Positions 1-52,001 of a stretch of DNA of 52,001 nucleotides are shown here, in pieces (the first letter of the stretch is position 1; every line of letters starts with the position of its first letter). The position numbers were made by a program, and so were the translations under genes. The notes below the pieces were generated by a model that worked only from the letters and a program-made list of their open reading frames with translations, was not told the origin of the DNA and did not search any database. The stretch is from a virus. The stretch spans positions 1 to 52,001 of IMG/VR virus record IMGVR_UViG_3300047382_000707; one strand, given 5' to 3'.

Positions 1-974
1 AATAAACATAGTGAGTTAATTGTCATCATTACTGTTAAAGAACGAAATATATCTTTATTTACTCCTTCAAGAAACGCAACCATATGACTTCTCCATTCAG
101 GATAAATTAACCCATCTCTAATATATTCAGCATGAGCTCCGAATGATTCATTAGATGTATATAAATCAAATTCTTTAATTGGTAACTGATATGATGCATC
201 AATTAATCGTTGTATTCTTTTAAAGTTACCACCTAAATTGGAATTTACAGCCAATCTAAGTTTTTCAGATGGGTAATCTTTCATGGTATCCAAGAAACTC
301 CAAAAGTTTGGAGATGCACATGGTTCACCACCTGTAATTCTTATTTCTTCCAATCCTCCTTCGATTAATTCTGGCCACCATTTTAAGAAAGCATCTACAT
401 ATGGATTTTGTTCATTGTATTTACCATTAGCATCCGCCCATTCTCCATTGTTTTGATATGCTCCAGCTGATACGGATTTAAACTTTTGATAAGGTCCGAA
501 CTTATCAATATCCTTACCCCATGTAGTTGAGTATCCTGCGTTACAATATGAACAAGCAAAATTACAAACTCTATCAAAGGAAGCTTCGATGGTTTTTGGA
601 ATAATATCAGCATCCCATGGAACATCTTTTATAGCTGCAATATCTTCTTCTTTATAGATTCTTGATTTATAAATTCTATCAGCGATATTATCTCTACCAA
701 TATCCTCAATCTTCCAACAATAAGAACATTCGGCTGGTCTTTTACCTTCTAACATCATCTTTCTCTGTCTTTTTGAGAAATCTGTATTGTGTAATTCACT
801 CGGTCTATCTTTTAACTTTTCTACATCAATTGGATGTGGTAAAGGTAAATGACACGAGTTTTTAAAACCATGTCCTAAGTGTAAAGATACATTGTACCAT
901 TTTGCTGCACAAAAACTTGGTGATATACTATTGAGATTTTCATCTCTCCATTTTCTTAAACTTTCTGTTGACAT
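1..974 (-). CDS. Radical SAM protein with N-terminal twitch-like cluster domain (partial)
   Basis: The reading frame opens at the ATG ending at 974 and stays open to the window edge, so about 324 N-terminal residues are visible and the C-terminus is missing. The radical SAM signature CNFACSYC (Cys137, Cys141, Cys144) would bind the 4Fe-4S cluster that cleaves S-adenosylmethionine. Before it lies a Cys-rich segment (Cys22, Cys41, Cys83, Cys86, with a CSYCW motif) that resembles the auxiliary-cluster twitch segment seen in phage radical SAM proteins. A TGGEP-type segment (RITGGEP) follows the cluster. It is clearly paralogous to the radical SAM protein at 1726-3144. The substrate is unknown. 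Its place beside lectin-like and glycosyltransferase genes suggests sugar or peptide modification, but this is inference. Confidence 0.9.
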   Translation of the reverse strand, partial: MSTESLRKWRDENLNSISPSFCAAKWYNVSLHLGHGFKNSCHLPLPHPIDVEKLKDRPSELHNTDFSKRQRKMMLEGKRPAECSYCWKIEDIGRDNIADRIYKSRIYKEEDIAAIKDVPWDADIIPKTIEASFDRVCNFACSYCNAGYSTTWGKDIDKFGPYQKFKSVSAGAYQNNGEWADANGKYNEQNPYVDAFLKWWPELIEGGLEEIRITGGEPCASPNFWSFLDTMKDYPSEKLRLAVNSNLGGNFKRIQRLIDASYQLPIKEFDLYTSNESFGAHAEYIRDGLIYPEWRSHMVAFLEGVNKDIFRSLTVMMTINSLCL

Positions 975-982
975 ATTATTTC

Positions 983-1729
983 CTATTTTATAAATTCACT
1001 TGGTACTTGTTCTATAAAAAACGCGTTTTCTGAATTATCATATATGATTCCTTGATTATTAATTGTATTGAAATCATAATTAAATATAATATTTTTATAT
1101 TCATCCAACTTATTTAAATTATTAACATCAGTTTCATATACTTTTTTCACAATATCAATATCTGTTATATCTTCGATAAAGAATAATGTATCTATATCAA
1201 CAGAACCATGATATCTATGTTCAGGTACTTCTGTACCAGGATTGCCTGTACCCAAGTATAACCCTTCGGTTCGGTAATCATCGATTAAGTTTTTATCAAA
1301 ATCAATTTCACCTATTTTTTCAAAATTTTTATATATGATGAACTCATCATTATTTCTAATAATTGTTATAACAACACCCTTAGATAATTCATCGTATTTC
1401 ACACCATGAAATGGTAAATACTTAAAGTCATCACCTGCAACTTTTGTTGTGGCTTCCGTCCAAAACTCTAAAGCTAAAGTATCAGCTTCTTGGTTGTATG
1501 TTAATCCAAAGTTTTTACCAGGTTTTCCAAATATACAGAAGATGTTATCAGATTCCAAATCTTTATCCAACTTAAAATCAATATTAATTGAATAATTTAG
1601 TTGGTGAAATAAATTAGATATTTTATCTGATTCACTTTTGTTAAATTCTGTAACATATTGATGGTCTTTGTGTTCTCCCAAATCCCATTCATATTTTATC
1701 CAATATGGTTGTTTATAATTTATTATCAT
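983..1729 (-). CDS. Stand-alone LamG/concanavalin A-like lectin domain protein
   Basis: The 248 residues are largely beta-strand-like, and the C-terminal half has a LamG-type layout: a strand with an 'LGTGNPG' turn, then HGSVDIDTLFF, then a YDFNT...YDNSEN segment. The last part closely resembles the end of the LamG-like insert in the GT7 protein at 3141-4589 (HYDFENG...DKSDN). No catalytic motif is seen. It overlaps the upstream radical SAM gene by four bases (ATGA), so the two are probably translationally coupled, and another radical SAM gene follows. LamG domains typically bind carbohydrate or protein ligands. It may present or recognise the substrate of its neighbours (inference). Confidence 0.7.
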   Translation of the reverse strand: MIINYKQPYWIKYEWDLGEHKDHQYVTEFNKSESDKISNLFHQLNYSINIDFKLDKDLESDNIFCIFGKPGKNFGLTYNQEADTLALEFWTEATTKVAGDDFKYLPFHGVKYDELSKGVVITIIRNNDEFIIYKNFEKIGEIDFDKNLIDDYRTEGLYLGTGNPGTEVPEHRYHGSVDIDTLFFIEDITDIDIVKKVYETDVNNLNKLDEYKNIIFNYDFNTINNQGIIYDNSENAFFIEQVPSEFIK

Positions 1730-3144
1730 TTTATATTTTTTATAAATTCACTCATTTCAGGATAAGTTTTTTCACAATCTAATCCTCTTCTTTGTTTATA
1801 ATCTGCAATGTAGTGTTTAAACTTTTTCTTACCTAAAGAAAATTCTACATCTGATTTATCATCTTCAATAAAAATATCTTTTATTCTTGATATCTTTTCT
1901 ATTTCTTTTAATGAAAATCCACTATCTGTTGGCTCTTGTAATTGATATGAATTCAAGCTTCTATACGATGAAAAAAACTTCATATACTTTTCTAACTTAT
2001 CAAAGTAAGAAATATCTAAATATCCTTTTAGTAATCTAAAACTTAAAAAATCTGGATATCTTAAGTATGATGTATCTAATATTAAAGGAGAATTCCAATA
2101 TCTTTTTGTATTAAAATGTTTTACTTTGTAATCATATATTTTTCTTAATAATTTTTCATAATTAAATGGTGAAAAAATATTGAAAGTAGACATAACAACA
2201 ATAGTCATTTCAGGTATCTCTGTTAGTACTTTATCGATGTTATCAAATAATTGTTTAAAATCCAATCCAAATCTAATATATTCAGCTTGTTCACCATAGG
2301 TATCAACTGATGTATATAATATAAATTCTTTTACTCTTTTTTCTTTGATAATTACTTTAGCCTTTTCTATAAATTTATCTATAAGTTTATCATCAACACA
2401 AAGATTACTATTTACTGATAATTTTAAGTTGGTATTAGGTTCATCGGTTTCAATTATTTCATCTAAAACTTTAAACGTATCTTTTGAAAGTAATGGTTCA
2501 CCACCAGTTATTCTAAATGTATCCATACTTTGGTAAAGTTCTGGCCACCATTTCCAAAACGCCTCTACATATGGATTATGTTCTGTTTTTTTATATGGTA
2601 TTGTATCTTCTTTTTCTAATGTTGTAAGTGAATTAAAATTATCACCTGTGGAAAACTCTCCATGTTTTCTCATTTCCTCAACCCATTTTGAAGAATATGA
2701 AGGCCCACAATATCCACACTTAAAATTACAAGTATTAGAAAAAGATACTTCTACATATTTTGGTAAGTAATCATCTCTCCATTGAGAATTCTTTATTTCA
2801 TTAAAATATGGTTTTGACCACGATTCTTCTGATTTAAAAATTCTATCAGAAAAAGAATTTGAGTTATCTTCAACTTTCCAACAATATCCACATTCCTTTG
2901 GTCGTTTATCTTCCAACATTTCTTTTCTAGCTCTTTTCTTATGAGAACTATTATGTAACGCTGTATGATTTCTTTTTATTTCTCGTAACCCAATCTTATG
3001 TGGAGCTGGATGGTGACATGAATGTGTAGTACCATCGTGTAAATGCATAGTAACTTGTGTCCATTTTGCTAAACAAAACCCACACCCAACAGAATCTAAC
3101 TTCTGTTTCATTTCTTTAAAGTTATTACCTATTACTTTACTCAT
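1726..3144 (-). CDS. Radical SAM protein with N-terminal twitch-like cluster domain
   Basis: This complete 472-residue paralogue of the protein at 1-974 has radical SAM cluster cysteines in CNFKCGYC (Cys139, Cys143, Cys146). An N-terminal Cys-rich segment (Cys24, Cys43, Cys85, Cys88 in CGYCW) probably binds a second iron-sulfur cluster. The RITGGEP segment, typical of the SAM-binding glycine-rich strand, follows the cluster domain. The C-terminal third has no recognised motif. Both ends overlap neighbours by four bases, with the LamG protein downstream and a GT7-LamG protein upstream, so it sits inside a tightly coupled operon. The reaction is unknown. Peptide side-chain modification, sugar epimerisation and dehydration are all possible for this superfamily. 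Confidence 0.92.
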   Translation of the reverse strand: MSKVIGNNFKEMKQKLDSVGCGFCLAKWTQVTMHLHDGTTHSCHHPAPHKIGLREIKRNHTALHNSSHKKRARKEMLEDKRPKECGYCWKVEDNSNSFSDRIFKSEESWSKPYFNEIKNSQWRDDYLPKYVEVSFSNTCNFKCGYCGPSYSSKWVEEMRKHGEFSTGDNFNSLTTLEKEDTIPYKKTEHNPYVEAFWKWWPELYQSMDTFRITGGEPLLSKDTFKVLDEIIETDEPNTNLKLSVNSNLCVDDKLIDKFIEKAKVIIKEKRVKEFILYTSVDTYGEQAEYIRFGLDFKQLFDNIDKVLTEIPEMTIVVMSTFNIFSPFNYEKLLRKIYDYKVKHFNTKRYWNSPLILDTSYLRYPDFLSFRLLKGYLDISYFDKLEKYMKFFSSYRSLNSYQLQEPTDSGFSLKEIEKISRIKDIFIEDDKSDVEFSLGKKKFKHYIADYKQRRGLDCEKTYPEMSEFIKNIK

Positions 3145-4589
3145 AGTTTAATATTAATAAATTTAGCTTTGGGTGTAATCTCTTCTACACTTACTAATTC
3201 GTATTTTAAAGAATTCATACCATCTGATTTATAATCCCACTTTCCTTGTTGCATTTGATGTACAAATCTTTTTTCATTTCTTGCAGTTGTTTCACCTTTT
3301 GCCCACACATCTTTTCCATGTTCGTTCTTTACCAAACCTTCATCTTTATGTTCTAAACAAAACATTCTACCAGGTACTCTATGTGGTACTGTTGTGTGTG
3401 GTATTTGTATTTCTTCTGTTTTAAATTCACAATCATGACTGATACCATCATTATCATTATCTGATTTATCCATCACTAAACCATTTTCAAAATCATAATG
3501 AAGGATTAAACCATCATTTTCAACTTCATTATGTATATTTGATACTTCTTCAGATGTTAAGGCTCTATTCCACATTCTAACATCTGCAATATCTCCACTA
3601 AACCACTTTGAAGGTTCATCATCGGGTACTGATGTTGTTGTTCCTAAGTAATAACTTTTATTACCATATCGTTTTAACATACCTTCAAATTCTTGTGGTG
3701 AATGTGTTCCTGTTCCCCATCTTGCATCAGATTCTTTTCCATTCATATAAAAATGAATTTTGTTTTCATCTACAACAAGAGTTATCCACGCCCATCTGTT
3801 TTCATAATTCTTCATCCATTGATAGATGTGATTTCTTTGATTATTCCAAAGTTGTGCTGTGTAAGTTCTTGAATTGTTGTAACTTAATCCATAATCATAA
3901 CCTGGTCTACGAAGTATTGGATACTCACAAAATCTTCTTTCCATATCACCAACTAACCAAATAGGAACTTTTTCTTCTTGTTGATGTGCTCTAACTAATA
4001 CTGAGATTGTATGTGAACGAGAAGTCAAGTTTCTTAATTGTCTTGTACATGGTATTTCTATATGTGAACCTTTACCATTAAACGAGAGAAAAGATTGGGG
4101 TTTCGTTGTATAATCCATAACATCTGTTTTTGTGTAACCTTCGAGGACACACCTCCAAAAGAGGTCATCATCCTCCATGCCCCAATCCCAATAATCATTA
4201 CTATAACCATTTGTTCTCTCTACTTGTTCTTTGGAAAATAAAATAGCTCCTCCAAAATATTCTTCGTACTTTAAATCATAGTTCATTTGTGAAATTTGTG
4301 TAGCGATATGTCTTGGGTTTTCTTTTGGAAAACTATAATCAGCTCCCCCACCTTGTTCAGGTATCATATCTATATCATGCCACACAACATAATCACACCC
4401 TTCCTTAAATGCCCACTCAGCAGCGATATTTTTTGTTGCTCCTCTATTGAACAACTTATCATCTACCTGATGACCAAAATAAATTTGATAATCAATTCCC
4501 CTATCCTCAAGGTACTTACCAATTCTTGGTATAAATTCTTTAAGGTGTGCTTCTCTGTTTCTATATGGTACACAAACTCCTAACTTCAT
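3141..4589 (-). CDS. GT7 galactosyltransferase-like enzyme with inserted LamG domain (copy A)
   Basis: Residues 1-160 match the beta-1,4-galactosyltransferase (GT7) catalytic core: VPYRNRE near the start, FNRG 47-50, the metal-binding HDIDM 71-75, YFGG 111-114 and WDWGMEDDD 134-142. About 200 residues of LamG-like lectin sequence follow (about 170-385), with typical HFYMNG and FSGDIADVRMWNRAL segments. After the insert the C-terminal GT7 signature resumes (DGMNSLKY, near residue 460). The lectin domain is therefore placed inside the enzyme, not at an end. The expected reaction is transfer of a hexose from a UDP-sugar to a glycan in the infected cell. Four-base overlaps couple it to the radical SAM gene downstream and nearly abut the cytidylyltransferase gene upstream. 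Donor and acceptor cannot be read from sequence. Confidence 0.88.
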   Translation of the reverse strand: MKLGVCVPYRNREAHLKEFIPRIGKYLEDRGIDYQIYFGHQVDDKLFNRGATKNIAAEWAFKEGCDYVVWHDIDMIPEQGGGADYSFPKENPRHIATQISQMNYDLKYEEYFGGAILFSKEQVERTNGYSNDYWDWGMEDDDLFWRCVLEGYTKTDVMDYTTKPQSFLSFNGKGSHIEIPCTRQLRNLTSRSHTISVLVRAHQQEEKVPIWLVGDMERRFCEYPILRRPGYDYGLSYNNSRTYTAQLWNNQRNHIYQWMKNYENRWAWITLVVDENKIHFYMNGKESDARWGTGTHSPQEFEGMLKRYGNKSYYLGTTTSVPDDEPSKWFSGDIADVRMWNRALTSEEVSNIHNEVENDGLILHYDFENGLVMDKSDNDNDGISHDCEFKTEEIQIPHTTVPHRVPGRMFCLEHKDEGLVKNEHGKDVWAKGETTARNEKRFVHQMQQGKWDYKSDGMNSLKYELVSVEEITPKAKFINIKL

Positions 4590-4996
4590 AGTGTATCTGC
4601 AATTAGTTTTTTAAACTTGGTTGTTGACCAACCATGGTCTCTGTTTAGATAATGAACGGGTATATCTAATTCAAAACCAGTATATGTTTTGCCTCTATAA
4701 TCATCCCCTAAAAATCTGATATCTGGCTCTAAATCTTTTATTAATTTAACCAACTCATCTTCATATGTGTAGTATGCTATTGAATCTATAAATTTTATTG
4801 AACTTAAAACCTCTGTTCTTTCTTCTTTAGTAAGAATTGGTTTTAATTTTTCTGGTCTTTCGATTGATGGGTCTGTATGAAGAAGAATTATGAATTGTTT
4901 ACAATATGATTTGCATTCTTTAAACATCTTTATATAACCAGGATGGATTACATCAAAATTTCCTGCAATTATACCTCTGTTATACATACTCATCAT
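4586..4996 (-). CDS. Cytidylyltransferase-like nucleotidyltransferase
   Basis: The 136-residue protein has the small nucleotidyltransferase fold typical of glycerol-3-phosphate cytidylyltransferases. GNFDVIHPGY (12-21) is the GxFDxxHxGH nucleotide-binding motif with tyrosine replacing the last histidine. LGDDYRG and the C-terminal GWSTTKF correspond to the family's GDD and IS(T/S)T motifs. It would activate a sugar- or alcohol-phosphate with CTP (or ATP) to give a nucleotide-linked donor. It lies between two GT7-LamG genes with four-base overlaps, so it may supply a donor or a glycan-linked group for them (inference). The HPGY substitution is unusual and might reduce activity. Methionines 1, 2 and 4 are possible starts; the first is used because it overlaps the upstream stop. 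Confidence 0.85.
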   Translation of the reverse strand: MMSMYNRGIIAGNFDVIHPGYIKMFKECKSYCKQFIILLHTDPSIERPEKLKPILTKEERTEVLSSIKFIDSIAYYTYEDELVKLIKDLEPDIRFLGDDYRGKTYTGFELDIPVHYLNRDHGWSTTKFKKLIADTL

Positions 4997-6444
4997 AGTT
5001 CTATTAGTACTTTAGTAACTAAGTTAGTTTCTTCTTTTTTAATTTCTTTATATCTGAGAGTGTTTAATCCATCTATTCTAAAATCATCAATTCCTTCTCT
5101 AACATCGTTATAGTATTTTAATTGATTTTTTCTTGTTTCTTTATGAATCCATTTATTACCAACCGAAGAGTTGCTTTTATGTTTAAGTGATACAAATCGA
5201 GAATTTCTTCTATGTGGTTTTGGCAAAAATGTTTTAAATGATTCTCTACTCTTATATAAATATATATTATTCAAATAAACATCATATTTGCCACCCAAGT
5301 CTATACAAGTAGTGGATGATGATAATTGTGGTAATATTTGTGTATATAAAAACTCACTTGATTTAAAATTACCAAAGTTTCTAAGTTTTGGTTTTGTTGG
5401 GTTTTCATATATCTCAACTATTTCATCATCAGTAAGTGCAATATCGTATATCTCGATACCCGATATTAATCCATAAAAGAAGTCTTTATTTGTTGGTTTA
5501 CCATTTCCAATCCCAACATATATTTCATTAGAAGGTAATTGTAGTATCTCATTGTTCATTTTTTCAACACTAACCAATTCACCATTCATATAAAACTTTA
5601 AGGTATCTGAATTTTCATAAACCATTGTTAAATGAACCCACCTATCACCAACAATATCAGTTGATATTGAATGTGATTTTTTATCAACATCATATGCTTG
5701 ACAGAAGAATCTTCTAAATGAGTTATAAAACAATCCTATGTTATAACCAGGAATTGATAATATGGGAAATTCATCATAATCCTTATTAACACTCAATTTT
5801 ATGTTTTCAGGTTTAACCATTACAGATATTGTAAACTCATCTTCCAATAAGTGTAACTTTTTATCTGTACTTAATTTTATAAAGGATTCATTTCCATCAA
5901 ATTTAAATGATTCTATTTCTTGAATAGTATCGCTACCATTTGAATCCATATCTAATTGTAGATTTGAATCTAAACATCTGATAAGTAAATCATCATCTTC
6001 AAATCCCCATCCCCAATATTCGTTTGAGAATCCATTGATAGTTTTGAAATCTTCTTTTGTAAACATTGTTACTCCACCAAAGTAATCAAAAAATGTGGTT
6101 TCGTAATCGTGTTCTTGTAAGTGTGTTGCTAAATGTAGAGGTTTATCTGAATACGAATAATCTACATCTTCAGGCAACATATCAACATCGTGAAATACAA
6201 AATAATCGCACCCTTTATCTAAGGCATACTTATATCCTGCATTCAGAAGTTTACCTCTATTAAAAGGGTTATCATCTGCCTGTTCAATGATGAAGATTTC
6301 GTAATCAATATCCTTAATATAATCTTTCATATGAGATAAGAACCTTTTCAGTTGTTGTTCTCTATCTCTATATGGAACTATTATACCAAGTTTATGATTT
6401 ACTTTCTTCTCCTTGAGTTTCTGTATTCTCTTGGATTCTTTCAC
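4993..6444 (-). CDS. GT7 galactosyltransferase-like enzyme with inserted LamG domain (copy B)
   Basis: This 483-residue paralogue of copy A has IVPYRDRE 22-29, FNRG 61-64, HDVDM 85-89, YFGG 121-124 and WGWGFEDDD 144-152, the closest of the three to the classical WGWGxEDDD motif. A LamG-like domain occupies about residues 175-375, with LKFYMNG and FYGLISGIEIYDIAL segments, and the C-terminal GT7 signature DGLNTLRY follows near residue 460. The start codon is GTG (bases 6444-6442), with AAAGAGG four bases upstream. No ATG lies between it and the first catalytic motif, so the GTG is accepted although it overlaps the upstream small gene by 53 bases. The function is probably glycan elongation; the substrate is unknown. 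Confidence 0.88.
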   Translation of the reverse strand: MKESKRIQKLKEKKVNHKLGIIVPYRDREQQLKRFLSHMKDYIKDIDYEIFIIEQADDNPFNRGKLLNAGYKYALDKGCDYFVFHDVDMLPEDVDYSYSDKPLHLATHLQEHDYETTFFDYFGGVTMFTKEDFKTINGFSNEYWGWGFEDDDLLIRCLDSNLQLDMDSNGSDTIQEIESFKFDGNESFIKLSTDKKLHLLEDEFTISVMVKPENIKLSVNKDYDEFPILSIPGYNIGLFYNSFRRFFCQAYDVDKKSHSISTDIVGDRWVHLTMVYENSDTLKFYMNGELVSVEKMNNEILQLPSNEIYVGIGNGKPTNKDFFYGLISGIEIYDIALTDDEIVEIYENPTKPKLRNFGNFKSSEFLYTQILPQLSSSTTCIDLGGKYDVYLNNIYLYKSRESFKTFLPKPHRRNSRFVSLKHKSNSSVGNKWIHKETRKNQLKYYNDVREGIDDFRIDGLNTLRYKEIKKEETNLVTKVLIEL

Positions 6445-6658
6445 TACCTCTTTCTGGTCTATTTGTTGTTCCTACTGTTTTTGTTTTAGCGATTTGGTAG
6501 AACTCATTCAAGTACCACTCCAATCTTTCTTGCCACATATCAGCATCTAATTCATACAACCAATCGTTGATGTCTCCAATTGAACCCGCAATAGATTCAA
6601 GGGCCTTTACACCTCTTTCTTCAAGAGATTTAACCTTCGTTGTCTCGTTCTTTGCCAT
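6392..6658 (-). CDS. Small protein of unknown function
   Basis: I do not recognise this 88-residue protein. It is hydrophilic, with a predicted helical N-terminal half containing two tryptophans (WLYELDADMWQERLEW) and a low-complexity, charged, Thr/Glu-rich tail. It has no signal peptide or membrane segment. It overlaps the next gene by 53 bases and the previous one by 29, so it belongs to the GT7-LamG operon. The overlap with the GTG-started GT7 gene is long for this genome and hints that the C-terminal tail is under little constraint. A small adaptor is possible but unproven. Confidence 0.6.
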   Translation of the reverse strand: MAKNETTKVKSLEERGVKALESIAGSIGDINDWLYELDADMWQERLEWYLNEFYQIAKTKTVGTTNRPERGSERIQENTETQGEESKS

Positions 6659-7187
6659 AATTGTAATTTAGTTTTTTGTTATAAATTAATTCTTCTTTTA
6701 GTTTTTCAAATATGAAACCTTCAAGACCTTCGTTATCGATTGGAAAGGATGCCTCATCAATCCAATCTTGTAATCTTTTAGGCTCCCATTTTAAGTTCTC
6801 CAACTCATCTTCTATTTTTTGAGGCTCCCATTGTTTAGTATCTATTTCTGCATTTATTTCTTGTAATCTATATTCTAACTTTTCTTTCTCTACCGATAAA
6901 TCATCTAAACGAAATTTTATATCATCTCGTTTTACAGTTTTCATTTTAATATCTTCATTGATATCATCAATATCTGTTTGTTTATCATAGTATCTTGAAA
7001 AGAATCTACCAATATTTGCTGTTCTTGAGTTTTTATTTTGTAAGAACAATGTTTCAACTATTAATATAACTTTTAAAAATATAGATTTATCATCAGAACT
7101 TGGTTCTGTTAAATCTTTCAAGTCATTATCAATCTTTTCAAGAGTTTTAACAACTTTTTCGTTATGTAACAATTCTAATAAGTTCAT
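6630..7187 (-). CDS. Coiled-coil protein of unknown function
   Basis: The 185-residue protein has a helical N-terminus and a clear coiled coil at about residues 80-140 (heptad-like Leu/Ile/Glu/Lys runs). Two copies of a WEPx(K/R)(I/L) motif occur about 15 residues apart inside it. No enzyme motif, signal peptide or membrane segment is visible. It sits between two GT7-LamG genes and overlaps both neighbours by about 26-29 bases, which argues for coupled expression. It could be a scaffold or oligomerisation partner for the glycosyltransferases; this is inference from position only. Confidence 0.65.
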   Translation of the reverse strand: MNLLELLHNEKVVKTLEKIDNDLKDLTEPSSDDKSIFLKVILIVETLFLQNKNSRTANIGRFFSRYYDKQTDIDDINEDIKMKTVKRDDIKFRLDDLSVEKEKLEYRLQEINAEIDTKQWEPQKIEDELENLKWEPKRLQDWIDEASFPIDNEGLEGFIFEKLKEELIYNKKLNYNYGKERDNEG

Positions 7188-8622
7188 AATTTTTTTTATT
7201 TTGTATATCTAATATACTGTAATTTAATGTACTCAATCCTATGGATTTATAATCTAATTTATTTGGAATCACATCGTGAAAAAATATATCAGAATTTTCT
7301 GTAATATCCGGGTCGTATTCGTAATATCTTTTTATTATATCTGTATCGTTTTTGTGAACTAAAGATTTATATTCAGAATCTAATCTTATTGGCAGATATA
7401 ATTCATTTGGTGTATATGTTAATTTATCTGATTGTAAACTTCCATAAAACTTTAAGTGATTTTTGTAAGAACCACTATCTAATAAAATTGATTGTTTATA
7501 TAAAGAATTATATTTTAAGTTTATTACAGGTGATAACCCAAATTTATTATGTATATCATCTAAAGATGAATTACCTCTATTATATAATATGTTTATAATT
7601 TCATTACTTAAGTAAGAATCAAACGCTAAAATATTTGATATCATTATAGATGTGGAATCATCTGATATTTTTATATTATTTTTAGAGTAATCATATATCT
7701 CAAAACTATCTTTTAATTTTATCTCTTTTGTTTTATCGTTTATAGATAACTTTAAAATATTTTCTTTACTATCATATGAATATACACAATGATTCCATCT
7801 GTTTCTTGAGTAAGATAATATAATTTCTTCGTGATTATCTTTATTATCCCAAATTTGTGCTATTATTTCATTTCCCCTACTCAAAAACAATCCACTATCA
7901 CATCCTTCAAATACAAATAAGTTTTTTTTCATTTTACGCTCAAAATCATCATTGAACCAAAATGAAATACTAAACGAATCTTTAACCATTTTTTTAGTAA
8001 GTGGATTTAGTAATCCATATATGTAATCACTTTCAGAAAATGTATTGTATTCCATTTGTTGAATTCGTTTCTCATTACAAACATTTACATTTTCAATCCT
8101 ATATGGTAGAACATCTAACTCATCATAGTTAGAATATACATTATTTAAATCATATTTTTTTTCTAAGTAAGCACCACTTCTTTCTAATCTGTAAAGTAAA
8201 TCTAAATCTTCAAAACCATAACCCCAATATTCATTTGAATATCCGTTTGCTGTTTCGAAATCTTCTCTACTCATTAGAATAACACCACCAAAGTATTGTG
8301 GGTAAGGTAATTCACCACCATGTGCCTCAACATTACTTGCTAAATGAGTTGGTGATTCAGGATAACCATAATCACACTCATCATTCATTGGTAACATATC
8401 GATATCGTGAAAAGCAAAGTAAGTGTATTCTTCTCCAACTTCTTTTGATGCTATGTTACACAGTTTTCCATAGTTGAATGGTCTATCATCTGTTTGTTCG
8501 GCAATAAAAATAGTGTATTCGATTCCTTTATCTTTGAGGAACTCGTGCATATGAGGAACAAAGACATCTAAGTGGTCTTGTCTATCTCTATACGGAACTA
8601 TTATCGCTAACTTATCTTTCAT
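7162..8622 (-). CDS. GT7 galactosyltransferase-like enzyme with inserted LamG-like domain (copy C, divergent)
   Basis: This third 486-residue paralogue has VPYRDRQ 9-15, FNYG 49-52 (Arg of FNRG replaced by Tyr), HDIDM 72-76, YFGG 110-113 and WGYGFEDLD 133-141. In the last motif the central Asp of the EDDD triplet is Leu. The insert (about 195-395) is a more diverged LamG-like beta domain (CDSGLFL, ILKLSIND, ISNILAFDSYL). The C-terminal signature survives as IGLSTLNY near residue 463. The metal-binding HDID is intact, but the EDLD change may alter acceptor binding or catalysis. Copy C is the first of the three to be transcribed. It is separated by a single base from the GT2 gene upstream, consistent with one operon. 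Confidence 0.83.
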   Translation of the reverse strand: MKDKLAIIVPYRDRQDHLDVFVPHMHEFLKDKGIEYTIFIAEQTDDRPFNYGKLCNIASKEVGEEYTYFAFHDIDMLPMNDECDYGYPESPTHLASNVEAHGGELPYPQYFGGVILMSREDFETANGYSNEYWGYGFEDLDLLYRLERSGAYLEKKYDLNNVYSNYDELDVLPYRIENVNVCNEKRIQQMEYNTFSESDYIYGLLNPLTKKMVKDSFSISFWFNDDFERKMKKNLFVFEGCDSGLFLSRGNEIIAQIWDNKDNHEEIILSYSRNRWNHCVYSYDSKENILKLSINDKTKEIKLKDSFEIYDYSKNNIKISDDSTSIMISNILAFDSYLSNEIINILYNRGNSSLDDIHNKFGLSPVINLKYNSLYKQSILLDSGSYKNHLKFYGSLQSDKLTYTPNELYLPIRLDSEYKSLVHKNDTDIIKRYYEYDPDITENSDIFFHDVIPNKLDYKSIGLSTLNYSILDIQNKKNYELIRIVT

Positions 8623-9465
8623 TTAGATTTTTACTATAACATCTGAGAGTTCTTTCCACTTCATATAATCAAAGTATCCACTATCTCCCATTCTTTCAAA
8701 CATAAACTCAGGATTATTCACATCTATTTTCCAATCAAATACTTGAATGGCTCTGTACATTTTTTTGTACTCTTTCCAAAAGGAATAATCTTTTTTTGTT
8801 TCTGAAACTTCTTTTAATCTTTTTAAAACAGTTGAATCCCATTTAAAATGATGTACTTGGATTAATCCTTTTTCAATAGGATATCTTTTAGGATGATTCC
8901 ATCCTCGTTCTCTCCAAGTATCAGTATCACCAATCACAGCAAAGTGTTGACCAGGTGTTACATCCACAGAACCTTTCATTACACAACATTTATTTGGCAT
9001 CGCTCCACTCATTGGATATCTAAAAAATCCAGCAAATGGAAACGATTCCCAAATATTAGTTTCTTTTGTTACCAAAGGAAACTCACCATCCTCTCCTATC
9101 CTATCGAGGAATCCTCCTGTGATAAACTCCCACCCATTCTCATCACATTCTGTAATAAGTTCTCTTAAGGGTTTTGGGTAAACATGAAGTTCATCATCGT
9201 CCGAAACCACCCACCACTCATCGGGTTTGGTTTGCTTTACTTCGTTGTATAATTGAGTTACTCTTTCCCAATTAAATTTTTTTTCTGTTACTACTTTATA
9301 TGGTTTGATACCAAGATTAAGTACCTCTTCTAATATTCCATCAAGTGAGTGTTGTCTATAAACAACAACATAAATATCATCAACGATATCTTTGTAGTGG
9401 TTTATCATATGTGAAAGAAGTGTAGTGTTGTGCCCAACAACTGTAACCAAATTTATTTTCTGCAT
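8623..9465 (-). CDS. Glycosyltransferase family 2-like protein
   Basis: The 280-residue protein starts with an alternating hydrophobic strand and helix (MQKINLVTVVGHN) and contains VVSDDDELH at residues 87-94. The Asp triplet (89-91) is in the position of the metal and nucleotide-sugar binding motif of GT-A enzymes of the Glyco_tranf_2_4 kind. The VGHNTTLLSHMINHY segment near the start is typical of this group. No membrane segment is seen, so it is probably cytoplasmic. It overlaps the methyltransferase gene upstream by 13 bases and abuts GT7 copy C downstream. It would add a sugar in the same pathway; donor and acceptor are unknown. Confidence 0.82.
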   Translation of the reverse strand: MQKINLVTVVGHNTTLLSHMINHYKDIVDDIYVVVYRQHSLDGILEEVLNLGIKPYKVVTEKKFNWERVTQLYNEVKQTKPDEWWVVSDDDELHVYPKPLRELITECDENGWEFITGGFLDRIGEDGEFPLVTKETNIWESFPFAGFFRYPMSGAMPNKCCVMKGSVDVTPGQHFAVIGDTDTWRERGWNHPKRYPIEKGLIQVHHFKWDSTVLKRLKEVSETKKDYSFWKEYKKMYRAIQVFDWKIDVNNPEFMFERMGDSGYFDYMKWKELSDVIVKI

Positions 9466-10235
9466 CTTTGAAGAATTGTCAAACCAGTAGAACTCGGTTT
9501 AGTCTTAAATATACCGTTATTAAAAAAGTTGAAAATTTCCCAATCTTTATTTGATTTCAATTCTTCAATTAATTTTGAGGGGCCATTTGTAATATTGTCT
9601 TGGTCATCTTTAGATTTAACATCTTCGGTTACAATTAAATCTTTTTCAAAAGATACATCAGTATCATGTATTGATATAATTCCATGTGGAGATAATATCT
9701 TTGAATAAAGTGTGAAATCATTATGAACATCCTCGTATGAATGTCCAGCATCTATATGTAGATAATCTATCTTGATATCTTCTTTAACAAAAAAGTTATA
9801 ATATGCGTTTTCAGTTGTATCTAATATAATTCTTGGAAAAAAGTTTTTTCTTAAAAAAGAGTTTTCATCTTTCCAATCAACATTCCCACCCACACCATTA
9901 TCAGCATCAACAAGATAAGTACAACCTATATCTCCCCAATTATAATCTCTATTTCCTTCAAATATTTGTGAATCATATAAATCAACCCTTGCTTGTGTCA
10001 TGATTCTTGGAATGAATCCACCACCACTACCCAAACAAACACAAACTTTTGCTCTCATGTAATGAATTATAGAATAAATTAACAACCCATCACCAAGAGT
10101 TAAGTCAGTTGCTCCATGAGTCCATCTATAAGGAACAGGTTTGTGAACATGAAACTCATTACCATTTACATCAGTTTGAGGTATTTGATTATTCGTTAAA
10201 TGTTCACGCAAAAAATCGAGATTGAATAGTGTCAT
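9453..10235 (-). CDS. Class I SAM-dependent methyltransferase (Methyltransf_24-like)
   Basis: The 260 residues contain a Rossmann-type glycine-rich loop (LGSGGGF, about 68-74). Later comes the pattern HIDAGHSYEDV (160-170), followed by a strand ending in HDTD (190-193). This IDxxHxYxxV...HD(T/D) arrangement is characteristic of the Methyltransf_24 and cephalosporin-hydroxylase-like families, which often methylate sugars. It is the first gene of the glycan operon. Its leader contains a phage late-promoter candidate (10356-10365) about 120 bases upstream. Methylation of a sugar made by the downstream transferases is plausible; no acceptor can be named. Confidence 0.8.
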   Translation of the reverse strand: MTLFNLDFLREHLTNNQIPQTDVNGNEFHVHKPVPYRWTHGATDLTLGDGLLIYSIIHYMRAKVCVCLGSGGGFIPRIMTQARVDLYDSQIFEGNRDYNWGDIGCTYLVDADNGVGGNVDWKDENSFLRKNFFPRIILDTTENAYYNFFVKEDIKIDYLHIDAGHSYEDVHNDFTLYSKILSPHGIISIHDTDVSFEKDLIVTEDVKSKDDQDNITNGPSKLIEELKSNKDWEIFNFFNNGIFKTKPSSTGLTILQRCRK

Positions 10236-10355
10236 AACTACTTTAGTGTCTTAGTTATAGGTATTTAATTTGTCTTTTTATTTGTCAGTTGTCTTAGTGT
10301 CTTGCACTACCCCCAAACCCCCATGTTTATAAGTATGGTCAAAATCAGTAAACGT
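10236..10355 (-). other. Leader of the glycan operon with repeated TAGTGTC word
   Basis: This non-coding stretch separates the GT-B gene end (10377) from the methyltransferase start. The plus-strand word TAGTGTC occurs at 10227-10233, 10244-10250 and 10295-10301, i.e. at spacings of 17 and 51 bases. The last two copies lie in a longer match, TTAGTGTCTT. A run CCCCCAAACCCCC follows at about 10310-10322, unusually C-rich for this AT-rich window. No ORF or convincing terminator is seen. The repeats could be regulator sites in the long 5' leader. Confidence 0.45.
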
Positions 10356-10365
10356 ATATAAATAT
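10356..10365 (-). promoter_or_regulatory. Late-promoter candidate, glycan operon
   Basis: The sense strand reads ATATTTATAT, the ten-base word shared by eight leaders in this window. It lies 120 bases upstream of the methyltransferase start at 10235, much further than in the other leaders. Confidence 0.5.
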
Positions 10366-10376
10366 ATAAAAATATA

Positions 10377-11369
10377 TTAATTAAAAATACTAACAACCTC
10401 CGATGACCACCTATTTTTATCATCAAAGGATTTTAAATATTGTTTTAAATTATTAAATTGTTTTAAGTGTGTTTCATGATTATCTGATAATATAGTTTCA
10501 TACACTTCTTTAAATTCTTGTTTGGTAGATGCTCTATATTTGTAATCAACTTCTCCCCAATTCTCATCTAAGATAGGCAACTTACCCCAATCTACTGCCT
10601 GAAAGATGGAGTAACCAAATGGTTCGTTAGTATGACATGAATGTGAAATACTCCATTTAAGGTTCATAAACGATTCAAGTATATCAATGTTCCATTTAAA
10701 GTATTTAACCTTAGAGAAATCAAACCTGTTCGTTTCAGATATGTTTTTCCAATCATAGTAACCACTCAAAACATAAGATGGTAATCCATCTAAATAATGC
10801 ACATTTTTTCTTGATTCAATTCGAGAAGTAAATCCAAGTTTATTATTAATTTTATTTAATGGTTTATTTTGTTTAAATTCATAAAAGTTTGGTATGGTAT
10901 CAGTTTTAAACTTACCAAAGATACGAGAAGGATTATTTCCAATCCAAATTCTTTTCTTACAATGAGTAAGTAAATAATCTACATCTTCTTCTACTACACT
11001 TGTATTAAACTGTCTTAGTGAATCTCCATAATCTAACATATCTGGTAAATATGCTTGTACAAAAATAGTTCCCCACTTATCTTTATGTTTCCAAAGATGT
11101 TCTCTTTTATGGTAGTTTGCATGTAAGAAATGAATTTCCTTACAAACTCTTAAAATAAAATCTGTTTTTTCTTCGTTTTCTAAGTGAAAGTGTAATTTAC
11201 CACTTTTCTCAAGATGATATGTATCTTTCCATCCAATTGGTTTTTTAGAATCTACCAAAATATAGTATTCAGAAAGATGAGGTAAAACTAATTCTATAAA
11301 ATTATTAGTCCACATATCAGCACCACCTTGAATGATGTTACCACAACCTGTTGTTACAAAAACCTTCAT
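10377..11369 (-). CDS. GT-B fold glycosyltransferase (GT4-like)
   Basis: The 330-residue protein begins with a strand and glycine-rich turn (VTTGCGNIIQGGADMW) as in GT-B enzymes. Near residue 250 it has EPFGYSIFQAVDWGKLPIL, which fits the conserved E-x7-E-like donor-binding region of GT4 enzymes, though the second Glu is replaced. A Rossmann-like strand (NNKLGFTSRIESRKN) starts the C-terminal domain. It is shorter than typical GT4 proteins (350-400 residues). It starts 10 bases after the end of the giant fibre gene and so is likely co-transcribed with it. That position favours a role in decorating the fibre (inference). Confidence 0.72.
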   Translation of the reverse strand: MKVFVTTGCGNIIQGGADMWTNNFIELVLPHLSEYYILVDSKKPIGWKDTYHLEKSGKLHFHLENEEKTDFILRVCKEIHFLHANYHKREHLWKHKDKWGTIFVQAYLPDMLDYGDSLRQFNTSVVEEDVDYLLTHCKKRIWIGNNPSRIFGKFKTDTIPNFYEFKQNKPLNKINNKLGFTSRIESRKNVHYLDGLPSYVLSGYYDWKNISETNRFDFSKVKYFKWNIDILESFMNLKWSISHSCHTNEPFGYSIFQAVDWGKLPILDENWGEVDYKYRASTKQEFKEVYETILSDNHETHLKQFNNLKQYLKSFDDKNRWSSEVVSIFN

Positions 11370-11379
11370 TAATTATTTT

Positions 11380-14300
11380 TTATCCACAATATAGATATCC
11401 GTACACGCCTTCCATTTTACCATTAGAATCCCACGAAGATGATTCCATAGATTTTGCTACTGTATAAGAACATTGTGATTGTCTTTCTTCGTAAATTGGA
11501 GTAGAATCTCCATTAAATCCTGTTACTACCCACTCTGATGGTTGTTTCATTAAATAACCAGGAGTATCTGAAGAACAAAGTAAATCACCAGGTACAACAT
11601 CACCACCTTGATTACACATTTTAAATCCTGTTAAACTAAAGTAAGAACCGGATATATTCCATTCAATACTATCCCCAAGAGATGCTACTCTCCACATTTC
11701 TTTTGAACCAGTTTCATTATTTGTTAAATAATTACCAAATGAATCCAAATATGAAGCGGATACCATTTCTTCTGATGCTGTAAAAGGAGTGTATCCATCC
11801 TCTACGGAACCAGTTATTAGGTTTGTTATTTTTAATTCATATTTTTCCCAAAGAATACCAACCACCGATGTATCTTTTGCTGATGATACTTTTATAAGTT
11901 CATTATTTGAATCTACTTTTACTAAATCACCTCTTGAAATATTTTCCGATATTCTCTTTTTATATGCGTGTCCTAATGTTACAACTGCGTCTAATTTTGC
12001 AGACATATTATGTGAAAGTATTCCATCTGAAATATAATTATGCACTACATCTAATTCATAATTCCAAACCTCAACTTCTTCATCAAAAGTTTCTATACTT
12101 TTTATTTTATCAATAACTAATCTTCCATCAGCATAAACATACAACTCACCACCAACTCCGAGTTTATCAACAGAAATTTCACAATTAGGATAATCAGGAT
12201 GATATAGTAAATGTGAATTAGAACATTTTAACTTTTTACCTAATTCTGTTTCTATCTTACTCCATCCTTGTACTTTATTAGTAATAATTTCATCAATAGA
12301 TGACCATCCCCATTCTTTGGTTTCAAAGTTAAATATTTTGATTACATCATCTTCTTTTGTATCTTCTACATTTATCTCACCTCTTTTAGAAATTATTTTA
12401 GTACCAGGTAATACACAGAAACCGTCTCGAGTATCAATCGCTGAGAAGTTGGTAGATATAGTATTAAATCGAGTCCCGATTCCAGATGATGAGCCTTTTA
12501 TTCTAAAATCATTATTTAAAGAAAACGTACCATCGGTATCAAATGCAAACGCAGTTGAGAAACTACCCTTTTGAGTTCCACTACCAATTTTTGCAGCAGT
12601 TTTAATAAATATTTCAGATGAATCAATATCAAATAAATTAGATAAAGCTCTTGGTGTTGCAACACCATCTTTCTTTAGTTTAGTTTTTGTGGTTTCTTGT
12701 ACAAAGTTACCATCAGTATCAATATAAAATCCATTTGCTGATATAAAACCACTACTTCCAATTGTTATAGCACCTGCTGATGTAAAGTTTCCACTGCTTC
12801 CTTTTGTACCAGTGTGTATCGAATTTGAATCAATTGTCCAACCACCAATTGTTGCACCTGTTGTAACTGATAAGATACCGGTTGTACCTGTAAAACTCAA
12901 TGGAGCGGCAGCTCCACTATTTGTACCTGCAAGAAAAAAGTTACCACTACTATCTAAATAAGATTTCCATCCAGCTGGTGCAGTTGCATTATAGAATCCC
13001 ATTTTATCCTCACCTAAATGTAATCCACTAACAGATGGTGTACCAACATTTGACAAGTTATTTGGATTAAATGTAGTTGGTACTGTTGGTATGTTCAAGT
13101 TATCAACATCTTGTTGAGCACCTTGAGCGGCCGATAGAGCAGTGGCGGCACTTCCTGTTGCCGCATCTGCAACTGATTTTGCTTGAGCAATTGCATCCGC
13201 GGTATCACCAGAAGTTATAGTAATTGCACCACTAATTGTTGCTCCAGTTGCTGTAAGTGCACCATCATTGGATACCTTAAATGGTGCATCCGCATAATTA
13301 GCATCTCCGATATGTAAGTTACCACTCGAATCAACTTTTAATATATCATCACCAGAACCTACTGATAAACTACCTTCAAAAGTACCACCAGCTGCAGATA
13401 AATCACCTGAGAATGTACCACCACCATTTACTGTAAGGTTTGTACCATCCCACAATAACGAATTTGTTGATGATTTTAAGGATAGTTTAGCAACATCACT
13501 ATTATATCCTAAGAATATACCAGTGCCATTATAAGCAGATGTACCGATTCCAATGTATGGATTTGCATAATCATTACTTGCATCTGCATTTAATGCGATT
13601 ACAGGTTCAGTTCCATTTGGAGATGTACCAATATTAACTGTTTTGTTAGCGTAAACATCTTGAGCAAAAAGTACATCGGTAGCAACCGATGCAAAAGATG
13701 TCATTGTTTCAAAGTAAGTTCCCCAACCAGTATCACCAGGACATCCTGTTGTTGATTTTGCTACACCATCGGCCGCATCTTTTGTAATATAATACGAACT
13801 ACCAACCTTAGTAACTTGTCTTGTGTTCTCATCACTTGTCCAAGTAAATGTACTTGCTAAATCAGAACAATCTCCAACGAATGTAATACCAGGACCAGCC
13901 GCTCCATCATCTCCTTGAACTGCAACACCAACATTAACCGTAATTGTTTTCGATGTAAATTCTCTACCTTCTGAGTTTGTGTAACTTAAAGTTACAACAG
14001 AAGTTGTTCCATTGGCATCACTTGGTGTGGTTGGTGTAATAGTTCCATCATTATTATTTGTACCATTTGTTACACCAGTAATTTTAAATTTATTTGCAGT
14101 GACCGTACCTGTCGTATGTGTATAATTACTACCACCTTCGTTAACAATTATTGTTACAGCAGATGGTGTTCCAACTGATGAAAATGCTGAATTTGAATCA
14201 ACTGTTTGTGATTGTGGATTTGCAGATATCGCAACAACTGGTGTTGCTTTTTTAGATTTAGAAAGTGTAAATTTAATAGTTGTTGTACCAGTAGTTCCTT

Positions 14301-17300
14301 CGTTATCTTTAAATCCAATAAAAGCAGTACCAGTTGCACTATCTCCACTAAAACCTGTAATATCAATATTCTCATCCGATGGTGTTGTATCTGAAACACT
14401 TACACCAGTTACATTAGTAATTTTATATTGACCAGCACTAAGAGTTCCTTGATTATATGTTAAAGCACTATTACCTTCAAACCCATCAACTCTTACATCT
14501 TGTATTGTACCAGTTAAAGTACCATTTGAATTAGCAGCAATTGTTTGAGCGGCAGGAGTAACTGAGAAATTTATACCTGGTTGAGCCACTCTAACTCTTG
14601 ATACTGTTGCTATCACATCTTTAGTACCAAGTGTTCCTTCACTATCTTGGTATGAAACAGTTACAGTTGCAGTACCGGTATCAGATGTCATATCAGTTGC
14701 AGTTGATGTAAATGCTACTGTGTTTGATAATGGAGAATCATCACCATCCAATCCATTTGAAAATGAAACATTAGTGATTTCTTCAAATCTACTCGTACCA
14801 CCCTCAAGTGCCCTTACTGTTAAAGTTTGTGGAGTTGCCGAACCACTACCACGCGAATTTGCTTCTATTGTTTGTCCTGTTGGAGAAACCGAAACCTCAA
14901 CATTTGGTCTTGCAGCTCTTGTTCTCGAAATATTTGCAGTAATGTTTTCAGTAGATGTATCCCCTGCAGAATCTGTATATGTTACAGCAAATGTTATAGT
15001 TTCTGTATCAGAAGTCATATCAGATGCCGTATCTGTAAATGTTAAGTTATTACTTGAAATCGTTCCACCTATACCTCCACTATATGAAACTGTCATAGAA
15101 TCAAAAACATCAGTACTTCCTTGTTTTGCACTTACACTAATAGTTTGTGGTGATTCACTTCCACTACCCAAAGAATTTGCAGTTATAGTTTGAGCCTGTG
15201 GAGTAAGAGTAACTAATACGGGAGTTTCACCTTCTCGTGCTCTTGTAACAATTGCAGTTATAGTTTTTGTTACAGAACTTCCTTCACTATTTGTTGTTGT
15301 AACTGGTATCGTAATTGTACCAGTATCAGATGTCATATCAGATGCATCTGAAGTAAACGATATTGTTGTAAATGGAGAAGTTGGTGTATTTACACTTAAT
15401 CCACCAGTTGTTGTTATTGTTCCAATTGAGGATATTGTTCTTGTTGTTCCTCCTTCAGATACCACAATTGATAAATTAGATGGGGTTGCTGAACCACTAC
15501 CAACAGAGTTTGCAGTTATAGTTTGAGATGAAGGATATACTTGTATCTCAACATTTGGTGCAGAAGCATTTGTTTTAGAAAGTGAAACGGTATCACTAAC
15601 CTCTCTACTTGTTCCTTCACTATCTGTTACTGTAGCAGTTAATCCTACTTGAGTTGAGTTTGTATTATTTGGTAATTCACCATAAGATAAACTTAATCCA
15701 CTCCTTGTTACTAAAGGATTTCCACTTACATCGTTAGAACCAGATGTTATTGTTAAATCGATATTAGCTGAAGAAAATGATGTAAGAGAACCTGTATAGA
15801 ATTCTCGAATAGCCATTGTAGATGAATCAAATGAACTTAATTGTGCACCCGTTGATTTAGCATCTACATTCTGTGTTTTATTTGTAGTATCAAATACAAT
15901 AGAAGGGGATGCTATTCTGTTTTTAGTATAGTTTACTTTTTTCTGAAAAGATTGTGAAGTACTATTATCACCAGCAAGATATTTTACACTCAGTATCAAA
16001 GAACCACTATCTGCAGATAATGAGGAAATACCATATTCATTGGTAGTATAGGATGAATATGCCTCAGTCACATTTGTTGCTGTTGCGGATACAATATCAA
16101 ATCTGTTTGGTGAAGTTAGTCCATCACTATGTTGTATCTCTTTATTTGCAATTCTAACTTCTACCTCACCATCACCACTTGCAAAATTATCAAGAACCGC
16201 TCCTTGTCCATTTGCTCTAAATGTAGTTGAATCGTTTGTAAGAGTTATAGATACACCATCAAAGTTAACTACTTTTGAAATCGTAATTTCATCTGATTGT
16301 TTATTACCAAATACATCCGAACCAGTAAATGAATAAGTTACTTCATCAAATGAGTTATCGGAAAAAGAAGCTGAGAATGTAGTTGCGGTTAAAGTATATG
16401 TATCTATACCATTAACAGTATCTACATAATTTAATTTAGGTTTATTACTACCACTATTTATTTCTATTGGTGTAATTAAAGATGCTAAGTTTTTTCTCTG
16501 AGCTCTAACTGTAATCGATTGACCAGATGGCTTTGGTTCTAATGCAGTTGGTTCATATGTAAATTGATTTGCGTTTGAAGTTACAATAAGTTGAGGTGCA
16601 TTATCACCATCTTCTAATCTATAAACAGTTTCAAACTCTTGTAAGTTTTCTAATGAAGCGGTATAAATAACAGAACCAACAAAAGGAGTTGGTGAATTAT
16701 CAGTTCTTGAACCAGTAAAATTATTTATAGTAATTAACCCTCCAGCTGGATTTACACCTGTTAGTAAACCAGGATATTGTGTATAATCATTTGGATTTAA
16801 ATAATTACCATCAACATCAAATGCAGATGATTCAAACAATATTGAACCCGTTAAGTTATTTTGGGTTATCTTAAGTTGTATTTGTTGATTCTTTGGATTT
16901 TGTACCGAACCACTTGAAAATCTAAATGCATTTCTATCGGATTCAAATGTTAATAATTTTGCACTTGTAGGAAAATCATTACCACCATTAAATACACCAA
17001 CAGCAGAAACATCAACAGGTATATAATTGTTATTGATATCATAAAACTCAAATCTAAAATCAAATGTTTCAGATGCAGTTTTTCTTGGAATATCTTGAAT
17101 TAAAGTAAATTCATCTGGTGAAAATGATGATTCTTGTGCATTTCTTAAAGATACATTTGAAATGTACCAATCAGAACCTTGAACCTCGAATACTAATTTT
17201 GCATCACCAGTATTTTGAGATATAATATTTTCAGATATATTTTGTCTTGCTCTATAAATAGCAGAACCACTTATTGTTGTAAAATCTTGTGTAAAGTTTG

Positions 17301-18585
17301 ATGAACTAAAAAACGCCCTTATTGTTTTACCACTATCATCAAGTGAACCACTTAGTAATGTTCTAAAGTTTAGTGTATATTCAACATCACTTGATACTGA
17401 TATTGATTCTGATGTTATTAATCTCTGTACACCACCTACATTCTCATCATAATCAATCTTTACTGCTTGAGATAAAACATCTGAGTTGATTGAAGTAGGA
17501 TGTGAATCAGATGAGGTTACCCAATAGTTAGTTAAGTTGTTTTCATCGAATCTACCATACGACAATTCCGTATCCGATGTTGTTGTAATATCTCTAAGTA
17601 ATTCTGATGATTCTAATTTTGATTCTTGTACAAATTGAAAATCACCAACAGCGTTTCTTGATTTTCTAAATACCTTTACTCTAGCAACATCACCAACAAA
17701 AGTTTTAAGTTGTGATATATCTACTTTAGCAAATGAACCTGTTAAAGAAGTTTCTCCAACAACTTGATTTTGAAAATCAGTATAAGTAACAGAATAAGAA
17801 CCAGATTCAAAATCTGTTACAATATTATTTTCAGTATAAGGTATATCAACAAGTACCTGTTTCGAATCCAATACTTCAATTATTCTAGCTTGATATGAAG
17901 GATTTGAAATTGTAATAATATTTTCATCTACATCAACATCCCAAGAACCACTTGTTAATCGTAATCCATATGATGTACCAGCTCTCCATGTTGTAATATT
18001 TTCACCAACAGATGGTGTTATAGAAAACCCATGTACATGACCAGTATCAGTTACAGTTGGAATAGATTTAGAAAATATGGGTTTTATTAATTCTGTAATT
18101 GTTACTGAAGGTCTTTTATAAAACCTAACAGTTGTTTCATTGGATAAATTTTTATTTACCTGAAATGTTCTTTCCCACTTAACATTGTAAACACCCCTCC
18201 ATTCATTGGGTATATCTACAAGAGCTCCAAAAGAATCTTTATATTGTTTTAGTTCACCAAGTATAGTTATCTTTCCCAATCCAATTGGAGTATCCTCATA
18301 AACATGAACTGATATTAATTTAGATGTACCTTCATAATATTCTGGTATACCATCTCCAGGCTCGAAGTATATGGGATTTCCCTCCACATCAAGTAGTTCT
18401 ATCTTAACCTCAGAACTTTCTTTTAATTCCGGACACCCTTCTATAAGAAACCCGTTTTTACCACCTGTAAATGTTTCCTTAAATTCAGTAATCTTAAAGT
18501 ATTCTGAATTTGGATTATCATCATCAACAAATGTTGAAAAGTTACTAAGATTTTGAAATGGTGAAAATTTCTTGATAATTGCCAT
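11380..18585 (-). CDS. Giant tail fibre/adhesin with Ig-like repeats and a Hint (intein-like) domain
   Basis: This 2401-residue Ser/Thr-rich protein is the largest gene. The N-terminal 500 residues presumably attach to the baseplate. A long beta-rich shaft follows and includes five tandem Ig-like units of about 105-115 residues (DNA 13920-15580), each marked by P..QT(I/V)xxNS. A short GDDGAAGPG turn and a fibre-like region come next. Residues 2057-2193 form a Hint domain, starting CVLPGTKI and ending HNYISDGILSHN. The last 208 residues form a knob with GDLLCSSDTPGYLMKQ, a pattern common at ends of phage fibres. It is preceded by a late-promoter candidate and an AGGAAA-type ribosome site. It probably binds the host surface. 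The Hint domain could cleave the knob from the shaft. Confidence 0.88.
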   Translation of the reverse strand: MAIIKKFSPFQNLSNFSTFVDDDNPNSEYFKITEFKETFTGGKNGFLIEGCPELKESSEVKIELLDVEGNPIYFEPGDGIPEYYEGTSKLISVHVYEDTPIGLGKITILGELKQYKDSFGALVDIPNEWRGVYNVKWERTFQVNKNLSNETTVRFYKRPSVTITELIKPIFSKSIPTVTDTGHVHGFSITPSVGENITTWRAGTSYGLRLTSGSWDVDVDENIITISNPSYQARIIEVLDSKQVLVDIPYTENNIVTDFESGSYSVTYTDFQNQVVGETSLTGSFAKVDISQLKTFVGDVARVKVFRKSRNAVGDFQFVQESKLESSELLRDITTTSDTELSYGRFDENNLTNYWVTSSDSHPTSINSDVLSQAVKIDYDENVGGVQRLITSESISVSSDVEYTLNFRTLLSGSLDDSGKTIRAFFSSSNFTQDFTTISGSAIYRARQNISENIISQNTGDAKLVFEVQGSDWYISNVSLRNAQESSFSPDEFTLIQDIPRKTASETFDFRFEFYDINNNYIPVDVSAVGVFNGGNDFPTSAKLLTFESDRNAFRFSSGSVQNPKNQQIQLKITQNNLTGSILFESSAFDVDGNYLNPNDYTQYPGLLTGVNPAGGLITINNFTGSRTDNSPTPFVGSVIYTASLENLQEFETVYRLEDGDNAPQLIVTSNANQFTYEPTALEPKPSGQSITVRAQRKNLASLITPIEINSGSNKPKLNYVDTVNGIDTYTLTATTFSASFSDNSFDEVTYSFTGSDVFGNKQSDEITISKVVNFDGVSITLTNDSTTFRANGQGAVLDNFASGDGEVEVRIANKEIQHSDGLTSPNRFDIVSATATNVTEAYSSYTTNEYGISSLSADSGSLILSVKYLAGDNSTSQSFQKKVNYTKNRIASPSIVFDTTNKTQNVDAKSTGAQLSSFDSSTMAIREFYTGSLTSFSSANIDLTITSGSNDVSGNPLVTRSGLSLSYGELPNNTNSTQVGLTATVTDSEGTSREVSDTVSLSKTNASAPNVEIQVYPSSQTITANSVGSGSATPSNLSIVVSEGGTTRTISSIGTITTTGGLSVNTPTSPFTTISFTSDASDMTSDTGTITIPVTTTNSEGSSVTKTITAIVTRAREGETPVLVTLTPQAQTITANSLGSGSESPQTISVSAKQGSTDVFDSMTVSYSGGIGGTISSNNLTFTDTASDMTSDTETITFAVTYTDSAGDTSTENITANISRTRAARPNVEVSVSPTGQTIEANSRGSGSATPQTLTVRALEGGTSRFEEITNVSFSNGLDGDDSPLSNTVAFTSTATDMTSDTGTATVTVSYQDSEGTLGTKDVIATVSRVRVAQPGINFSVTPAAQTIAANSNGTLTGTIQDVRVDGFEGNSALTYNQGTLSAGQYKITNVTGVSVSDTTPSDENIDITGFSGDSATGTAFIGFKDNEGTTGTTTIKFTLSKSKKATPVVAISANPQSQTVDSNSAFSSVGTPSAVTIIVNEGGSNYTHTTGTVTANKFKITGVTNGTNNNDGTITPTTPSDANGTTSVVTLSYTNSEGREFTSKTITVNVGVAVQGDDGAAGPGITFVGDCSDLASTFTWTSDENTRQVTKVGSSYYITKDAADGVAKSTTGCPGDTGWGTYFETMTSFASVATDVLFAQDVYANKTVNIGTSPNGTEPVIALNADASNDYANPYIGIGTSAYNGTGIFLGYNSDVAKLSLKSSTNSLLWDGTNLTVNGGGTFSGDLSAAGGTFEGSLSVGSGDDILKVDSSGNLHIGDANYADAPFKVSNDGALTATGATISGAITITSGDTADAIAQAKSVADAATGSAATALSAAQGAQQDVDNLNIPTVPTTFNPNNLSNVGTPSVSGLHLGEDKMGFYNATAPAGWKSYLDSSGNFFLAGTNSGAAAPLSFTGTTGILSVTTGATIGGWTIDSNSIHTGTKGSSGNFTSAGAITIGSSGFISANGFYIDTDGNFVQETTKTKLKKDGVATPRALSNLFDIDSSEIFIKTAAKIGSGTQKGSFSTAFAFDTDGTFSLNNDFRIKGSSSGIGTRFNTISTNFSAIDTRDGFCVLPGTKIISKRGEINVEDTKEDDVIKIFNFETKEWGWSSIDEIITNKVQGWSKIETELGKKLKCSNSHLLYHPDYPNCEISVDKLGVGGELYVYADGRLVIDKIKSIETFDEEVEVWNYELDVVHNYISDGILSHNMSAKLDAVVTLGHAYKKRISENISRGDLVKVDSNNELIKVSSAKDTSVVGILWEKYELKITNLITGSVEDGYTPFTASEEMVSASYLDSFGNYLTNNETGSKEMWRVASLGDSIEWNISGSYFSLTGFKMCNQGGDVVPGDLLCSSDTPGYLMKQPSEWVVTGFNGDSTPIYEERQSQCSYTVAKSMESSSWDSNGKMEGVYGYLYCG
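12007..12417 (-). other. Hint/intein-like autoprocessing domain inside the fibre
   Basis: Residues 2057-2193 of the fibre (137 residues) show the Hint blocks in order. Block A begins with Cys2057 (CVLPGTKI) and includes EDTKEDDV. Block B is GKKLKCSNSHLLYH, with His in the catalytic TxxH-like position. The end blocks are VWNYELDVVHNYI and SHN, with terminal His-Asn. The size equals a mini-intein without a homing endonuclease. The residue after Asn is Met, not Cys, Ser or Thr, so ordinary protein splicing is not expected. Cleavage at the N- or C-junction, or transfer of an N-terminal thioester to another nucleophile, is possible, as for bacterial intein-like domains. Confidence 0.85.
13920..15580 (-). 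repeat. Five tandem Ig-like repeat units in the fibre gene
   Basis: The marker P..QT(I/V)xxNS recurs near plus-strand positions 14195, 14540, 14865, 15178 and 15511, spacings of about 313-345 bases. Most units share D..SDT(G/E)T strands and end with S(R/K)(T/V/S)(R/K). The units differ clearly in sequence, so they are old duplications rather than recent copies. Confidence 0.8.
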
Positions 18586-18607
18586 AAAATATTTCCTATT
18601 AATCTTA

Positions 18608-18617
18608 CTATAAATAT
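18608..18617 (-). promoter_or_regulatory. Late-promoter candidate, fibre gene
   Basis: The sense strand reads ATATTTATAG, a one-base variant of the shared ATATTTATAT word, 22 bases upstream of the fibre start. It overlaps the divergent host-type promoter candidate of the RHH gene. Confidence 0.55.
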
Positions 18618-18622
18618 ATTTG
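18615..18622 (+). promoter_or_regulatory. Bacteroidota-type -7 element for the RHH gene
   Basis: TATATTTG on the plus strand matches the TAnnTTTG consensus. The expected -33 position (about 18591-18594) reads ATTT instead of TTTG, so the match is partial. It lies 42 bases before the RHH ATG. Confidence 0.45.
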
Positions 18623-18633
18623 ATTTATATTTA

Positions 18634-18647
18634 TGAATATATATTCA
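18634..18647. promoter_or_regulatory. Perfect 14-base palindrome, possible RHH operator
   Basis: TGAATATATATTCA is its own reverse complement. It lies just after the putative transcription start of the RHH gene and also upstream of the fibre promoter. The identical 14 bases occur again at 46790-46803. A location between promoter and start fits autorepression. Confidence 0.55.
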
Positions 18648-18664
18648 ATAGAAATCTATATATT

Positions 18665-18835
18665 ATGGGAAAATATACTACAATACAAGTTAAAAGGGAA
18701 TTATATAAAGAATTACACGATTACTGCTGTGAGAATGGTTATTCTAAAAGTGGATTAGTTGAAAGATTGATAAAAATAAAATTAGGTATATCTGATAAAG
18801 ATAAACCAAACAATGTATTACGAGTTTCTAAGTAA
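18665..18835 (+). CDS. Small ribbon-helix-helix-like DNA-binding protein
   Basis: The 56-residue protein has the layout of Arc/MetJ-type ribbon-helix-helix regulators: a short N-terminal strand (KYTTIQVKR), helix A (ELYKELHDYCCENG) and helix B after a YSKSG turn (LVERLIKIKLG). A longer frame begins at 18620, but the ATG at 18665 puts the DNA-contacting strand right at the N-terminus, as is usual, so I prefer it. No Shine-Dalgarno sequence is seen. It is the only credible plus-strand gene, divergent from the fibre and overlapping the 3' end of the convergent methyltransferase gene by eight bases. A 14-base palindrome between its promoter and start is a candidate operator. It probably represses its own gene and maybe the fibre gene. 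Confidence 0.72.
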   Translation: MGKYTTIQVKRELYKELHDYCCENGYSKSGLVERLIKIKLGISDKDKPNNVLRVSK

Positions 18836-19463
18836 GTTGGTAAAGTGCAGAATAACACATAGAAGAAGGATGGTCTATGTAATCTATAATTTTAAGCTTG
18901 GGGTTTATTTTTAATATCGTTTCAGGTAAAACGGACGTTTTATTTTCTAATAAAAAAACATAACCATTTGGATGAAGTACAGCATCAAGGTTTTCTAAAA
19001 AATTTTTATGTAACCTTAACTCATCATCAAGTAACATTCTTTTAGTAATACCCGTCTGTAAATGTTTATGCTTTTCAAAATCACTAAGAGATGTTAAATG
19101 AGGTGGATTACAAACAACCATATCTACTTTACTACCAGTATAATCATCTAATCCATTACTAATGTATAACTCCACATCATCTTCCCAACCACACTCTTTA
19201 ATAGTTTTATTAATTACTTCTCTAACTGGTTCATAGATATCAATCAATACTAACTTTTTTAAGTTTTGTTGATGTTTTATGTAGAACCCAATAAATCCAG
19301 GCCCACATCCCATTTCCATAACAGAATTTACTTTTGGTAAAGAATACTTTATTTCTTTTAATTGATTACACCAAAAAAGACCACCACCATTTAGTTCTGG
19401 TGTATAATAGATAGGAAATTTTTCACCACCCAATAATGATTTTTCTAAGTGATACGCTTTCAT
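18828..19463 (-). CDS. Class I SAM-dependent methyltransferase with NPPH motif
   Basis: The 211-residue protein has the SAM-binding motif I EMGCGPGFIG (50-59), an acidic strand end LVLIDIYEP (motif II) and VVCNPPHL (motif IV, NPPH 119-122). The (D/N)PP(Y/F/H) motif belongs to enzymes that methylate planar amides or amines, such as HemK/PrmC-type glutamine and adenine-N6 methyltransferases. No target-recognition domain is visible, so a small-molecule, RNA or protein substrate is as likely as DNA. It overlaps the nuclease gene upstream by one base and is presumably co-transcribed with it and the primase. Confidence 0.8.
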   Translation of the reverse strand: MKAYHLEKSLLGGEKFPIYYTPELNGGGLFWCNQLKEIKYSLPKVNSVMEMGCGPGFIGFYIKHQQNLKKLVLIDIYEPVREVINKTIKECGWEDDVELYISNGLDDYTGSKVDMVVCNPPHLTSLSDFEKHKHLQTGITKRMLLDDELRLHKNFLENLDAVLHPNGYVFLLENKTSVLPETILKINPKLKIIDYIDHPSSMCYSALYQLT

Positions 19464-22400
19464 TAAAATTTTACATTAGAAAATCCTTTTTCTTTCTTAA
19501 TCTCTATAAGACCATCTACAACATCTCTCATTGAATCAATGTGTGAAATAATCATAACGAAATCAAACTGAGTTTTAAGGTATGTAAACAACATAAATAG
19601 GGATTGTAGGTTCTCACTATCTAATGTACCGAATCCTTCATCTATCACAAGGAAATTAGGTCTTGGTAGGTTACATACATTGATTAGAGCAACTCTAATT
19701 GCTAAACCACTAATAAACCTTTCCATTCCACTACACATTTCCAAACTCCATCTCTGGTCTCCATACACTAAATAAGCATTAATGTTTTTACCATCAATTT
19801 CTAATTGCATTCCAAACTCTACGATTTGTGCAAGAATATTGTTTACCTCACCCTCAATCATTGGTAATGCTTTTTCAATCAATTCATAAGATACACCATC
19901 TTTAGAAAGAGCATTTAAGTAAAAATCAAATAATCTACTTTGAGATTCCATATCCTTAACCTCATTGATTCTATCTTCAATAGTTTCTTTCTGATTCTGT
20001 AATGCTGATACTTTACCATTTAATTTAAGGATATCTGTATTGTATCCTTTAAGTTCATCTTTAACAATTGTAAGTTTTTCTCTTACTCCACTAATCTCAT
20101 CTCTGATTTCTTTATTCTTCTGAATTTGTTTCTCATTCTTATAATATTCTTTGATAAGTTGTTGCTGTTGAGTAATTTGTGTATCTAAACGGATTTCTTC
20201 AGTTTCGGTTGTTGATAACTTGTTGATAAGTTGGGATATTTCTCTATCTAATTTATCCTCTTTATCTTTAGCATCTTTATACTTATCCCACTCATCCTCA
20301 TATCCTTTCAAAGAATCAATCTCAATGTTTAAATCTAACTTTTCTTTTTCATTGTGTTGTAAAGATTCTTCCAACTCCTTTATCTTTGATTCTACTTCAG
20401 ATTTTGTATCTAAAATAGATTTAGAATTTTCCATACAAATATCACAATCCTCATTATATTTGTGTGAATCTAAGTGCTGTTTTCTTTCGTATAAAGATTC
20501 TAACTTAATATTAATTTTTTCTATTTCAGAATCAATATTAGATAAATTCTTTCTTAATCTTTTTAATTTTGTAATTCCTTCTTCTAAATCTTCTTCATCA
20601 AACTTATCTAAGATTTCTTCTAAAGTAATTTGTAGTTCTTCCCTAAAGGTGATTCTTTCTTGAACCGAACTTTTTGTGGTTGAAACCCCATCCTTTTTGG
20701 TTTCGAGGTTTTTCAATCTTTTTTCTAACTCTTCAATCGAAACCCCACTATCAGCATTCAACTTAACGATTTTCTCGTTTAGGGATATAATCCTTTTGTT
20801 CAACACATCTTCTTCGTCTTTTAAAGCTTTTTGATTTATCTCTAAAAGTTTATAATCATTTTTGTTTGTTTTTAAATCAGTGTCGATTTCCGCTAATTTT
20901 GTCGTAAAATCATCACTCTTAAATTTTCTGATAAGTGTTGCATTATCCCTATTCTCATCAGCAGCCTTTTGATATAATTTATCAAAGATGTTTACACCAA
21001 TGAATTGAGAAAGTATTTCTTTTCTTTCCGATTGTGATTTATCTATAAAGAGTGCGTTATTTCCTTGTAGAGAAAGAGCAGTTAAAACAAAGTCCTCGAA
21101 CTTACCTAAGTACTTTTCTATTTCCTTATTAGTATCTTTTCGTTGTTCTCCATTAAGTGATTCTATAACTCCATTGTTATCTCTCCAAAAATCTACATCC
21201 ACCTTTACCGATGTTTGTCTCCTAACATATTTAGCTCTTCTTTCGATATAATAATCAATTCCATCTATCTCGAAGTTAAACTTACAATAGAAGTTTGTTT
21301 TACGATTATTTAAGATGTTCTTAGAGATGTTTGTACGAGAAGTCTTATCATAGATACAAAATGATAATGCATCGAAGAGAGAGGATTTACCAGAGGCATT
21401 TGGAGCGAAGATACCAACGATACCTTGAGCTTTATTAAACCTTACTTTGTTATCCTCACCATATGAAAACATATTAGAAAACTGAAACTCTTTCGGTGTC
21501 CATAAGATGTTACCTATTGAATCTGAATCATCTATCTGTCCATTTAACTCTGAGTTAATTTCTGCTATCTTATCTAACTCCTCATCTTCTAACAAATATT
21601 GTCTTTCTAAGTAATCTCGTATTAAGGAGTTTTGGAATGTTTCATCTTTAACATTACCAACGATGTTTTTGTTTACCTTTTGATTTGTTTTTAGTTGTCC
21701 TATTGTATCGGTTCTCGTTACAGTAACTTCAGCAACTTTGAATAACTTCTTTAGTTCAGTTATTCTTCTTTTCATATCAGAAGCTTCTGTTCTTGTAAAT
21801 CGTAATCTTAATCTTGGATACTTTGGAAGTTTAGTACCAACCTCATCATACACCCATTGAGGTATCTTACCATCAACTACATCAACTGTTAAGAATCCAT
21901 AATCATTATGTAGATGATGTTCTGTAAAAGTTCTTGTTGGAATATCCCAAAGTAGATATCCATGATTCTCTAATAACTCACCATGATTTTGTTGAATCAT
22001 AGAACCAGCATAAGCAATGTGTTCATAACCAGGTCCGAATGTTTGTCTTTTGTGGATATCACCCAACATGGCCATATCGAATCCATCAAACATATCCACT
22101 TGGAATGAGTTTGAAGAAACGGTATAGCCGATATCTGTTTGAGCTTTGTTTACTGGTCCATGGAATAAAACGATTTTATTTTCTCCATCAATGGTATCTC
22201 CTTTAGGCCAATTTTCTTTGTCATCCAATATAGAATAAACAACAAAAGTAAGATTATGGATATTATAGACACCAGTATCACGAAGATAATGAATTCGATT
22301 ATTTCCAAGATTTTCGATAATAGGTGTGAGTACATCTAGTCTGTGGGAATTATTTAAATTACAATCATGATTACCTGTGATTAACACAGTTTCTCTTAAC

Positions 22401-22621
22401 TTCGCACACTCGGTGAGAAACCAACTTATTTCGTGTACGAGTTCAGGTGACATCTCAGTTTTAGCATGAGCAATATCACCAGCAATATAAATGAGGGAAT
22501 CCTCAATTTTATCTTCTTTAACTTGTTTTAGGAATTTTTTAAATACTTGTTTGTATTCTTTGTGCCTTTGTAGATTTCTAATGTGTAAATCTGCAAGGTG
22601 GTAAACCTTATTTATTATCAT
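19463..22621 (-). CDS. Single-chain Mre11-Rad50 (SbcD-SbcC, T4 gp47-gp46) recombination nuclease
   Basis: The 1052 residues join both subunits in one polypeptide. The N-terminal metallophosphoesterase has DLH 11-13, GD 48-49, GNHD 83-86, an HG motif and GDIH. The Rad50 part follows: Walker A NASGKSS with Lys412, long coiled-coil arms, a zinc hook CDIC at 726-729, an ABC-type signature (MCSGMERF) and Walker B VIDEGFGTLD with Asp994/Glu995, then a SHID switch. In T4 the two proteins are separate genes, together about 900 residues. It would process DNA ends for recombination-dependent replication. It overlaps the primase gene by four bases. No frameshift or internal stop is seen, so the fusion appears genuine. 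Confidence 0.93.
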   Translation of the reverse strand: MIINKVYHLADLHIRNLQRHKEYKQVFKKFLKQVKEDKIEDSLIYIAGDIAHAKTEMSPELVHEISWFLTECAKLRETVLITGNHDCNLNNSHRLDVLTPIIENLGNNRIHYLRDTGVYNIHNLTFVVYSILDDKENWPKGDTIDGENKIVLFHGPVNKAQTDIGYTVSSNSFQVDMFDGFDMAMLGDIHKRQTFGPGYEHIAYAGSMIQQNHGELLENHGYLLWDIPTRTFTEHHLHNDYGFLTVDVVDGKIPQWVYDEVGTKLPKYPRLRLRFTRTEASDMKRRITELKKLFKVAEVTVTRTDTIGQLKTNQKVNKNIVGNVKDETFQNSLIRDYLERQYLLEDEELDKIAEINSELNGQIDDSDSIGNILWTPKEFQFSNMFSYGEDNKVRFNKAQGIVGIFAPNASGKSSLFDALSFCIYDKTSRTNISKNILNNRKTNFYCKFNFEIDGIDYYIERRAKYVRRQTSVKVDVDFWRDNNGVIESLNGEQRKDTNKEIEKYLGKFEDFVLTALSLQGNNALFIDKSQSERKEILSQFIGVNIFDKLYQKAADENRDNATLIRKFKSDDFTTKLAEIDTDLKTNKNDYKLLEINQKALKDEEDVLNKRIISLNEKIVKLNADSGVSIEELEKRLKNLETKKDGVSTTKSSVQERITFREELQITLEEILDKFDEEDLEEGITKLKRLRKNLSNIDSEIEKINIKLESLYERKQHLDSHKYNEDCDICMENSKSILDTKSEVESKIKELEESLQHNEKEKLDLNIEIDSLKGYEDEWDKYKDAKDKEDKLDREISQLINKLSTTETEEIRLDTQITQQQQLIKEYYKNEKQIQKNKEIRDEISGVREKLTIVKDELKGYNTDILKLNGKVSALQNQKETIEDRINEVKDMESQSRLFDFYLNALSKDGVSYELIEKALPMIEGEVNNILAQIVEFGMQLEIDGKNINAYLVYGDQRWSLEMCSGMERFISGLAIRVALINVCNLPRPNFLVIDEGFGTLDSENLQSLFMLFTYLKTQFDFVMIISHIDSMRDVVDGLIEIKKEKGFSNVKF

Positions 22622-23562
22622 AAACCTTTTAGTTTTTGTGATATAATATCACCGAATCCTGTTTTCTTAGATTCTTTTAATTTATTATTTACTTCTGTGA
22701 ACCCCATTTCAGATGCATCTTTATCTGTGGGTTTAATATTTTTTGTAGTGATTCCTTGATTTTGGAATTGCATAGTGTAGTATAAAGCCTGGTCTTGAGC
22801 ATCCCCATCCAATAATATATTGATACTTTCAACACCCTTTTTATATATAGTATCATTTAAAGTTTTTGGAATAAATTTACCAAGTATAGGAATAGCATTT
22901 CTTTTTACCGCCATTGCATCAAATACACCCTCAACTAATGTTATTGGTTCGTTCCAATTTATTTGGTTTTCAAACATAATAACATTTTTCGAAACTGGCG
23001 GATTCTTATACTTAAACTTTTCTTCAGAGTGTATAGAACGTGCGATGAAGTAATTGAGTCTGTTATCAGAATCATAAGATGGAATAATAATACGATTGGA
23101 ATACATACCAGTATCACAATAACCGATATTATATCTTGTAATATCTTCTTTAGTAATACCTCTATCTTCAGCATACCTAAGAGCTTTTCTGTACACAGGT
23201 TTTACTTTACCTGTTGGTACTTTTAAAAGTGATTTAAATTCACTTGGTAATCGTAACTCAACCTTCTCTTCTTCAGTTTCTTTTGAATATACAACATAAT
23301 CATCTCCATAGATTTCATATATTTTCTTTAATTTACGAGAATCTACATGAAGTCTTTTAAGTAACCTCTGTATCTTTCTTCCTTTTGCATCACAAACCCA
23401 ACAATGCCAATATTGTGTTTTTAAATTAACTTGTAACTTTTTCTTGTGATGATGGCAGAATGGACAATGGTGTGCTTGTTCATCGTTTTTCATCGATGTA
23501 CCAACACCCAAAACATCATTTAATATGTTTATAACCTCTTGTTTCTCGTGATGTGAAAGCAT
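22618..23562 (-). CDS. DNA primase with zinc ribbon and TOPRIM domain
   Basis: The 314-residue protein begins with a zinc ribbon (Cys33/Cys36 in HCPFC, Cys54/Cys57 in HCWVC) typical of phage primases. The RNA polymerase core follows, including YNIGYCD and NRIIIPSYD. A TOPRIM fold has the acidic LVEGVFDA and the LLDGDAQDQA motif that bind catalytic metals. Its length is near T4 gp61 (about 340). It would lay down lagging-strand primers together with a phage helicase outside the window. It is the first gene of its operon; a strong Bacteroidota-type promoter lies in the 52-base gap upstream. Confidence 0.92.
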   Translation of the reverse strand: MLSHHEKQEVINILNDVLGVGTSMKNDEQAHHCPFCHHHKKKLQVNLKTQYWHCWVCDAKGRKIQRLLKRLHVDSRKLKKIYEIYGDDYVVYSKETEEEKVELRLPSEFKSLLKVPTGKVKPVYRKALRYAEDRGITKEDITRYNIGYCDTGMYSNRIIIPSYDSDNRLNYFIARSIHSEEKFKYKNPPVSKNVIMFENQINWNEPITLVEGVFDAMAVKRNAIPILGKFIPKTLNDTIYKKGVESINILLDGDAQDQALYYTMQFQNQGITTKNIKPTDKDASEMGFTEVNNKLKESKKTGFGDIISQKLKGL

Positions 23563-23581
23563 ATTTATACTTTTAACACTA

Positions 23582-23613
23582 CAAATATACGAAAAATATT
23601 TGTAAATTCCAAA
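23582..23613 (-). promoter_or_regulatory. Bacteroidota-type promoter before the primase
   Basis: On the sense strand TTTG (23613-23610), a 20-base spacer and TATATTTG (23589-23582) match the TTTG-N(19-21)-TAnnTTTG consensus exactly. The 3' end lies 20 bases before the primase ATG, giving a very short leader. Confidence 0.75.
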
Positions 23614-23614
23614 T

Positions 23615-24151
23615 TTATATTAATATTTTTTTATTACTATCAAAATTATCTGATTCTAACCACATAACAATAGTGTACCTAATTCCGTCAATAATTTCCA
23701 AAACCTCATGTGTAAAATCACTTGGAAATATAGAAACCGAACCCTGTTGTCTTGATATAGGGAAATATATATCTTTACTCAAGTCAGTATAAACCTTCAA
23801 ATCACCTCCTTGATAATCCGCAGTATTAGATAGTTGTAAAACCATTGTTTTATACCTTTTACGATTTTTTACATCATCGTAGGTATCTTTATGTTTTTTA
23901 AAAAAAGAACCTTTAGTGTATTTTATTACTTTTAGATACTTTGGTAGTGATGTAATATTAAACTCATTTAATTTATTTAATAATAGATTACCAACTACAT
24001 CATCTATATCTAAATTTACCTCATAGGAAGTTCTTATATTAGAATTTTCGTTTCCATCACCAATTAAACTATTTTTAAATCCTTTTAGTGTTGCTCTTTC
24101 TATAAACAAATCACATTCACTCTTAGATAATATATTTTTTTCTAATATCAT
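23615..24151 (-). CDS. 2-oxoglutarate/Fe(II)-dependent oxygenase (prolyl-hydroxylase-like)
   Basis: The 178-residue protein shows the jelly-roll 2OG oxygenase pattern: HxD iron ligands His87 and Asp89 in KKHKDTYDD, distal His148 in DFTHEV, and Arg158 in IRYTIVMWL for 2-oxoglutarate. GGDLKVY and GSVSIFPS are typical strands of the PKHD/P4H family. It would hydroxylate an amino acid side chain or another small acceptor using O2. It is the last gene of a small operon and overlaps the GT25 gene by four bases. The pairing with a GT25-type enzyme recalls hydroxylation followed by glycosylation, as in hydroxylysine glycans, but this link is inference. Confidence 0.87.
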   Translation of the reverse strand: MILEKNILSKSECDLFIERATLKGFKNSLIGDGNENSNIRTSYEVNLDIDDVVGNLLLNKLNEFNITSLPKYLKVIKYTKGSFFKKHKDTYDDVKNRKRYKTMVLQLSNTADYQGGDLKVYTDLSKDIYFPISRQQGSVSIFPSDFTHEVLEIIDGIRYTIVMWLESDNFDSNKKILI

Positions 24152-24873
24152 ATATCTATATGTCTTTCTGATTGTGGTCCTTTTAGAACATGAGAAAAAT
24201 GTTTCATTAAATAATCGTAATAAGGACTATTAACATCAGTAATTTCATCATATTTTTGTTTTAGTGGGTTTTCATCTGGTAACATCGTTTGTATAGTAGA
24301 GAAATCAGTATCTGCCCAAATGGGGAATGGTCTATATTCTTCTAACCATGGATATGTTACTCTTTCAATCCATACATCATTTGCAGATAAAGTTCTTTTC
24401 TTTACATCTTCACAGAATATTTTAGCTGCATTTGGTTTAATTGCATATGCATGATGACCTAAGAAGTTAACTTGATTTGGCCAATTTAATCCATCTTTTG
24501 GTTCTTCATAAATCATATGATGAGGTCTAATGTAACTCGGTCTACCAAAGTTAACACACATATTGAAATCTATATCAGGTATATTACTTTTGAATATTGC
24601 ATCATGTTCTAATATTAATATAGGTTCATTTAACTTTATACACTCTTTCCACAACAAATAATGAGAAGCAAAACAAGCACCAACATTATCTGGTCTTTCG
24701 TAATTATGAAACGTATTTTCATATGGTAGAATCTCTTTCCACTCAGTTGGTTTAATTGCTTCAAATATTTCAATTGATTCTTTATATCCTACATCTTTTG
24801 CACTTTGGATTGTTTGTTTTACAGACCTAACTGAATCTTCATTACTACTTATTCTGATTATAAATGTTTTCAC
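24148..24873 (-). CDS. Glycosyltransferase family 25-like protein
   Basis: The 241-residue protein matches the GT25 (LPS beta-1,4-galactosyltransferase/procollagen galactosyltransferase) pattern. GACFASHYLLW at residues 65-75 corresponds to the conserved GxxxSH segment, and LILEHDAIF (86-94) to the acidic donor-binding motif EDD, here EHD. The downstream FLGHHAYAI and DVWIERVT segments also fit. It probably transfers a hexose to a glycan or hydroxylated acceptor. It overlaps oxygenase genes by four bases on both sides, so the three enzymes are made together. The EHD variant keeps the key acidic residues. Confidence 0.83.
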   Translation of the reverse strand: MKTFIIRISSNEDSVRSVKQTIQSAKDVGYKESIEIFEAIKPTEWKEILPYENTFHNYERPDNVGACFASHYLLWKECIKLNEPILILEHDAIFKSNIPDIDFNMCVNFGRPSYIRPHHMIYEEPKDGLNWPNQVNFLGHHAYAIKPNAAKIFCEDVKKRTLSANDVWIERVTYPWLEEYRPFPIWADTDFSTIQTMLPDENPLKQKYDEITDVNSPYYDYLMKHFSHVLKGPQSERHIDI

Positions 24874-25400
24874 AATAGTGTATTATGTTTTTTATCGTTT
24901 AAAAATATTTGAATAGTTTTTCTAATTGGGGATTCTGTGTTTGTTATTGTTGTAGAGTGTTCAACACCACCCGTTTGAATAACTCCTAAGTTATCACTTG
25001 GTATTATAGTTTTAATATCGTTTCCATCTTTGTATAAAAATAAACCACCTTCACTATAATCCCATTTATTATTTAAGTATATAGTAATAGAATTAGAGTA
25101 GATACCATCGTTATGCCATGGAATATATGAACCAGGTTGCCAATAGTAATACATTATTCCTTGTATATTAACCTCTAAATTTAATTTATCTATATCTTTT
25201 TTTATTAAATCAAATTCTAAACTATCTGTTGGTAAGTTATATATTGATACATCGTTACTAAATTGAACTATTTTATAATTCCAAAATTCTTTACTTTTTT
25301 GAAGATTATTAATTTGTTTAATAAAAACATCCCTATTATTCTTTTTGATAATAGATAACGTATCTAAATTTAATATATTTTTTATCTGTTTAACACTCAT
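24870..25400 (-). CDS. Second 2-oxoglutarate/Fe(II)-dependent oxygenase
   Basis: The 176-residue protein has HxD ligands His96 and Asp98 (PWHNDG), distal His148 (GGVEHST) and Arg160 (IRKTIQIFL). WDYSEGGLFLY contributes the GG strand typical of the P4H superfamily. It is only distantly similar to the oxygenase at 23615-24151, so it may act on a different position. It flanks the GT25 gene on the other side, and its ATG overlaps the SGNH hydrolase stop by one base. The substrate is unknown; residue hydroxylation before glycosylation is a reasonable guess. Confidence 0.85.
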   Translation of the reverse strand: MSVKQIKNILNLDTLSIIKKNNRDVFIKQINNLQKSKEFWNYKIVQFSNDVSIYNLPTDSLEFDLIKKDIDKLNLEVNIQGIMYYYWQPGSYIPWHNDGIYSNSITIYLNNKWDYSEGGLFLYKDGNDIKTIIPSDNLGVIQTGGVEHSTTITNTESPIRKTIQIFLNDKKHNTLL

Positions 25401-26155
25401 TATAGTAATTCTTTATTTATAGTATATGATTTGTGTTCAGGTGCAATATATTCTAATTTATCTTTTTTATCAGATATGATAAAATTTTTATTATTATTTT
25501 TAATTTCTTTTAATATAGTTTTTGCCATCCAATCATATCCCAATTCATTAGGATGACCACATACATTTGAAATAAATTTTCTATTAGATGGTAATATAGT
25601 TGTTGGAACTTTGTGTAAATAGTTATCAGTAACATCATCTAATGATTGAGTGTGTTTAGATGCAGAGTTCCAATGTGTAATTAATAAATTATAGTTATTC
25701 AATTTAGAAATATCTCTCATACACTTAATGTAAAATAATTGTTCAAGACACGAATCTAATGTTATATCATCTACAAAATCTATATAGGAATTTCCAATAG
25801 GTGTTCCTTTAGCTGGATGAATGTTTTTTATTTTTCCTTTTTTATAAAAAGAAAACCGAATTGGCTCAGTTAACATCCATATAATATATACATTATCATT
25901 ACCAAAATTCTGTTCTTTAAAAAACTTTAGTTGACCTGATGTTGAACTTCCTATTTTACCTAAATTTATTACTTTATCAAATCCAAGTTCTTTAGCTACA
26001 ATATTTGGCCAACCAAATTCGTAAAATCTATTAATATATTTTTTCCTTAGTTTTAAGATATCATCAACTTTTGTGATGTGTTTATTAAAATCACCCCAAC
26101 ATCCTTGACCTTCTGTCATAGAGCATCCCATTACAACTAAAGTATTCTTACCCAT
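25400..26155 (-). CDS. SGNH-type hydrolase/esterase-like protein
   Basis: The 251-residue protein has the SGNH layout: block I GCSMTEG (10-16) with the nucleophile Ser, a NLGKIGSST segment in the block II position, and a C-terminal GHPNELGYDWMA with the catalytic His (block V). Such enzymes often add or remove acetyl or other acyl groups on glycans. There is no signal peptide, so it should act in the cytoplasm. It heads the cluster with the GT25 enzyme and the two oxygenases. A host-type promoter ends only four bases before its ATG, so the transcript may be nearly or fully leaderless. If transcription starts inside the gene, Met9 could be the true start, although this would shorten the first strand. 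Confidence 0.78.
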   Translation of the reverse strand: MGKNTLVVMGCSMTEGQGCWGDFNKHITKVDDILKLRKKYINRFYEFGWPNIVAKELGFDKVINLGKIGSSTSGQLKFFKEQNFGNDNVYIIWMLTEPIRFSFYKKGKIKNIHPAKGTPIGNSYIDFVDDITLDSCLEQLFYIKCMRDISKLNNYNLLITHWNSASKHTQSLDDVTDNYLHKVPTTILPSNRKFISNVCGHPNELGYDWMAKTILKEIKNNNKNFIISDKKDKLEYIAPEHKSYTINKELL

Positions 26156-26159
26156 ATAT

Positions 26160-26190
26160 CAAATATACAAAAAATATTTTAATTTTCCAA
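26160..26190 (-). promoter_or_regulatory. Bacteroidota-type promoter before the SGNH hydrolase
   Basis: The sense strand has TTG (26190-26188), a 20-base spacer and TATATTTG (26167-26160). The -33 part lies inside the last codons of the GIY-YIG gene, and the ATG follows four bases after the -7 element. Confidence 0.65.
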
Positions 26191-26646
26191 GTCTTTTCTA
26201 AAAAACTTTCCTAATAAGTTATCATTTAGAGATAACTCGTCTGCAAGTACATTATGTGAGAATTGTTCTTGTAGTTCATAATAGGTTAAGGATTTTTTAC
26301 CTTTACAGAATCTAAGAATCCTTAATTCTAATCTATCATTAATATCTTTTCTTCTATCTTCATTCAAAGCTTTATCATTTTCACTAAACCAAAGTTGTAC
26401 ATTTGCATTAGATGAACGATAATCTTGCCACTTAGATTCTTTCACTACTTTTCTTTTTCTTTTGTAACCCTTTAGTGGTGGTAAAGTTCTATGTGAATAT
26501 AGAGATTTTTTTCCTATATAATATTGACCTGTTTGTCCATTTGTAATTTTGTATATGAATCCGATAGTACCTTCTGGCATATCTGATATTTCTGTTATAC
26601 ATTTTCCGTTATATGTCCATCCCATAGTTAAAAATTTTGAAATCAT
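26179..26646 (-). CDS. SegE-like GIY-YIG endonuclease-type protein
   Basis: The 155-residue protein contains GFIYKITN (29-36) and YYIGKKSLY (42-50), the two strands of the GIY-YIG nuclease fold in the form seen in the SegE-like phage family. A basic stretch (KGYKRKRKVVKESKW) and SSN follow, and an Arg/Glu-rich helix completes the domain (RLELRIL). T4 Seg proteins are freestanding homing endonucleases. This one lies between sulfotransferase and hydrolase genes and could be a homing gene. The first Met overlaps the upstream gene by 38 bases; Met8 (26625) would leave a 17-base overlap and is an alternative start. Confidence 0.75.
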   Translation of the reverse strand: MISKFLTMGWTYNGKCITEISDMPEGTIGFIYKITNGQTGQYYIGKKSLYSHRTLPPLKGYKRKRKVVKESKWQDYRSSNANVQLWFSENDKALNEDRRKDINDRLELRILRFCKGKKSLTYYELQEQFSHNVLADELSLNDNLLGKFFRKDLEN

Positions 26647-27181
26647 TATAATACCTCTCTCGTACCCAATCCTTCATCCACTTCTCAGAATATAAATGCT
26701 TGTAATATTTGTGTTGGTCTAAGTTTGGATGTTTATCGTAAATTGGATTACGATTTAAATGAGGAATATTTGAATCTATACCTATTTTATTAAATAAGTA
26801 TTCAACATCATTTGAGTAGTTTTCATATCTACCAATATAATTCATGTGTTTATCGTTTGTACATCCTTCATGTGTATAATAAGTTTGATTTAAAAACCAT
26901 AAATCATATTCATTCGAATTTTTTAAAAAAGATTCAAAAGTCATATATCCTGTTTTTCTAATTTCATGAAAGTATGCTGATGCTATTCTTGTAAAAGGAT
27001 TTCTTACAAGAGTAAATTTAAAATATTCCGATAAGTTAGTCTCTAATATTCTTAGAGAATCGTGACCAGCAGGATTTGCAGTATTTGGAATGTTTGCCAA
27101 AACTTTTGACAAACTTGTGCCTCCTGTTTTTGGAATATGAACAAAAGCCCATTTATGATGGGTATTAATAAGTAAACCCAA
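26609..27181 (-). CDS. PAPS-dependent sulfotransferase-like protein
   Basis: The 190-residue protein carries the sulfotransferase signatures. HIPKTGGTS (15-23) is the 5'-phosphosulfate loop, and LVRNPFTRIASAYF (58-71) is the 3'-phosphate-binding motif. GRYENYSNDVEYLF and YYNDFKIFNYG at the end match the Sulfotransfer_2 family, which sulfates carbohydrates. It is shorter than cellular homologues (about 250-350 residues) but keeps both cofactor motifs. No membrane anchor is present. The donor PAPS would come from the host. Together with the GT genes it suggests that a sulfated glycan is made during infection. Confidence 0.88.
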   Translation of the reverse strand: MGLLINTHHKWAFVHIPKTGGTSLSKVLANIPNTANPAGHDSLRILETNLSEYFKFTLVRNPFTRIASAYFHEIRKTGYMTFESFLKNSNEYDLWFLNQTYYTHEGCTNDKHMNYIGRYENYSNDVEYLFNKIGIDSNIPHLNRNPIYDKHPNLDQHKYYKHLYSEKWMKDWVRERYYNDFKIFNYGMDI

Positions 27182-27191
27182 AATTATAGAT

Positions 27192-27374
27192 TTAGCGTGT
27201 AACTGATTCTGAATACTTTTTCAAGTTCAGTTTTCCACCTCTAGCTTTTGCTAGATTCTCTTCGTTTCTTAAATCTTTTCCACCATCTAATTCGATAGGT
27301 GTTTTATCTTTATCTTTTCCTTGTGGAAATTTTGCGAATTCAGATTTGTTGTAAAGTTCTTCAATTGATGCCAT
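27192..27374 (-). CDS. Small hydrophilic protein, unknown
   Basis: This 60-residue, very charged protein (many Lys, Asp and Glu; GKDKDKTPIELDGGKD and GGKLNLKKY segments) has no hydrophobic stretch and no recognised motif. It has its own late-promoter candidate 21 bases upstream and a good Shine-Dalgarno AAAGGAG, so it is almost certainly translated and expressed late. It follows the structural gene at 27409 and may be a minor virion component. The next gene, the sulfotransferase, starts 10 bases downstream and could be co-transcribed. Confidence 0.72.
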   Translation of the reverse strand: MASIEELYNKSEFAKFPQGKDKDKTPIELDGGKDLRNEENLAKARGGKLNLKKYSESVTR

Positions 27375-27395
27375 AATAAGTATCTCCTTTGTATT

Positions 27396-27405
27396 ATATA
27401 AATAT
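27396..27405 (-). promoter_or_regulatory. Late-promoter candidate
   Basis: ATATTTATAT on the sense strand lies 21 bases upstream of the 60-residue gene, followed by an AAAGGAG ribosome site. Confidence 0.6.
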
Positions 27406-27408
27406 TAA

Positions 27409-28542
27409 TTAAGTATCGAAACGAACAATAAAGTTCATATCCATATCTGGTAAATTTTTAATTGGTGTTGGTAATTTTGCAACTGCAACCATATCTCCAT
27501 CATCATCGTATAATGCAATGGTTGTAATAAATGGTGCTAAATATGAACCTGTTGGGTCTGTTTGTCTGTATTTATCATAATCATCCCAACTTCCTGTCGA
27601 TGTTCCAACAGTTCCATAATATTCTTCTTTTCTTGATATATCTAAAATTTCTTTTATTTTTCGTTTGTGTGCTCTTCTATGTATTGATGGTTGTGATATA
27701 TCAAATTCATATGGAGTTTTAAATAAAGTAACATCTACAGCAGAAGGGTTTTGTGAAAAATTAAATTCACCCGCTTTAACTTGTACAAGAACTTCTGTTT
27801 CGTGAATAGTTTTAGTACTTCTATATTGTGCAGTATAATTTGTAATTGGATTATCCCACAATATTACTGTACCATCTGCATAAAATACGTTTCCGTATCT
27901 AGCTTCATCAATCTCTAATTCATCAAAATCTAAAGCTACAGAAGTTTGTAGTCTATTTTCTGAAAAATCCAATACCATTACATCAACAGAATCAGTATCA
28001 ATACCAAATGTTAAAATAGCTACACCACTCTCAACATCAAAGTTTGCAATACTTCCTGTAAATATTTCATTATCGGTATCTGTTATAGTAATGTCACCTG
28101 TTTGAAAATCTATACTATTAATTGTGTAGTTTGGATATTGTGAAACTATATTACCACTACCATCATCTGAATATACAATCGTATTTCCATGGTCAGTTAG
28201 TAGTAATGAGTTCTTTTTTATACCTTCACCATATTTTTCTTGGTCAATTGATATAACATATGCGTTAGAACCAGTTTGTCTTTCGTTTCTAAAATTACCA
28301 ATATCACTTACAACCCCATACATTGTAAATGGATTACTATGGTCACCATAGTACTTATGTATAATCGATTTAATTAATGGATGAGTATATACATTACCCT
28401 GCTTGTTGAAAGAACCTGTTTCAAAACTTCCTGTTTCTAAAGAACCAGATATTACTTCATAGTCCGAATTAGAAACAGTAAATTGTTTATAAACAGGAAA
28501 ACTCTTTTTCCAAACTGCCGTTTTTGGTATATTTTTTATCAT
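27409..28542 (-). CDS. Virion structural protein, paralogue of the protein at 28676-29905
   Basis: I do not recognise the family of this 377-residue protein by name. It is beta-rich and lacks Cys. Its C-terminal part (FNFSQNP, then PFITTIALYDDDGDMVAVAKLPTPI) matches the end of the 409-residue protein encoded upstream (FNFSNNP, FISTIGLYNDSNEILAVAK), so the two are paralogous at least there. Position between the baseplate genes and the modification cluster, a dedicated late-promoter candidate and an AAAGGAG ribosome site mark it as a late virion gene, probably baseplate or tail. The region between the paralogues holds a terminator, so the two genes are separately transcribed. Confidence 0.78.
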   Translation of the reverse strand: MIKNIPKTAVWKKSFPVYKQFTVSNSDYEVISGSLETGSFETGSFNKQGNVYTHPLIKSIIHKYYGDHSNPFTMYGVVSDIGNFRNERQTGSNAYVISIDQEKYGEGIKKNSLLLTDHGNTIVYSDDGSGNIVSQYPNYTINSIDFQTGDITITDTDNEIFTGSIANFDVESGVAILTFGIDTDSVDVMVLDFSENRLQTSVALDFDELEIDEARYGNVFYADGTVILWDNPITNYTAQYRSTKTIHETEVLVQVKAGEFNFSQNPSAVDVTLFKTPYEFDISQPSIHRRAHKRKIKEILDISRKEEYYGTVGTSTGSWDDYDKYRQTDPTGSYLAPFITTIALYDDDGDMVAVAKLPTPIKNLPDMDMNFIVRFDT

Positions 28543-28559
28543 AGATTCAATACTCCTTT

Positions 28560-28569
28560 ATATAAATAT
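28560..28569 (-). promoter_or_regulatory. Late-promoter candidate
   Basis: ATATTTATAT on the sense strand, 17 bases before the start at 28542 and just upstream of AAAGGAG. It lies directly downstream of the terminator at 28576-28601. Confidence 0.62.
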
Positions 28570-28575
28570 AGTGAA

Positions 28576-28601
28576 ACAAAAAACCCCACTTTCGGTGGGG
28601 T
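28576..28601 (-). terminator. Rho-independent terminator after the 28676-29905 gene
   Basis: On the minus strand ACCCCAC and GTGGGGT form a seven-base-pair stem around a five-base loop, followed by TTTTTTG. It ends the transcript of the 409-residue virion protein before the next promoter. Confidence 0.88.
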
Positions 28602-28675
28602 ATAAAGAACGATATCATTCTTTAAGTTTTTCGTGAACCTTTAAGTTTGCAACCTTAAGTGTTCTGTGTTATTTA
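28602..28675 (-). other. Structured 3' untranslated region
   Basis: Between the stop at 28676 and the terminator the sense strand carries three copies of ACTTAA(A/G)G, spaced about 15-20 bases apart, then an imperfect hairpin (AAAGAA...TTCTTT around GATATC). This is unusual in a genome where most genes overlap. It may protect the mRNA 3' end or act as a regulatory site. Confidence 0.45.
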
Positions 28676-29905
28676 TTAAAAGTCAAGTTTTACTTTGATT
28701 AATACTTCTTTATCAAATGATTTAGGAATTGGTTGTGATGTTTTAGCAACTGCCAGTATCTCGTTTGAATCATTATATAAACCAATTGTACTGATAAAGG
28801 TTCTTGGGTCAGTTTCAAAACTTGATTCTGCAAATGAACCATCTGAACCAGTTACAAACGTTGGGTTGTTAGAGAAGTTAAATTCTCTATTTGTTGCTCT
28901 TACAAAGTAATGTGATGTAGAAACATTTTCTGTTCTTCTTGCTTCAAAATCTCCCCCACCTACAATAGCGTTGTGTAATAAGAAATGATTTTTACCTTCT
29001 GTAGCTACAGATGTAGAAATGGAAGCTCCTTTATCATTATCCTTATCTATTGAAGTTCCGATTAAATTATGAATCGCAGTTGGATTAAGAATTACTAAAC
29101 CTTGGTCAGGATAGAATTTACCCAATCCTTGTCCATTTGAAGCGGTTGTTGTATTAACTGTTGCTTCATTTTCAGTTCCTAAATTTAATGAACCACTTGC
29201 AACATCAAATACTCTACCAGCTTTACCAACTGTATCTGAGAATTTCTTTCCACTATCATCAATCAATGTAGAGATTCCATTAGAACCACTAATTTTCAAT
29301 GACCAGTTTCCAGCATCCATTTTCTCTTTGTAACGGGCACGAGCTACATTGATTACATAGATACTATCTGAGTCATGTGTTCCAGCTGCTGATGAAGATA
29401 CAAATGTGAATTGAGTATCATCATTATCCAATAATATTGAACGATATTGAGCATAAGTTGCTTTACTTGCTAAAGTTGATGAATCTGAATTTGCTAATGA
29501 TATAGAACCTTGACCAGTTCTGTGTCCATATGCAACTGCGTATTGTACAGCGGCTGATGTATCACTTGCTGGGTCAGTATTATATACATTTAGATAGTAG
29601 TTTGAACTTGCCTGAGAAACTTGTGTTGATGAAGTAAAGAAAGTTGATAAACTTCCAGTATCTCCACTCCACAATCCAGTCGTGACAACTTCAACTTTAC
29701 CTGTTATTTGGTCAAATTCACCAAATCGTTTATAGATGCCTTGAGCGATTGCTCCCCCACTTGCACCTAATTTATCACCACCAGTTAAATACTGATTAAT
29801 GATTGATGATAATTGTTCTGAAGTAAGAGTACCTTGATTATCAGCTAAATACGTTGATAACTCAGTTGTTAAATTTACTCCAGCTTGTCCTGCTATTTGT
29901 GCCAT
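28676..29905 (-). CDS. Virion structural protein (probable tail/baseplate)
   Basis: The 409-residue, Ser/Thr/Gly-rich protein has no Cys. The N-terminal region contains a helical EQLSSIINQYL segment. The middle is rich in SSTQVSQASSNYYLNVY-type strands, and the C-terminal FNFSNNP...FISTIGLYNDSNEILAVAK block is shared with the 377-residue protein downstream. No enzyme motif is present. It is followed by a strong terminator and a structured 3' end, suggesting a well-expressed, probably multi-copy virion protein. The exact role cannot be read from sequence. Confidence 0.8.
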   Translation of the reverse strand: MAQIAGQAGVNLTTELSTYLADNQGTLTSEQLSSIINQYLTGGDKLGASGGAIAQGIYKRFGEFDQITGKVEVVTTGLWSGDTGSLSTFFTSSTQVSQASSNYYLNVYNTDPASDTSAAVQYAVAYGHRTGQGSISLANSDSSTLASKATYAQYRSILLDNDDTQFTFVSSSAAGTHDSDSIYVINVARARYKEKMDAGNWSLKISGSNGISTLIDDSGKKFSDTVGKAGRVFDVASGSLNLGTENEATVNTTTASNGQGLGKFYPDQGLVILNPTAIHNLIGTSIDKDNDKGASISTSVATEGKNHFLLHNAIVGGGDFEARRTENVSTSHYFVRATNREFNFSNNPTFVTGSDGSFAESSFETDPRTFISTIGLYNDSNEILAVAKTSQPIPKSFDKEVLIKVKLDF

Positions 29906-29941
29906 TTTTTATTTTCCTTTTTTACTTTAATTTTTTATCCA

Positions 29942-30595
29942 TTAGAGTCGTCTAATAGGTGTACCTAAGCTTCTTCTTGGGTCAGTAATTGTAACAGGAA
30001 TAGTTTGTGAACCACCTGTTTCGTTTCCATAAACCGTTATAGTTGTTGTTAACGCTCTTAACAGACTTGGATTTGGAATAAACGTAAATGTTAATCCAGT
30101 TTCAATTGCTGCTGTTTGTGTAATTTCATCTCCTAAGAATGATGGAGTAGTTGCTGCTCCTGCTGCTAAACCACTACCAACAATAGAACCTGCGTTTTTA
30201 TTAGCAAGTATTACTGTATATCCTTGTTGTGTGTTACCACTTGGTGATGTAGTTGGTGAAAGAGTTACTTGACCAGATGATGGTGAAACTCTTATAGAAG
30301 GGATACCAAATTCAACTTTAGGTATCTTAGTTGTACCTTTTGGTAAAGTAACTAATTTATGTCTTAATACTTGAGTTTCATCGGGTGAAGCTTCAGTAAT
30401 CGGAATTGCTTTAATTGCCGCATCATAATAAGCACTTCCCTTTGGGTGTGCTGGTTCGTAAAGGGTGTAATCAATTTCATCATCACCCAAAGCGAACTTT
30501 GTGATGTTTAAACCATCTCCAGCTGCTAATTTCTCTCTACCCTTCTTAGTGAGAATCGCATCTACTGTGATTTCGGTGTTATTTAAATAAGCCAT
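29942..30595 (-). CDS. Virion structural protein, conserved in T4-like marine phages
   Basis: The 217-residue protein starts YLNNTEITVDAILTKKGRE and continues with LNITKFALGDDEIDYTLYEP, a pattern I associate with a small virion protein of T4-like marine phages. No named T4 homologue is clear. The C-terminal half is beta-rich and ends in VTITDPRRSLG. It is preceded by a late-promoter candidate and AAAGGA, and lies 36 bases before the 409-residue gene, with which it is probably co-transcribed. Confidence 0.75.
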   Translation of the reverse strand: MAYLNNTEITVDAILTKKGREKLAAGDGLNITKFALGDDEIDYTLYEPAHPKGSAYYDAAIKAIPITEASPDETQVLRHKLVTLPKGTTKIPKVEFGIPSIRVSPSSGQVTLSPTTSPSGNTQQGYTVILANKNAGSIVGSGLAAGAATTPSFLGDEITQTAAIETGLTFTFIPNPSLLRALTTTITVYGNETGGSQTIPVTITDPRRSLGTPIRRL

Positions 30596-30628
30596 AATTT
30601 AAAAATTCCTTTGTTAATGTTATTCAAT

Positions 30629-30638
30629 ATATAAATAT
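30629..30638 (-). promoter_or_regulatory. Late-promoter candidate
   Basis: ATATTTATAT on the sense strand, 33 bases upstream of the start at 30595. Confidence 0.6.
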
Positions 30639-30657
30639 AAGTAAATCATAAAATCGT

Positions 30658-33600
30658 TTAATCTACCTCTAAAATTGGTTCTCCACTTCCTCTACCACTA
30701 TCAGAAACTTTTAATGTATTCGGATTTGTAGTAAACGTTACAACAGGTGAACCACCATCTAAAGTTGTTGCACTTGTTTGTTTAGAACCATTATAAAACG
30801 AATTTTCCAATCCAGCAGATAAGTCTCCTGTATTTCTGTAATGTGTTGGGAAATAACCATTTAAAGGTGTAACCTCCACGATATCTCCACTTACAGTTGG
30901 ATTTGTTGATTCGTTTCCATCAGAACCAGTAAATGGTAAAATATTTACAATCTTTTTATATTTGGTTGTGGATACAAATTGTCTACCTTGTGATGCATCT
31001 ACTGATACGTTTTCTGGTATATCAACTTGATATGATTTTTTAAGTAAGAAAATCTTTATTCTTTCTTGAATATAATTATTATCAGAATCAAGTTTAGTTC
31101 TGATAGAGTTTCCGTTTTTACCAAATACACCAAATCCAGCTATTGATAATGAGTCCGAATCTGTTCCTATTTGAGTAAAAGAATCAGAATCAAATTCACC
31201 TTGTATTGATTCTCCTAAATTTGTGTTATCTATTGTAAATGAAATCCCTGCCATATCAGAACCTGAGTTTGCAGTGATAAATCCATTTAATGTTGTATTA
31301 TCCTCAGTACCAATTGTTGCAGAAAAATCTGAATGAGTTCCTACTAAAACTTTTGAAGTATCGGTATCAATAACAGAAACAAAATCACTTGATTCGCCAC
31401 TTAATGATGTATTGTCTGATGCGGATACTATTGTCAAGTATTGTTTATTATCAGAAGATACTCCTATATCAGTAATATCAATAACCGATTTATAATCTTT
31501 TTTAACTGCAGTGGATGGTTTCCATTGTGTTTTACTTCTTTCAAGAATATGGGGTTCTATTAACAAACCTTGACTTGTTTGAGCTCTTCCTGGTATTAAT
31601 GAAATAATAATATTAAATAATGATTGGTCTATGTATCTAATTAGTTGAATATATTCATAGATGTTTAAAGAATATCTATCGAAATAATAACCTCTTAATT
31701 GATTTAGTTTAGCGTAAGTAGGTTTATAATCATCAGAAGGGTCTCCTATATAATCATCAATATTAAACTTTCCAAATGATTTTACGATATCCATGTTAAT
31801 CTCCTTTGTTGGAGAAAAGAATAATCCTAATCTATTTGAATCGGTAGGTGATTGGTCAAATGATTTTTTAGTTGCTCTACTTTTATAATTTAAATCAGAA
31901 ATTAAAGTTTGAGTTTCAAATCTTACTTTGTTACCAACAGTGTTACCAGTTGATGGTACAACCGCCGTTACATCTCTATCATATGATTTATATTGATATG
32001 GATATGATGAAACATTTTCAAAGTTAGATGCAATTGAAGATGTACTATATGTTCTATTAATAGATACACTTTTTATATTAACATCTCCACTTGTATGTCT
32101 ATTTTTTGGATATTCAAAATCATGTCTTAATATTAAATCAGTTGTAGAAGCAGATACATGGTTACCATCTATAGCATCTGGTAAAAGTGTATGGTTATCT
32201 ATTTTTGAATCAGATAGTGGAGTTCTCCATAATCTAAATTCATCAATTGATGCAGTTAAGTTATCACCACCAATAACCAAATCACTACCACTCTTCCAAG
32301 AACTAACTCCTGAAATTTCTAAACTTGAACTTAATTTTGTTCGTATTCTACCTTGAAACGGCTCTTGTGCATATAGATAAAATACATCATTAGAACCAGT
32401 TACTGTTTTTTGTACTACTATTTGTGTATATTCATCATTATACAATGCTCCAAGATTCGTAGATGAAGAATATATGGTATCACTTCCACTTACTTTTAGT
32501 TCTATTGATGCAAGTGAACCAGTATCTTTATTTATATGTAAAGACCATCCATCAGTACTCATTATTGTTTGGTCTTGTCTTTGTTCTGTGTTTATTCTAA
32601 TCTCAACAGAGTTAGGATAATCATCACTAAATACTGATGTAAATTTTTTCCATGGAACTGTAATAGCAGCTGAACCGCTTAGTAGAATAGATGCTGTTCT
32701 ATCTTGATAAGTAAATGTTTGTGGAGTATCTCCATCTGGGTCAGTTGGTCCACCAAATTCCATTATTGTTAATAAGGAAGCAGGTACACCATAACAACTT
32801 AAAGCCGCAGAGATTGCTCTTTTTGTACCTTTATGTTTATAGAGATATGGTAAGTTATTTAATAATCTTCTCCAAATCTCATGTTGTCTATCCTTACCAC
32901 TCATTGTGGTGGTTTGATTGCCATCTATATCTTTACCAAATGCATATTCCCACAACGCTTGACCTTGAACACCCATATCAGCGTTCCACCCAAGAGATTC
33001 CAACATATGATACAACATTGTATCATCTATACCATATTCATGTTTGTTTTCAACTCTATTACTCTTTGAAACCGCCTTAATGTGTGTGTAGATAACATCA
33101 AAGTGTTGTCCAACCATATCTGAGAATAATATAAAATCAGAATTGTTTTCATCATCTCTAATATGTTTTGGTAAATTGAAAGATAATCTTGCTGTATTAT
33201 ATTTATCATAATCTCTCGCAGAATTTAAAATACCATTAAACCAACTAATTGTTGAAGAATCTTCTGATGAAGATATTGAGTTTAATCCAGCTCCAGGATA
33301 TGAAAGAGAAGTTGGTTTACTATATAGGAATTTTTCAAATGCATCAAATCCTCTTTTTACTTCTCCAATTTTAAATTGAAGTTTTTTAGCTTCGTTTCTT
33401 GTTGCTATAGAAGATGTAAGACTATTTACTGTATTATATTTATCTTCATAATTTTCTAATAATTTAATCTTATAGTAAAAGTTTTCAACTCGTTCACCTG
33501 CAGATGAGTATTTTATAAATTCTTTCCAATTATAATCTTCTATACCAGCCTTTTCTAATAATAAACCTGTCCCAACTTCTTTTACTACCGAAGATTGAGT

Positions 33601-36429
33601 TACGAATTCTATATTAAGATTTTCTAAAGAAAAATCACTTGAAGATACAAATTGACTTATTACATCAGTTGAAGATGCAGAACCACTCGAAATTAAATCA
33701 TCAAGAATTTGATATCCTATTTCATCACTAACATCTAAATTAAAATTTGGCGTTAATGGTGTACATTGACTAACAATATCATCTGTAATTGTTATTGTAT
33801 CAATTAATGGTATGGATTGTATTTTAGATATCCATATCTTATCATTTGTACCAACATTTCGAGGTATTGGTTCATATAGTTTTAAAACAATAGATTTTTC
33901 TATGTTTTTATATTCTATTTGATTTGTAGTAGGATTTGTTATCTTATCTGAAAATGTTGTTTCATCAATTCCCCATGTACCAATCAATTTATTATTACCA
34001 TCACCAAGGTGTAAGTAGTGAGTTAAGAATGGTGAAGTAAAATCATCAAACCCTTTTGAATTCCATTGTTTTACAAATGAAGTTCTAAGGTCACCAACTA
34101 CTCTTCCTCTTCTAAGAGTTAAATCACCTTTATCAAATGTTATGTTAACAGTTTCAAACTTACCTGTTGCTCTTGAATCACCCTCTTCATTATATGGAAC
34201 TAATAGTAATTGAAAATTAATTATATTTCTTGAATTTCTTAAAGCTCCAAACCTTCTACCCTTTTTAATAATGTTTCTCATATTAAATTGAGCAACACCT
34301 TGTGGTTCAAATTTACCCAAGTAGTTTTCCCTTACAGGTTTACCAAGATATATGTGTATATAGTTTGTATTTACCGATTGCCATGATATGTTGAAATCAA
34401 CATCAATGCCTTTAAAATCAGGTCCTTTAATTACTTGTGGATAATTAATATGTGTGATATCAGGACCAGGTAAATATGCTTTACTTTCTGCAGTAATTAT
34501 ACATTTTTCAATATCACCAGAACCACCTCTTCGTGATACAGGTTGAACATATAATGTATATGTACCTGCTCCGTTTGGAAAGTCTTTACCACTTAATGTA
34601 ATAGTACCATTTAATGGAATAGTTTTTTTAACTTTTCCAAGTGTATAGATTACTTTATCTGCATCTACTGATTTGTATCCTATTCTAATTGCCTTTGGGT
34701 CTGATATATTTAATTGAGCAGATGTTCTATCTAATTTAAGAGCAGGTTTAGTTGGAGGTTCAGATACGGGTTCTTTAAATACCTGTACTTGTATATCATT
34801 ATTACCAGGATATAATCTAAAACTTGTTTCTAAACCTTTAAATTCTTTATTATTTTTTCCAGATTTAATTTGGAAACTACCATTGTGTGTAAAATCCGTT
34901 ATACCATTTGCATAAAATTCTATTCGTGGCTCGGGGTCTCCAACTTGTTGTTCAATTTGAAATATTACGATATCATCATCATCTAATACAGAACCAACTT
35001 GTCCATAATTAGTTTTCCATACAATAGTATCATCAGTTGGAACATCTCCAATTATCCTTACCTTATATGTAGATTCAATTTTTGGTGATTCGAGTATCTC
35101 AACATTTTTTCTTAAACTAAAACCAACTCGTAATGAGTGAGATTTAGGTCTTACAGAAACATTTGTTTTTGAAAAAGTAGAATAGTCTGATGGTTGTTGT
35201 ACCCACTTACCATCCACTTTTCTTTCTAATACTATCTCATAATAGTTAAATGGAATCGTACCTAACGTTAGTTTAGCTGGTTTTAATGTAGGTGATGTCT
35301 TTATAGGACTCGTACCAATATTACCATATGGTTTTCTTATAAAACTTCTTGCAGGAACATCTCTTGGAGGTAATCCCAACTTAGGTAAATTATCAAAATT
35401 GTCATATCCATATCCACCAAAATTGATAGTGGAAAAATTATTACGTCTATTTGAACTAGCTCCGCCAAATCCAAAATTTATATCATCAAATCCAATGGTA
35501 TTTCCACCTGATGTTCTCGATGGTCCTATATTTCCATTAAATTCTCCAAATCCAGTTCCACCTAAAAATTGTTTGTTATTACCAAGATAATCATCCATAT
35601 CTCTATTGAATCCATCAGATGATGGAGTAACTCTTGGATTAACATTTCCACTTGAAGGTCTTGGTCTTGGTGAACTTACATCAGGTAATTCTGGTCTACC
35701 ACCACTTAAAACGGGTGTAGTATCTATTATTGGTTTAATAGTTTTTGTTATACTACGTTGTACAGAAGAAACTCTCCACTCATCTTTTGAAGCAAAGTTA
35801 CTTTTTTTAACTGTAATTATTTTTCTTTGTAATAATTCTTTTTCAGTAAAGTTTAAAATAAGTGTATGAAATTCTCCAGTTCCATTTGTTGTACCAACAT
35901 CTTTACCATCAACCATTACAGTTGCAGGTCCTCTATCAGTTGCAACCGTAATTTTTACAGGTGCGTTTTTATCTTTAACAGTTTGTTTTATTTTTATATT
36001 TGGATATACACACTTACCATTATCATAAGTTGCGGTTGAATCATAGTTCACCGCTTTAGGGTCTTTACAACCACCCTTTACTCTTACCGGGTCTACCTCA
36101 ATTGGTTTAATTGTACCTGTATTTGGTTTAACTACAATTGGTGGTAAATCTGGTTTTACAAAAATAGGTGTTTTAGGCTTTATTGGTAAATGTGAAATTT
36201 CCTCAAAAGGTTCTTTTGGTGGCCTTGGAGGATTGCTTCGTACAGGTCTTGGAGATACTGTACCTCCTCTTGGTGGTGAGACTCTTCCTCCACCACCACC
36301 TCCACCACCTCGTAGTGAAGTAACCGCAGATAGGGTTTCTGGCTCAAAACCCTGTGGGTTATTGCCAAACGGATTACCGAAATTATTTTCGTAATCATTA
36401 AAATCATCTTGGTCAAATCTTCTTCTCAT
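30658..36429 (-). CDS. Large baseplate/tail structural protein with GCxD motif and LamG-like domain
   Basis: The 1923-residue protein begins with an Asn/Gly/Pro-rich flexible region, including eight consecutive glycines at 41-48. A Cys-bounded motif GCKDPKAVNY...NGKC (121-140), like that of marine Bacteroidota surface proteins, follows. Next come Ig-like beta segments (about 180-800), a predominantly helical middle, and a LamG-like domain around 1290-1500 (WSLHINKDTG, IDEFRLWRTPL). The C-terminal third contains RGYYFDRYSLNIYEYI and Ser/Asp-rich strands. It has its own late-promoter candidate. The domain set suggests a peripheral baseplate or fibre-connector protein that may bind glycans, but no T4 equivalent can be assigned. 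Confidence 0.82.
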   Translation of the reverse strand: MRRRFDQDDFNDYENNFGNPFGNNPQGFEPETLSAVTSLRGGGGGGGGRVSPPRGGTVSPRPVRSNPPRPPKEPFEEISHLPIKPKTPIFVKPDLPPIVVKPNTGTIKPIEVDPVRVKGGCKDPKAVNYDSTATYDNGKCVYPNIKIKQTVKDKNAPVKITVATDRGPATVMVDGKDVGTTNGTGEFHTLILNFTEKELLQRKIITVKKSNFASKDEWRVSSVQRSITKTIKPIIDTTPVLSGGRPELPDVSSPRPRPSSGNVNPRVTPSSDGFNRDMDDYLGNNKQFLGGTGFGEFNGNIGPSRTSGGNTIGFDDINFGFGGASSNRRNNFSTINFGGYGYDNFDNLPKLGLPPRDVPARSFIRKPYGNIGTSPIKTSPTLKPAKLTLGTIPFNYYEIVLERKVDGKWVQQPSDYSTFSKTNVSVRPKSHSLRVGFSLRKNVEILESPKIESTYKVRIIGDVPTDDTIVWKTNYGQVGSVLDDDDIVIFQIEQQVGDPEPRIEFYANGITDFTHNGSFQIKSGKNNKEFKGLETSFRLYPGNNDIQVQVFKEPVSEPPTKPALKLDRTSAQLNISDPKAIRIGYKSVDADKVIYTLGKVKKTIPLNGTITLSGKDFPNGAGTYTLYVQPVSRRGGSGDIEKCIITAESKAYLPGPDITHINYPQVIKGPDFKGIDVDFNISWQSVNTNYIHIYLGKPVRENYLGKFEPQGVAQFNMRNIIKKGRRFGALRNSRNIINFQLLLVPYNEEGDSRATGKFETVNITFDKGDLTLRRGRVVGDLRTSFVKQWNSKGFDDFTSPFLTHYLHLGDGNNKLIGTWGIDETTFSDKITNPTTNQIEYKNIEKSIVLKLYEPIPRNVGTNDKIWISKIQSIPLIDTITITDDIVSQCTPLTPNFNLDVSDEIGYQILDDLISSGSASSTDVISQFVSSSDFSLENLNIEFVTQSSVVKEVGTGLLLEKAGIEDYNWKEFIKYSSAGERVENFYYKIKLLENYEDKYNTVNSLTSSIATRNEAKKLQFKIGEVKRGFDAFEKFLYSKPTSLSYPGAGLNSISSSEDSSTISWFNGILNSARDYDKYNTARLSFNLPKHIRDDENNSDFILFSDMVGQHFDVIYTHIKAVSKSNRVENKHEYGIDDTMLYHMLESLGWNADMGVQGQALWEYAFGKDIDGNQTTTMSGKDRQHEIWRRLLNNLPYLYKHKGTKRAISAALSCYGVPASLLTIMEFGGPTDPDGDTPQTFTYQDRTASILLSGSAAITVPWKKFTSVFSDDYPNSVEIRINTEQRQDQTIMSTDGWSLHINKDTGSLASIELKVSGSDTIYSSSTNLGALYNDEYTQIVVQKTVTGSNDVFYLYAQEPFQGRIRTKLSSSLEISGVSSWKSGSDLVIGGDNLTASIDEFRLWRTPLSDSKIDNHTLLPDAIDGNHVSASTTDLILRHDFEYPKNRHTSGDVNIKSVSINRTYSTSSIASNFENVSSYPYQYKSYDRDVTAVVPSTGNTVGNKVRFETQTLISDLNYKSRATKKSFDQSPTDSNRLGLFFSPTKEINMDIVKSFGKFNIDDYIGDPSDDYKPTYAKLNQLRGYYFDRYSLNIYEYIQLIRYIDQSLFNIIISLIPGRAQTSQGLLIEPHILERSKTQWKPSTAVKKDYKSVIDITDIGVSSDNKQYLTIVSASDNTSLSGESSDFVSVIDTDTSKVLVGTHSDFSATIGTEDNTTLNGFITANSGSDMAGISFTIDNTNLGESIQGEFDSDSFTQIGTDSDSLSIAGFGVFGKNGNSIRTKLDSDNNYIQERIKIFLLKKSYQVDIPENVSVDASQGRQFVSTTKYKKIVNILPFTGSDGNESTNPTVSGDIVEVTPLNGYFPTHYRNTGDLSAGLENSFYNGSKQTSATTLDGGSPVVTFTTNPNTLKVSDSGRGSGEPILEVD

Positions 36430-36449
36430 TTTACCTATCCTTGTACTCT

Positions 36450-36459
36450 ATATAAATAT
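36450..36459 (-). promoter_or_regulatory. Late-promoter candidate
   Basis: ATATTTATAT on the sense strand, 20 bases before the start of the 1923-residue gene and followed by an AAGGATAGG ribosome site. Confidence 0.6.
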
Positions 36460-36464
36460 TCATT

Positions 36465-38678
36465 TTATAAATAGTTTCTACCTCTGAATGGATTCGAAAT
36501 ACTACCTTCTCCATCCATTCTAAAAGCGTTAGGAATATTATTAAGTTCATTTAGTATTTCTTCTACTATTCGAGAACCACCTCCTCCGCCTCCACCGCGG
36601 TTGCCTCCTGTTATTACTATCGGCTTAATCGGTTCATCTACAACAGGGTCTGGTATTGGATATACACAAGAACCAATAGCTCTATAATTTGTAGCCTTAG
36701 GGTCATTACAGATTGGTCTTGGTGTTGGTGTTGGTATTGGTGTTGGGTCAATAGGGTCTTTTGGTCTATATTTACAACTTCCAATAGATTGATAATTAAT
36801 CGCCTCAGGGTCATTACACCTCTGAGGTGGTTTAGGTGCGGATATAGTTCTTGGATAAGTACCTCCACATCCACCAACTTCGTTTATTGATAATCCAGGT
36901 ACAGGAACTATTGAATCCTCAATAGCACATAGTATAAGTGTATCTCCTGGTTGTATTTGTGAACTTGTTTTTGTTTGTTCAAGTTTATTCTTATAAGTAA
37001 AAGATAAAGCTTGACCTGTAAAAATTTCTTCTGGACCATCTATATCTACAAGAGGTCTACCTTTTCTATAATCTCTACCTCGAGCTCTTCTCTCATCGAA
37101 ATAGTCCATTTCATTTCTGACAACTCTTGGGTTAGGAAATTTAACTCTTGTTTTTCTTGAGTTATTTACAATTTTATATTCCATCACTCGTGGAGGTGAT
37201 TTTATAATTTTTGGAACTTCCCTAACATCTCCTACGAACTTTGGTGCAACAGTATCTCTATATGTTATTTTATGTGCATCAAATTCTACACCTCGTGTTT
37301 CAACCGATTCATTATTTCTATCTCTGTATTTGATTGCTCCAGTATCCGACCAAATGTAATACAATTTTGTAATTAATTTGTATTCTGGTTCCGGGTCTGG
37401 TATTGGTGGAGTATTATCAATTACCTCTGTATCTATTTCTACATCAGTTGTTTCTACGGTAGTACCTCCTCCTAAATCTGCAAAATCTTCTACCTTTTCT
37501 TGATACTTACAACTTCCATCATCTTTATTTGCATATTTATTAAAGTTTACAGCAGACTTATCAGTACAACCTAATACAACCGCCGCTTCAACTTCAGCTT
37601 CTTTATATCTACAACTACCATCATTTTCTTTTGCTCTCGGATTGTAATTTAATGCTTCTTTATCAGTACATCCTCGAACAACACCACCTATTTCACCAGG
37701 TACAGTAGATTCAAACTTCTGATTTGCTTTTATTGTTTTAAGAATTCTTTTTACTTTATCAAAAGTAACTTGTTCATCTCTTGTTAATTCAACACTATTT
37801 TGAATTCTTCTCTTTGGTAAATAATATTCAATTGAGTTTCTAAGAGCTTGTTCTGCAACTGATTTTATAAATCTTACTGTTAGCTCAATTTTATCTAATT
37901 CACCTTTTGGTTTACCATATTTATTTGATGTAATATTCCATTCACTACCTTCAATAAAATAGTTCATGGATTCTATATACCTATCTTTAATATCGTTTAA
38001 TAACTTATCAAAAGAACCAACTTTAAATTCTTTTTGAATTAGTCTCTGATATCTTCTACCATCTTTAATTCTTCCTTTACTTCTTATAAAAGAATCAACT
38101 ACATTTAATATATCAATTCCTTCTATAAAGTTTCTTACATAGTAAATTGTATCATCTCTAAAGTTTCCATTTTCAACAAATAGATTATATCTTTTAACTA
38201 AATCCTTATTAGGTCTTACTGTATTCTTAAGAGGAACAACTCGTATTTCGGTTCTTGATGGAGAAATTTCGTGTATCCACAATTTATCTTCAGAAGATTC
38301 TTCTGAACCAACTCTTCTGTTTAGTAATGTAACTTGTGTTTTAAATATACCATTTGAATATCCAGCTTCTTTTATTAACTTTTCTAAATCAATAATAAAC
38401 TCAGATGAATCATTAAATTTTTTAGTTTCTTCACTACTTGTAATTAAAAAATACTCATTTATATTTTTATCATTAATATGAATATATCGTACAAGTTTAG
38501 CATCTTCACCTTGAGGCAGCTGATTATCATTTGAATCATATAGTATGAATTCAATCATATCAGAATACCCCATACCAAAGTTAGATTTTCTAATTTCCTT
38601 TTCGAAAATTTTTCTATCTTCTTTGTTTACAAGATATCCCTTTCTTTCAACTATTTCTTTAAATGTTTCTAACGCCAT
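36465..38678 (-). CDS. Baseplate-region structural protein with four GCTD-type Cys motifs
   Basis: The 737-residue protein has a helical N-terminal half. Two adjacent motifs, GCTDKEALNYN...DGSC and GCTDKSAVNFN...DGSC, lie at about residues 336-395. Two shortened versions, CNDPEAINY...GSC and CNDPKATNY...GSC, lie near 620 and 656. The pattern has paired cysteines and Asp/Asn residues, suggesting small disulfide- or calcium-stabilised loops; this is inference. A Pro/Thr-rich linker and a five-Gly run lie near the C-terminus. The neighbouring 1923-residue protein has one such motif, so the two may share an origin or location on the virion. Confidence 0.78.
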   Translation of the reverse strand: MALETFKEIVERKGYLVNKEDRKIFEKEIRKSNFGMGYSDMIEFILYDSNDNQLPQGEDAKLVRYIHINDKNINEYFLITSSEETKKFNDSSEFIIDLEKLIKEAGYSNGIFKTQVTLLNRRVGSEESSEDKLWIHEISPSRTEIRVVPLKNTVRPNKDLVKRYNLFVENGNFRDDTIYYVRNFIEGIDILNVVDSFIRSKGRIKDGRRYQRLIQKEFKVGSFDKLLNDIKDRYIESMNYFIEGSEWNITSNKYGKPKGELDKIELTVRFIKSVAEQALRNSIEYYLPKRRIQNSVELTRDEQVTFDKVKRILKTIKANQKFESTVPGEIGGVVRGCTDKEALNYNPRAKENDGSCRYKEAEVEAAVVLGCTDKSAVNFNKYANKDDGSCKYQEKVEDFADLGGGTTVETTDVEIDTEVIDNTPPIPDPEPEYKLITKLYYIWSDTGAIKYRDRNNESVETRGVEFDAHKITYRDTVAPKFVGDVREVPKIIKSPPRVMEYKIVNNSRKTRVKFPNPRVVRNEMDYFDERRARGRDYRKGRPLVDIDGPEEIFTGQALSFTYKNKLEQTKTSSQIQPGDTLILCAIEDSIVPVPGLSINEVGGCGGTYPRTISAPKPPQRCNDPEAINYQSIGSCKYRPKDPIDPTPIPTPTPRPICNDPKATNYRAIGSCVYPIPDPVVDEPIKPIVITGGNRGGGGGGGSRIVEEILNELNNIPNAFRMDGEGSISNPFRGRNYL

Positions 38679-38684
38679 AATCTA

Positions 38685-39974
38685 TTAGGTTTTTCTTCTA
38701 CTTCTTGCTTGCCAGTAACGAGTTTTCATTTTAAATTTCTCATTTGTAGTTTGGTTCGTCCAAATTATTTCTGTTTCATAAGTTCCCTTACCAATACTAC
38801 CTCTACTGAAAGTAACTGTTTTTGTACCAGGTGTTGAACCACCATCAGGACTTGCTGGAATAGTAAGTGAGTTTGGAACACCATTTAACCACTTTTTCTT
38901 TTTGATAACAGTTTCATCAACCTTAAGTGTAATTGGTTCAGGCCCCATATTATACCAATCATATTTAAGACCAGATAATCTACCCCTAGCTCCTTTTTTT
39001 CTATCATCCCATCGAGCTGCCCATTCTGGTTTTCTATTTTTACTTGATGGATGGAGTGCCCAACCAACAGTACCCTTAACTTGGAATTGTCCTTTATCTT
39101 CAACTATCCCTAACAAACTTGTTTGTTTGGCCGCTTCAACTTCTTTTTCTTTTGATTCAACAACTTGTTCTGTAACTGTTGCTTGTATTTCTGCTTGTTG
39201 TTGTAAAGATTTTACAATATCTTGTTGTGCAGTCAATTGTGCTTGTAAGGTTGTAACTTGAGCCTGTAAACCTTCTACTTGTGCAGATAAAGAAGCTCTT
39301 TCAATACCTTCCTTAGTACCTTTTATTAATGCTGATTGAAAATCTGCCAATAGTTCATTATACTTACTATTTAATTCTTCTTGAGATAAATTTAATTGTT
39401 CTACCTCACCTTCTTTAGAAGTTACTGTTCCCGTTAATGTTTGAATCTCTCCTTCAAGACCACTTATTGATGAACGTACTCGTGAATTATCAGATTCTAA
39501 TGACTTTATCTGTTGTTGAGAACCTGTAAATTGTGCAAGTAGTTTATTGTATCTTGGTAATGGTACAAACTTACCTTTTGTTTGTTTTTTTGGTTTTATT
39601 AATTCATCAACCTTAATATCAATTGCCTTCTGCAATTCATTTTCATCATAGATAGGTCTTTCTATTCTACCAGATGTTTCCCCACCAAATGAATTTCTAT
39701 CAGGATGAAAATCATTTATTGGAGGTAATTTATCAACAAAATCTGCTTTAAATCTTTTTGTAGTATCATCAAATCCTTTGATTGGTTTTTTTCCAAATGG
39801 AATTGGTCTCATTGGTTTTTGTACAAACCTACCTCTGTAATCTTTAAAATATCCTGGTGGAACTTGTTTACCATCTTTTTTTCGCACACGAATACCACCT
39901 CGTTTATCACGAGGAATAGCGTTTGAACCTTTCTTTACCAGCTCATCTATTCTAAACCTATCTTTAAGTCCCAT
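38685..39974 (-). CDS. Coiled-coil structural protein with Ig-like C-terminal domain
   Basis: The 429-residue protein has a basic, Pro-rich N-terminus (RKKDGKQVPPGYFKDYRGRF). A long coiled coil spans about residues 150-290, with many Gln/Leu heptads (QAQVTTLQAQLTAQQDIV). A C-terminal beta domain contains three Trp-rich strands (TVGWALHPSS, YDWYNMGPEPITL, TEIIWTNQTT) that look Ig-like. It is encoded directly after a baseplate gene and abuts both neighbours by a few bases. A trimeric, elongated baseplate or fibre component is likely from the architecture; no T4 counterpart is recognised. Confidence 0.75.
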   Translation of the reverse strand: MGLKDRFRIDELVKKGSNAIPRDKRGGIRVRKKDGKQVPPGYFKDYRGRFVQKPMRPIPFGKKPIKGFDDTTKRFKADFVDKLPPINDFHPDRNSFGGETSGRIERPIYDENELQKAIDIKVDELIKPKKQTKGKFVPLPRYNKLLAQFTGSQQQIKSLESDNSRVRSSISGLEGEIQTLTGTVTSKEGEVEQLNLSQEELNSKYNELLADFQSALIKGTKEGIERASLSAQVEGLQAQVTTLQAQLTAQQDIVKSLQQQAEIQATVTEQVVESKEKEVEAAKQTSLLGIVEDKGQFQVKGTVGWALHPSSKNRKPEWAARWDDRKKGARGRLSGLKYDWYNMGPEPITLKVDETVIKKKKWLNGVPNSLTIPASPDGGSTPGTKTVTFSRGSIGKGTYETEIIWTNQTTNEKFKMKTRYWQARSRRKT

Positions 39975-39975
39975 G

Positions 39976-41043
39976 TTACTTTTCTACCGTAAATGTTAAA
40001 TCTTTTTCAGTAAAATAATCTATTTCACCACTTCTATCTACTTTGATTTCAAAGTAATAATCTCTATTTATTTCAAAATTACTTAAATCTATTTTAAAGA
40101 AATTACCATTTGAATCACAACTTACTTTTGTATAGTTATCATTAAAAGGTACAATTACTTCTTCTGTAATAGCATCTTTTACTTGATAATATGTTGTAGA
40201 TGGTAAATACTTCACATCATTATATGCATATGTGTTTGAATAAGATTTTAAAGGATATCTTTCTCTACCAAATACTCGTATGGTTGGTTTACTTCCTCTC
40301 TTGTATCTTACTTTTAATCTTTTAAATGTTACATGGATATCATCTGCGGTTAGTTCAGTTAATGAACCTGTCGAGAAAGATGAATCATCCCAACCTATTC
40401 TAAGTTTTGGTTGGTATATTGTAGAAGTTTCTTTTCCAAAGAATTTTAATTGACCATAATCAGATGTATCTGATTCTTTAGAATTAGAATGTTTAATTAT
40501 AAAACCTTCGTTTGGAAGTGTACCACCAATCCATGTATTCATAGCTCCTAATACATTCATTTCAATATCTTCAGTTTGATATGAGAATGATTGTGATGCG
40601 GCTGAACCAGTGTACCATGTTCCTCCTTTACCATTAAATGAACCAGTTGTTCCTGCTAAGTAAGAACCATCACCCAACCAACTATCAGATTGAGTTCCTC
40701 TATTTTCCCAACTAACACCATCTGTTGTGATGTTATCAAAACGAGTACCGATTCCCATTTCCCAAGATTGAGAAATAGGATATGCATAGATTGTATAATC
40801 TAATGGAATCTCAATAGCATCACACTCTTTTAATAATAGGTGAGCAGAACTCATTGTTACTTCACCACTTGCTATGGATTGTGATAATGGAGTGGTGTTA
40901 AACTTGATAAGAGAACGAGCAGTATCTTTTAAGTTTCCATAATATGTTTTAGATACTTCTAATATTTCATCTAAACCTGTATTTTGAGTAGGTTGTTGTA
41001 AAAATATTGTTGAGTCTTTTGATGATGTTACGAAATGATACAT
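39976..41043 (-). CDS. Baseplate-associated protein with DNRLRE/CBM96-like pattern
   Basis: The 355-residue protein shows a beta pattern resembling DNRLRE/CBM96-type domains: an LLLKECDAIEIPLDYTIYAY strand pair, then ISQSWEMGIG, TDGVSWENRG and SDSW. These are reminiscent of the 'W..G.....dGvtW' signature. The C-terminal part is Ig-like (FEIKVDRSGEIDYF). It overlaps the gp6-like gene by one base, i.e. in the position where T4 encodes gp7 and gp8, so it is probably a baseplate wedge or peripheral protein. The domain match is by eye and weak. Confidence 0.68.
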   Translation of the reverse strand: MYHFVTSSKDSTIFLQQPTQNTGLDEILEVSKTYYGNLKDTARSLIKFNTTPLSQSIASGEVTMSSAHLLLKECDAIEIPLDYTIYAYPISQSWEMGIGTRFDNITTDGVSWENRGTQSDSWLGDGSYLAGTTGSFNGKGGTWYTGSAASQSFSYQTEDIEMNVLGAMNTWIGGTLPNEGFIIKHSNSKESDTSDYGQLKFFGKETSTIYQPKLRIGWDDSSFSTGSLTELTADDIHVTFKRLKVRYKRGSKPTIRVFGRERYPLKSYSNTYAYNDVKYLPSTTYYQVKDAITEEVIVPFNDNYTKVSCDSNGNFFKIDLSNFEINRDYYFEIKVDRSGEIDYFTEKDLTFTVEK

Positions 41044-43055
41044 TATACTACCCTCCCTTTTAAATCCTTATTAGGAAATTTAACCTCGAATACTGAAGGG
41101 TCTACTGATGGATATACCATCTTACCTTTAGTTGCCGCTTTAATATCATAAGAGTGTTCTGAGTAGTTTCCTAAACACTTGTTGAATACTTCACATTTTG
41201 GTACTGATTGAACTCCCTCAACACCTGCAATTAAGATTTCAACTTCTGAAATATTAATAGGCATATTAAACGTCCAATTATCTATATCGAAATATTCTTT
41301 TAATTCTGTTATACATTTTGTAAGAACTTCTCTTTTATTATATCCACCATAAACTCTGATTTCAAAATCTAAACCAATGTTAATAACAAACCCATCAATA
41401 ATATTAATACCATCTGTTAACATTCTATATTCACCAATATAAGTTTTTAAATTCTCCTTTACCGCTCTATTAAGAATACTTAAGTTCTTGTTTGAATTAT
41501 ATCCAAGAATGTATAAATTTATGGCAAAAGGATTATTAACCTCATTGGTTGTTCCCTTTTTAGTTTTTAAAATCCTACGAACCTCATCTCTCATTTCTTG
41601 GTCAGATAGGTCTTTACCCTTCATATCATTAATCAACCCAACAAACTCATCAAGTGATTCTGTATCTTTTAAAAGTGAAGCAGGTGAGTTATTATCTAAT
41701 TGACCATCTGGTGAACAAAATGCTTTTGCAATACCACCATACTTTGGTGGAAGAGAAAGAGCTCTCACTTGATAATCTTTACGAGTTACCGCTCTGTTTT
41801 GTGAACCAAAGTTTGCAAGTGCGTTTTCTCTGATTTCATCAATCGTTTCCTCACCTCTACCACCAGTTGCAGGTATTTCATTATCAACCGCTACTGATGA
41901 TTTCATTTTGTTATAAAGAGTTGTTTCGTTTTGTGCAAAAGTTTTGGTATCATCATCAAACTCAATTCTTTTAATTGAAGTTAATTCACCCTTACCAACA
42001 TTTGATTCAACACCACCACCTACTAAGTAAGATACACTCATAGTTGTATTAGATGGGGCCTGTCCATATGATGTAGTTTTCAAAAAGTTAGCGGGGTCAT
42101 ACGCTGAACTCATTTTATCAATAGAGGAATTTAATCCCAATCCTACATTTTTTAAGTTTGGAACTAATTGTTCATCATTGGTTGAATTACCACCACCAAA
42201 TACAATGCTAGTACTATTATCTTGATTTATCTTTTTAACAAATCTTTTTGAAGTTTTTAATACTCTAAGTACATTAGATACAGAATCTTTAAATTGTGCT
42301 AAATCTTTATCAGTTTGTTCTGATACAGGATAATCAACATAAACCATTTCTTGAGCAAGATATGGAACTTCATACCACTTACCACCATTAGTATCCCTAA
42401 CATCATAGATATCAATTACATTTTTATCTGCAATATTAATTGATGAAAATTGTTCTGGTGAACCAAAATCAACATTTACAGTTTTAAGTTCTCCTGATAC
42501 TGCTTTAACATATTTTTTTATAAGATACTGAGTTGGTTCTCCACCATCATCAGTATAGACCGTTATCTCTCTATCTGTTGCATCATTAAAATCAACGAGT
42601 TCTGTTGTTCTAAATCTTACACTTGTTTTGGATGATTCTATAACCATACCTTGTTTAATTCTAAGGTAGTAATCAGAATCAGGTCTGTTATCTTCTCCAC
42701 TACCCACTGCAGGTGCAAGTTGGTAAACGGATAGTTGTACAATAGCAGGTGCAGTAACTTTTGGTTTATATCCGAGGTAGTTAGCTAATGCTATTACATT
42801 TTGTTTATCTTCTGCATATAACATTAATGATTCTTTTAATGAATCATCTGTATAGTAAGATAATATATCCCCAAGATAAGATGCCATTTCAATAAACATC
42901 ATACCAGGTGATGATTCATTAAAATCAGAATACGTTTTAGGGAAATAGGTTTTAGAGTACTCTACTAAGTTTTTTCTAAAGGAGGCAAAATCTTTACTAA
43001 GATACTTTATATCTCTTCCTTGATTACTTTTAAAATTTGCTGAATTTAATGCCAT
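41043..43055 (-). CDS. gp6: Baseplate wedge protein, T4 gp6-like (baseplate J family)
   Basis: The 670-residue protein is nearly the same length as T4 gp6 (660). The N-terminal region DIKYLSKDFASFRKNLVEY...FNESSPGMMFIEMASYLGDILSYYTDD is the conserved gp6/baseplate J opening. Later segments include LANYLGYKPK, ATGGRGEETIDEIRENA and AVTRKDYQVRALSLPPKYG, the last being the typical J-family core. It would dimerise to form the inner baseplate ring. It is preceded within four bases by the gp25-like gene, the classical T4 neighbour. Confidence 0.93.
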   Translation of the reverse strand: MALNSANFKSNQGRDIKYLSKDFASFRKNLVEYSKTYFPKTYSDFNESSPGMMFIEMASYLGDILSYYTDDSLKESLMLYAEDKQNVIALANYLGYKPKVTAPAIVQLSVYQLAPAVGSGEDNRPDSDYYLRIKQGMVIESSKTSVRFRTTELVDFNDATDREITVYTDDGGEPTQYLIKKYVKAVSGELKTVNVDFGSPEQFSSINIADKNVIDIYDVRDTNGGKWYEVPYLAQEMVYVDYPVSEQTDKDLAQFKDSVSNVLRVLKTSKRFVKKINQDNSTSIVFGGGNSTNDEQLVPNLKNVGLGLNSSIDKMSSAYDPANFLKTTSYGQAPSNTTMSVSYLVGGGVESNVGKGELTSIKRIEFDDDTKTFAQNETTLYNKMKSSVAVDNEIPATGGRGEETIDEIRENALANFGSQNRAVTRKDYQVRALSLPPKYGGIAKAFCSPDGQLDNNSPASLLKDTESLDEFVGLINDMKGKDLSDQEMRDEVRRILKTKKGTTNEVNNPFAINLYILGYNSNKNLSILNRAVKENLKTYIGEYRMLTDGINIIDGFVINIGLDFEIRVYGGYNKREVLTKCITELKEYFDIDNWTFNMPINISEVEILIAGVEGVQSVPKCEVFNKCLGNYSEHSYDIKAATKGKMVYPSVDPSVFEVKFPNKDLKGRVV

Positions 43056-43059
43056 AATA

Positions 43060-43494
43060 TTATTCCTGTACTACCAATGTTATTTCTTGTAAATCAATTT
43101 CATTACCAACTGTAAATTTTAAATCCAAGTTTACTTGGTTTTTATCTCTTAACTCATTGGTCATTTCTACATTAATTTCTTCTATATTAATATAAGGTAA
43201 CCAAAACTCTACAGCAGTGATAATCGTTTGTTGTATTTTATCTTCAAACTTTTCATCATCCATTTGTTCAAATAGTAATGACCTTAATCCAGAACCGAAG
43301 TTTGGTTGCATTACTCTTTCACCCTTTGCTGTAAGTAATAAATTTTTTAAATTACTTTTTGCTTGTTCGATTGATGTAAATGCTTGTGCAAAAAATCCTC
43401 TACCATCATTTTGTATTGGTAGTGTGATTCCATATGCATAAGAATCAAATTCTTTAGAATCCTTAAGTGTTTTTCTGCCAAGTATATACGCCAT
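43060..43494 (-). CDS. gp25: Baseplate wedge protein, T4 gp25-like
   Basis: The 144-residue protein (T4 gp25 is 132) has the gpW/gp25 family pattern: SIEQAKSNLKNLLLTAKGERVMQPNFGSGLRSLLFE, with the conserved GER and PxFG(S/C)GL elements, then a helix and a strand pair (INVEMTNEL, LDLKFTVGN). It initiates sheath polymerisation and joins the wedge to gp6. It sits just before the gp6-like gene in transcription order, as in most contractile tails. Confidence 0.94.
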   Translation of the reverse strand: MAYILGRKTLKDSKEFDSYAYGITLPIQNDGRGFFAQAFTSIEQAKSNLKNLLLTAKGERVMQPNFGSGLRSLLFEQMDDEKFEDKIQQTIITAVEFWLPYINIEEINVEMTNELRDKNQVNLDLKFTVGNEIDLQEITLVVQE

Positions 43495-43515
43495 TAATTA
43501 CTCTCCCAAGTAAAT

Positions 43516-44106
43516 TTATTTTTTAAACTTTTTTACAAGTTCTGAATTATCTCTATTTAATATTCTATCTAAACCAGGTAAACCAGTTTGAACACCCAAT
43601 CCTTGTTTATTAGGACCTCTTCTTACATCTCCATAACCCATTTTTTGTACCATTTGAGCTCTCATCATATCAGTACCACCTTGTGCACCTTGAGAATTAA
43701 ATGTTACAGTTTTATCCATACTTTCGTTTACAGATTGTTGAGGTAAATTATCTAATACAGATTTAGTACCAGCTCCACCTTGTCTCTGTTCCTTTGAGAA
43801 TGGTTTTGTATTATTTAAAACTTCATTTAAAACAGAGTTTTTAGTGAATTGTTTTTTTGGTGTTTGTCTTTGTTCCTGTAATGCAAGTTCTGCTTGTTCA
43901 AATGGGTCTACTTCATTTGTTAATTGTGGAACTTGCGTAGAGGGAACGCTGACTACACCTCCCTTCACCTCTGCTAATCGTTTCTTAACTTCTTCTTCCA
44001 ATATCGTTGGAAAAGTTTTAGATAAAAAGCGTTCTTGTTGTTTAGCGGTTTCCACTTCAACAAGAGTTTTAATTACTTTAATTAATTGTTTATTATTCAT
44101 TTTCAA
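43516..44106 (-). CDS. Unknown virion-region protein, Gln-rich
   Basis: The 196-residue protein starts with a helical segment (LIKVIKTLVEVETAKQQERFL) and EEEVKKRLAEVKGG. A long low-complexity region rich in Gln, Asn and Thr follows (EQAELALQEQRQTPKKQF, GGAGTKSVLDN), with a short C-terminal motif PGLDRILNRDN. No enzyme motif or membrane segment is visible. It is the first gene after a late-promoter candidate and precedes gp25 and gp6, so it could be a tail or baseplate assembly factor. Confidence 0.68.
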   Translation of the reverse strand: MKMNNKQLIKVIKTLVEVETAKQQERFLSKTFPTILEEEVKKRLAEVKGGVVSVPSTQVPQLTNEVDPFEQAELALQEQRQTPKKQFTKNSVLNEVLNNTKPFSKEQRQGGAGTKSVLDNLPQQSVNESMDKTVTFNSQGAQGGTDMMRAQMVQKMGYGDVRRGPNKQGLGVQTGLPGLDRILNRDNSELVKKFKK

Positions 44107-44120
44107 TTGTGTTTATCTTA

Positions 44121-44130
44121 ATATAAATAT
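44121..44130 (-). promoter_or_regulatory. Late-promoter candidate, gp25/gp6 operon
   Basis: ATATTTATAT on the sense strand, 14 bases before the start of the Gln-rich protein gene that leads into gp25 and gp6. Confidence 0.58.
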
Positions 44131-44143
44131 ATCTTCTTTCATT

Positions 44144-44704
44144 TTATGGTACTGTGTAACCAGGAGATATCAAAACTCCAGGTGCTACTGGTGGTGGAGC
44201 TCCTGGATATATAGATATTGTATTATACATATGTGTTGTTGTTGGTAGGTGAGATTGCATTGAACCTGCCAATCTATTCAAGAAATTCATACTATCATCT
44301 ATTGGATTTAATGGGCCCATTGGTGTCCATGAACCAGGACTCAAACAAACGGCGGCGGTTGTAGTTATGTTTGATACTGCACCAGTAGCAGGTATTACTG
44401 GTGGAATTCCAACAATTAAAGTTGCACCTGTCCAATAAACAATCACGGCTTTACCAATATCATCACCAAAGGTATGTAATCCTCCTGTTTTGGAAATAGC
44501 AATTGTACACGCTGTGTTAACCATAGCTTCCATACCTGCAGTGTTTCCAGCCGCTATAGGAATAGAATTCACTGTTTGGAATCCCCTCTTAATACACATA
44601 TCATACTCTTGAGTAATCTTTTTTGCAAAATCAGCATATGCACCAATACCATCTTGATTGGTCATGTAATTATTCATTTGTTGTTTAAATGTAGTAAAAG
44701 ACAT
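44144..44704 (-). CDS. Structural protein of unknown role
   Basis: The 186-residue protein has a helical N-terminus (FKQQMNNYMTNQDGIGAYA). The middle contains a small-residue-rich, hydrophobic stretch (VIVYWTGATLIVGIPPVIPA). The C-terminal tail is Pro-rich (PGAPPPVAPGVLISPGY). Similar small proteins occur next to baseplate hub genes in T4-like phages. Here it lies five bases downstream of the gp5-like hub gene. No signal peptide is apparent, and the hydrophobic stretch is interrupted by Gly/Pro, so it is probably not a membrane segment. Confidence 0.7.
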   Translation of the reverse strand: MSFTTFKQQMNNYMTNQDGIGAYADFAKKITQEYDMCIKRGFQTVNSIPIAAGNTAGMEAMVNTACTIAISKTGGLHTFGDDIGKAVIVYWTGATLIVGIPPVIPATGAVSNITTTAAVCLSPGSWTPMGPLNPIDDSMNFLNRLAGSMQSHLPTTTHMYNTISIYPGAPPPVAPGVLISPGYTVP

Positions 44705-44708
44705 CTTC

Positions 44709-45947
44709 TTACTCCGTATAATTTAAAGTAGATAAGAAAGTGTTTAGTCTTGATTTAATATCATTAAAGGTTGGTGCATTTGTTGGACCAGGTGATGTAG
44801 GGCCACATGGTGTTTGAAATATTTGTACATTTATAGCATCAATCAATTCTTCAAGTAATCCAAGAAGTGTTTCACCTCTTACTAAAGGTTCATCTTCAAC
44901 ACCATCAACATTTAAAAATATTTTCCCACTTCCACCCAAGAAAAACATATCATTATCATTTGTTGTAGTTCTGTACTCTCCATTTAAATCAATAAAGGCT
45001 CCATCGTTACCATTATCAATTGTAAGTTTACTATCACATAATATTGAAACATCTCCCTTAGAAAAGAAAATCATTTCAGAATCTTTTGATGATAATATAA
45101 TTCTACCACTATTAACAAGAACTTGGTCTGTTCCTTTTAATTCATCTGGTGGTGTGTGATATACAGGCTCAGTTTCAAAAGGAACATCTTCTGTACCAGG
45201 ACTAAATCCTAATAAATAATCTCCACTTGTAATTGCAATTGTTGAACCATCTTCTATTACATTTTCTTCGGTTATTTCATATTCTTTTAAATCTTCAATA
45301 GATTTATCGTTTTGTCTATTACGAATAAGAATAGTTGGTGCTAAAACATTTTCTTCATTATTGTATCCACTAAATCTAATTGATTGACCAAATCTCGATT
45401 GTAATAATTTATCACCTTCGTAGTATTTTAAAGGATTTATCTGTGTTGGTTCAAAGTATTCACCAAGTTTATTATTTCTATCACCATCTCCTCCTGAGTT
45501 TGGAGTTCCTGTTGATGATGTTTCTCCGTAATCACCAGAAGCTCCATCCGAACTTTCTACTGGTAATCCTTTTAGTTGAGCATCTTCTACAGCGTTTCCT
45601 TTGTTTATATCAATGTTGTGAATTCTTTTATAATGTAAGTTTCCACCAACCTTAACCATTTCAACAACTTCACCAAGAAGAGGCAATCCTTCATCAATAT
45701 TATATGGGGGATAATCTCCTAAATCATCTAAATCATATGATGTATCCGCTCTTAAAACTATTTTTGCAAATCCGAGTTTAGAATCTTTATCAGATACATC
45801 AGAACTAATATCACTTGGAATTGCTATAGTTTCGAATTCACTATCATCAACATGAACAAATACAACAGTACCTGTTACATTATCTTGTCCTGTGGATTGG
45901 TAGTTATTAAAAAACGATGCGTTAGATGTAGATATTCTTCTTGCCAT
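44709..45947 (-). CDS. Baseplate hub/spike protein, T4 gp5-like without lysozyme domain
   Basis: The 412-residue protein has an N-terminal OB-fold-like beta domain (NVTGTVVFVHVDD, LLGEVVEMVKVGGN) and the segment GDKLLQSRFGQSIRFSGYN, characteristic of gp5-like hub proteins. Beta-helix-like strands follow (VNSGRIILSSKDSEMIFFSKGDVSILC). The lysozyme domain of T4 gp5 is missing, as in many marine relatives; a separate lysozyme-like enzyme is encoded at 49687-50289. It would form the central spike under the tail tube. Confidence 0.82.
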   Translation of the reverse strand: MARRISTSNASFFNNYQSTGQDNVTGTVVFVHVDDSEFETIAIPSDISSDVSDKDSKLGFAKIVLRADTSYDLDDLGDYPPYNIDEGLPLLGEVVEMVKVGGNLHYKRIHNIDINKGNAVEDAQLKGLPVESSDGASGDYGETSSTGTPNSGGDGDRNNKLGEYFEPTQINPLKYYEGDKLLQSRFGQSIRFSGYNNEENVLAPTILIRNRQNDKSIEDLKEYEITEENVIEDGSTIAITSGDYLLGFSPGTEDVPFETEPVYHTPPDELKGTDQVLVNSGRIILSSKDSEMIFFSKGDVSILCDSKLTIDNGNDGAFIDLNGEYRTTTNDNDMFFLGGSGKIFLNVDGVEDEPLVRGETLLGLLEELIDAINVQIFQTPCGPTSPGPTNAPTFNDIKSRLNTFLSTLNYTE

Positions 45948-46357
45948 TACTCGTTAACTTTTTGTTTAAGTTCTTCTATTTCATTTGTAAGTTCATCAAC
46001 CTTTGTATCATGTTCATCTGCAACTTCAGCAATTGTTTCATCTAATTGTTTTAGAAGTTGTTCCTTTTCATCATCACTAAGGAATCCACTATCTCCTTCT
46101 GCTTTATGTTGTGCACCAATTATCCTTTGAGCAATTGCACTCATCTTAATTAATGATTCATCGTTTCGTATTGATGAATCAATTAAATCTTTTAATATTG
46201 GACCAATTACTGCCATATCTCCAGCATGTCTAATTATTTTTCTCATCTCCGCAATTAGTTCTGAGATTCTCTTTTTCTTGTTCTGTTGATTATCGTAGAT
46301 ATCTTTGAACAACCCACTTAAGTTTTTGCCAGGAAATAATTCAAAATCTGTACTCAT
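45947..46357 (-). CDS. Coiled-coil protein next to the baseplate hub gene, unknown
   Basis: The 136-residue protein is almost entirely helical and highly charged. It starts ELFPGKNLSGLFKDIYDNQQNKKKRISELI and ends with a coiled coil (QLLKQLDETIAEVADEHDTKVDELTNEIEELKQKV). It has no enzyme motif. Its stop overlaps the gp5-like start by one base, and it is the first gene after a late-promoter candidate. Chaperone, tape-measure-related or assembly roles are possible; none is supported by a motif. Confidence 0.72.
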   Translation of the reverse strand: MSTDFELFPGKNLSGLFKDIYDNQQNKKKRISELIAEMRKIIRHAGDMAVIGPILKDLIDSSIRNDESLIKMSAIAQRIIGAQHKAEGDSGFLSDDEKEQLLKQLDETIAEVADEHDTKVDELTNEIEELKQKVNE

Positions 46358-46378
46358 GATTATACCATATTATGTTGT

Positions 46379-46388
46379 ATATAAATAT
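46379..46388 (-). promoter_or_regulatory. Late-promoter candidate, hub operon
   Basis: ATATTTATAT on the sense strand, 21 bases before the start at 46357 and directly after the terminator at 46396-46423. Confidence 0.62.
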
Positions 46389-46395
46389 GGTAAAA

Positions 46396-46423
46396 TAAAA
46401 AACCCCCACCTTAAGTGAGGGTT
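46396..46423 (-). terminator. Rho-independent terminator after the holin-like gene
   Basis: The minus strand carries AACCCTCAC and GTGGGGGTT, pairing as a nine-base stem with one G-U pair and a five-base loop, followed by a T run. Confidence 0.87.
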
Positions 46424-46459
46424 TGATTTTTAACGCGTTATGGAATTAAAAAATATTTA

Positions 46460-46690
46460 CTACTTCTTAATTATATGATACAGTACAAAAGCACCTACAA
46501 GTCCTAACAGACCTTCAGCACTCAAACTTCCTAAAATACCCATAAGATTATCAACTACTGATACTTCTGGCCAAAATGGGATGTTTGCTCCTTTGAATAA
46601 TACTTCAAGTACAACTCCTAAAGCAACTATACTAATACCAATTTTTGTTAGTTCATCAGCCCAAGAGCCAATTTTTTTCAAAAATTCCAT
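46460..46690 (-). CDS. Small two-helix membrane protein, candidate holin
   Basis: The 76-residue protein has an amphipathic N-terminus (MEFLKKIGSWADEL), a first hydrophobic helix at about 16-33, a loop with two Pro residues and a second hydrophobic segment at about 49-72, ending in HIIKK. This two-helix layout and size fit phage holins. It is a single-gene unit with a strong Shine-Dalgarno (AAAGGAG) and a terminator directly after it. A lysozyme-like gene lies about 3.6 kb upstream. Lysis function is inferred from topology only. Confidence 0.65.
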   Translation of the reverse strand: MEFLKKIGSWADELTKIGISIVALGVVLEVLFKGANIPFWPEVSVVDNLMGILGSLSAEGLLGLVGAFVLYHIIKK

Positions 46691-46846
46691 ATGTTTCTCC
46701 TTTTGTTTTAATTAATGTTAATAACTTTTCCATCTTGCAAAACATTGGGATATCCACAAATAACTATGGTATATATGATAAAAAAATTTTGAATATATAT
46801 TCAACCCTAAATTAAAGAGATGTATTTGGTGTTTATATATGTATGT
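46691..46846 (-). promoter_or_regulatory. Long leader of the holin-like gene
   Basis: This region contains no gene. The sense strand has TTGAATATATATTCAA at 46789-46804 and the AAAGGAG ribosome site just before the ATG. No exact copy of the ATATTTATAT late word is present, so control of this gene may differ from the other late genes. Confidence 0.5.
46789..46804. promoter_or_regulatory. Perfect 16-base palindrome, second copy of the RHH-site candidate
   Basis: TTGAATATATATTCAA is a perfect inverted repeat. Its inner 14 bases are identical to 18634-18647. It is intergenic and about 100 bases upstream of the holin-like start. Confidence 0.55.
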
Positions 46847-46878
46847 ACAAAAAAACCCAACCGAAATTCGTTGGGTTT
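46847..46878 (-). terminator. Rho-independent terminator after the carbamoyltransferase gene
   Basis: On the minus strand AAACCCAAC and GTTGGGTTT form a nine-base-pair stem with an eight-base loop, followed by seven T residues. It ends the operon that starts at the lysozyme-like gene. Confidence 0.9.
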
Positions 46879-46936
46879 GTATCCTAGCCACTTTATTATA
46901 CGACCAGGGTTCTTATTGATAAATATAGTTAATTTA

Positions 46937-48640
46937 TCATAAAATAGTTTTTTTCAAGATGTAATTACCAAGAACTAAAATATCCATTTCACAATTTAGA
47001 AATGTTTTGATTGCATCCTCTGGTGTTAAAACCATTGTTTGGTCTTTTAAGTTGAATGAAGTATTAATAACAATTGGATATTCATTATCCTTTTCAAGTT
47101 GTTCTAATAAGGAGTATATTCTTGGTTGAGATTTAGAATCTAAACTCTGTATTCTTGCTGATTTATCAATGTGAGTTATAGCTGGAAGTTTATTTACAAA
47201 TTCATCTTTAACCTTAACCACTTGATTCATATAAGGAACAACTCTTTGATATTTAAAATATTTTACTTGTGATTCTTTTTTAACTATTGGAGCAAATGGT
47301 CTAAACCCCTCTCTCTTCTTAATCATTTTATTTAGTCGAGATTTCATTTGAGGGTCTCTTGGGTTTGCTAATATAGAACGATTACCTAATGCTCTTGCAC
47401 CAAATTCCATTCTACCCTCAAACCAACCAATAATATTTCCATCAGTAATTTCTTTTGAAATATTTTTTATCAAGTTGATATCAGAAACATATTCACCATA
47501 AACATATTTAGTATATCTATCTATTACATTTTTAATTTCAGTTTTAGAATACTCTGGCCCAAGATATGGATTAGTATTTATTTTTCTCAACGATACATTG
47601 TTTGTATAATAGTGATGAAGAGCACATCCAATAGAAGAACCAGCATCAGATGGAGCAGGTGGAATCCATAAATTATTATATGAGGTTTGTTTTAATATCT
47701 TTCCATTAGCCGTACCATTATAAGCACACCCACCACTTAAACATAAGTTTCGTGATGGTGAAAGTTCGTAGGCATGATTTACTAAATTAAAAAAGTATTT
47801 TTCGTAAATAGATTGTACAGATGCCGCTAAATCTTTATGTTGTTGTGTTAGTGGTTCTTCGGGTAATCTATTTTCTATTCCAAGTTCCATTCCAAGTTTT
47901 TCATTAAACATATGTGTATCTGAATACTCGTATGTAAAAAACTTCATGTTTAATTTAAAACCACCATCATAAGTATCTTCAATAATAGAAGAAAATCTAT
48001 CTATGTATTTAGAAGAATCTCCATATGGAGCCAATCCCATCATTTTATATTCACCTTCGTTTGGTTTGAATCCAAGAAAAGCAGTCATCGCTGAGTAAAA
48101 CATTCCAAGTGAATGTGGGAATTTAATAGATTTTAATTTTTTTAAGGTGTTTCTATTTCCTTCATATATCGTAGTTGTTTCCCACTCACCAACACCATCA
48201 ACAGAAACAATAATAGCATTATTATATGGTGAAGTATAATAGGAATATGCGGCATGAGATAAGTGATGTTCGTAAAAAGAAACAGTTGTTTTGTTACCAA
48301 CATAAGAATTAATATCTAACATTAAATCTTGATAAGATATTGTATTTCTTTTAACAATATTTCTTCTGTTAAAATAATTTAGTATTCCACCTTTTTTTGT
48401 AGAGGTTTCAATCCTATCTAATTTTTCAATAGGAGATTCGTAGAAACAAATTGCTTCTAAATCATTTTTGGTAACATTAAATTCTTTTAATAACCACTTA
48501 ATTGTATTATGTGGAAAGGATGAATCGTGTTTTATGCCTGTAAATCTTTCTTCTTCACATCCTCCTAAAACAATTCCATCTTTAATTAAAGAGGCGGCCG
48601 AATCGTGATAACCACAACTAATTCCTAATATATAACCCAT
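46937..48640 (-). CDS. NodU/TobZ-type carbamoyltransferase
   Basis: The 567-residue protein matches the full carbamoyltransferase family length. The N-terminal Kae1-like domain has GISCGYHDSAASL (6-18), EEERF (29-33), HHLSHAAYS (about 124-132), VSVDGVGEWETT and SGGCAYNG (about 300). The C-terminal YrdC-like domain carries GRMEFGARALGNRSILANPR, REGFRPFAPIV and INTSFNLKDQ. It makes carbamoyl-adenylate from carbamoyl phosphate and ATP and transfers the carbamoyl group to a hydroxyl, often of a sugar. It follows the late sigma gene by 12 bases and ends at a terminator. A sugar in the phage-made glycan is the obvious acceptor; a modified DNA base is an alternative. Confidence 0.94.
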   Translation of the reverse strand: MGYILGISCGYHDSAASLIKDGIVLGGCEEERFTGIKHDSSFPHNTIKWLLKEFNVTKNDLEAICFYESPIEKLDRIETSTKKGGILNYFNRRNIVKRNTISYQDLMLDINSYVGNKTTVSFYEHHLSHAAYSYYTSPYNNAIIVSVDGVGEWETTTIYEGNRNTLKKLKSIKFPHSLGMFYSAMTAFLGFKPNEGEYKMMGLAPYGDSSKYIDRFSSIIEDTYDGGFKLNMKFFTYEYSDTHMFNEKLGMELGIENRLPEEPLTQQHKDLAASVQSIYEKYFFNLVNHAYELSPSRNLCLSGGCAYNGTANGKILKQTSYNNLWIPPAPSDAGSSIGCALHHYYTNNVSLRKINTNPYLGPEYSKTEIKNVIDRYTKYVYGEYVSDINLIKNISKEITDGNIIGWFEGRMEFGARALGNRSILANPRDPQMKSRLNKMIKKREGFRPFAPIVKKESQVKYFKYQRVVPYMNQVVKVKDEFVNKLPAITHIDKSARIQSLDSKSQPRIYSLLEQLEKDNEYPIVINTSFNLKDQTMVLTPEDAIKTFLNCEMDILVLGNYILKKTIL

Positions 48641-48652
48641 TGATTTTATTTT

Positions 48653-49402
48653 CTATAAATAATCAGTATCTATATAATCATCTTTACTCCAAAATGATTT
48701 AGTTTTTTCACTTCTAAAATCACCATATTCAAGATAGTCATTTAACATTTTTTTCTGGTGTGTTTTCATTACATTTACAACTTTAGTAATGTAGTGAGTT
48801 TTACAATCGGTCATTTCTCTAATGAGAAGATATAAATGTTTTTTGTTAAAGTTTTCTATATGTTCACTTCTTCTAAATAATTCCAATACCGCATCTGCTA
48901 TTTGTAAATCTCTTTTCTTAGTGAATACTGAGTTTAGATTTTCATCCCAATATTCTAACATAAGTTGTTTAAAATCTTTGAACTCATTATTCTCTTCTAC
49001 TTCTGTAAAATCATTTTCAGGATTCCATGTTTCTGGCATTTCTGAAAGAAGTGCGTTTTGTTTCCATCTTTTGTAGTTACCATTATTCTTTAAAATCAAA
49101 TGGTTCTTTGCAATAATAGTGAAGTAAGAAAATGCTCTACCCTTACCCTCTTTAAACATATGCATTTTTTCTACCATTGTAGAAACTACTTCTGTTTGGA
49201 TATCTTTTTTTGGTACATCGAAATATGAAAACTTGAAAGTATTAATAACATTTTCCGCAAGTTTTTCGAATGGATACTTAATTCGTTCTTCATAAATTAC
49301 AGACCGTATTTTTGGGTCATCACAATTATTATATTCAACTATTGCTTCTTGTGCAGGTGTACCAAAATATATTTTGGATTTTTTTCTTCTTTTCTTTGGC
49401 AT
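48653..49402 (-). CDS. gp55: Late-transcription sigma factor, T4 gp55-like
   Basis: The 249-residue protein has the sigma region 2-like helical core seen in T4-type late sigma factors. AENVINTFKFSYFDVPKKDIQTEVVSTMVEKMHMF is followed by the promoter-melting-type KGRAFSYFTIIAKNHLI, then a C-terminal helix pair (HLYLLIREMTDCKTHYITKVVNVM). The N-terminus is very basic (PKKRRKKSKIYFG). T4 gp55 is shorter (185 residues). It should direct RNA polymerase to the late promoters, here probably the ATATTTATAT sites. It is in an operon with the lysozyme-like and carbamoyltransferase genes under a host-type promoter, which fits expression before late genes. Confidence 0.85.
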   Translation of the reverse strand: MPKKRRKKSKIYFGTPAQEAIVEYNNCDDPKIRSVIYEERIKYPFEKLAENVINTFKFSYFDVPKKDIQTEVVSTMVEKMHMFKEGKGRAFSYFTIIAKNHLILKNNGNYKRWKQNALLSEMPETWNPENDFTEVEENNEFKDFKQLMLEYWDENLNSVFTKKRDLQIADAVLELFRRSEHIENFNKKHLYLLIREMTDCKTHYITKVVNVMKTHQKKMLNDYLEYGDFRSEKTKSFWSKDDYIDTDYL

Positions 49403-49403
49403 A

Positions 49404-49679
49404 TTATAATTCGTTATTTAAATCTTCTACTATTTTTTTTAATTCGTTAAAGGTAACCCCAACCTCATCATCTTTTTCAAAGGCTTCTCTATTGTCTAAT
49501 TTTCGCATTTTATCTAAAGAAATACTAACCCTATCTCTAATTGAATATATTGTTTCAACAACTCTATCTTCGAGTTGTTCATTTTGGCGTATAAGGTTTC
49601 GTACACCTACCAATAATATTAAGTTTAATAATACTGAAAAACCTATAACGATATTATAGGTTGTAAATAATTCTAACAT
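49404..49679 (-). CDS. Small N-terminally anchored membrane protein
   Basis: The 91-residue protein has an N-terminal hydrophobic helix (about 8-25, YNIVIGFSVLLNLILLVGV) followed by a charged helical, probably coiled-coil part (RQNEQLEDRVVETIYSIRDRV) and an acidic end. The topology could resemble a spanin-like or anchored adaptor protein. Neighbours are the secreted lysozyme-like gene (7 bases upstream) and the late sigma gene (1 base downstream). Function is not recognised. Confidence 0.68.
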   Translation of the reverse strand: MLELFTTYNIVIGFSVLLNLILLVGVRNLIRQNEQLEDRVVETIYSIRDRVSISLDKMRKLDNREAFEKDDEVGVTFNELKKIVEDLNNEL

Positions 49680-49686
49680 AACTTTT

Positions 49687-50289
49687 TTAATTTAATTTTA
49701 TATCATATCCACTAAACTTATTCATATAAGATGTAATCTTTGTTCCATTACCATCTCTAAACACCTTACCATTTCTAAAGTATCTTTTTACAGAACCCTG
49801 TCCTCCGAGGTGAGCCGCGGCTAATATACCACTTTCAGAAATATACATACCATCGATTGTTTCTCCATCGAATAAATCAATATACTTTTGTAGTTTTTCT
49901 TTGTTGTGATTTAATAAAGCCATCATTGCTGAATCTTGTAGTTGTGGATTACTAAGGAATTCATTTTTAGAAACTTCAAATCCTAAACCTTTTAATGTTG
50001 ATTTACCGAATTGATATCTACCCATGTATCCCCATTTATTTGTGATACCATATCTGTTACCACTTTCTCTAAATCCTATATCAGTTAAGAACCTTTGTAG
50101 TTCATCTTCGTGATATTGCTGGATTCTTTGTTCTTCGAGTTTTTTTAATTCTAACTCTTGAATCTTTCTTTGTTCTTCTAATTCTTGTAATGTTATTTCT
50201 GAAGCTTTAAACTCAGATTTCATTGCCGAATCAATCATTCCAAATGATAGTAGTGAAACTATCAAAGTAAATATAATTTGTTTTTTCAT
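49687..50289 (-). CDS. Secreted lysozyme/transglycosylase-like endolysin candidate
   Basis: The 200-residue protein starts with a signal peptide or signal anchor (MKKQIIFTLIVSLLSFGMIDSA), then a coiled-coil spacer of Glu/Gln/Leu residues (about 30-62). A lysozyme-fold domain follows: FRESGNRYGITN (Glu75 as likely catalytic acid), GYMGRYQFG and ILAAAHLGGQGSV, the pattern of phage lytic transglycosylases. A frame opens at 50313, but the ATG at 50289 is preceded at five bases by GAGGAG and starts exactly at the signal peptide, so it is chosen. It is the first gene of an operon with a host-type promoter 20-50 bases upstream. Confidence 0.87.
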   Translation of the reverse strand: MKKQIIFTLIVSLLSFGMIDSAMKSEFKASEITLQELEEQRKIQELELKKLEEQRIQQYHEDELQRFLTDIGFRESGNRYGITNKWGYMGRYQFGKSTLKGLGFEVSKNEFLSNPQLQDSAMMALLNHNKEKLQKYIDLFDGETIDGMYISESGILAAAHLGGQGSVKRYFRNGKVFRDGNGTKITSYMNKFSGYDIKLN

Positions 50290-50319
50290 AAAGTCTCCTC
50301 TTTGATTAAACATACTTCA

Positions 50320-50351
50320 CTAATATACGAAAAAAATTCCATATATCCAAA
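50320..50351 (-). promoter_or_regulatory. Bacteroidota-type promoter before the lysozyme/sigma operon
   Basis: The sense strand has TTTG (50351-50348), a 20-base spacer and TATATTAG (50327-50320), one base from TAnnTTTG. It shares TTCGTATATT with the primase promoter. Confidence 0.65.
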
Positions 50352-50371
50352 TAAAAACGGAAAAATTTTAA

Positions 50372-50623
50372 TTATGCTTCTCCATGTGGGCCGAAGTACA
50401 TCCCACTAATAACTACATCTTCACCTAATTCTGAAGATTCTTCTTGTAGTGAATCGAGAATATTATCCATATCATCGATATTTTTTTGTATCTTAGATTC
50501 TAACTCTTTTTCTGTAATCATACCATTCTCTAATATAACATCAATAAGTGTTTGCATGATAATATTCTGAGTTAATAATCTATCATTTAATTTTTTTATT
50601 GCCACCTTTGATATTGAGTTCAT
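50372..50623 (-). CDS. Small acidic helical protein, unknown
   Basis: The 83-residue protein is mostly helical (NDRLLTQNIIMQTLIDVILENG) with an acidic middle (DDMDNILDSLQEESSELGEDV) and a short C-terminal tail (YFGPHGEA). It has no Cys, no membrane segment and no recognised motif. It overlaps the upstream gene by 41 bases. An internal GTG near residue 7 would shorten the overlap. Confidence 0.6.
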   Translation of the reverse strand: MNSISKVAIKKLNDRLLTQNIIMQTLIDVILENGMITEKELESKIQKNIDDMDNILDSLQEESSELGEDVVISGMYFGPHGEA

Positions 50624-50849
50624 CTAATAATTCCTTTATTGTGTTTGGGTCATCCTGTCCAAAAACTAAATCTCCAAATGCTTTTGTTATTGATTTGTTA
50701 CCATAACCAATGGCGGATGCCATTCTTACACAGACGATTTTGTATTCGTTAATGTCCATATCATCTGGTACATCAAGCTCTACTTTATTAGCTTCTCTAT
50801 TGTTCTCAATAAAATCCTTGTCTGTATATGTAAATATAAGTTTTCCCAT
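50583..50849 (-). CDS. Small protein of unknown function
   Basis: The 88-residue protein starts with a strand (KLIFTYTDKDFIE). A segment DDMDINEYKIVCVRMASAIGYG and a helical end (PNTIKELLDELNIKGGNKK) follow. No domain is recognised. It lies 12 bases downstream of the peptide deformylase gene and is probably co-transcribed with it. Its 3' end is shared with the next small gene. Confidence 0.65.
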   Translation of the reverse strand: MGKLIFTYTDKDFIENNREANKVELDVPDDMDINEYKIVCVRMASAIGYGNKSITKAFGDLVFGQDDPNTIKELLDELNIKGGNKKIK

Positions 50850-50861
50850 GTTTTCGTTTAA

Positions 50862-51473
50862 TTATAAGATTTCAGCACCTTGTGTTAATAAAGGTTCTGC
50901 TTTCTTGTATTTCATAAATTCAGTATCTCCACTTGGTAACTTAACCATTACCCTTTCGTTTCTACCATATTTTTTTGCTCGAGTAATAGTTTGAGTATAT
51001 CTTCTTGATGAGTCTGTAATTAGAACTCCATTGAGATGGTCTATCTCATGTTGAGCACAAACTGTTTCTAACAATCCTTCATCAGAAAAGAACTCATTAG
51101 AATCTTTCCAATCTGTTTTTGTTGGTGAAAACTCTACTATACCTAAGTTATCTGTTTCAACTTTAAATGATTTATGTCTTACTGTTTTAACTGGTTTACG
51201 AATTGATTTTGGGATAGATAAACATTGTTCTACATAAGCAACAGTATCTTCTGATACTTCTAAAACCTTTGGGTTTATCAATACTAAAGGCTCAGTAACG
51301 TTAATTACACACGCCCTAACATCTAATCCTATTTGGTTTGCCGATAATCCTATTCCTCCATGTTTTGTTAGTTCTTGTAATAGAGTTGTTGATATTTCAT
51401 CAATCTCTACTTGAGTCATGGGAGTTGGTTCAATTGCTTTTCTTATTTTATTTGGGTCTTTAATTAATCTCAT
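50862..51473 (-). CDS. def: Peptide deformylase
   Basis: The 203-residue protein has all three deformylase motifs: GIGLSANQ (motif 1, GxGLAAxQ), EQCLS (motif 2, normally EGCLS, with the metal-ligand Cys retained) and QHEIDHLNG (motif 3, HExxH, with two His ligands and the catalytic Glu). It removes the N-formyl group from new proteins. Phage-borne copies are known from marine T4-like phages. The Gly to Gln change in motif 2 and an insertion before motif 3 (DSNEFFSDEGL) are noteworthy. It overlaps the upstream gene by four bases. Confidence 0.95.
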   Translation of the reverse strand: MRLIKDPNKIRKAIEPTPMTQVEIDEISTTLLQELTKHGGIGLSANQIGLDVRACVINVTEPLVLINPKVLEVSEDTVAYVEQCLSIPKSIRKPVKTVRHKSFKVETDNLGIVEFSPTKTDWKDSNEFFSDEGLLETVCAQHEIDHLNGVLITDSSRRYTQTITRAKKYGRNERVMVKLPSGDTEFMKYKKAEPLLTQGAEIL

Positions 51474-51688
51474 TCAAATATGTTTAATTGATTTGTAACT
51501 TTTTTTCTTGTTGAAGAAGGTTGTCCCCAACCTCTAACATAAACCGTTTTACCCTTATCAGGTGATTCAAATATTTTTATATCTTTATGTTCTTCTAAAA
51601 TTTTTTCTCTTTGTAAGTAAATCTCTCTTACTGCCTTACCAAGTTCCATATCATTTGGAAACTCTTTTACTAATCGTTCTATATCCAT
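51470..51688 (-). CDS. Small protein of unknown function
   Basis: The 72-residue protein is helical at the start (DIERLVKEFPNDMELGKAVREIYLQ) and ends with a basic segment (STRKKVTNQLNIFE). I place the start at 51688, where TAATG joins the stop of the upstream gene to the ATG. The frame is open further to 51724, but that would overlap the upstream gene by 37 bases without reason. It overlaps the deformylase gene by four bases. No function is recognised. Confidence 0.68.
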   Translation of the reverse strand: MDIERLVKEFPNDMELGKAVREIYLQREKILEEHKDIKIFESPDKGKTVYVRGWGQPSSTRKKVTNQLNIFE

Positions 51689-52001
51689 TATTCTGCTATG
51701 TTTAAATATTTTTCTAATAACCAAGATGAAGATTGTACTTTATCTCCCAATCCCCATACTGATTCTATTCCATATGAATTACATACATCGTTTTCTGGTG
51801 TGGTTGTTTCTGTTCTATCTCCACCATTACCAAAAGCCATTTTACCTTTTATATCATCACTATATGTAGTATGCCATTTATGTTTTGCATGGTCAATGAA
51901 ATCAATTGCTGTATCATCTCCATGTATAAGTGGATTCATTACATAAACATAATCCACATCTCTTAATGATTCCATTATAAACTTTCGTTCTCCTTCTTTC
52001 A
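51688..52001 (-). CDS. Nucleotidyltransferase-like protein, C-terminal part (partial)
   Basis: The frame has an ATG at 51975 but stays open upstream to the window edge, and the residues before it (GERKFIMESLRDVDYVYV) read like an ordinary helix-strand pair of a cytidylyltransferase fold. I therefore treat it as the last 104 residues of a longer gene. FGNGGDRTET and the closing GLGDKVQSSSWLLEKY fit the GGDR and K.QSSS motifs of phage adenylyl/cytidylyltransferase-like proteins. The HxGH motif would lie outside the window. If the ATG at 51975 is used instead, AAGGAG lies about 15 bases upstream. Confidence 0.6.
   Translation of the reverse strand, partial: KEGERKFIMESLRDVDYVYVMNPLIHGDDTAIDFIDHAKHKWHTTYSDDIKGKMAFGNGGDRTETTTPENDVCNSYGIESVWGLGDKVQSSSWLLEKYLNIAE

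Follow-up and report, generated by a model that had tools for sequence, protein, structure and literature searches.

Glycosyltransferases that carry lectin modules usually bear them terminally, as does GalNAc-T with its ricin-type domain. In the window, i.e., the whole 52,001-nucleotide stretch of an IMG/VR virus record (IMGVR_UViG_3300047382_000707) analysed here, three neighbouring genes named G1, G2 and G3 raise the question of whether a LamG-type lectin domain can be built into the fold of a GT7 galactosyltransferase itself, and what it would do there. The architecture hints at an unusual viral way of choosing what gets decorated with sugar, and the likeliest role of the GT7-LamG proteins is in a phage system that builds glycans.

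The three open reading frames are intact and lie on the minus strand exactly where the original prediction had placed them, namely G1 at 3141-4589 (482 aa), G2 at 4993-6444 (483 aa, with GTG as its listed start) and G3 at 7162-8622 (486 aa). Each is divided into the following parts:

3144..3398, minus strand: C-terminal GT7 part of G1, residues 398-482 (His414, DGMNSLKY; model and junction alignment)
3399..4103, minus strand: inserted LamG of G1, residues 163-397 (Laminin_G_3, E 5e-14; model matches)
4125..4589, minus strand: N-terminal GT7 part of G1, residues 1-155 (HDIDM, YFGG, WDWGMEDDD; Glyco_transf_7N, E 5.1e-15; Glyco_transf_7C, E 1.1e-19; B4GalT1 model alignment)
4996..5223, minus strand: C-terminal GT7 part of G2 (LKH, IDGLNTLRY; alignments)
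5224..5934, minus strand: inserted LamG of G2, residues about 171-407 (Laminin_G_3, E 8.2e-18)
5941..6444, minus strand: N-terminal GT7 part of G2 (HDVDM, YFGG, WGWGFEDDD; Glyco_transf_7N, E 9.7e-24; Glyco_transf_7C, E 1e-20)
7165..7404, minus strand: C-terminal GT7 part of G3 (LVHK, IGLSTLNY; model against B4GalT1)
7405..8061, minus strand: inserted LamG-like jelly roll of G3, residues 188-406 (model; Laminin_G_3, E 3.4e-4, below cut-off)
8167..8622, minus strand: N-terminal GT7 part of G3 (HDIDM, YFGG, WGYGFEDLD; Glyco_transf_7N, E 5.1e-23; Glyco_transf_7C, E 1.8e-17)

The Pfam matches to Glyco_transf_7N and Glyco_transf_7C were above cut-off in all three proteins, which confirms the predicted GT7 core in each. 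The Laminin_G_3 matches lay C-terminal of them and, against a cut-off of 27.6 bits, were above it in G1 (53.2) and G2 (65.4) and below it in G3 (21.2). Together with the open reading frames, these matches bear out the claim of three diverged copies in the window, and the C-terminal GT7 signature is indeed present in all of them, as SDGMNSLKY, IDGLNTLRY and SIGLSTLNY in G1, G2 and G3. In a phmmer comparison, B4GalT1 matched G1 strongly over residues 2-152; a second stretch at residues 438-470, the DGMNSLKY region, is in the correct order with 2.0 bits, which alone is not significant. The NCBIfam search with G1 gave no match.

AlphaFold models cover G1 and G3, with pLDDT values of 93.6 and 91.9, respectively. 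The G1 model (1..482) was aligned with bovine B4GalT1 (1tvy_A, 180..398) over 212 residues at an rmsd of 1.8 and Z 27.9, and the G3 model (1..486) with residues 178..398 of the same structure over 213 residues at an rmsd of 1.9 and Z 26.9. Both alignments run from the first to the last residue and skip the insert; against animal B4GalTs in general, Z was 22-28 over about 190-214 residues. In the models, the GT-A fold is completed by the residues that follow the LamG domain and the middle part is a jelly roll, which is the outcome that the structural check set beforehand had asked for. Because the residues flanking LamG on both sides align to one B4GalT domain in G1 and G3, a terminal LamG fusion is ruled out and the proposed internal insertion holds: instead of lying outside the catalytic domain, the lectin-type domain divides a single GT-A domain in sequence.

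The jelly-roll fold of the insert is common to LamG domains, pentraxins and PAPP-A, and the viral one differs in sitting inside a glycosyltransferase. Matches of the G1 and G3 inserts to PAPP-A and pentraxins reached Z of about 17-22 at a sequence identity of 8-19%; the LamG region of the G1 model matched PAPP-A LamG (Z 21.6), BACOVA_03559 (Z 20.6) and pentraxins (Z about 17-19), and that of G3 matched PAPP-A LamG (Z 20.4) and BACOVA_03559 (Z 20.1). Foldseek also returned neurotoxin receptor-binding and related jelly rolls, as well as dimethylformamidase, for this part; these matches are read as common fold only. Among the best 50 rows from a viral structure library, many of them nameless, none was recognised as covering both GT7 and LamG, and several alignments longer than 340 columns have an rmsd of 15-19 Å.

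The likeness to animal GT7 enzymes (B4GalT1, B4GalT7) comprises the GT-A fold, the DxD motif, YFGG, W..G.EDDD, the metal-ligand His and DG(L/M)NSL.Y. Animal B4GalTs are without the insert, whereas in the viral proteins a stretch of about 250 residues that contains LamG precedes the metal His. Moreover, the viral core starts at the N-terminus or no more than about 17 residues from it and, unlike the animal enzymes, has no stem.

The view of GT7 as a family known chiefly from animals proved too narrow, as one scan for the pattern in bacterial and archaeal genomes yielded 23 uninterrupted bacterial GT7 proteins and one fragment (L108-L131) from Proteobacteria, Planctomycetota, Chitinophagaceae and Sulfurimonas. 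Glyco_transf_7C matches were also found in 6 of 14 control genomes, in five of them above cut-off. Seventeen of the 24 bacterial proteins were used in the alignment and tree, while near copies, proteins with long doubtful N-termini and the fragment (seven in total) were omitted. As called, these 17 open reading frames measure 233-431 aa, and those of greater length have N-terminal extensions. Their core is 33-45% identical to the N-terminal half of G1 and they have the same C-terminal motif, but they lack LamG between EDDD and His. Alignment with them defines the insertion point: it falls after the helix following EDDD and ahead of both the metal-ligand His and the mobile loop. The equivalence of G1 His414 to this His was drawn via a bacterial homologue.

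The architecture recurs widely. The family comprises 172 distinct sequences in viral contigs, including the three from the window and a few fragments shorter than 400 aa. Among 96 representatives (80% identity, at least 400 aa), all matched both GT7N and GT7C and 91 matched Laminin_G_3 (E<=0.01). The insert is 211-267 residues long in these proteins, with a median of 248; thus, the insertion stands, but its predicted length of about 200 residues was too short. Two or three GT7 genes are clustered in each of 44 records, all picked for holding G1 from among 80 contigs retained, and copies were counted by GT7 rather than LamG; the clusters contain 107 copies in total, with open frames of 431-514 aa. 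Three of 110 GT7 matches lay outside the cluster, in frames of 384-415 aa, one of them below cut-off.

The search of 50,697 GenBank phage records by tblastn, some of which are metagenomic and among which the window's nearest kin may be absent, gave no match to G1 (E 1e-5), G2 or G3 (both E 0.1), nor to the uninterrupted bacterial protein L128 (E 1e-3). The same search mode recovers distant proteins, such as the Nol carbamoyltransferase in 145 records and terminase in 2753. The carriers are a group of uncultured tailed phages, and the window's phage is a large, T4-related one. No description of a GT7 enzyme with an inserted LamG appeared in the accessible parts of the literature searched, which covers few subscription papers and preprints. 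The GT7 enzyme is of a known kind, and LamG built into it is a new variant.

Trees built from 37 representatives (60% identity) indicate how the insert was acquired. In the core tree, whose root is not fixed and which includes eight bacterial rows of odd composition, a branch with support 65/83 sets the viral inserted proteins apart, and a single insertion change suffices, as it does in 60% of 200 bootstrap trees. With this moderate support, one LamG insertion before the split of the paralogues is favoured. In the insert tree, in which two long rows were flagged, the G1, G2 and G3 inserts each form a clade (100/100, 98/96 and 96/91), and therefore the insert stays with its own core. Shuffling of LamG between paralogues is unsupported, as the inserts cluster by paralogue type. 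For this tree, 24 distinct sequences below E 1e-12 were drawn from 68 non-GT7 matches to the inserted-LamG profile, many of which are one gene counted in overlapping loci. G2 matches that profile at 1.3e-72, being itself among its source sequences.

Constraint on the insert differs between paralogues. In G1-type inserts (n=31), 76 of 246 columns reach at least 80% conservation, and 28 of these lie within 222-274, while at 80% only 21 columns are conserved in 41 G2-motif proteins and 4 in a mixed group of 24. As the insert is much less conserved outside G1, a single ligand common to all inserts appears doubtful. The LamG parts of G1 (7.4e-6) and G2 (4.7e-11) match the family phrog_8510, which is annotated as 'virion structural protein'. 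A 1923-aa open reading frame in the window has a weak Pfam LamG match, and at E 0.01 the inserted-LamG profile does not match it. An origin of LamG from the phage's own virion protein is neither supported nor excluded by these sequence comparisons.

The catalytic residues separate the paralogues further. D72, D74, W136, E139, D140 and H414 are kept in 31 of 31 G1-type representatives and in all 47 of the G2 type, where Y111 is present in 46 and D141 in 45. With the two types pooled, Y111 is found in 77 of 78 and D141 in 76 of 78, the exceptions being one Y111F and two D141N. In the G3 type (n=18), the D141 equivalent is missing in all, E139 is present in 8, D140 in 16, H414 in 15, and D72 and D74 in 17 each; in G3 itself, one acidic residue is gone from the motif WGYGFEDLD. 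Thus, G3 keeps the GT7 fold and not the full active-site set, and G3-type proteins may be altered or non-catalytic. G1 and G2 are probably active transferases that depend on a metal, with UDP-galactose or a comparable sugar as the probable donor. G1 Tyr111 would correspond to Y289 of B4GalT1, and this one tyrosine hints at a Gal donor. GalT Y289L accepts modified sugars (PMC8229434).

The surrounding genes provide a context for such an activity:

3..974, minus strand: second radical SAM protein, continuing past the window end (PF04055, E 1.9e-7)
983..1729, minus strand: stand-alone LamG protein belonging to the type of the inserts (inserted-LamG profile, E 7.1e-16, residues 28-236; no Pfam match)
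1726..3144, minus strand: radical SAM protein of the twitch domain type, adjoining G1 (NF033640, E 1e-93, above cut-off)
4586..4996, minus strand: nucleotidyltransferase between G2 and G1 (PF01467, E 5.9e-11; TIGR02199, E 3.9e-18, below cut-off)
8623..9465, minus strand: GT2-like glycosyltransferase adjoining G3 (PF13704, E 3.8e-5, below cut-off)
9453..10235, minus strand: SAM methyltransferase (PF13578, E 2.3e-10)

By its matches, the product of 4586..4996 would be like heptose-1-phosphate adenylyltransferase or glycerol-3-phosphate cytidylyltransferase. Across 80 loci, the radical SAM cluster directly follows the last GT7-LamG gene in 78 and the GT2-like cluster precedes the first one in 69, while the methyltransferase cluster occurs in 58 and the nucleotidyltransferase cluster in 20. 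A stand-alone LamG-type gene is present in 65 loci, including 11 cluster members unmatched by the LamG profile; none was seen in the other 15 of the 80, partly owing to contig ends. An NDP-sugar epimerase cluster was found in 49 loci and an RmlC-type cluster in 36; in the window's own contig, neither sugar-epimerase cluster occurs in the 5 kb that follow G1. These neighbours suggest a gene cluster making and transferring modified sugars. The original prediction recorded the variant motif letters; the recurring neighbours, the stand-alone LamG protein and the possible meaning of the loss in the G3 motif go beyond it. A large fibre-like open reading frame lies near the window's GT7-LamG genes, and baseplate genes are in the same record. 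Shine–Dalgarno-like motifs precede 10 of 35 listed starts, a raw count from which nothing is concluded.

In the proposed mechanism, the LamG of G1 and G2 would hold an acceptor, either a glycan or a glycoprotein, and present it to the adjoining active site, with G1 and G2 acting in turn on one acceptor. G3 would be a partner whose catalysis is altered or lost, and the stand-alone LamG protein would bind the same or a similar ligand. Acceptor gripping by LamG is plausible because the domain is located, in sequence order, just before the metal His, near the B4GalT-type acceptor-site loop. The original idea that a lectin close to the acceptor site could let the enzyme recognise and lengthen an existing polymer is plausible on this ground. 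The mechanism draws its support from the fold, the insertion point, the catalytic residues, the constraint on LamG, the co-descent of insert and core, the neighbours, the clustered copies and the precedent of a trypanosomal trans-sialidase. As a whole and leaving its target aside, it stands evenly balanced between right and wrong. A more elaborate version is unlikely, namely a lectin-clamped phage glycan machine in which active G1 and G2, with LamG gripping the acceptor beside the mobile loop, a non-catalytic G3 that is their partner much as ChPF is for chondroitin synthase, and the free lectin build one radical-SAM- and methyl-modified glycan. The product would decorate the phage's own virion or, less likely, the host surface; this is the weakest step, and the virion has about even odds as the target, on the basis of the fibre-like open reading frame near the cluster in this one window.

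The same enzymes could instead act on the surface of the host cell, for instance to prevent superinfection, a minority possibility that changes the target alone. The recurrence of NDP-sugar epimerases, RmlC-type genes and nucleotidyltransferases near GT7-LamG genes favours it, as such genes are found in envelope polysaccharide pathways, while the fibre-like frame nearby in this window and the baseplate genes in the same record speak against it. LamG domains are often protein binders rather than sugar binders, and the main rival to acceptor gripping, in itself rather improbable, regards LamG as an assembly module that keeps the cluster's enzymes together or attaches them to the virion, with another LamG, a radical SAM protein, a methyltransferase or a virion protein as candidate partners. 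The stand-alone LamG within the cluster, the fold matches to PAPP-A and pentraxins, which oligomerise, the frequency of LamG-type proteins among viral structure matches and the phrog_8510 match all agree with it. However, a tether needs no insertion beside a mobile loop, since a terminal fusion would suffice, and the 1923-aa frame remains unmatched by the inserted-LamG profile.

It is distinctly unlikely that LamG serves as a structural lid or cap, taking the place of a short loop and steadying the mobile loop without a ligand of its own. Its position just before the metal His and this loop would fit, as would the behaviour of human beta4GalT7, in which the mobile loop moves when the donor binds and thereby forms the acceptor site (PMC4367269). 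Against this, many LamG residues are kept in the G1 type, though partly perhaps for fold or core contact, and a free LamG copy would be purposeless. The loss of catalytic-motif residues in G3-type proteins could be taken as a sign of decayed or chimeric genes without function, or of an assembly artefact, but the 107 clustered copies in open frames and the near-complete catalytic set of the 78 G1- and G2-type representatives make this highly improbable; for G1 and G2, it is rejected given their conservation across divergent records.

Among known systems, the sialidase of Vibrio cholerae (PF09264) has a similar layout, with a lectin-type domain inserted in a carbohydrate-active enzyme, although it is a hydrolase with a catalytic fold unrelated to GT7; a PF09264 match was found in 1 of 96 representatives (E 0.004). 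In trans-sialidase, the lectin domain is C-terminal to the catalytic domain, not inserted, and the catalytic fold is different. The likeness to the viral proteins is that an enzyme transferring sugar is joined to a lectin-like domain, and in a trypanosomal trans-sialidase this domain modulates the enzyme (PMC8865650).

A LamG domain placed within the GT-A fold, before the acceptor-site loop, represents a natural experiment on acceptor choice wired into a transferase, and the uninterrupted bacterial relatives provide a direct natural control for its role. The layout has been kept across widely diverged phage proteins, with the catalytic set near-complete in the G1 and G2 types. Because the family is present in many uncultured viral contigs and unmatched in GenBank phage records, it constitutes an unexplored reservoir of transferases that may have a grip on their acceptors built in.

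Three open reading frames on the minus strand of the window, G1, G2 and G3, each encode a GT7 core interrupted by a LamG jelly roll, and a stand-alone LamG-type gene is among their neighbours.

3141-4589, minus strand: G1, Pfam matches in the order GT7N, GT7C, LamG
4993-6444, minus strand: G2, Pfam matches in the order GT7N, GT7C, LamG
7162-8622, minus strand: G3, Pfam matches in the order GT7N, GT7C, LamG
983-1729, minus strand: stand-alone LamG protein, recognised by the inserted-LamG profile only (E 7.1e-16), no Pfam match

The viral cores are GT7 by sequence and fold. Their C-terminal motif reads DG(M/L)N(S/T)L.Y or, as a variant, IGLSTLNY. Identity to G1 in a multiple alignment is 34% for G2 and 28% for G3, and the G3 LamG scores 21.2 bits in Pfam, below the cut-off of 27.6.

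G1 and G3 were modelled by AlphaFold2 with family alignments (mean pLDDT 93.6 and pTM 0.87 for G1; 91.9 and 0.81 for G3). VIA-align placed G1 1..482 on bovine B4GalT1 180..398 (Z 27.9, 212 residues, rmsd 1.8) and G3 1..486 on 178..398 (Z 26.9, 213 residues, rmsd 1.9). The LamG domain begins at about residue 163 of G1 and residue 188 of G3; therefore, at least 50 and at least 26 B4GalT1-aligned residues, respectively, lie past its start, and since both alignments reach the protein's final residue, the C-terminal part is predicted to complete the GT-A fold. The original prediction of a GT-A fold closed by post-LamG residues around a jelly roll was thus borne out in both models, with the LamG part matching PAPP-A (Z 21.6 for G1, 20.4 for G3), BACOVA_03559 (20.6 and 20.1) and pentraxins (about 17-19). 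Plain Foldseek mostly aligned ~150 residues, as expected of a local aligner facing a large insert.

The insertion region of the uninterrupted bacterial relative L108 reads RCIKQGLTFKRRLGRYRCLDHKR, and in G1 RCVLEGYTK is followed by the insert and then by VPHRVPGRMFCLEHKD. In the alignment, LDH of L108 falls on IRH of bovine B4GalT1, whose His is a metal ligand. Read together, these sequence alignments place the entry of LamG after the helix following EDDD and before the stretch leading to the metal-ligand His. The insert measures 211-267 residues (median 248) among 96 representatives of the viral family. In human beta4GalT7, according to PMC4367269, donor binding moves loop 261-284, creating the acceptor site; by analogy, the corresponding viral loop would lie directly after the His.

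When the representatives were typed by nearest window paralogue (31 G1-type, 47 G2-type, 18 G3-type; G1 numbering), D72, D74, W136, E139, D140 and H414 were kept in 78/78 G1- and G2-type sequences, Y111 in 77/78 and D141 in 76/78. The active-site set of G3 is incomplete: D141 occurs in none of the 18 G3-type sequences (L in 12, I in 5, V in 1), W136 in 5, E139 in 8, Y111 and H414 in 15 each, D140 in 16, and D72 and D74 in 17 each. Through the common EDD motif, we equate D140 and D141 with Asp228 and Asp229 of human beta4GalT7, which hydrogen-bond the acceptor xylose, with a catalytic role suggested for Asp228 (PMC4367269). In view of the losses at these acceptor-contacting acids, G3 probably either handles its acceptor differently or acts as a partner without catalysis of its own.

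Conservation was also counted by motif class (31 G1, 41 G2, 24 others), as columns conserved at >=80%. Core columns, of 236, numbered 144, 85 and 63, and insert columns, of 246, numbered 76, 21 and 4, the third class thus conserving little of the insert. A dense stretch at 221-242, shared by the G1 and G2 classes (16 columns versus 10), suggests a functional face of LamG in these proteins, a pattern that binding, interdomain contact or fold could each produce.

In a core tree built without the insert, one branch divides 37 viral from 17 bacterial proteins (support 65/83), and a single change was found in 60% of 200 bootstrap trees. The G1, G2 and G3 inserts each form a clade in their own tree (100/100, 98/96 and 96/91). 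The simplest reading is one insertion, followed by duplication and joint inheritance of core and insert, the single insertion as first step being moderately supported.

Pattern scans of viral contigs, which reach close relatives only, gave 217 relatives with G1, 9 loci with G2 and 12 with G3; 172 distinct related sequences were gathered. At E<=0.01, GT7N and GT7C were matched in 96/96 representatives and Laminin_G_3 in 91/96. Among 44 contigs (28 to 289 kb) from the best 80 of the 217, all chosen for holding G1, 107 of 110 GT7C matches fall in a single cluster per record, with two copies in 25 records and three in 19; record G010 has its third copy ~8 kb away from the other two. Clustered frames of 431-514 aa are long enough for the insert. 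With 5 kb flanks, the best 80 loci, some ending at contig boundaries, hold two copies in 45, three in 30 and one in 5. No match to G1, G2 or G3 occurred among 50,697 GenBank phage records. Inserted forms also occur on four bacterial or archaeal genome contigs (L105, L106, L107, L112), but these contigs are probably viral, as L105-L107 carry viral-cluster neighbour genes and L112 a relative of the G3-adjacent gene; fragment L130 is too short to judge the insert.

Of these best 80 of 217 loci, 78 have a twitch-domain radical SAM gene (NF033640) after their last GT7-LamG gene, 69 have a GT2-like gene ahead of the first one, and 58 contain a methyltransferase cluster. A stand-alone LamG-type gene was recognised in 65 of the 80 by cluster or profile, and in 51 by the inserted-LamG profile alone (E<1e-5). 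NDP-sugar epimerase and RmlC-type clusters (49/80 and 36/80) are absent among genes within 5 kb after G1 on the window's own contig. Shared strand and touching gene ends suggest an operon. In some relatives, a thiamine-diphosphate E1-type dehydrogenase gene (L052:10147-10779; cluster in 14/80 loci) lies beside sugar epimerases near the cluster. Encoded between G3 and G2 (6630-7187, minus strand) is a 185-aa protein with no Pfam match, whose cluster occurs in 7/80 loci.

The window is a virus record of 52,001 bases. G1, G2 and G3 are 100% identical to proteins on contig IMGVR_UViG_3300017710_002137 (81,208 bases), which we take as the same virus. Outside the shared part this contig encodes a T4-type large terminase that shares 55-56% identity with the terminases of Flavobacterium phage immuto and Microcystis phage Mel-JY01, and 32% with that of Rhodothermus phage RM378. 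Together with baseplate wedge genes and an SbcC-like gene in the window, this terminase marks the source, by gene content, as a T4-related tailed phage. The host may belong to the Bacteroidota, in view of the immuto terminase and two same-gene contigs in a Flavobacteriales bin, although the Microcystis phage terminase is equally close; further same-gene contigs were binned to Gammaproteobacteria and Flavobacteriaceae, and binning may err.

Elsewhere in the window, a 2401-aa fibre-like frame (11380-18585, minus strand) carries an intein/Hint-like segment near its C-terminal end (Pfam Intein_splicing E 3e-4, below cut-off). By eye, its first residue is Cys and its final HN precedes a Met, which leaves it without the usual splicing nucleophile; the segment may cleave instead of splicing. 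A Nol-like carbamoyltransferase (46937-48640, minus strand) shares 29-32% identity, among the matches listed, with its counterparts in Pelagibacter and cyanobacterial phages, and a weak 2OG-Fe(II) oxygenase match (24870-25400, minus strand; E 0.0022) falls below cut-off.

No description of the GT7-LamG architecture was found in the literature searched, whose coverage is partial. The animal and bacterial GT7 proteins compared are arranged differently. Trans-sialidase, a sugar-transfer enzyme influenced by a lectin-like domain (PMC8865650), offers a precedent, with an unlike domain order. Alongside the demonstrated architecture, insertion point, retained G1- and G2-type catalytic residues and recurrent neighbours, galactose or a similar sugar would be transferred in a metal-dependent manner, with LamG gripping the acceptor beside the mobile loop. 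G1 and G2 may act in turn, with G3 serving as partner, and the target would be the virion.
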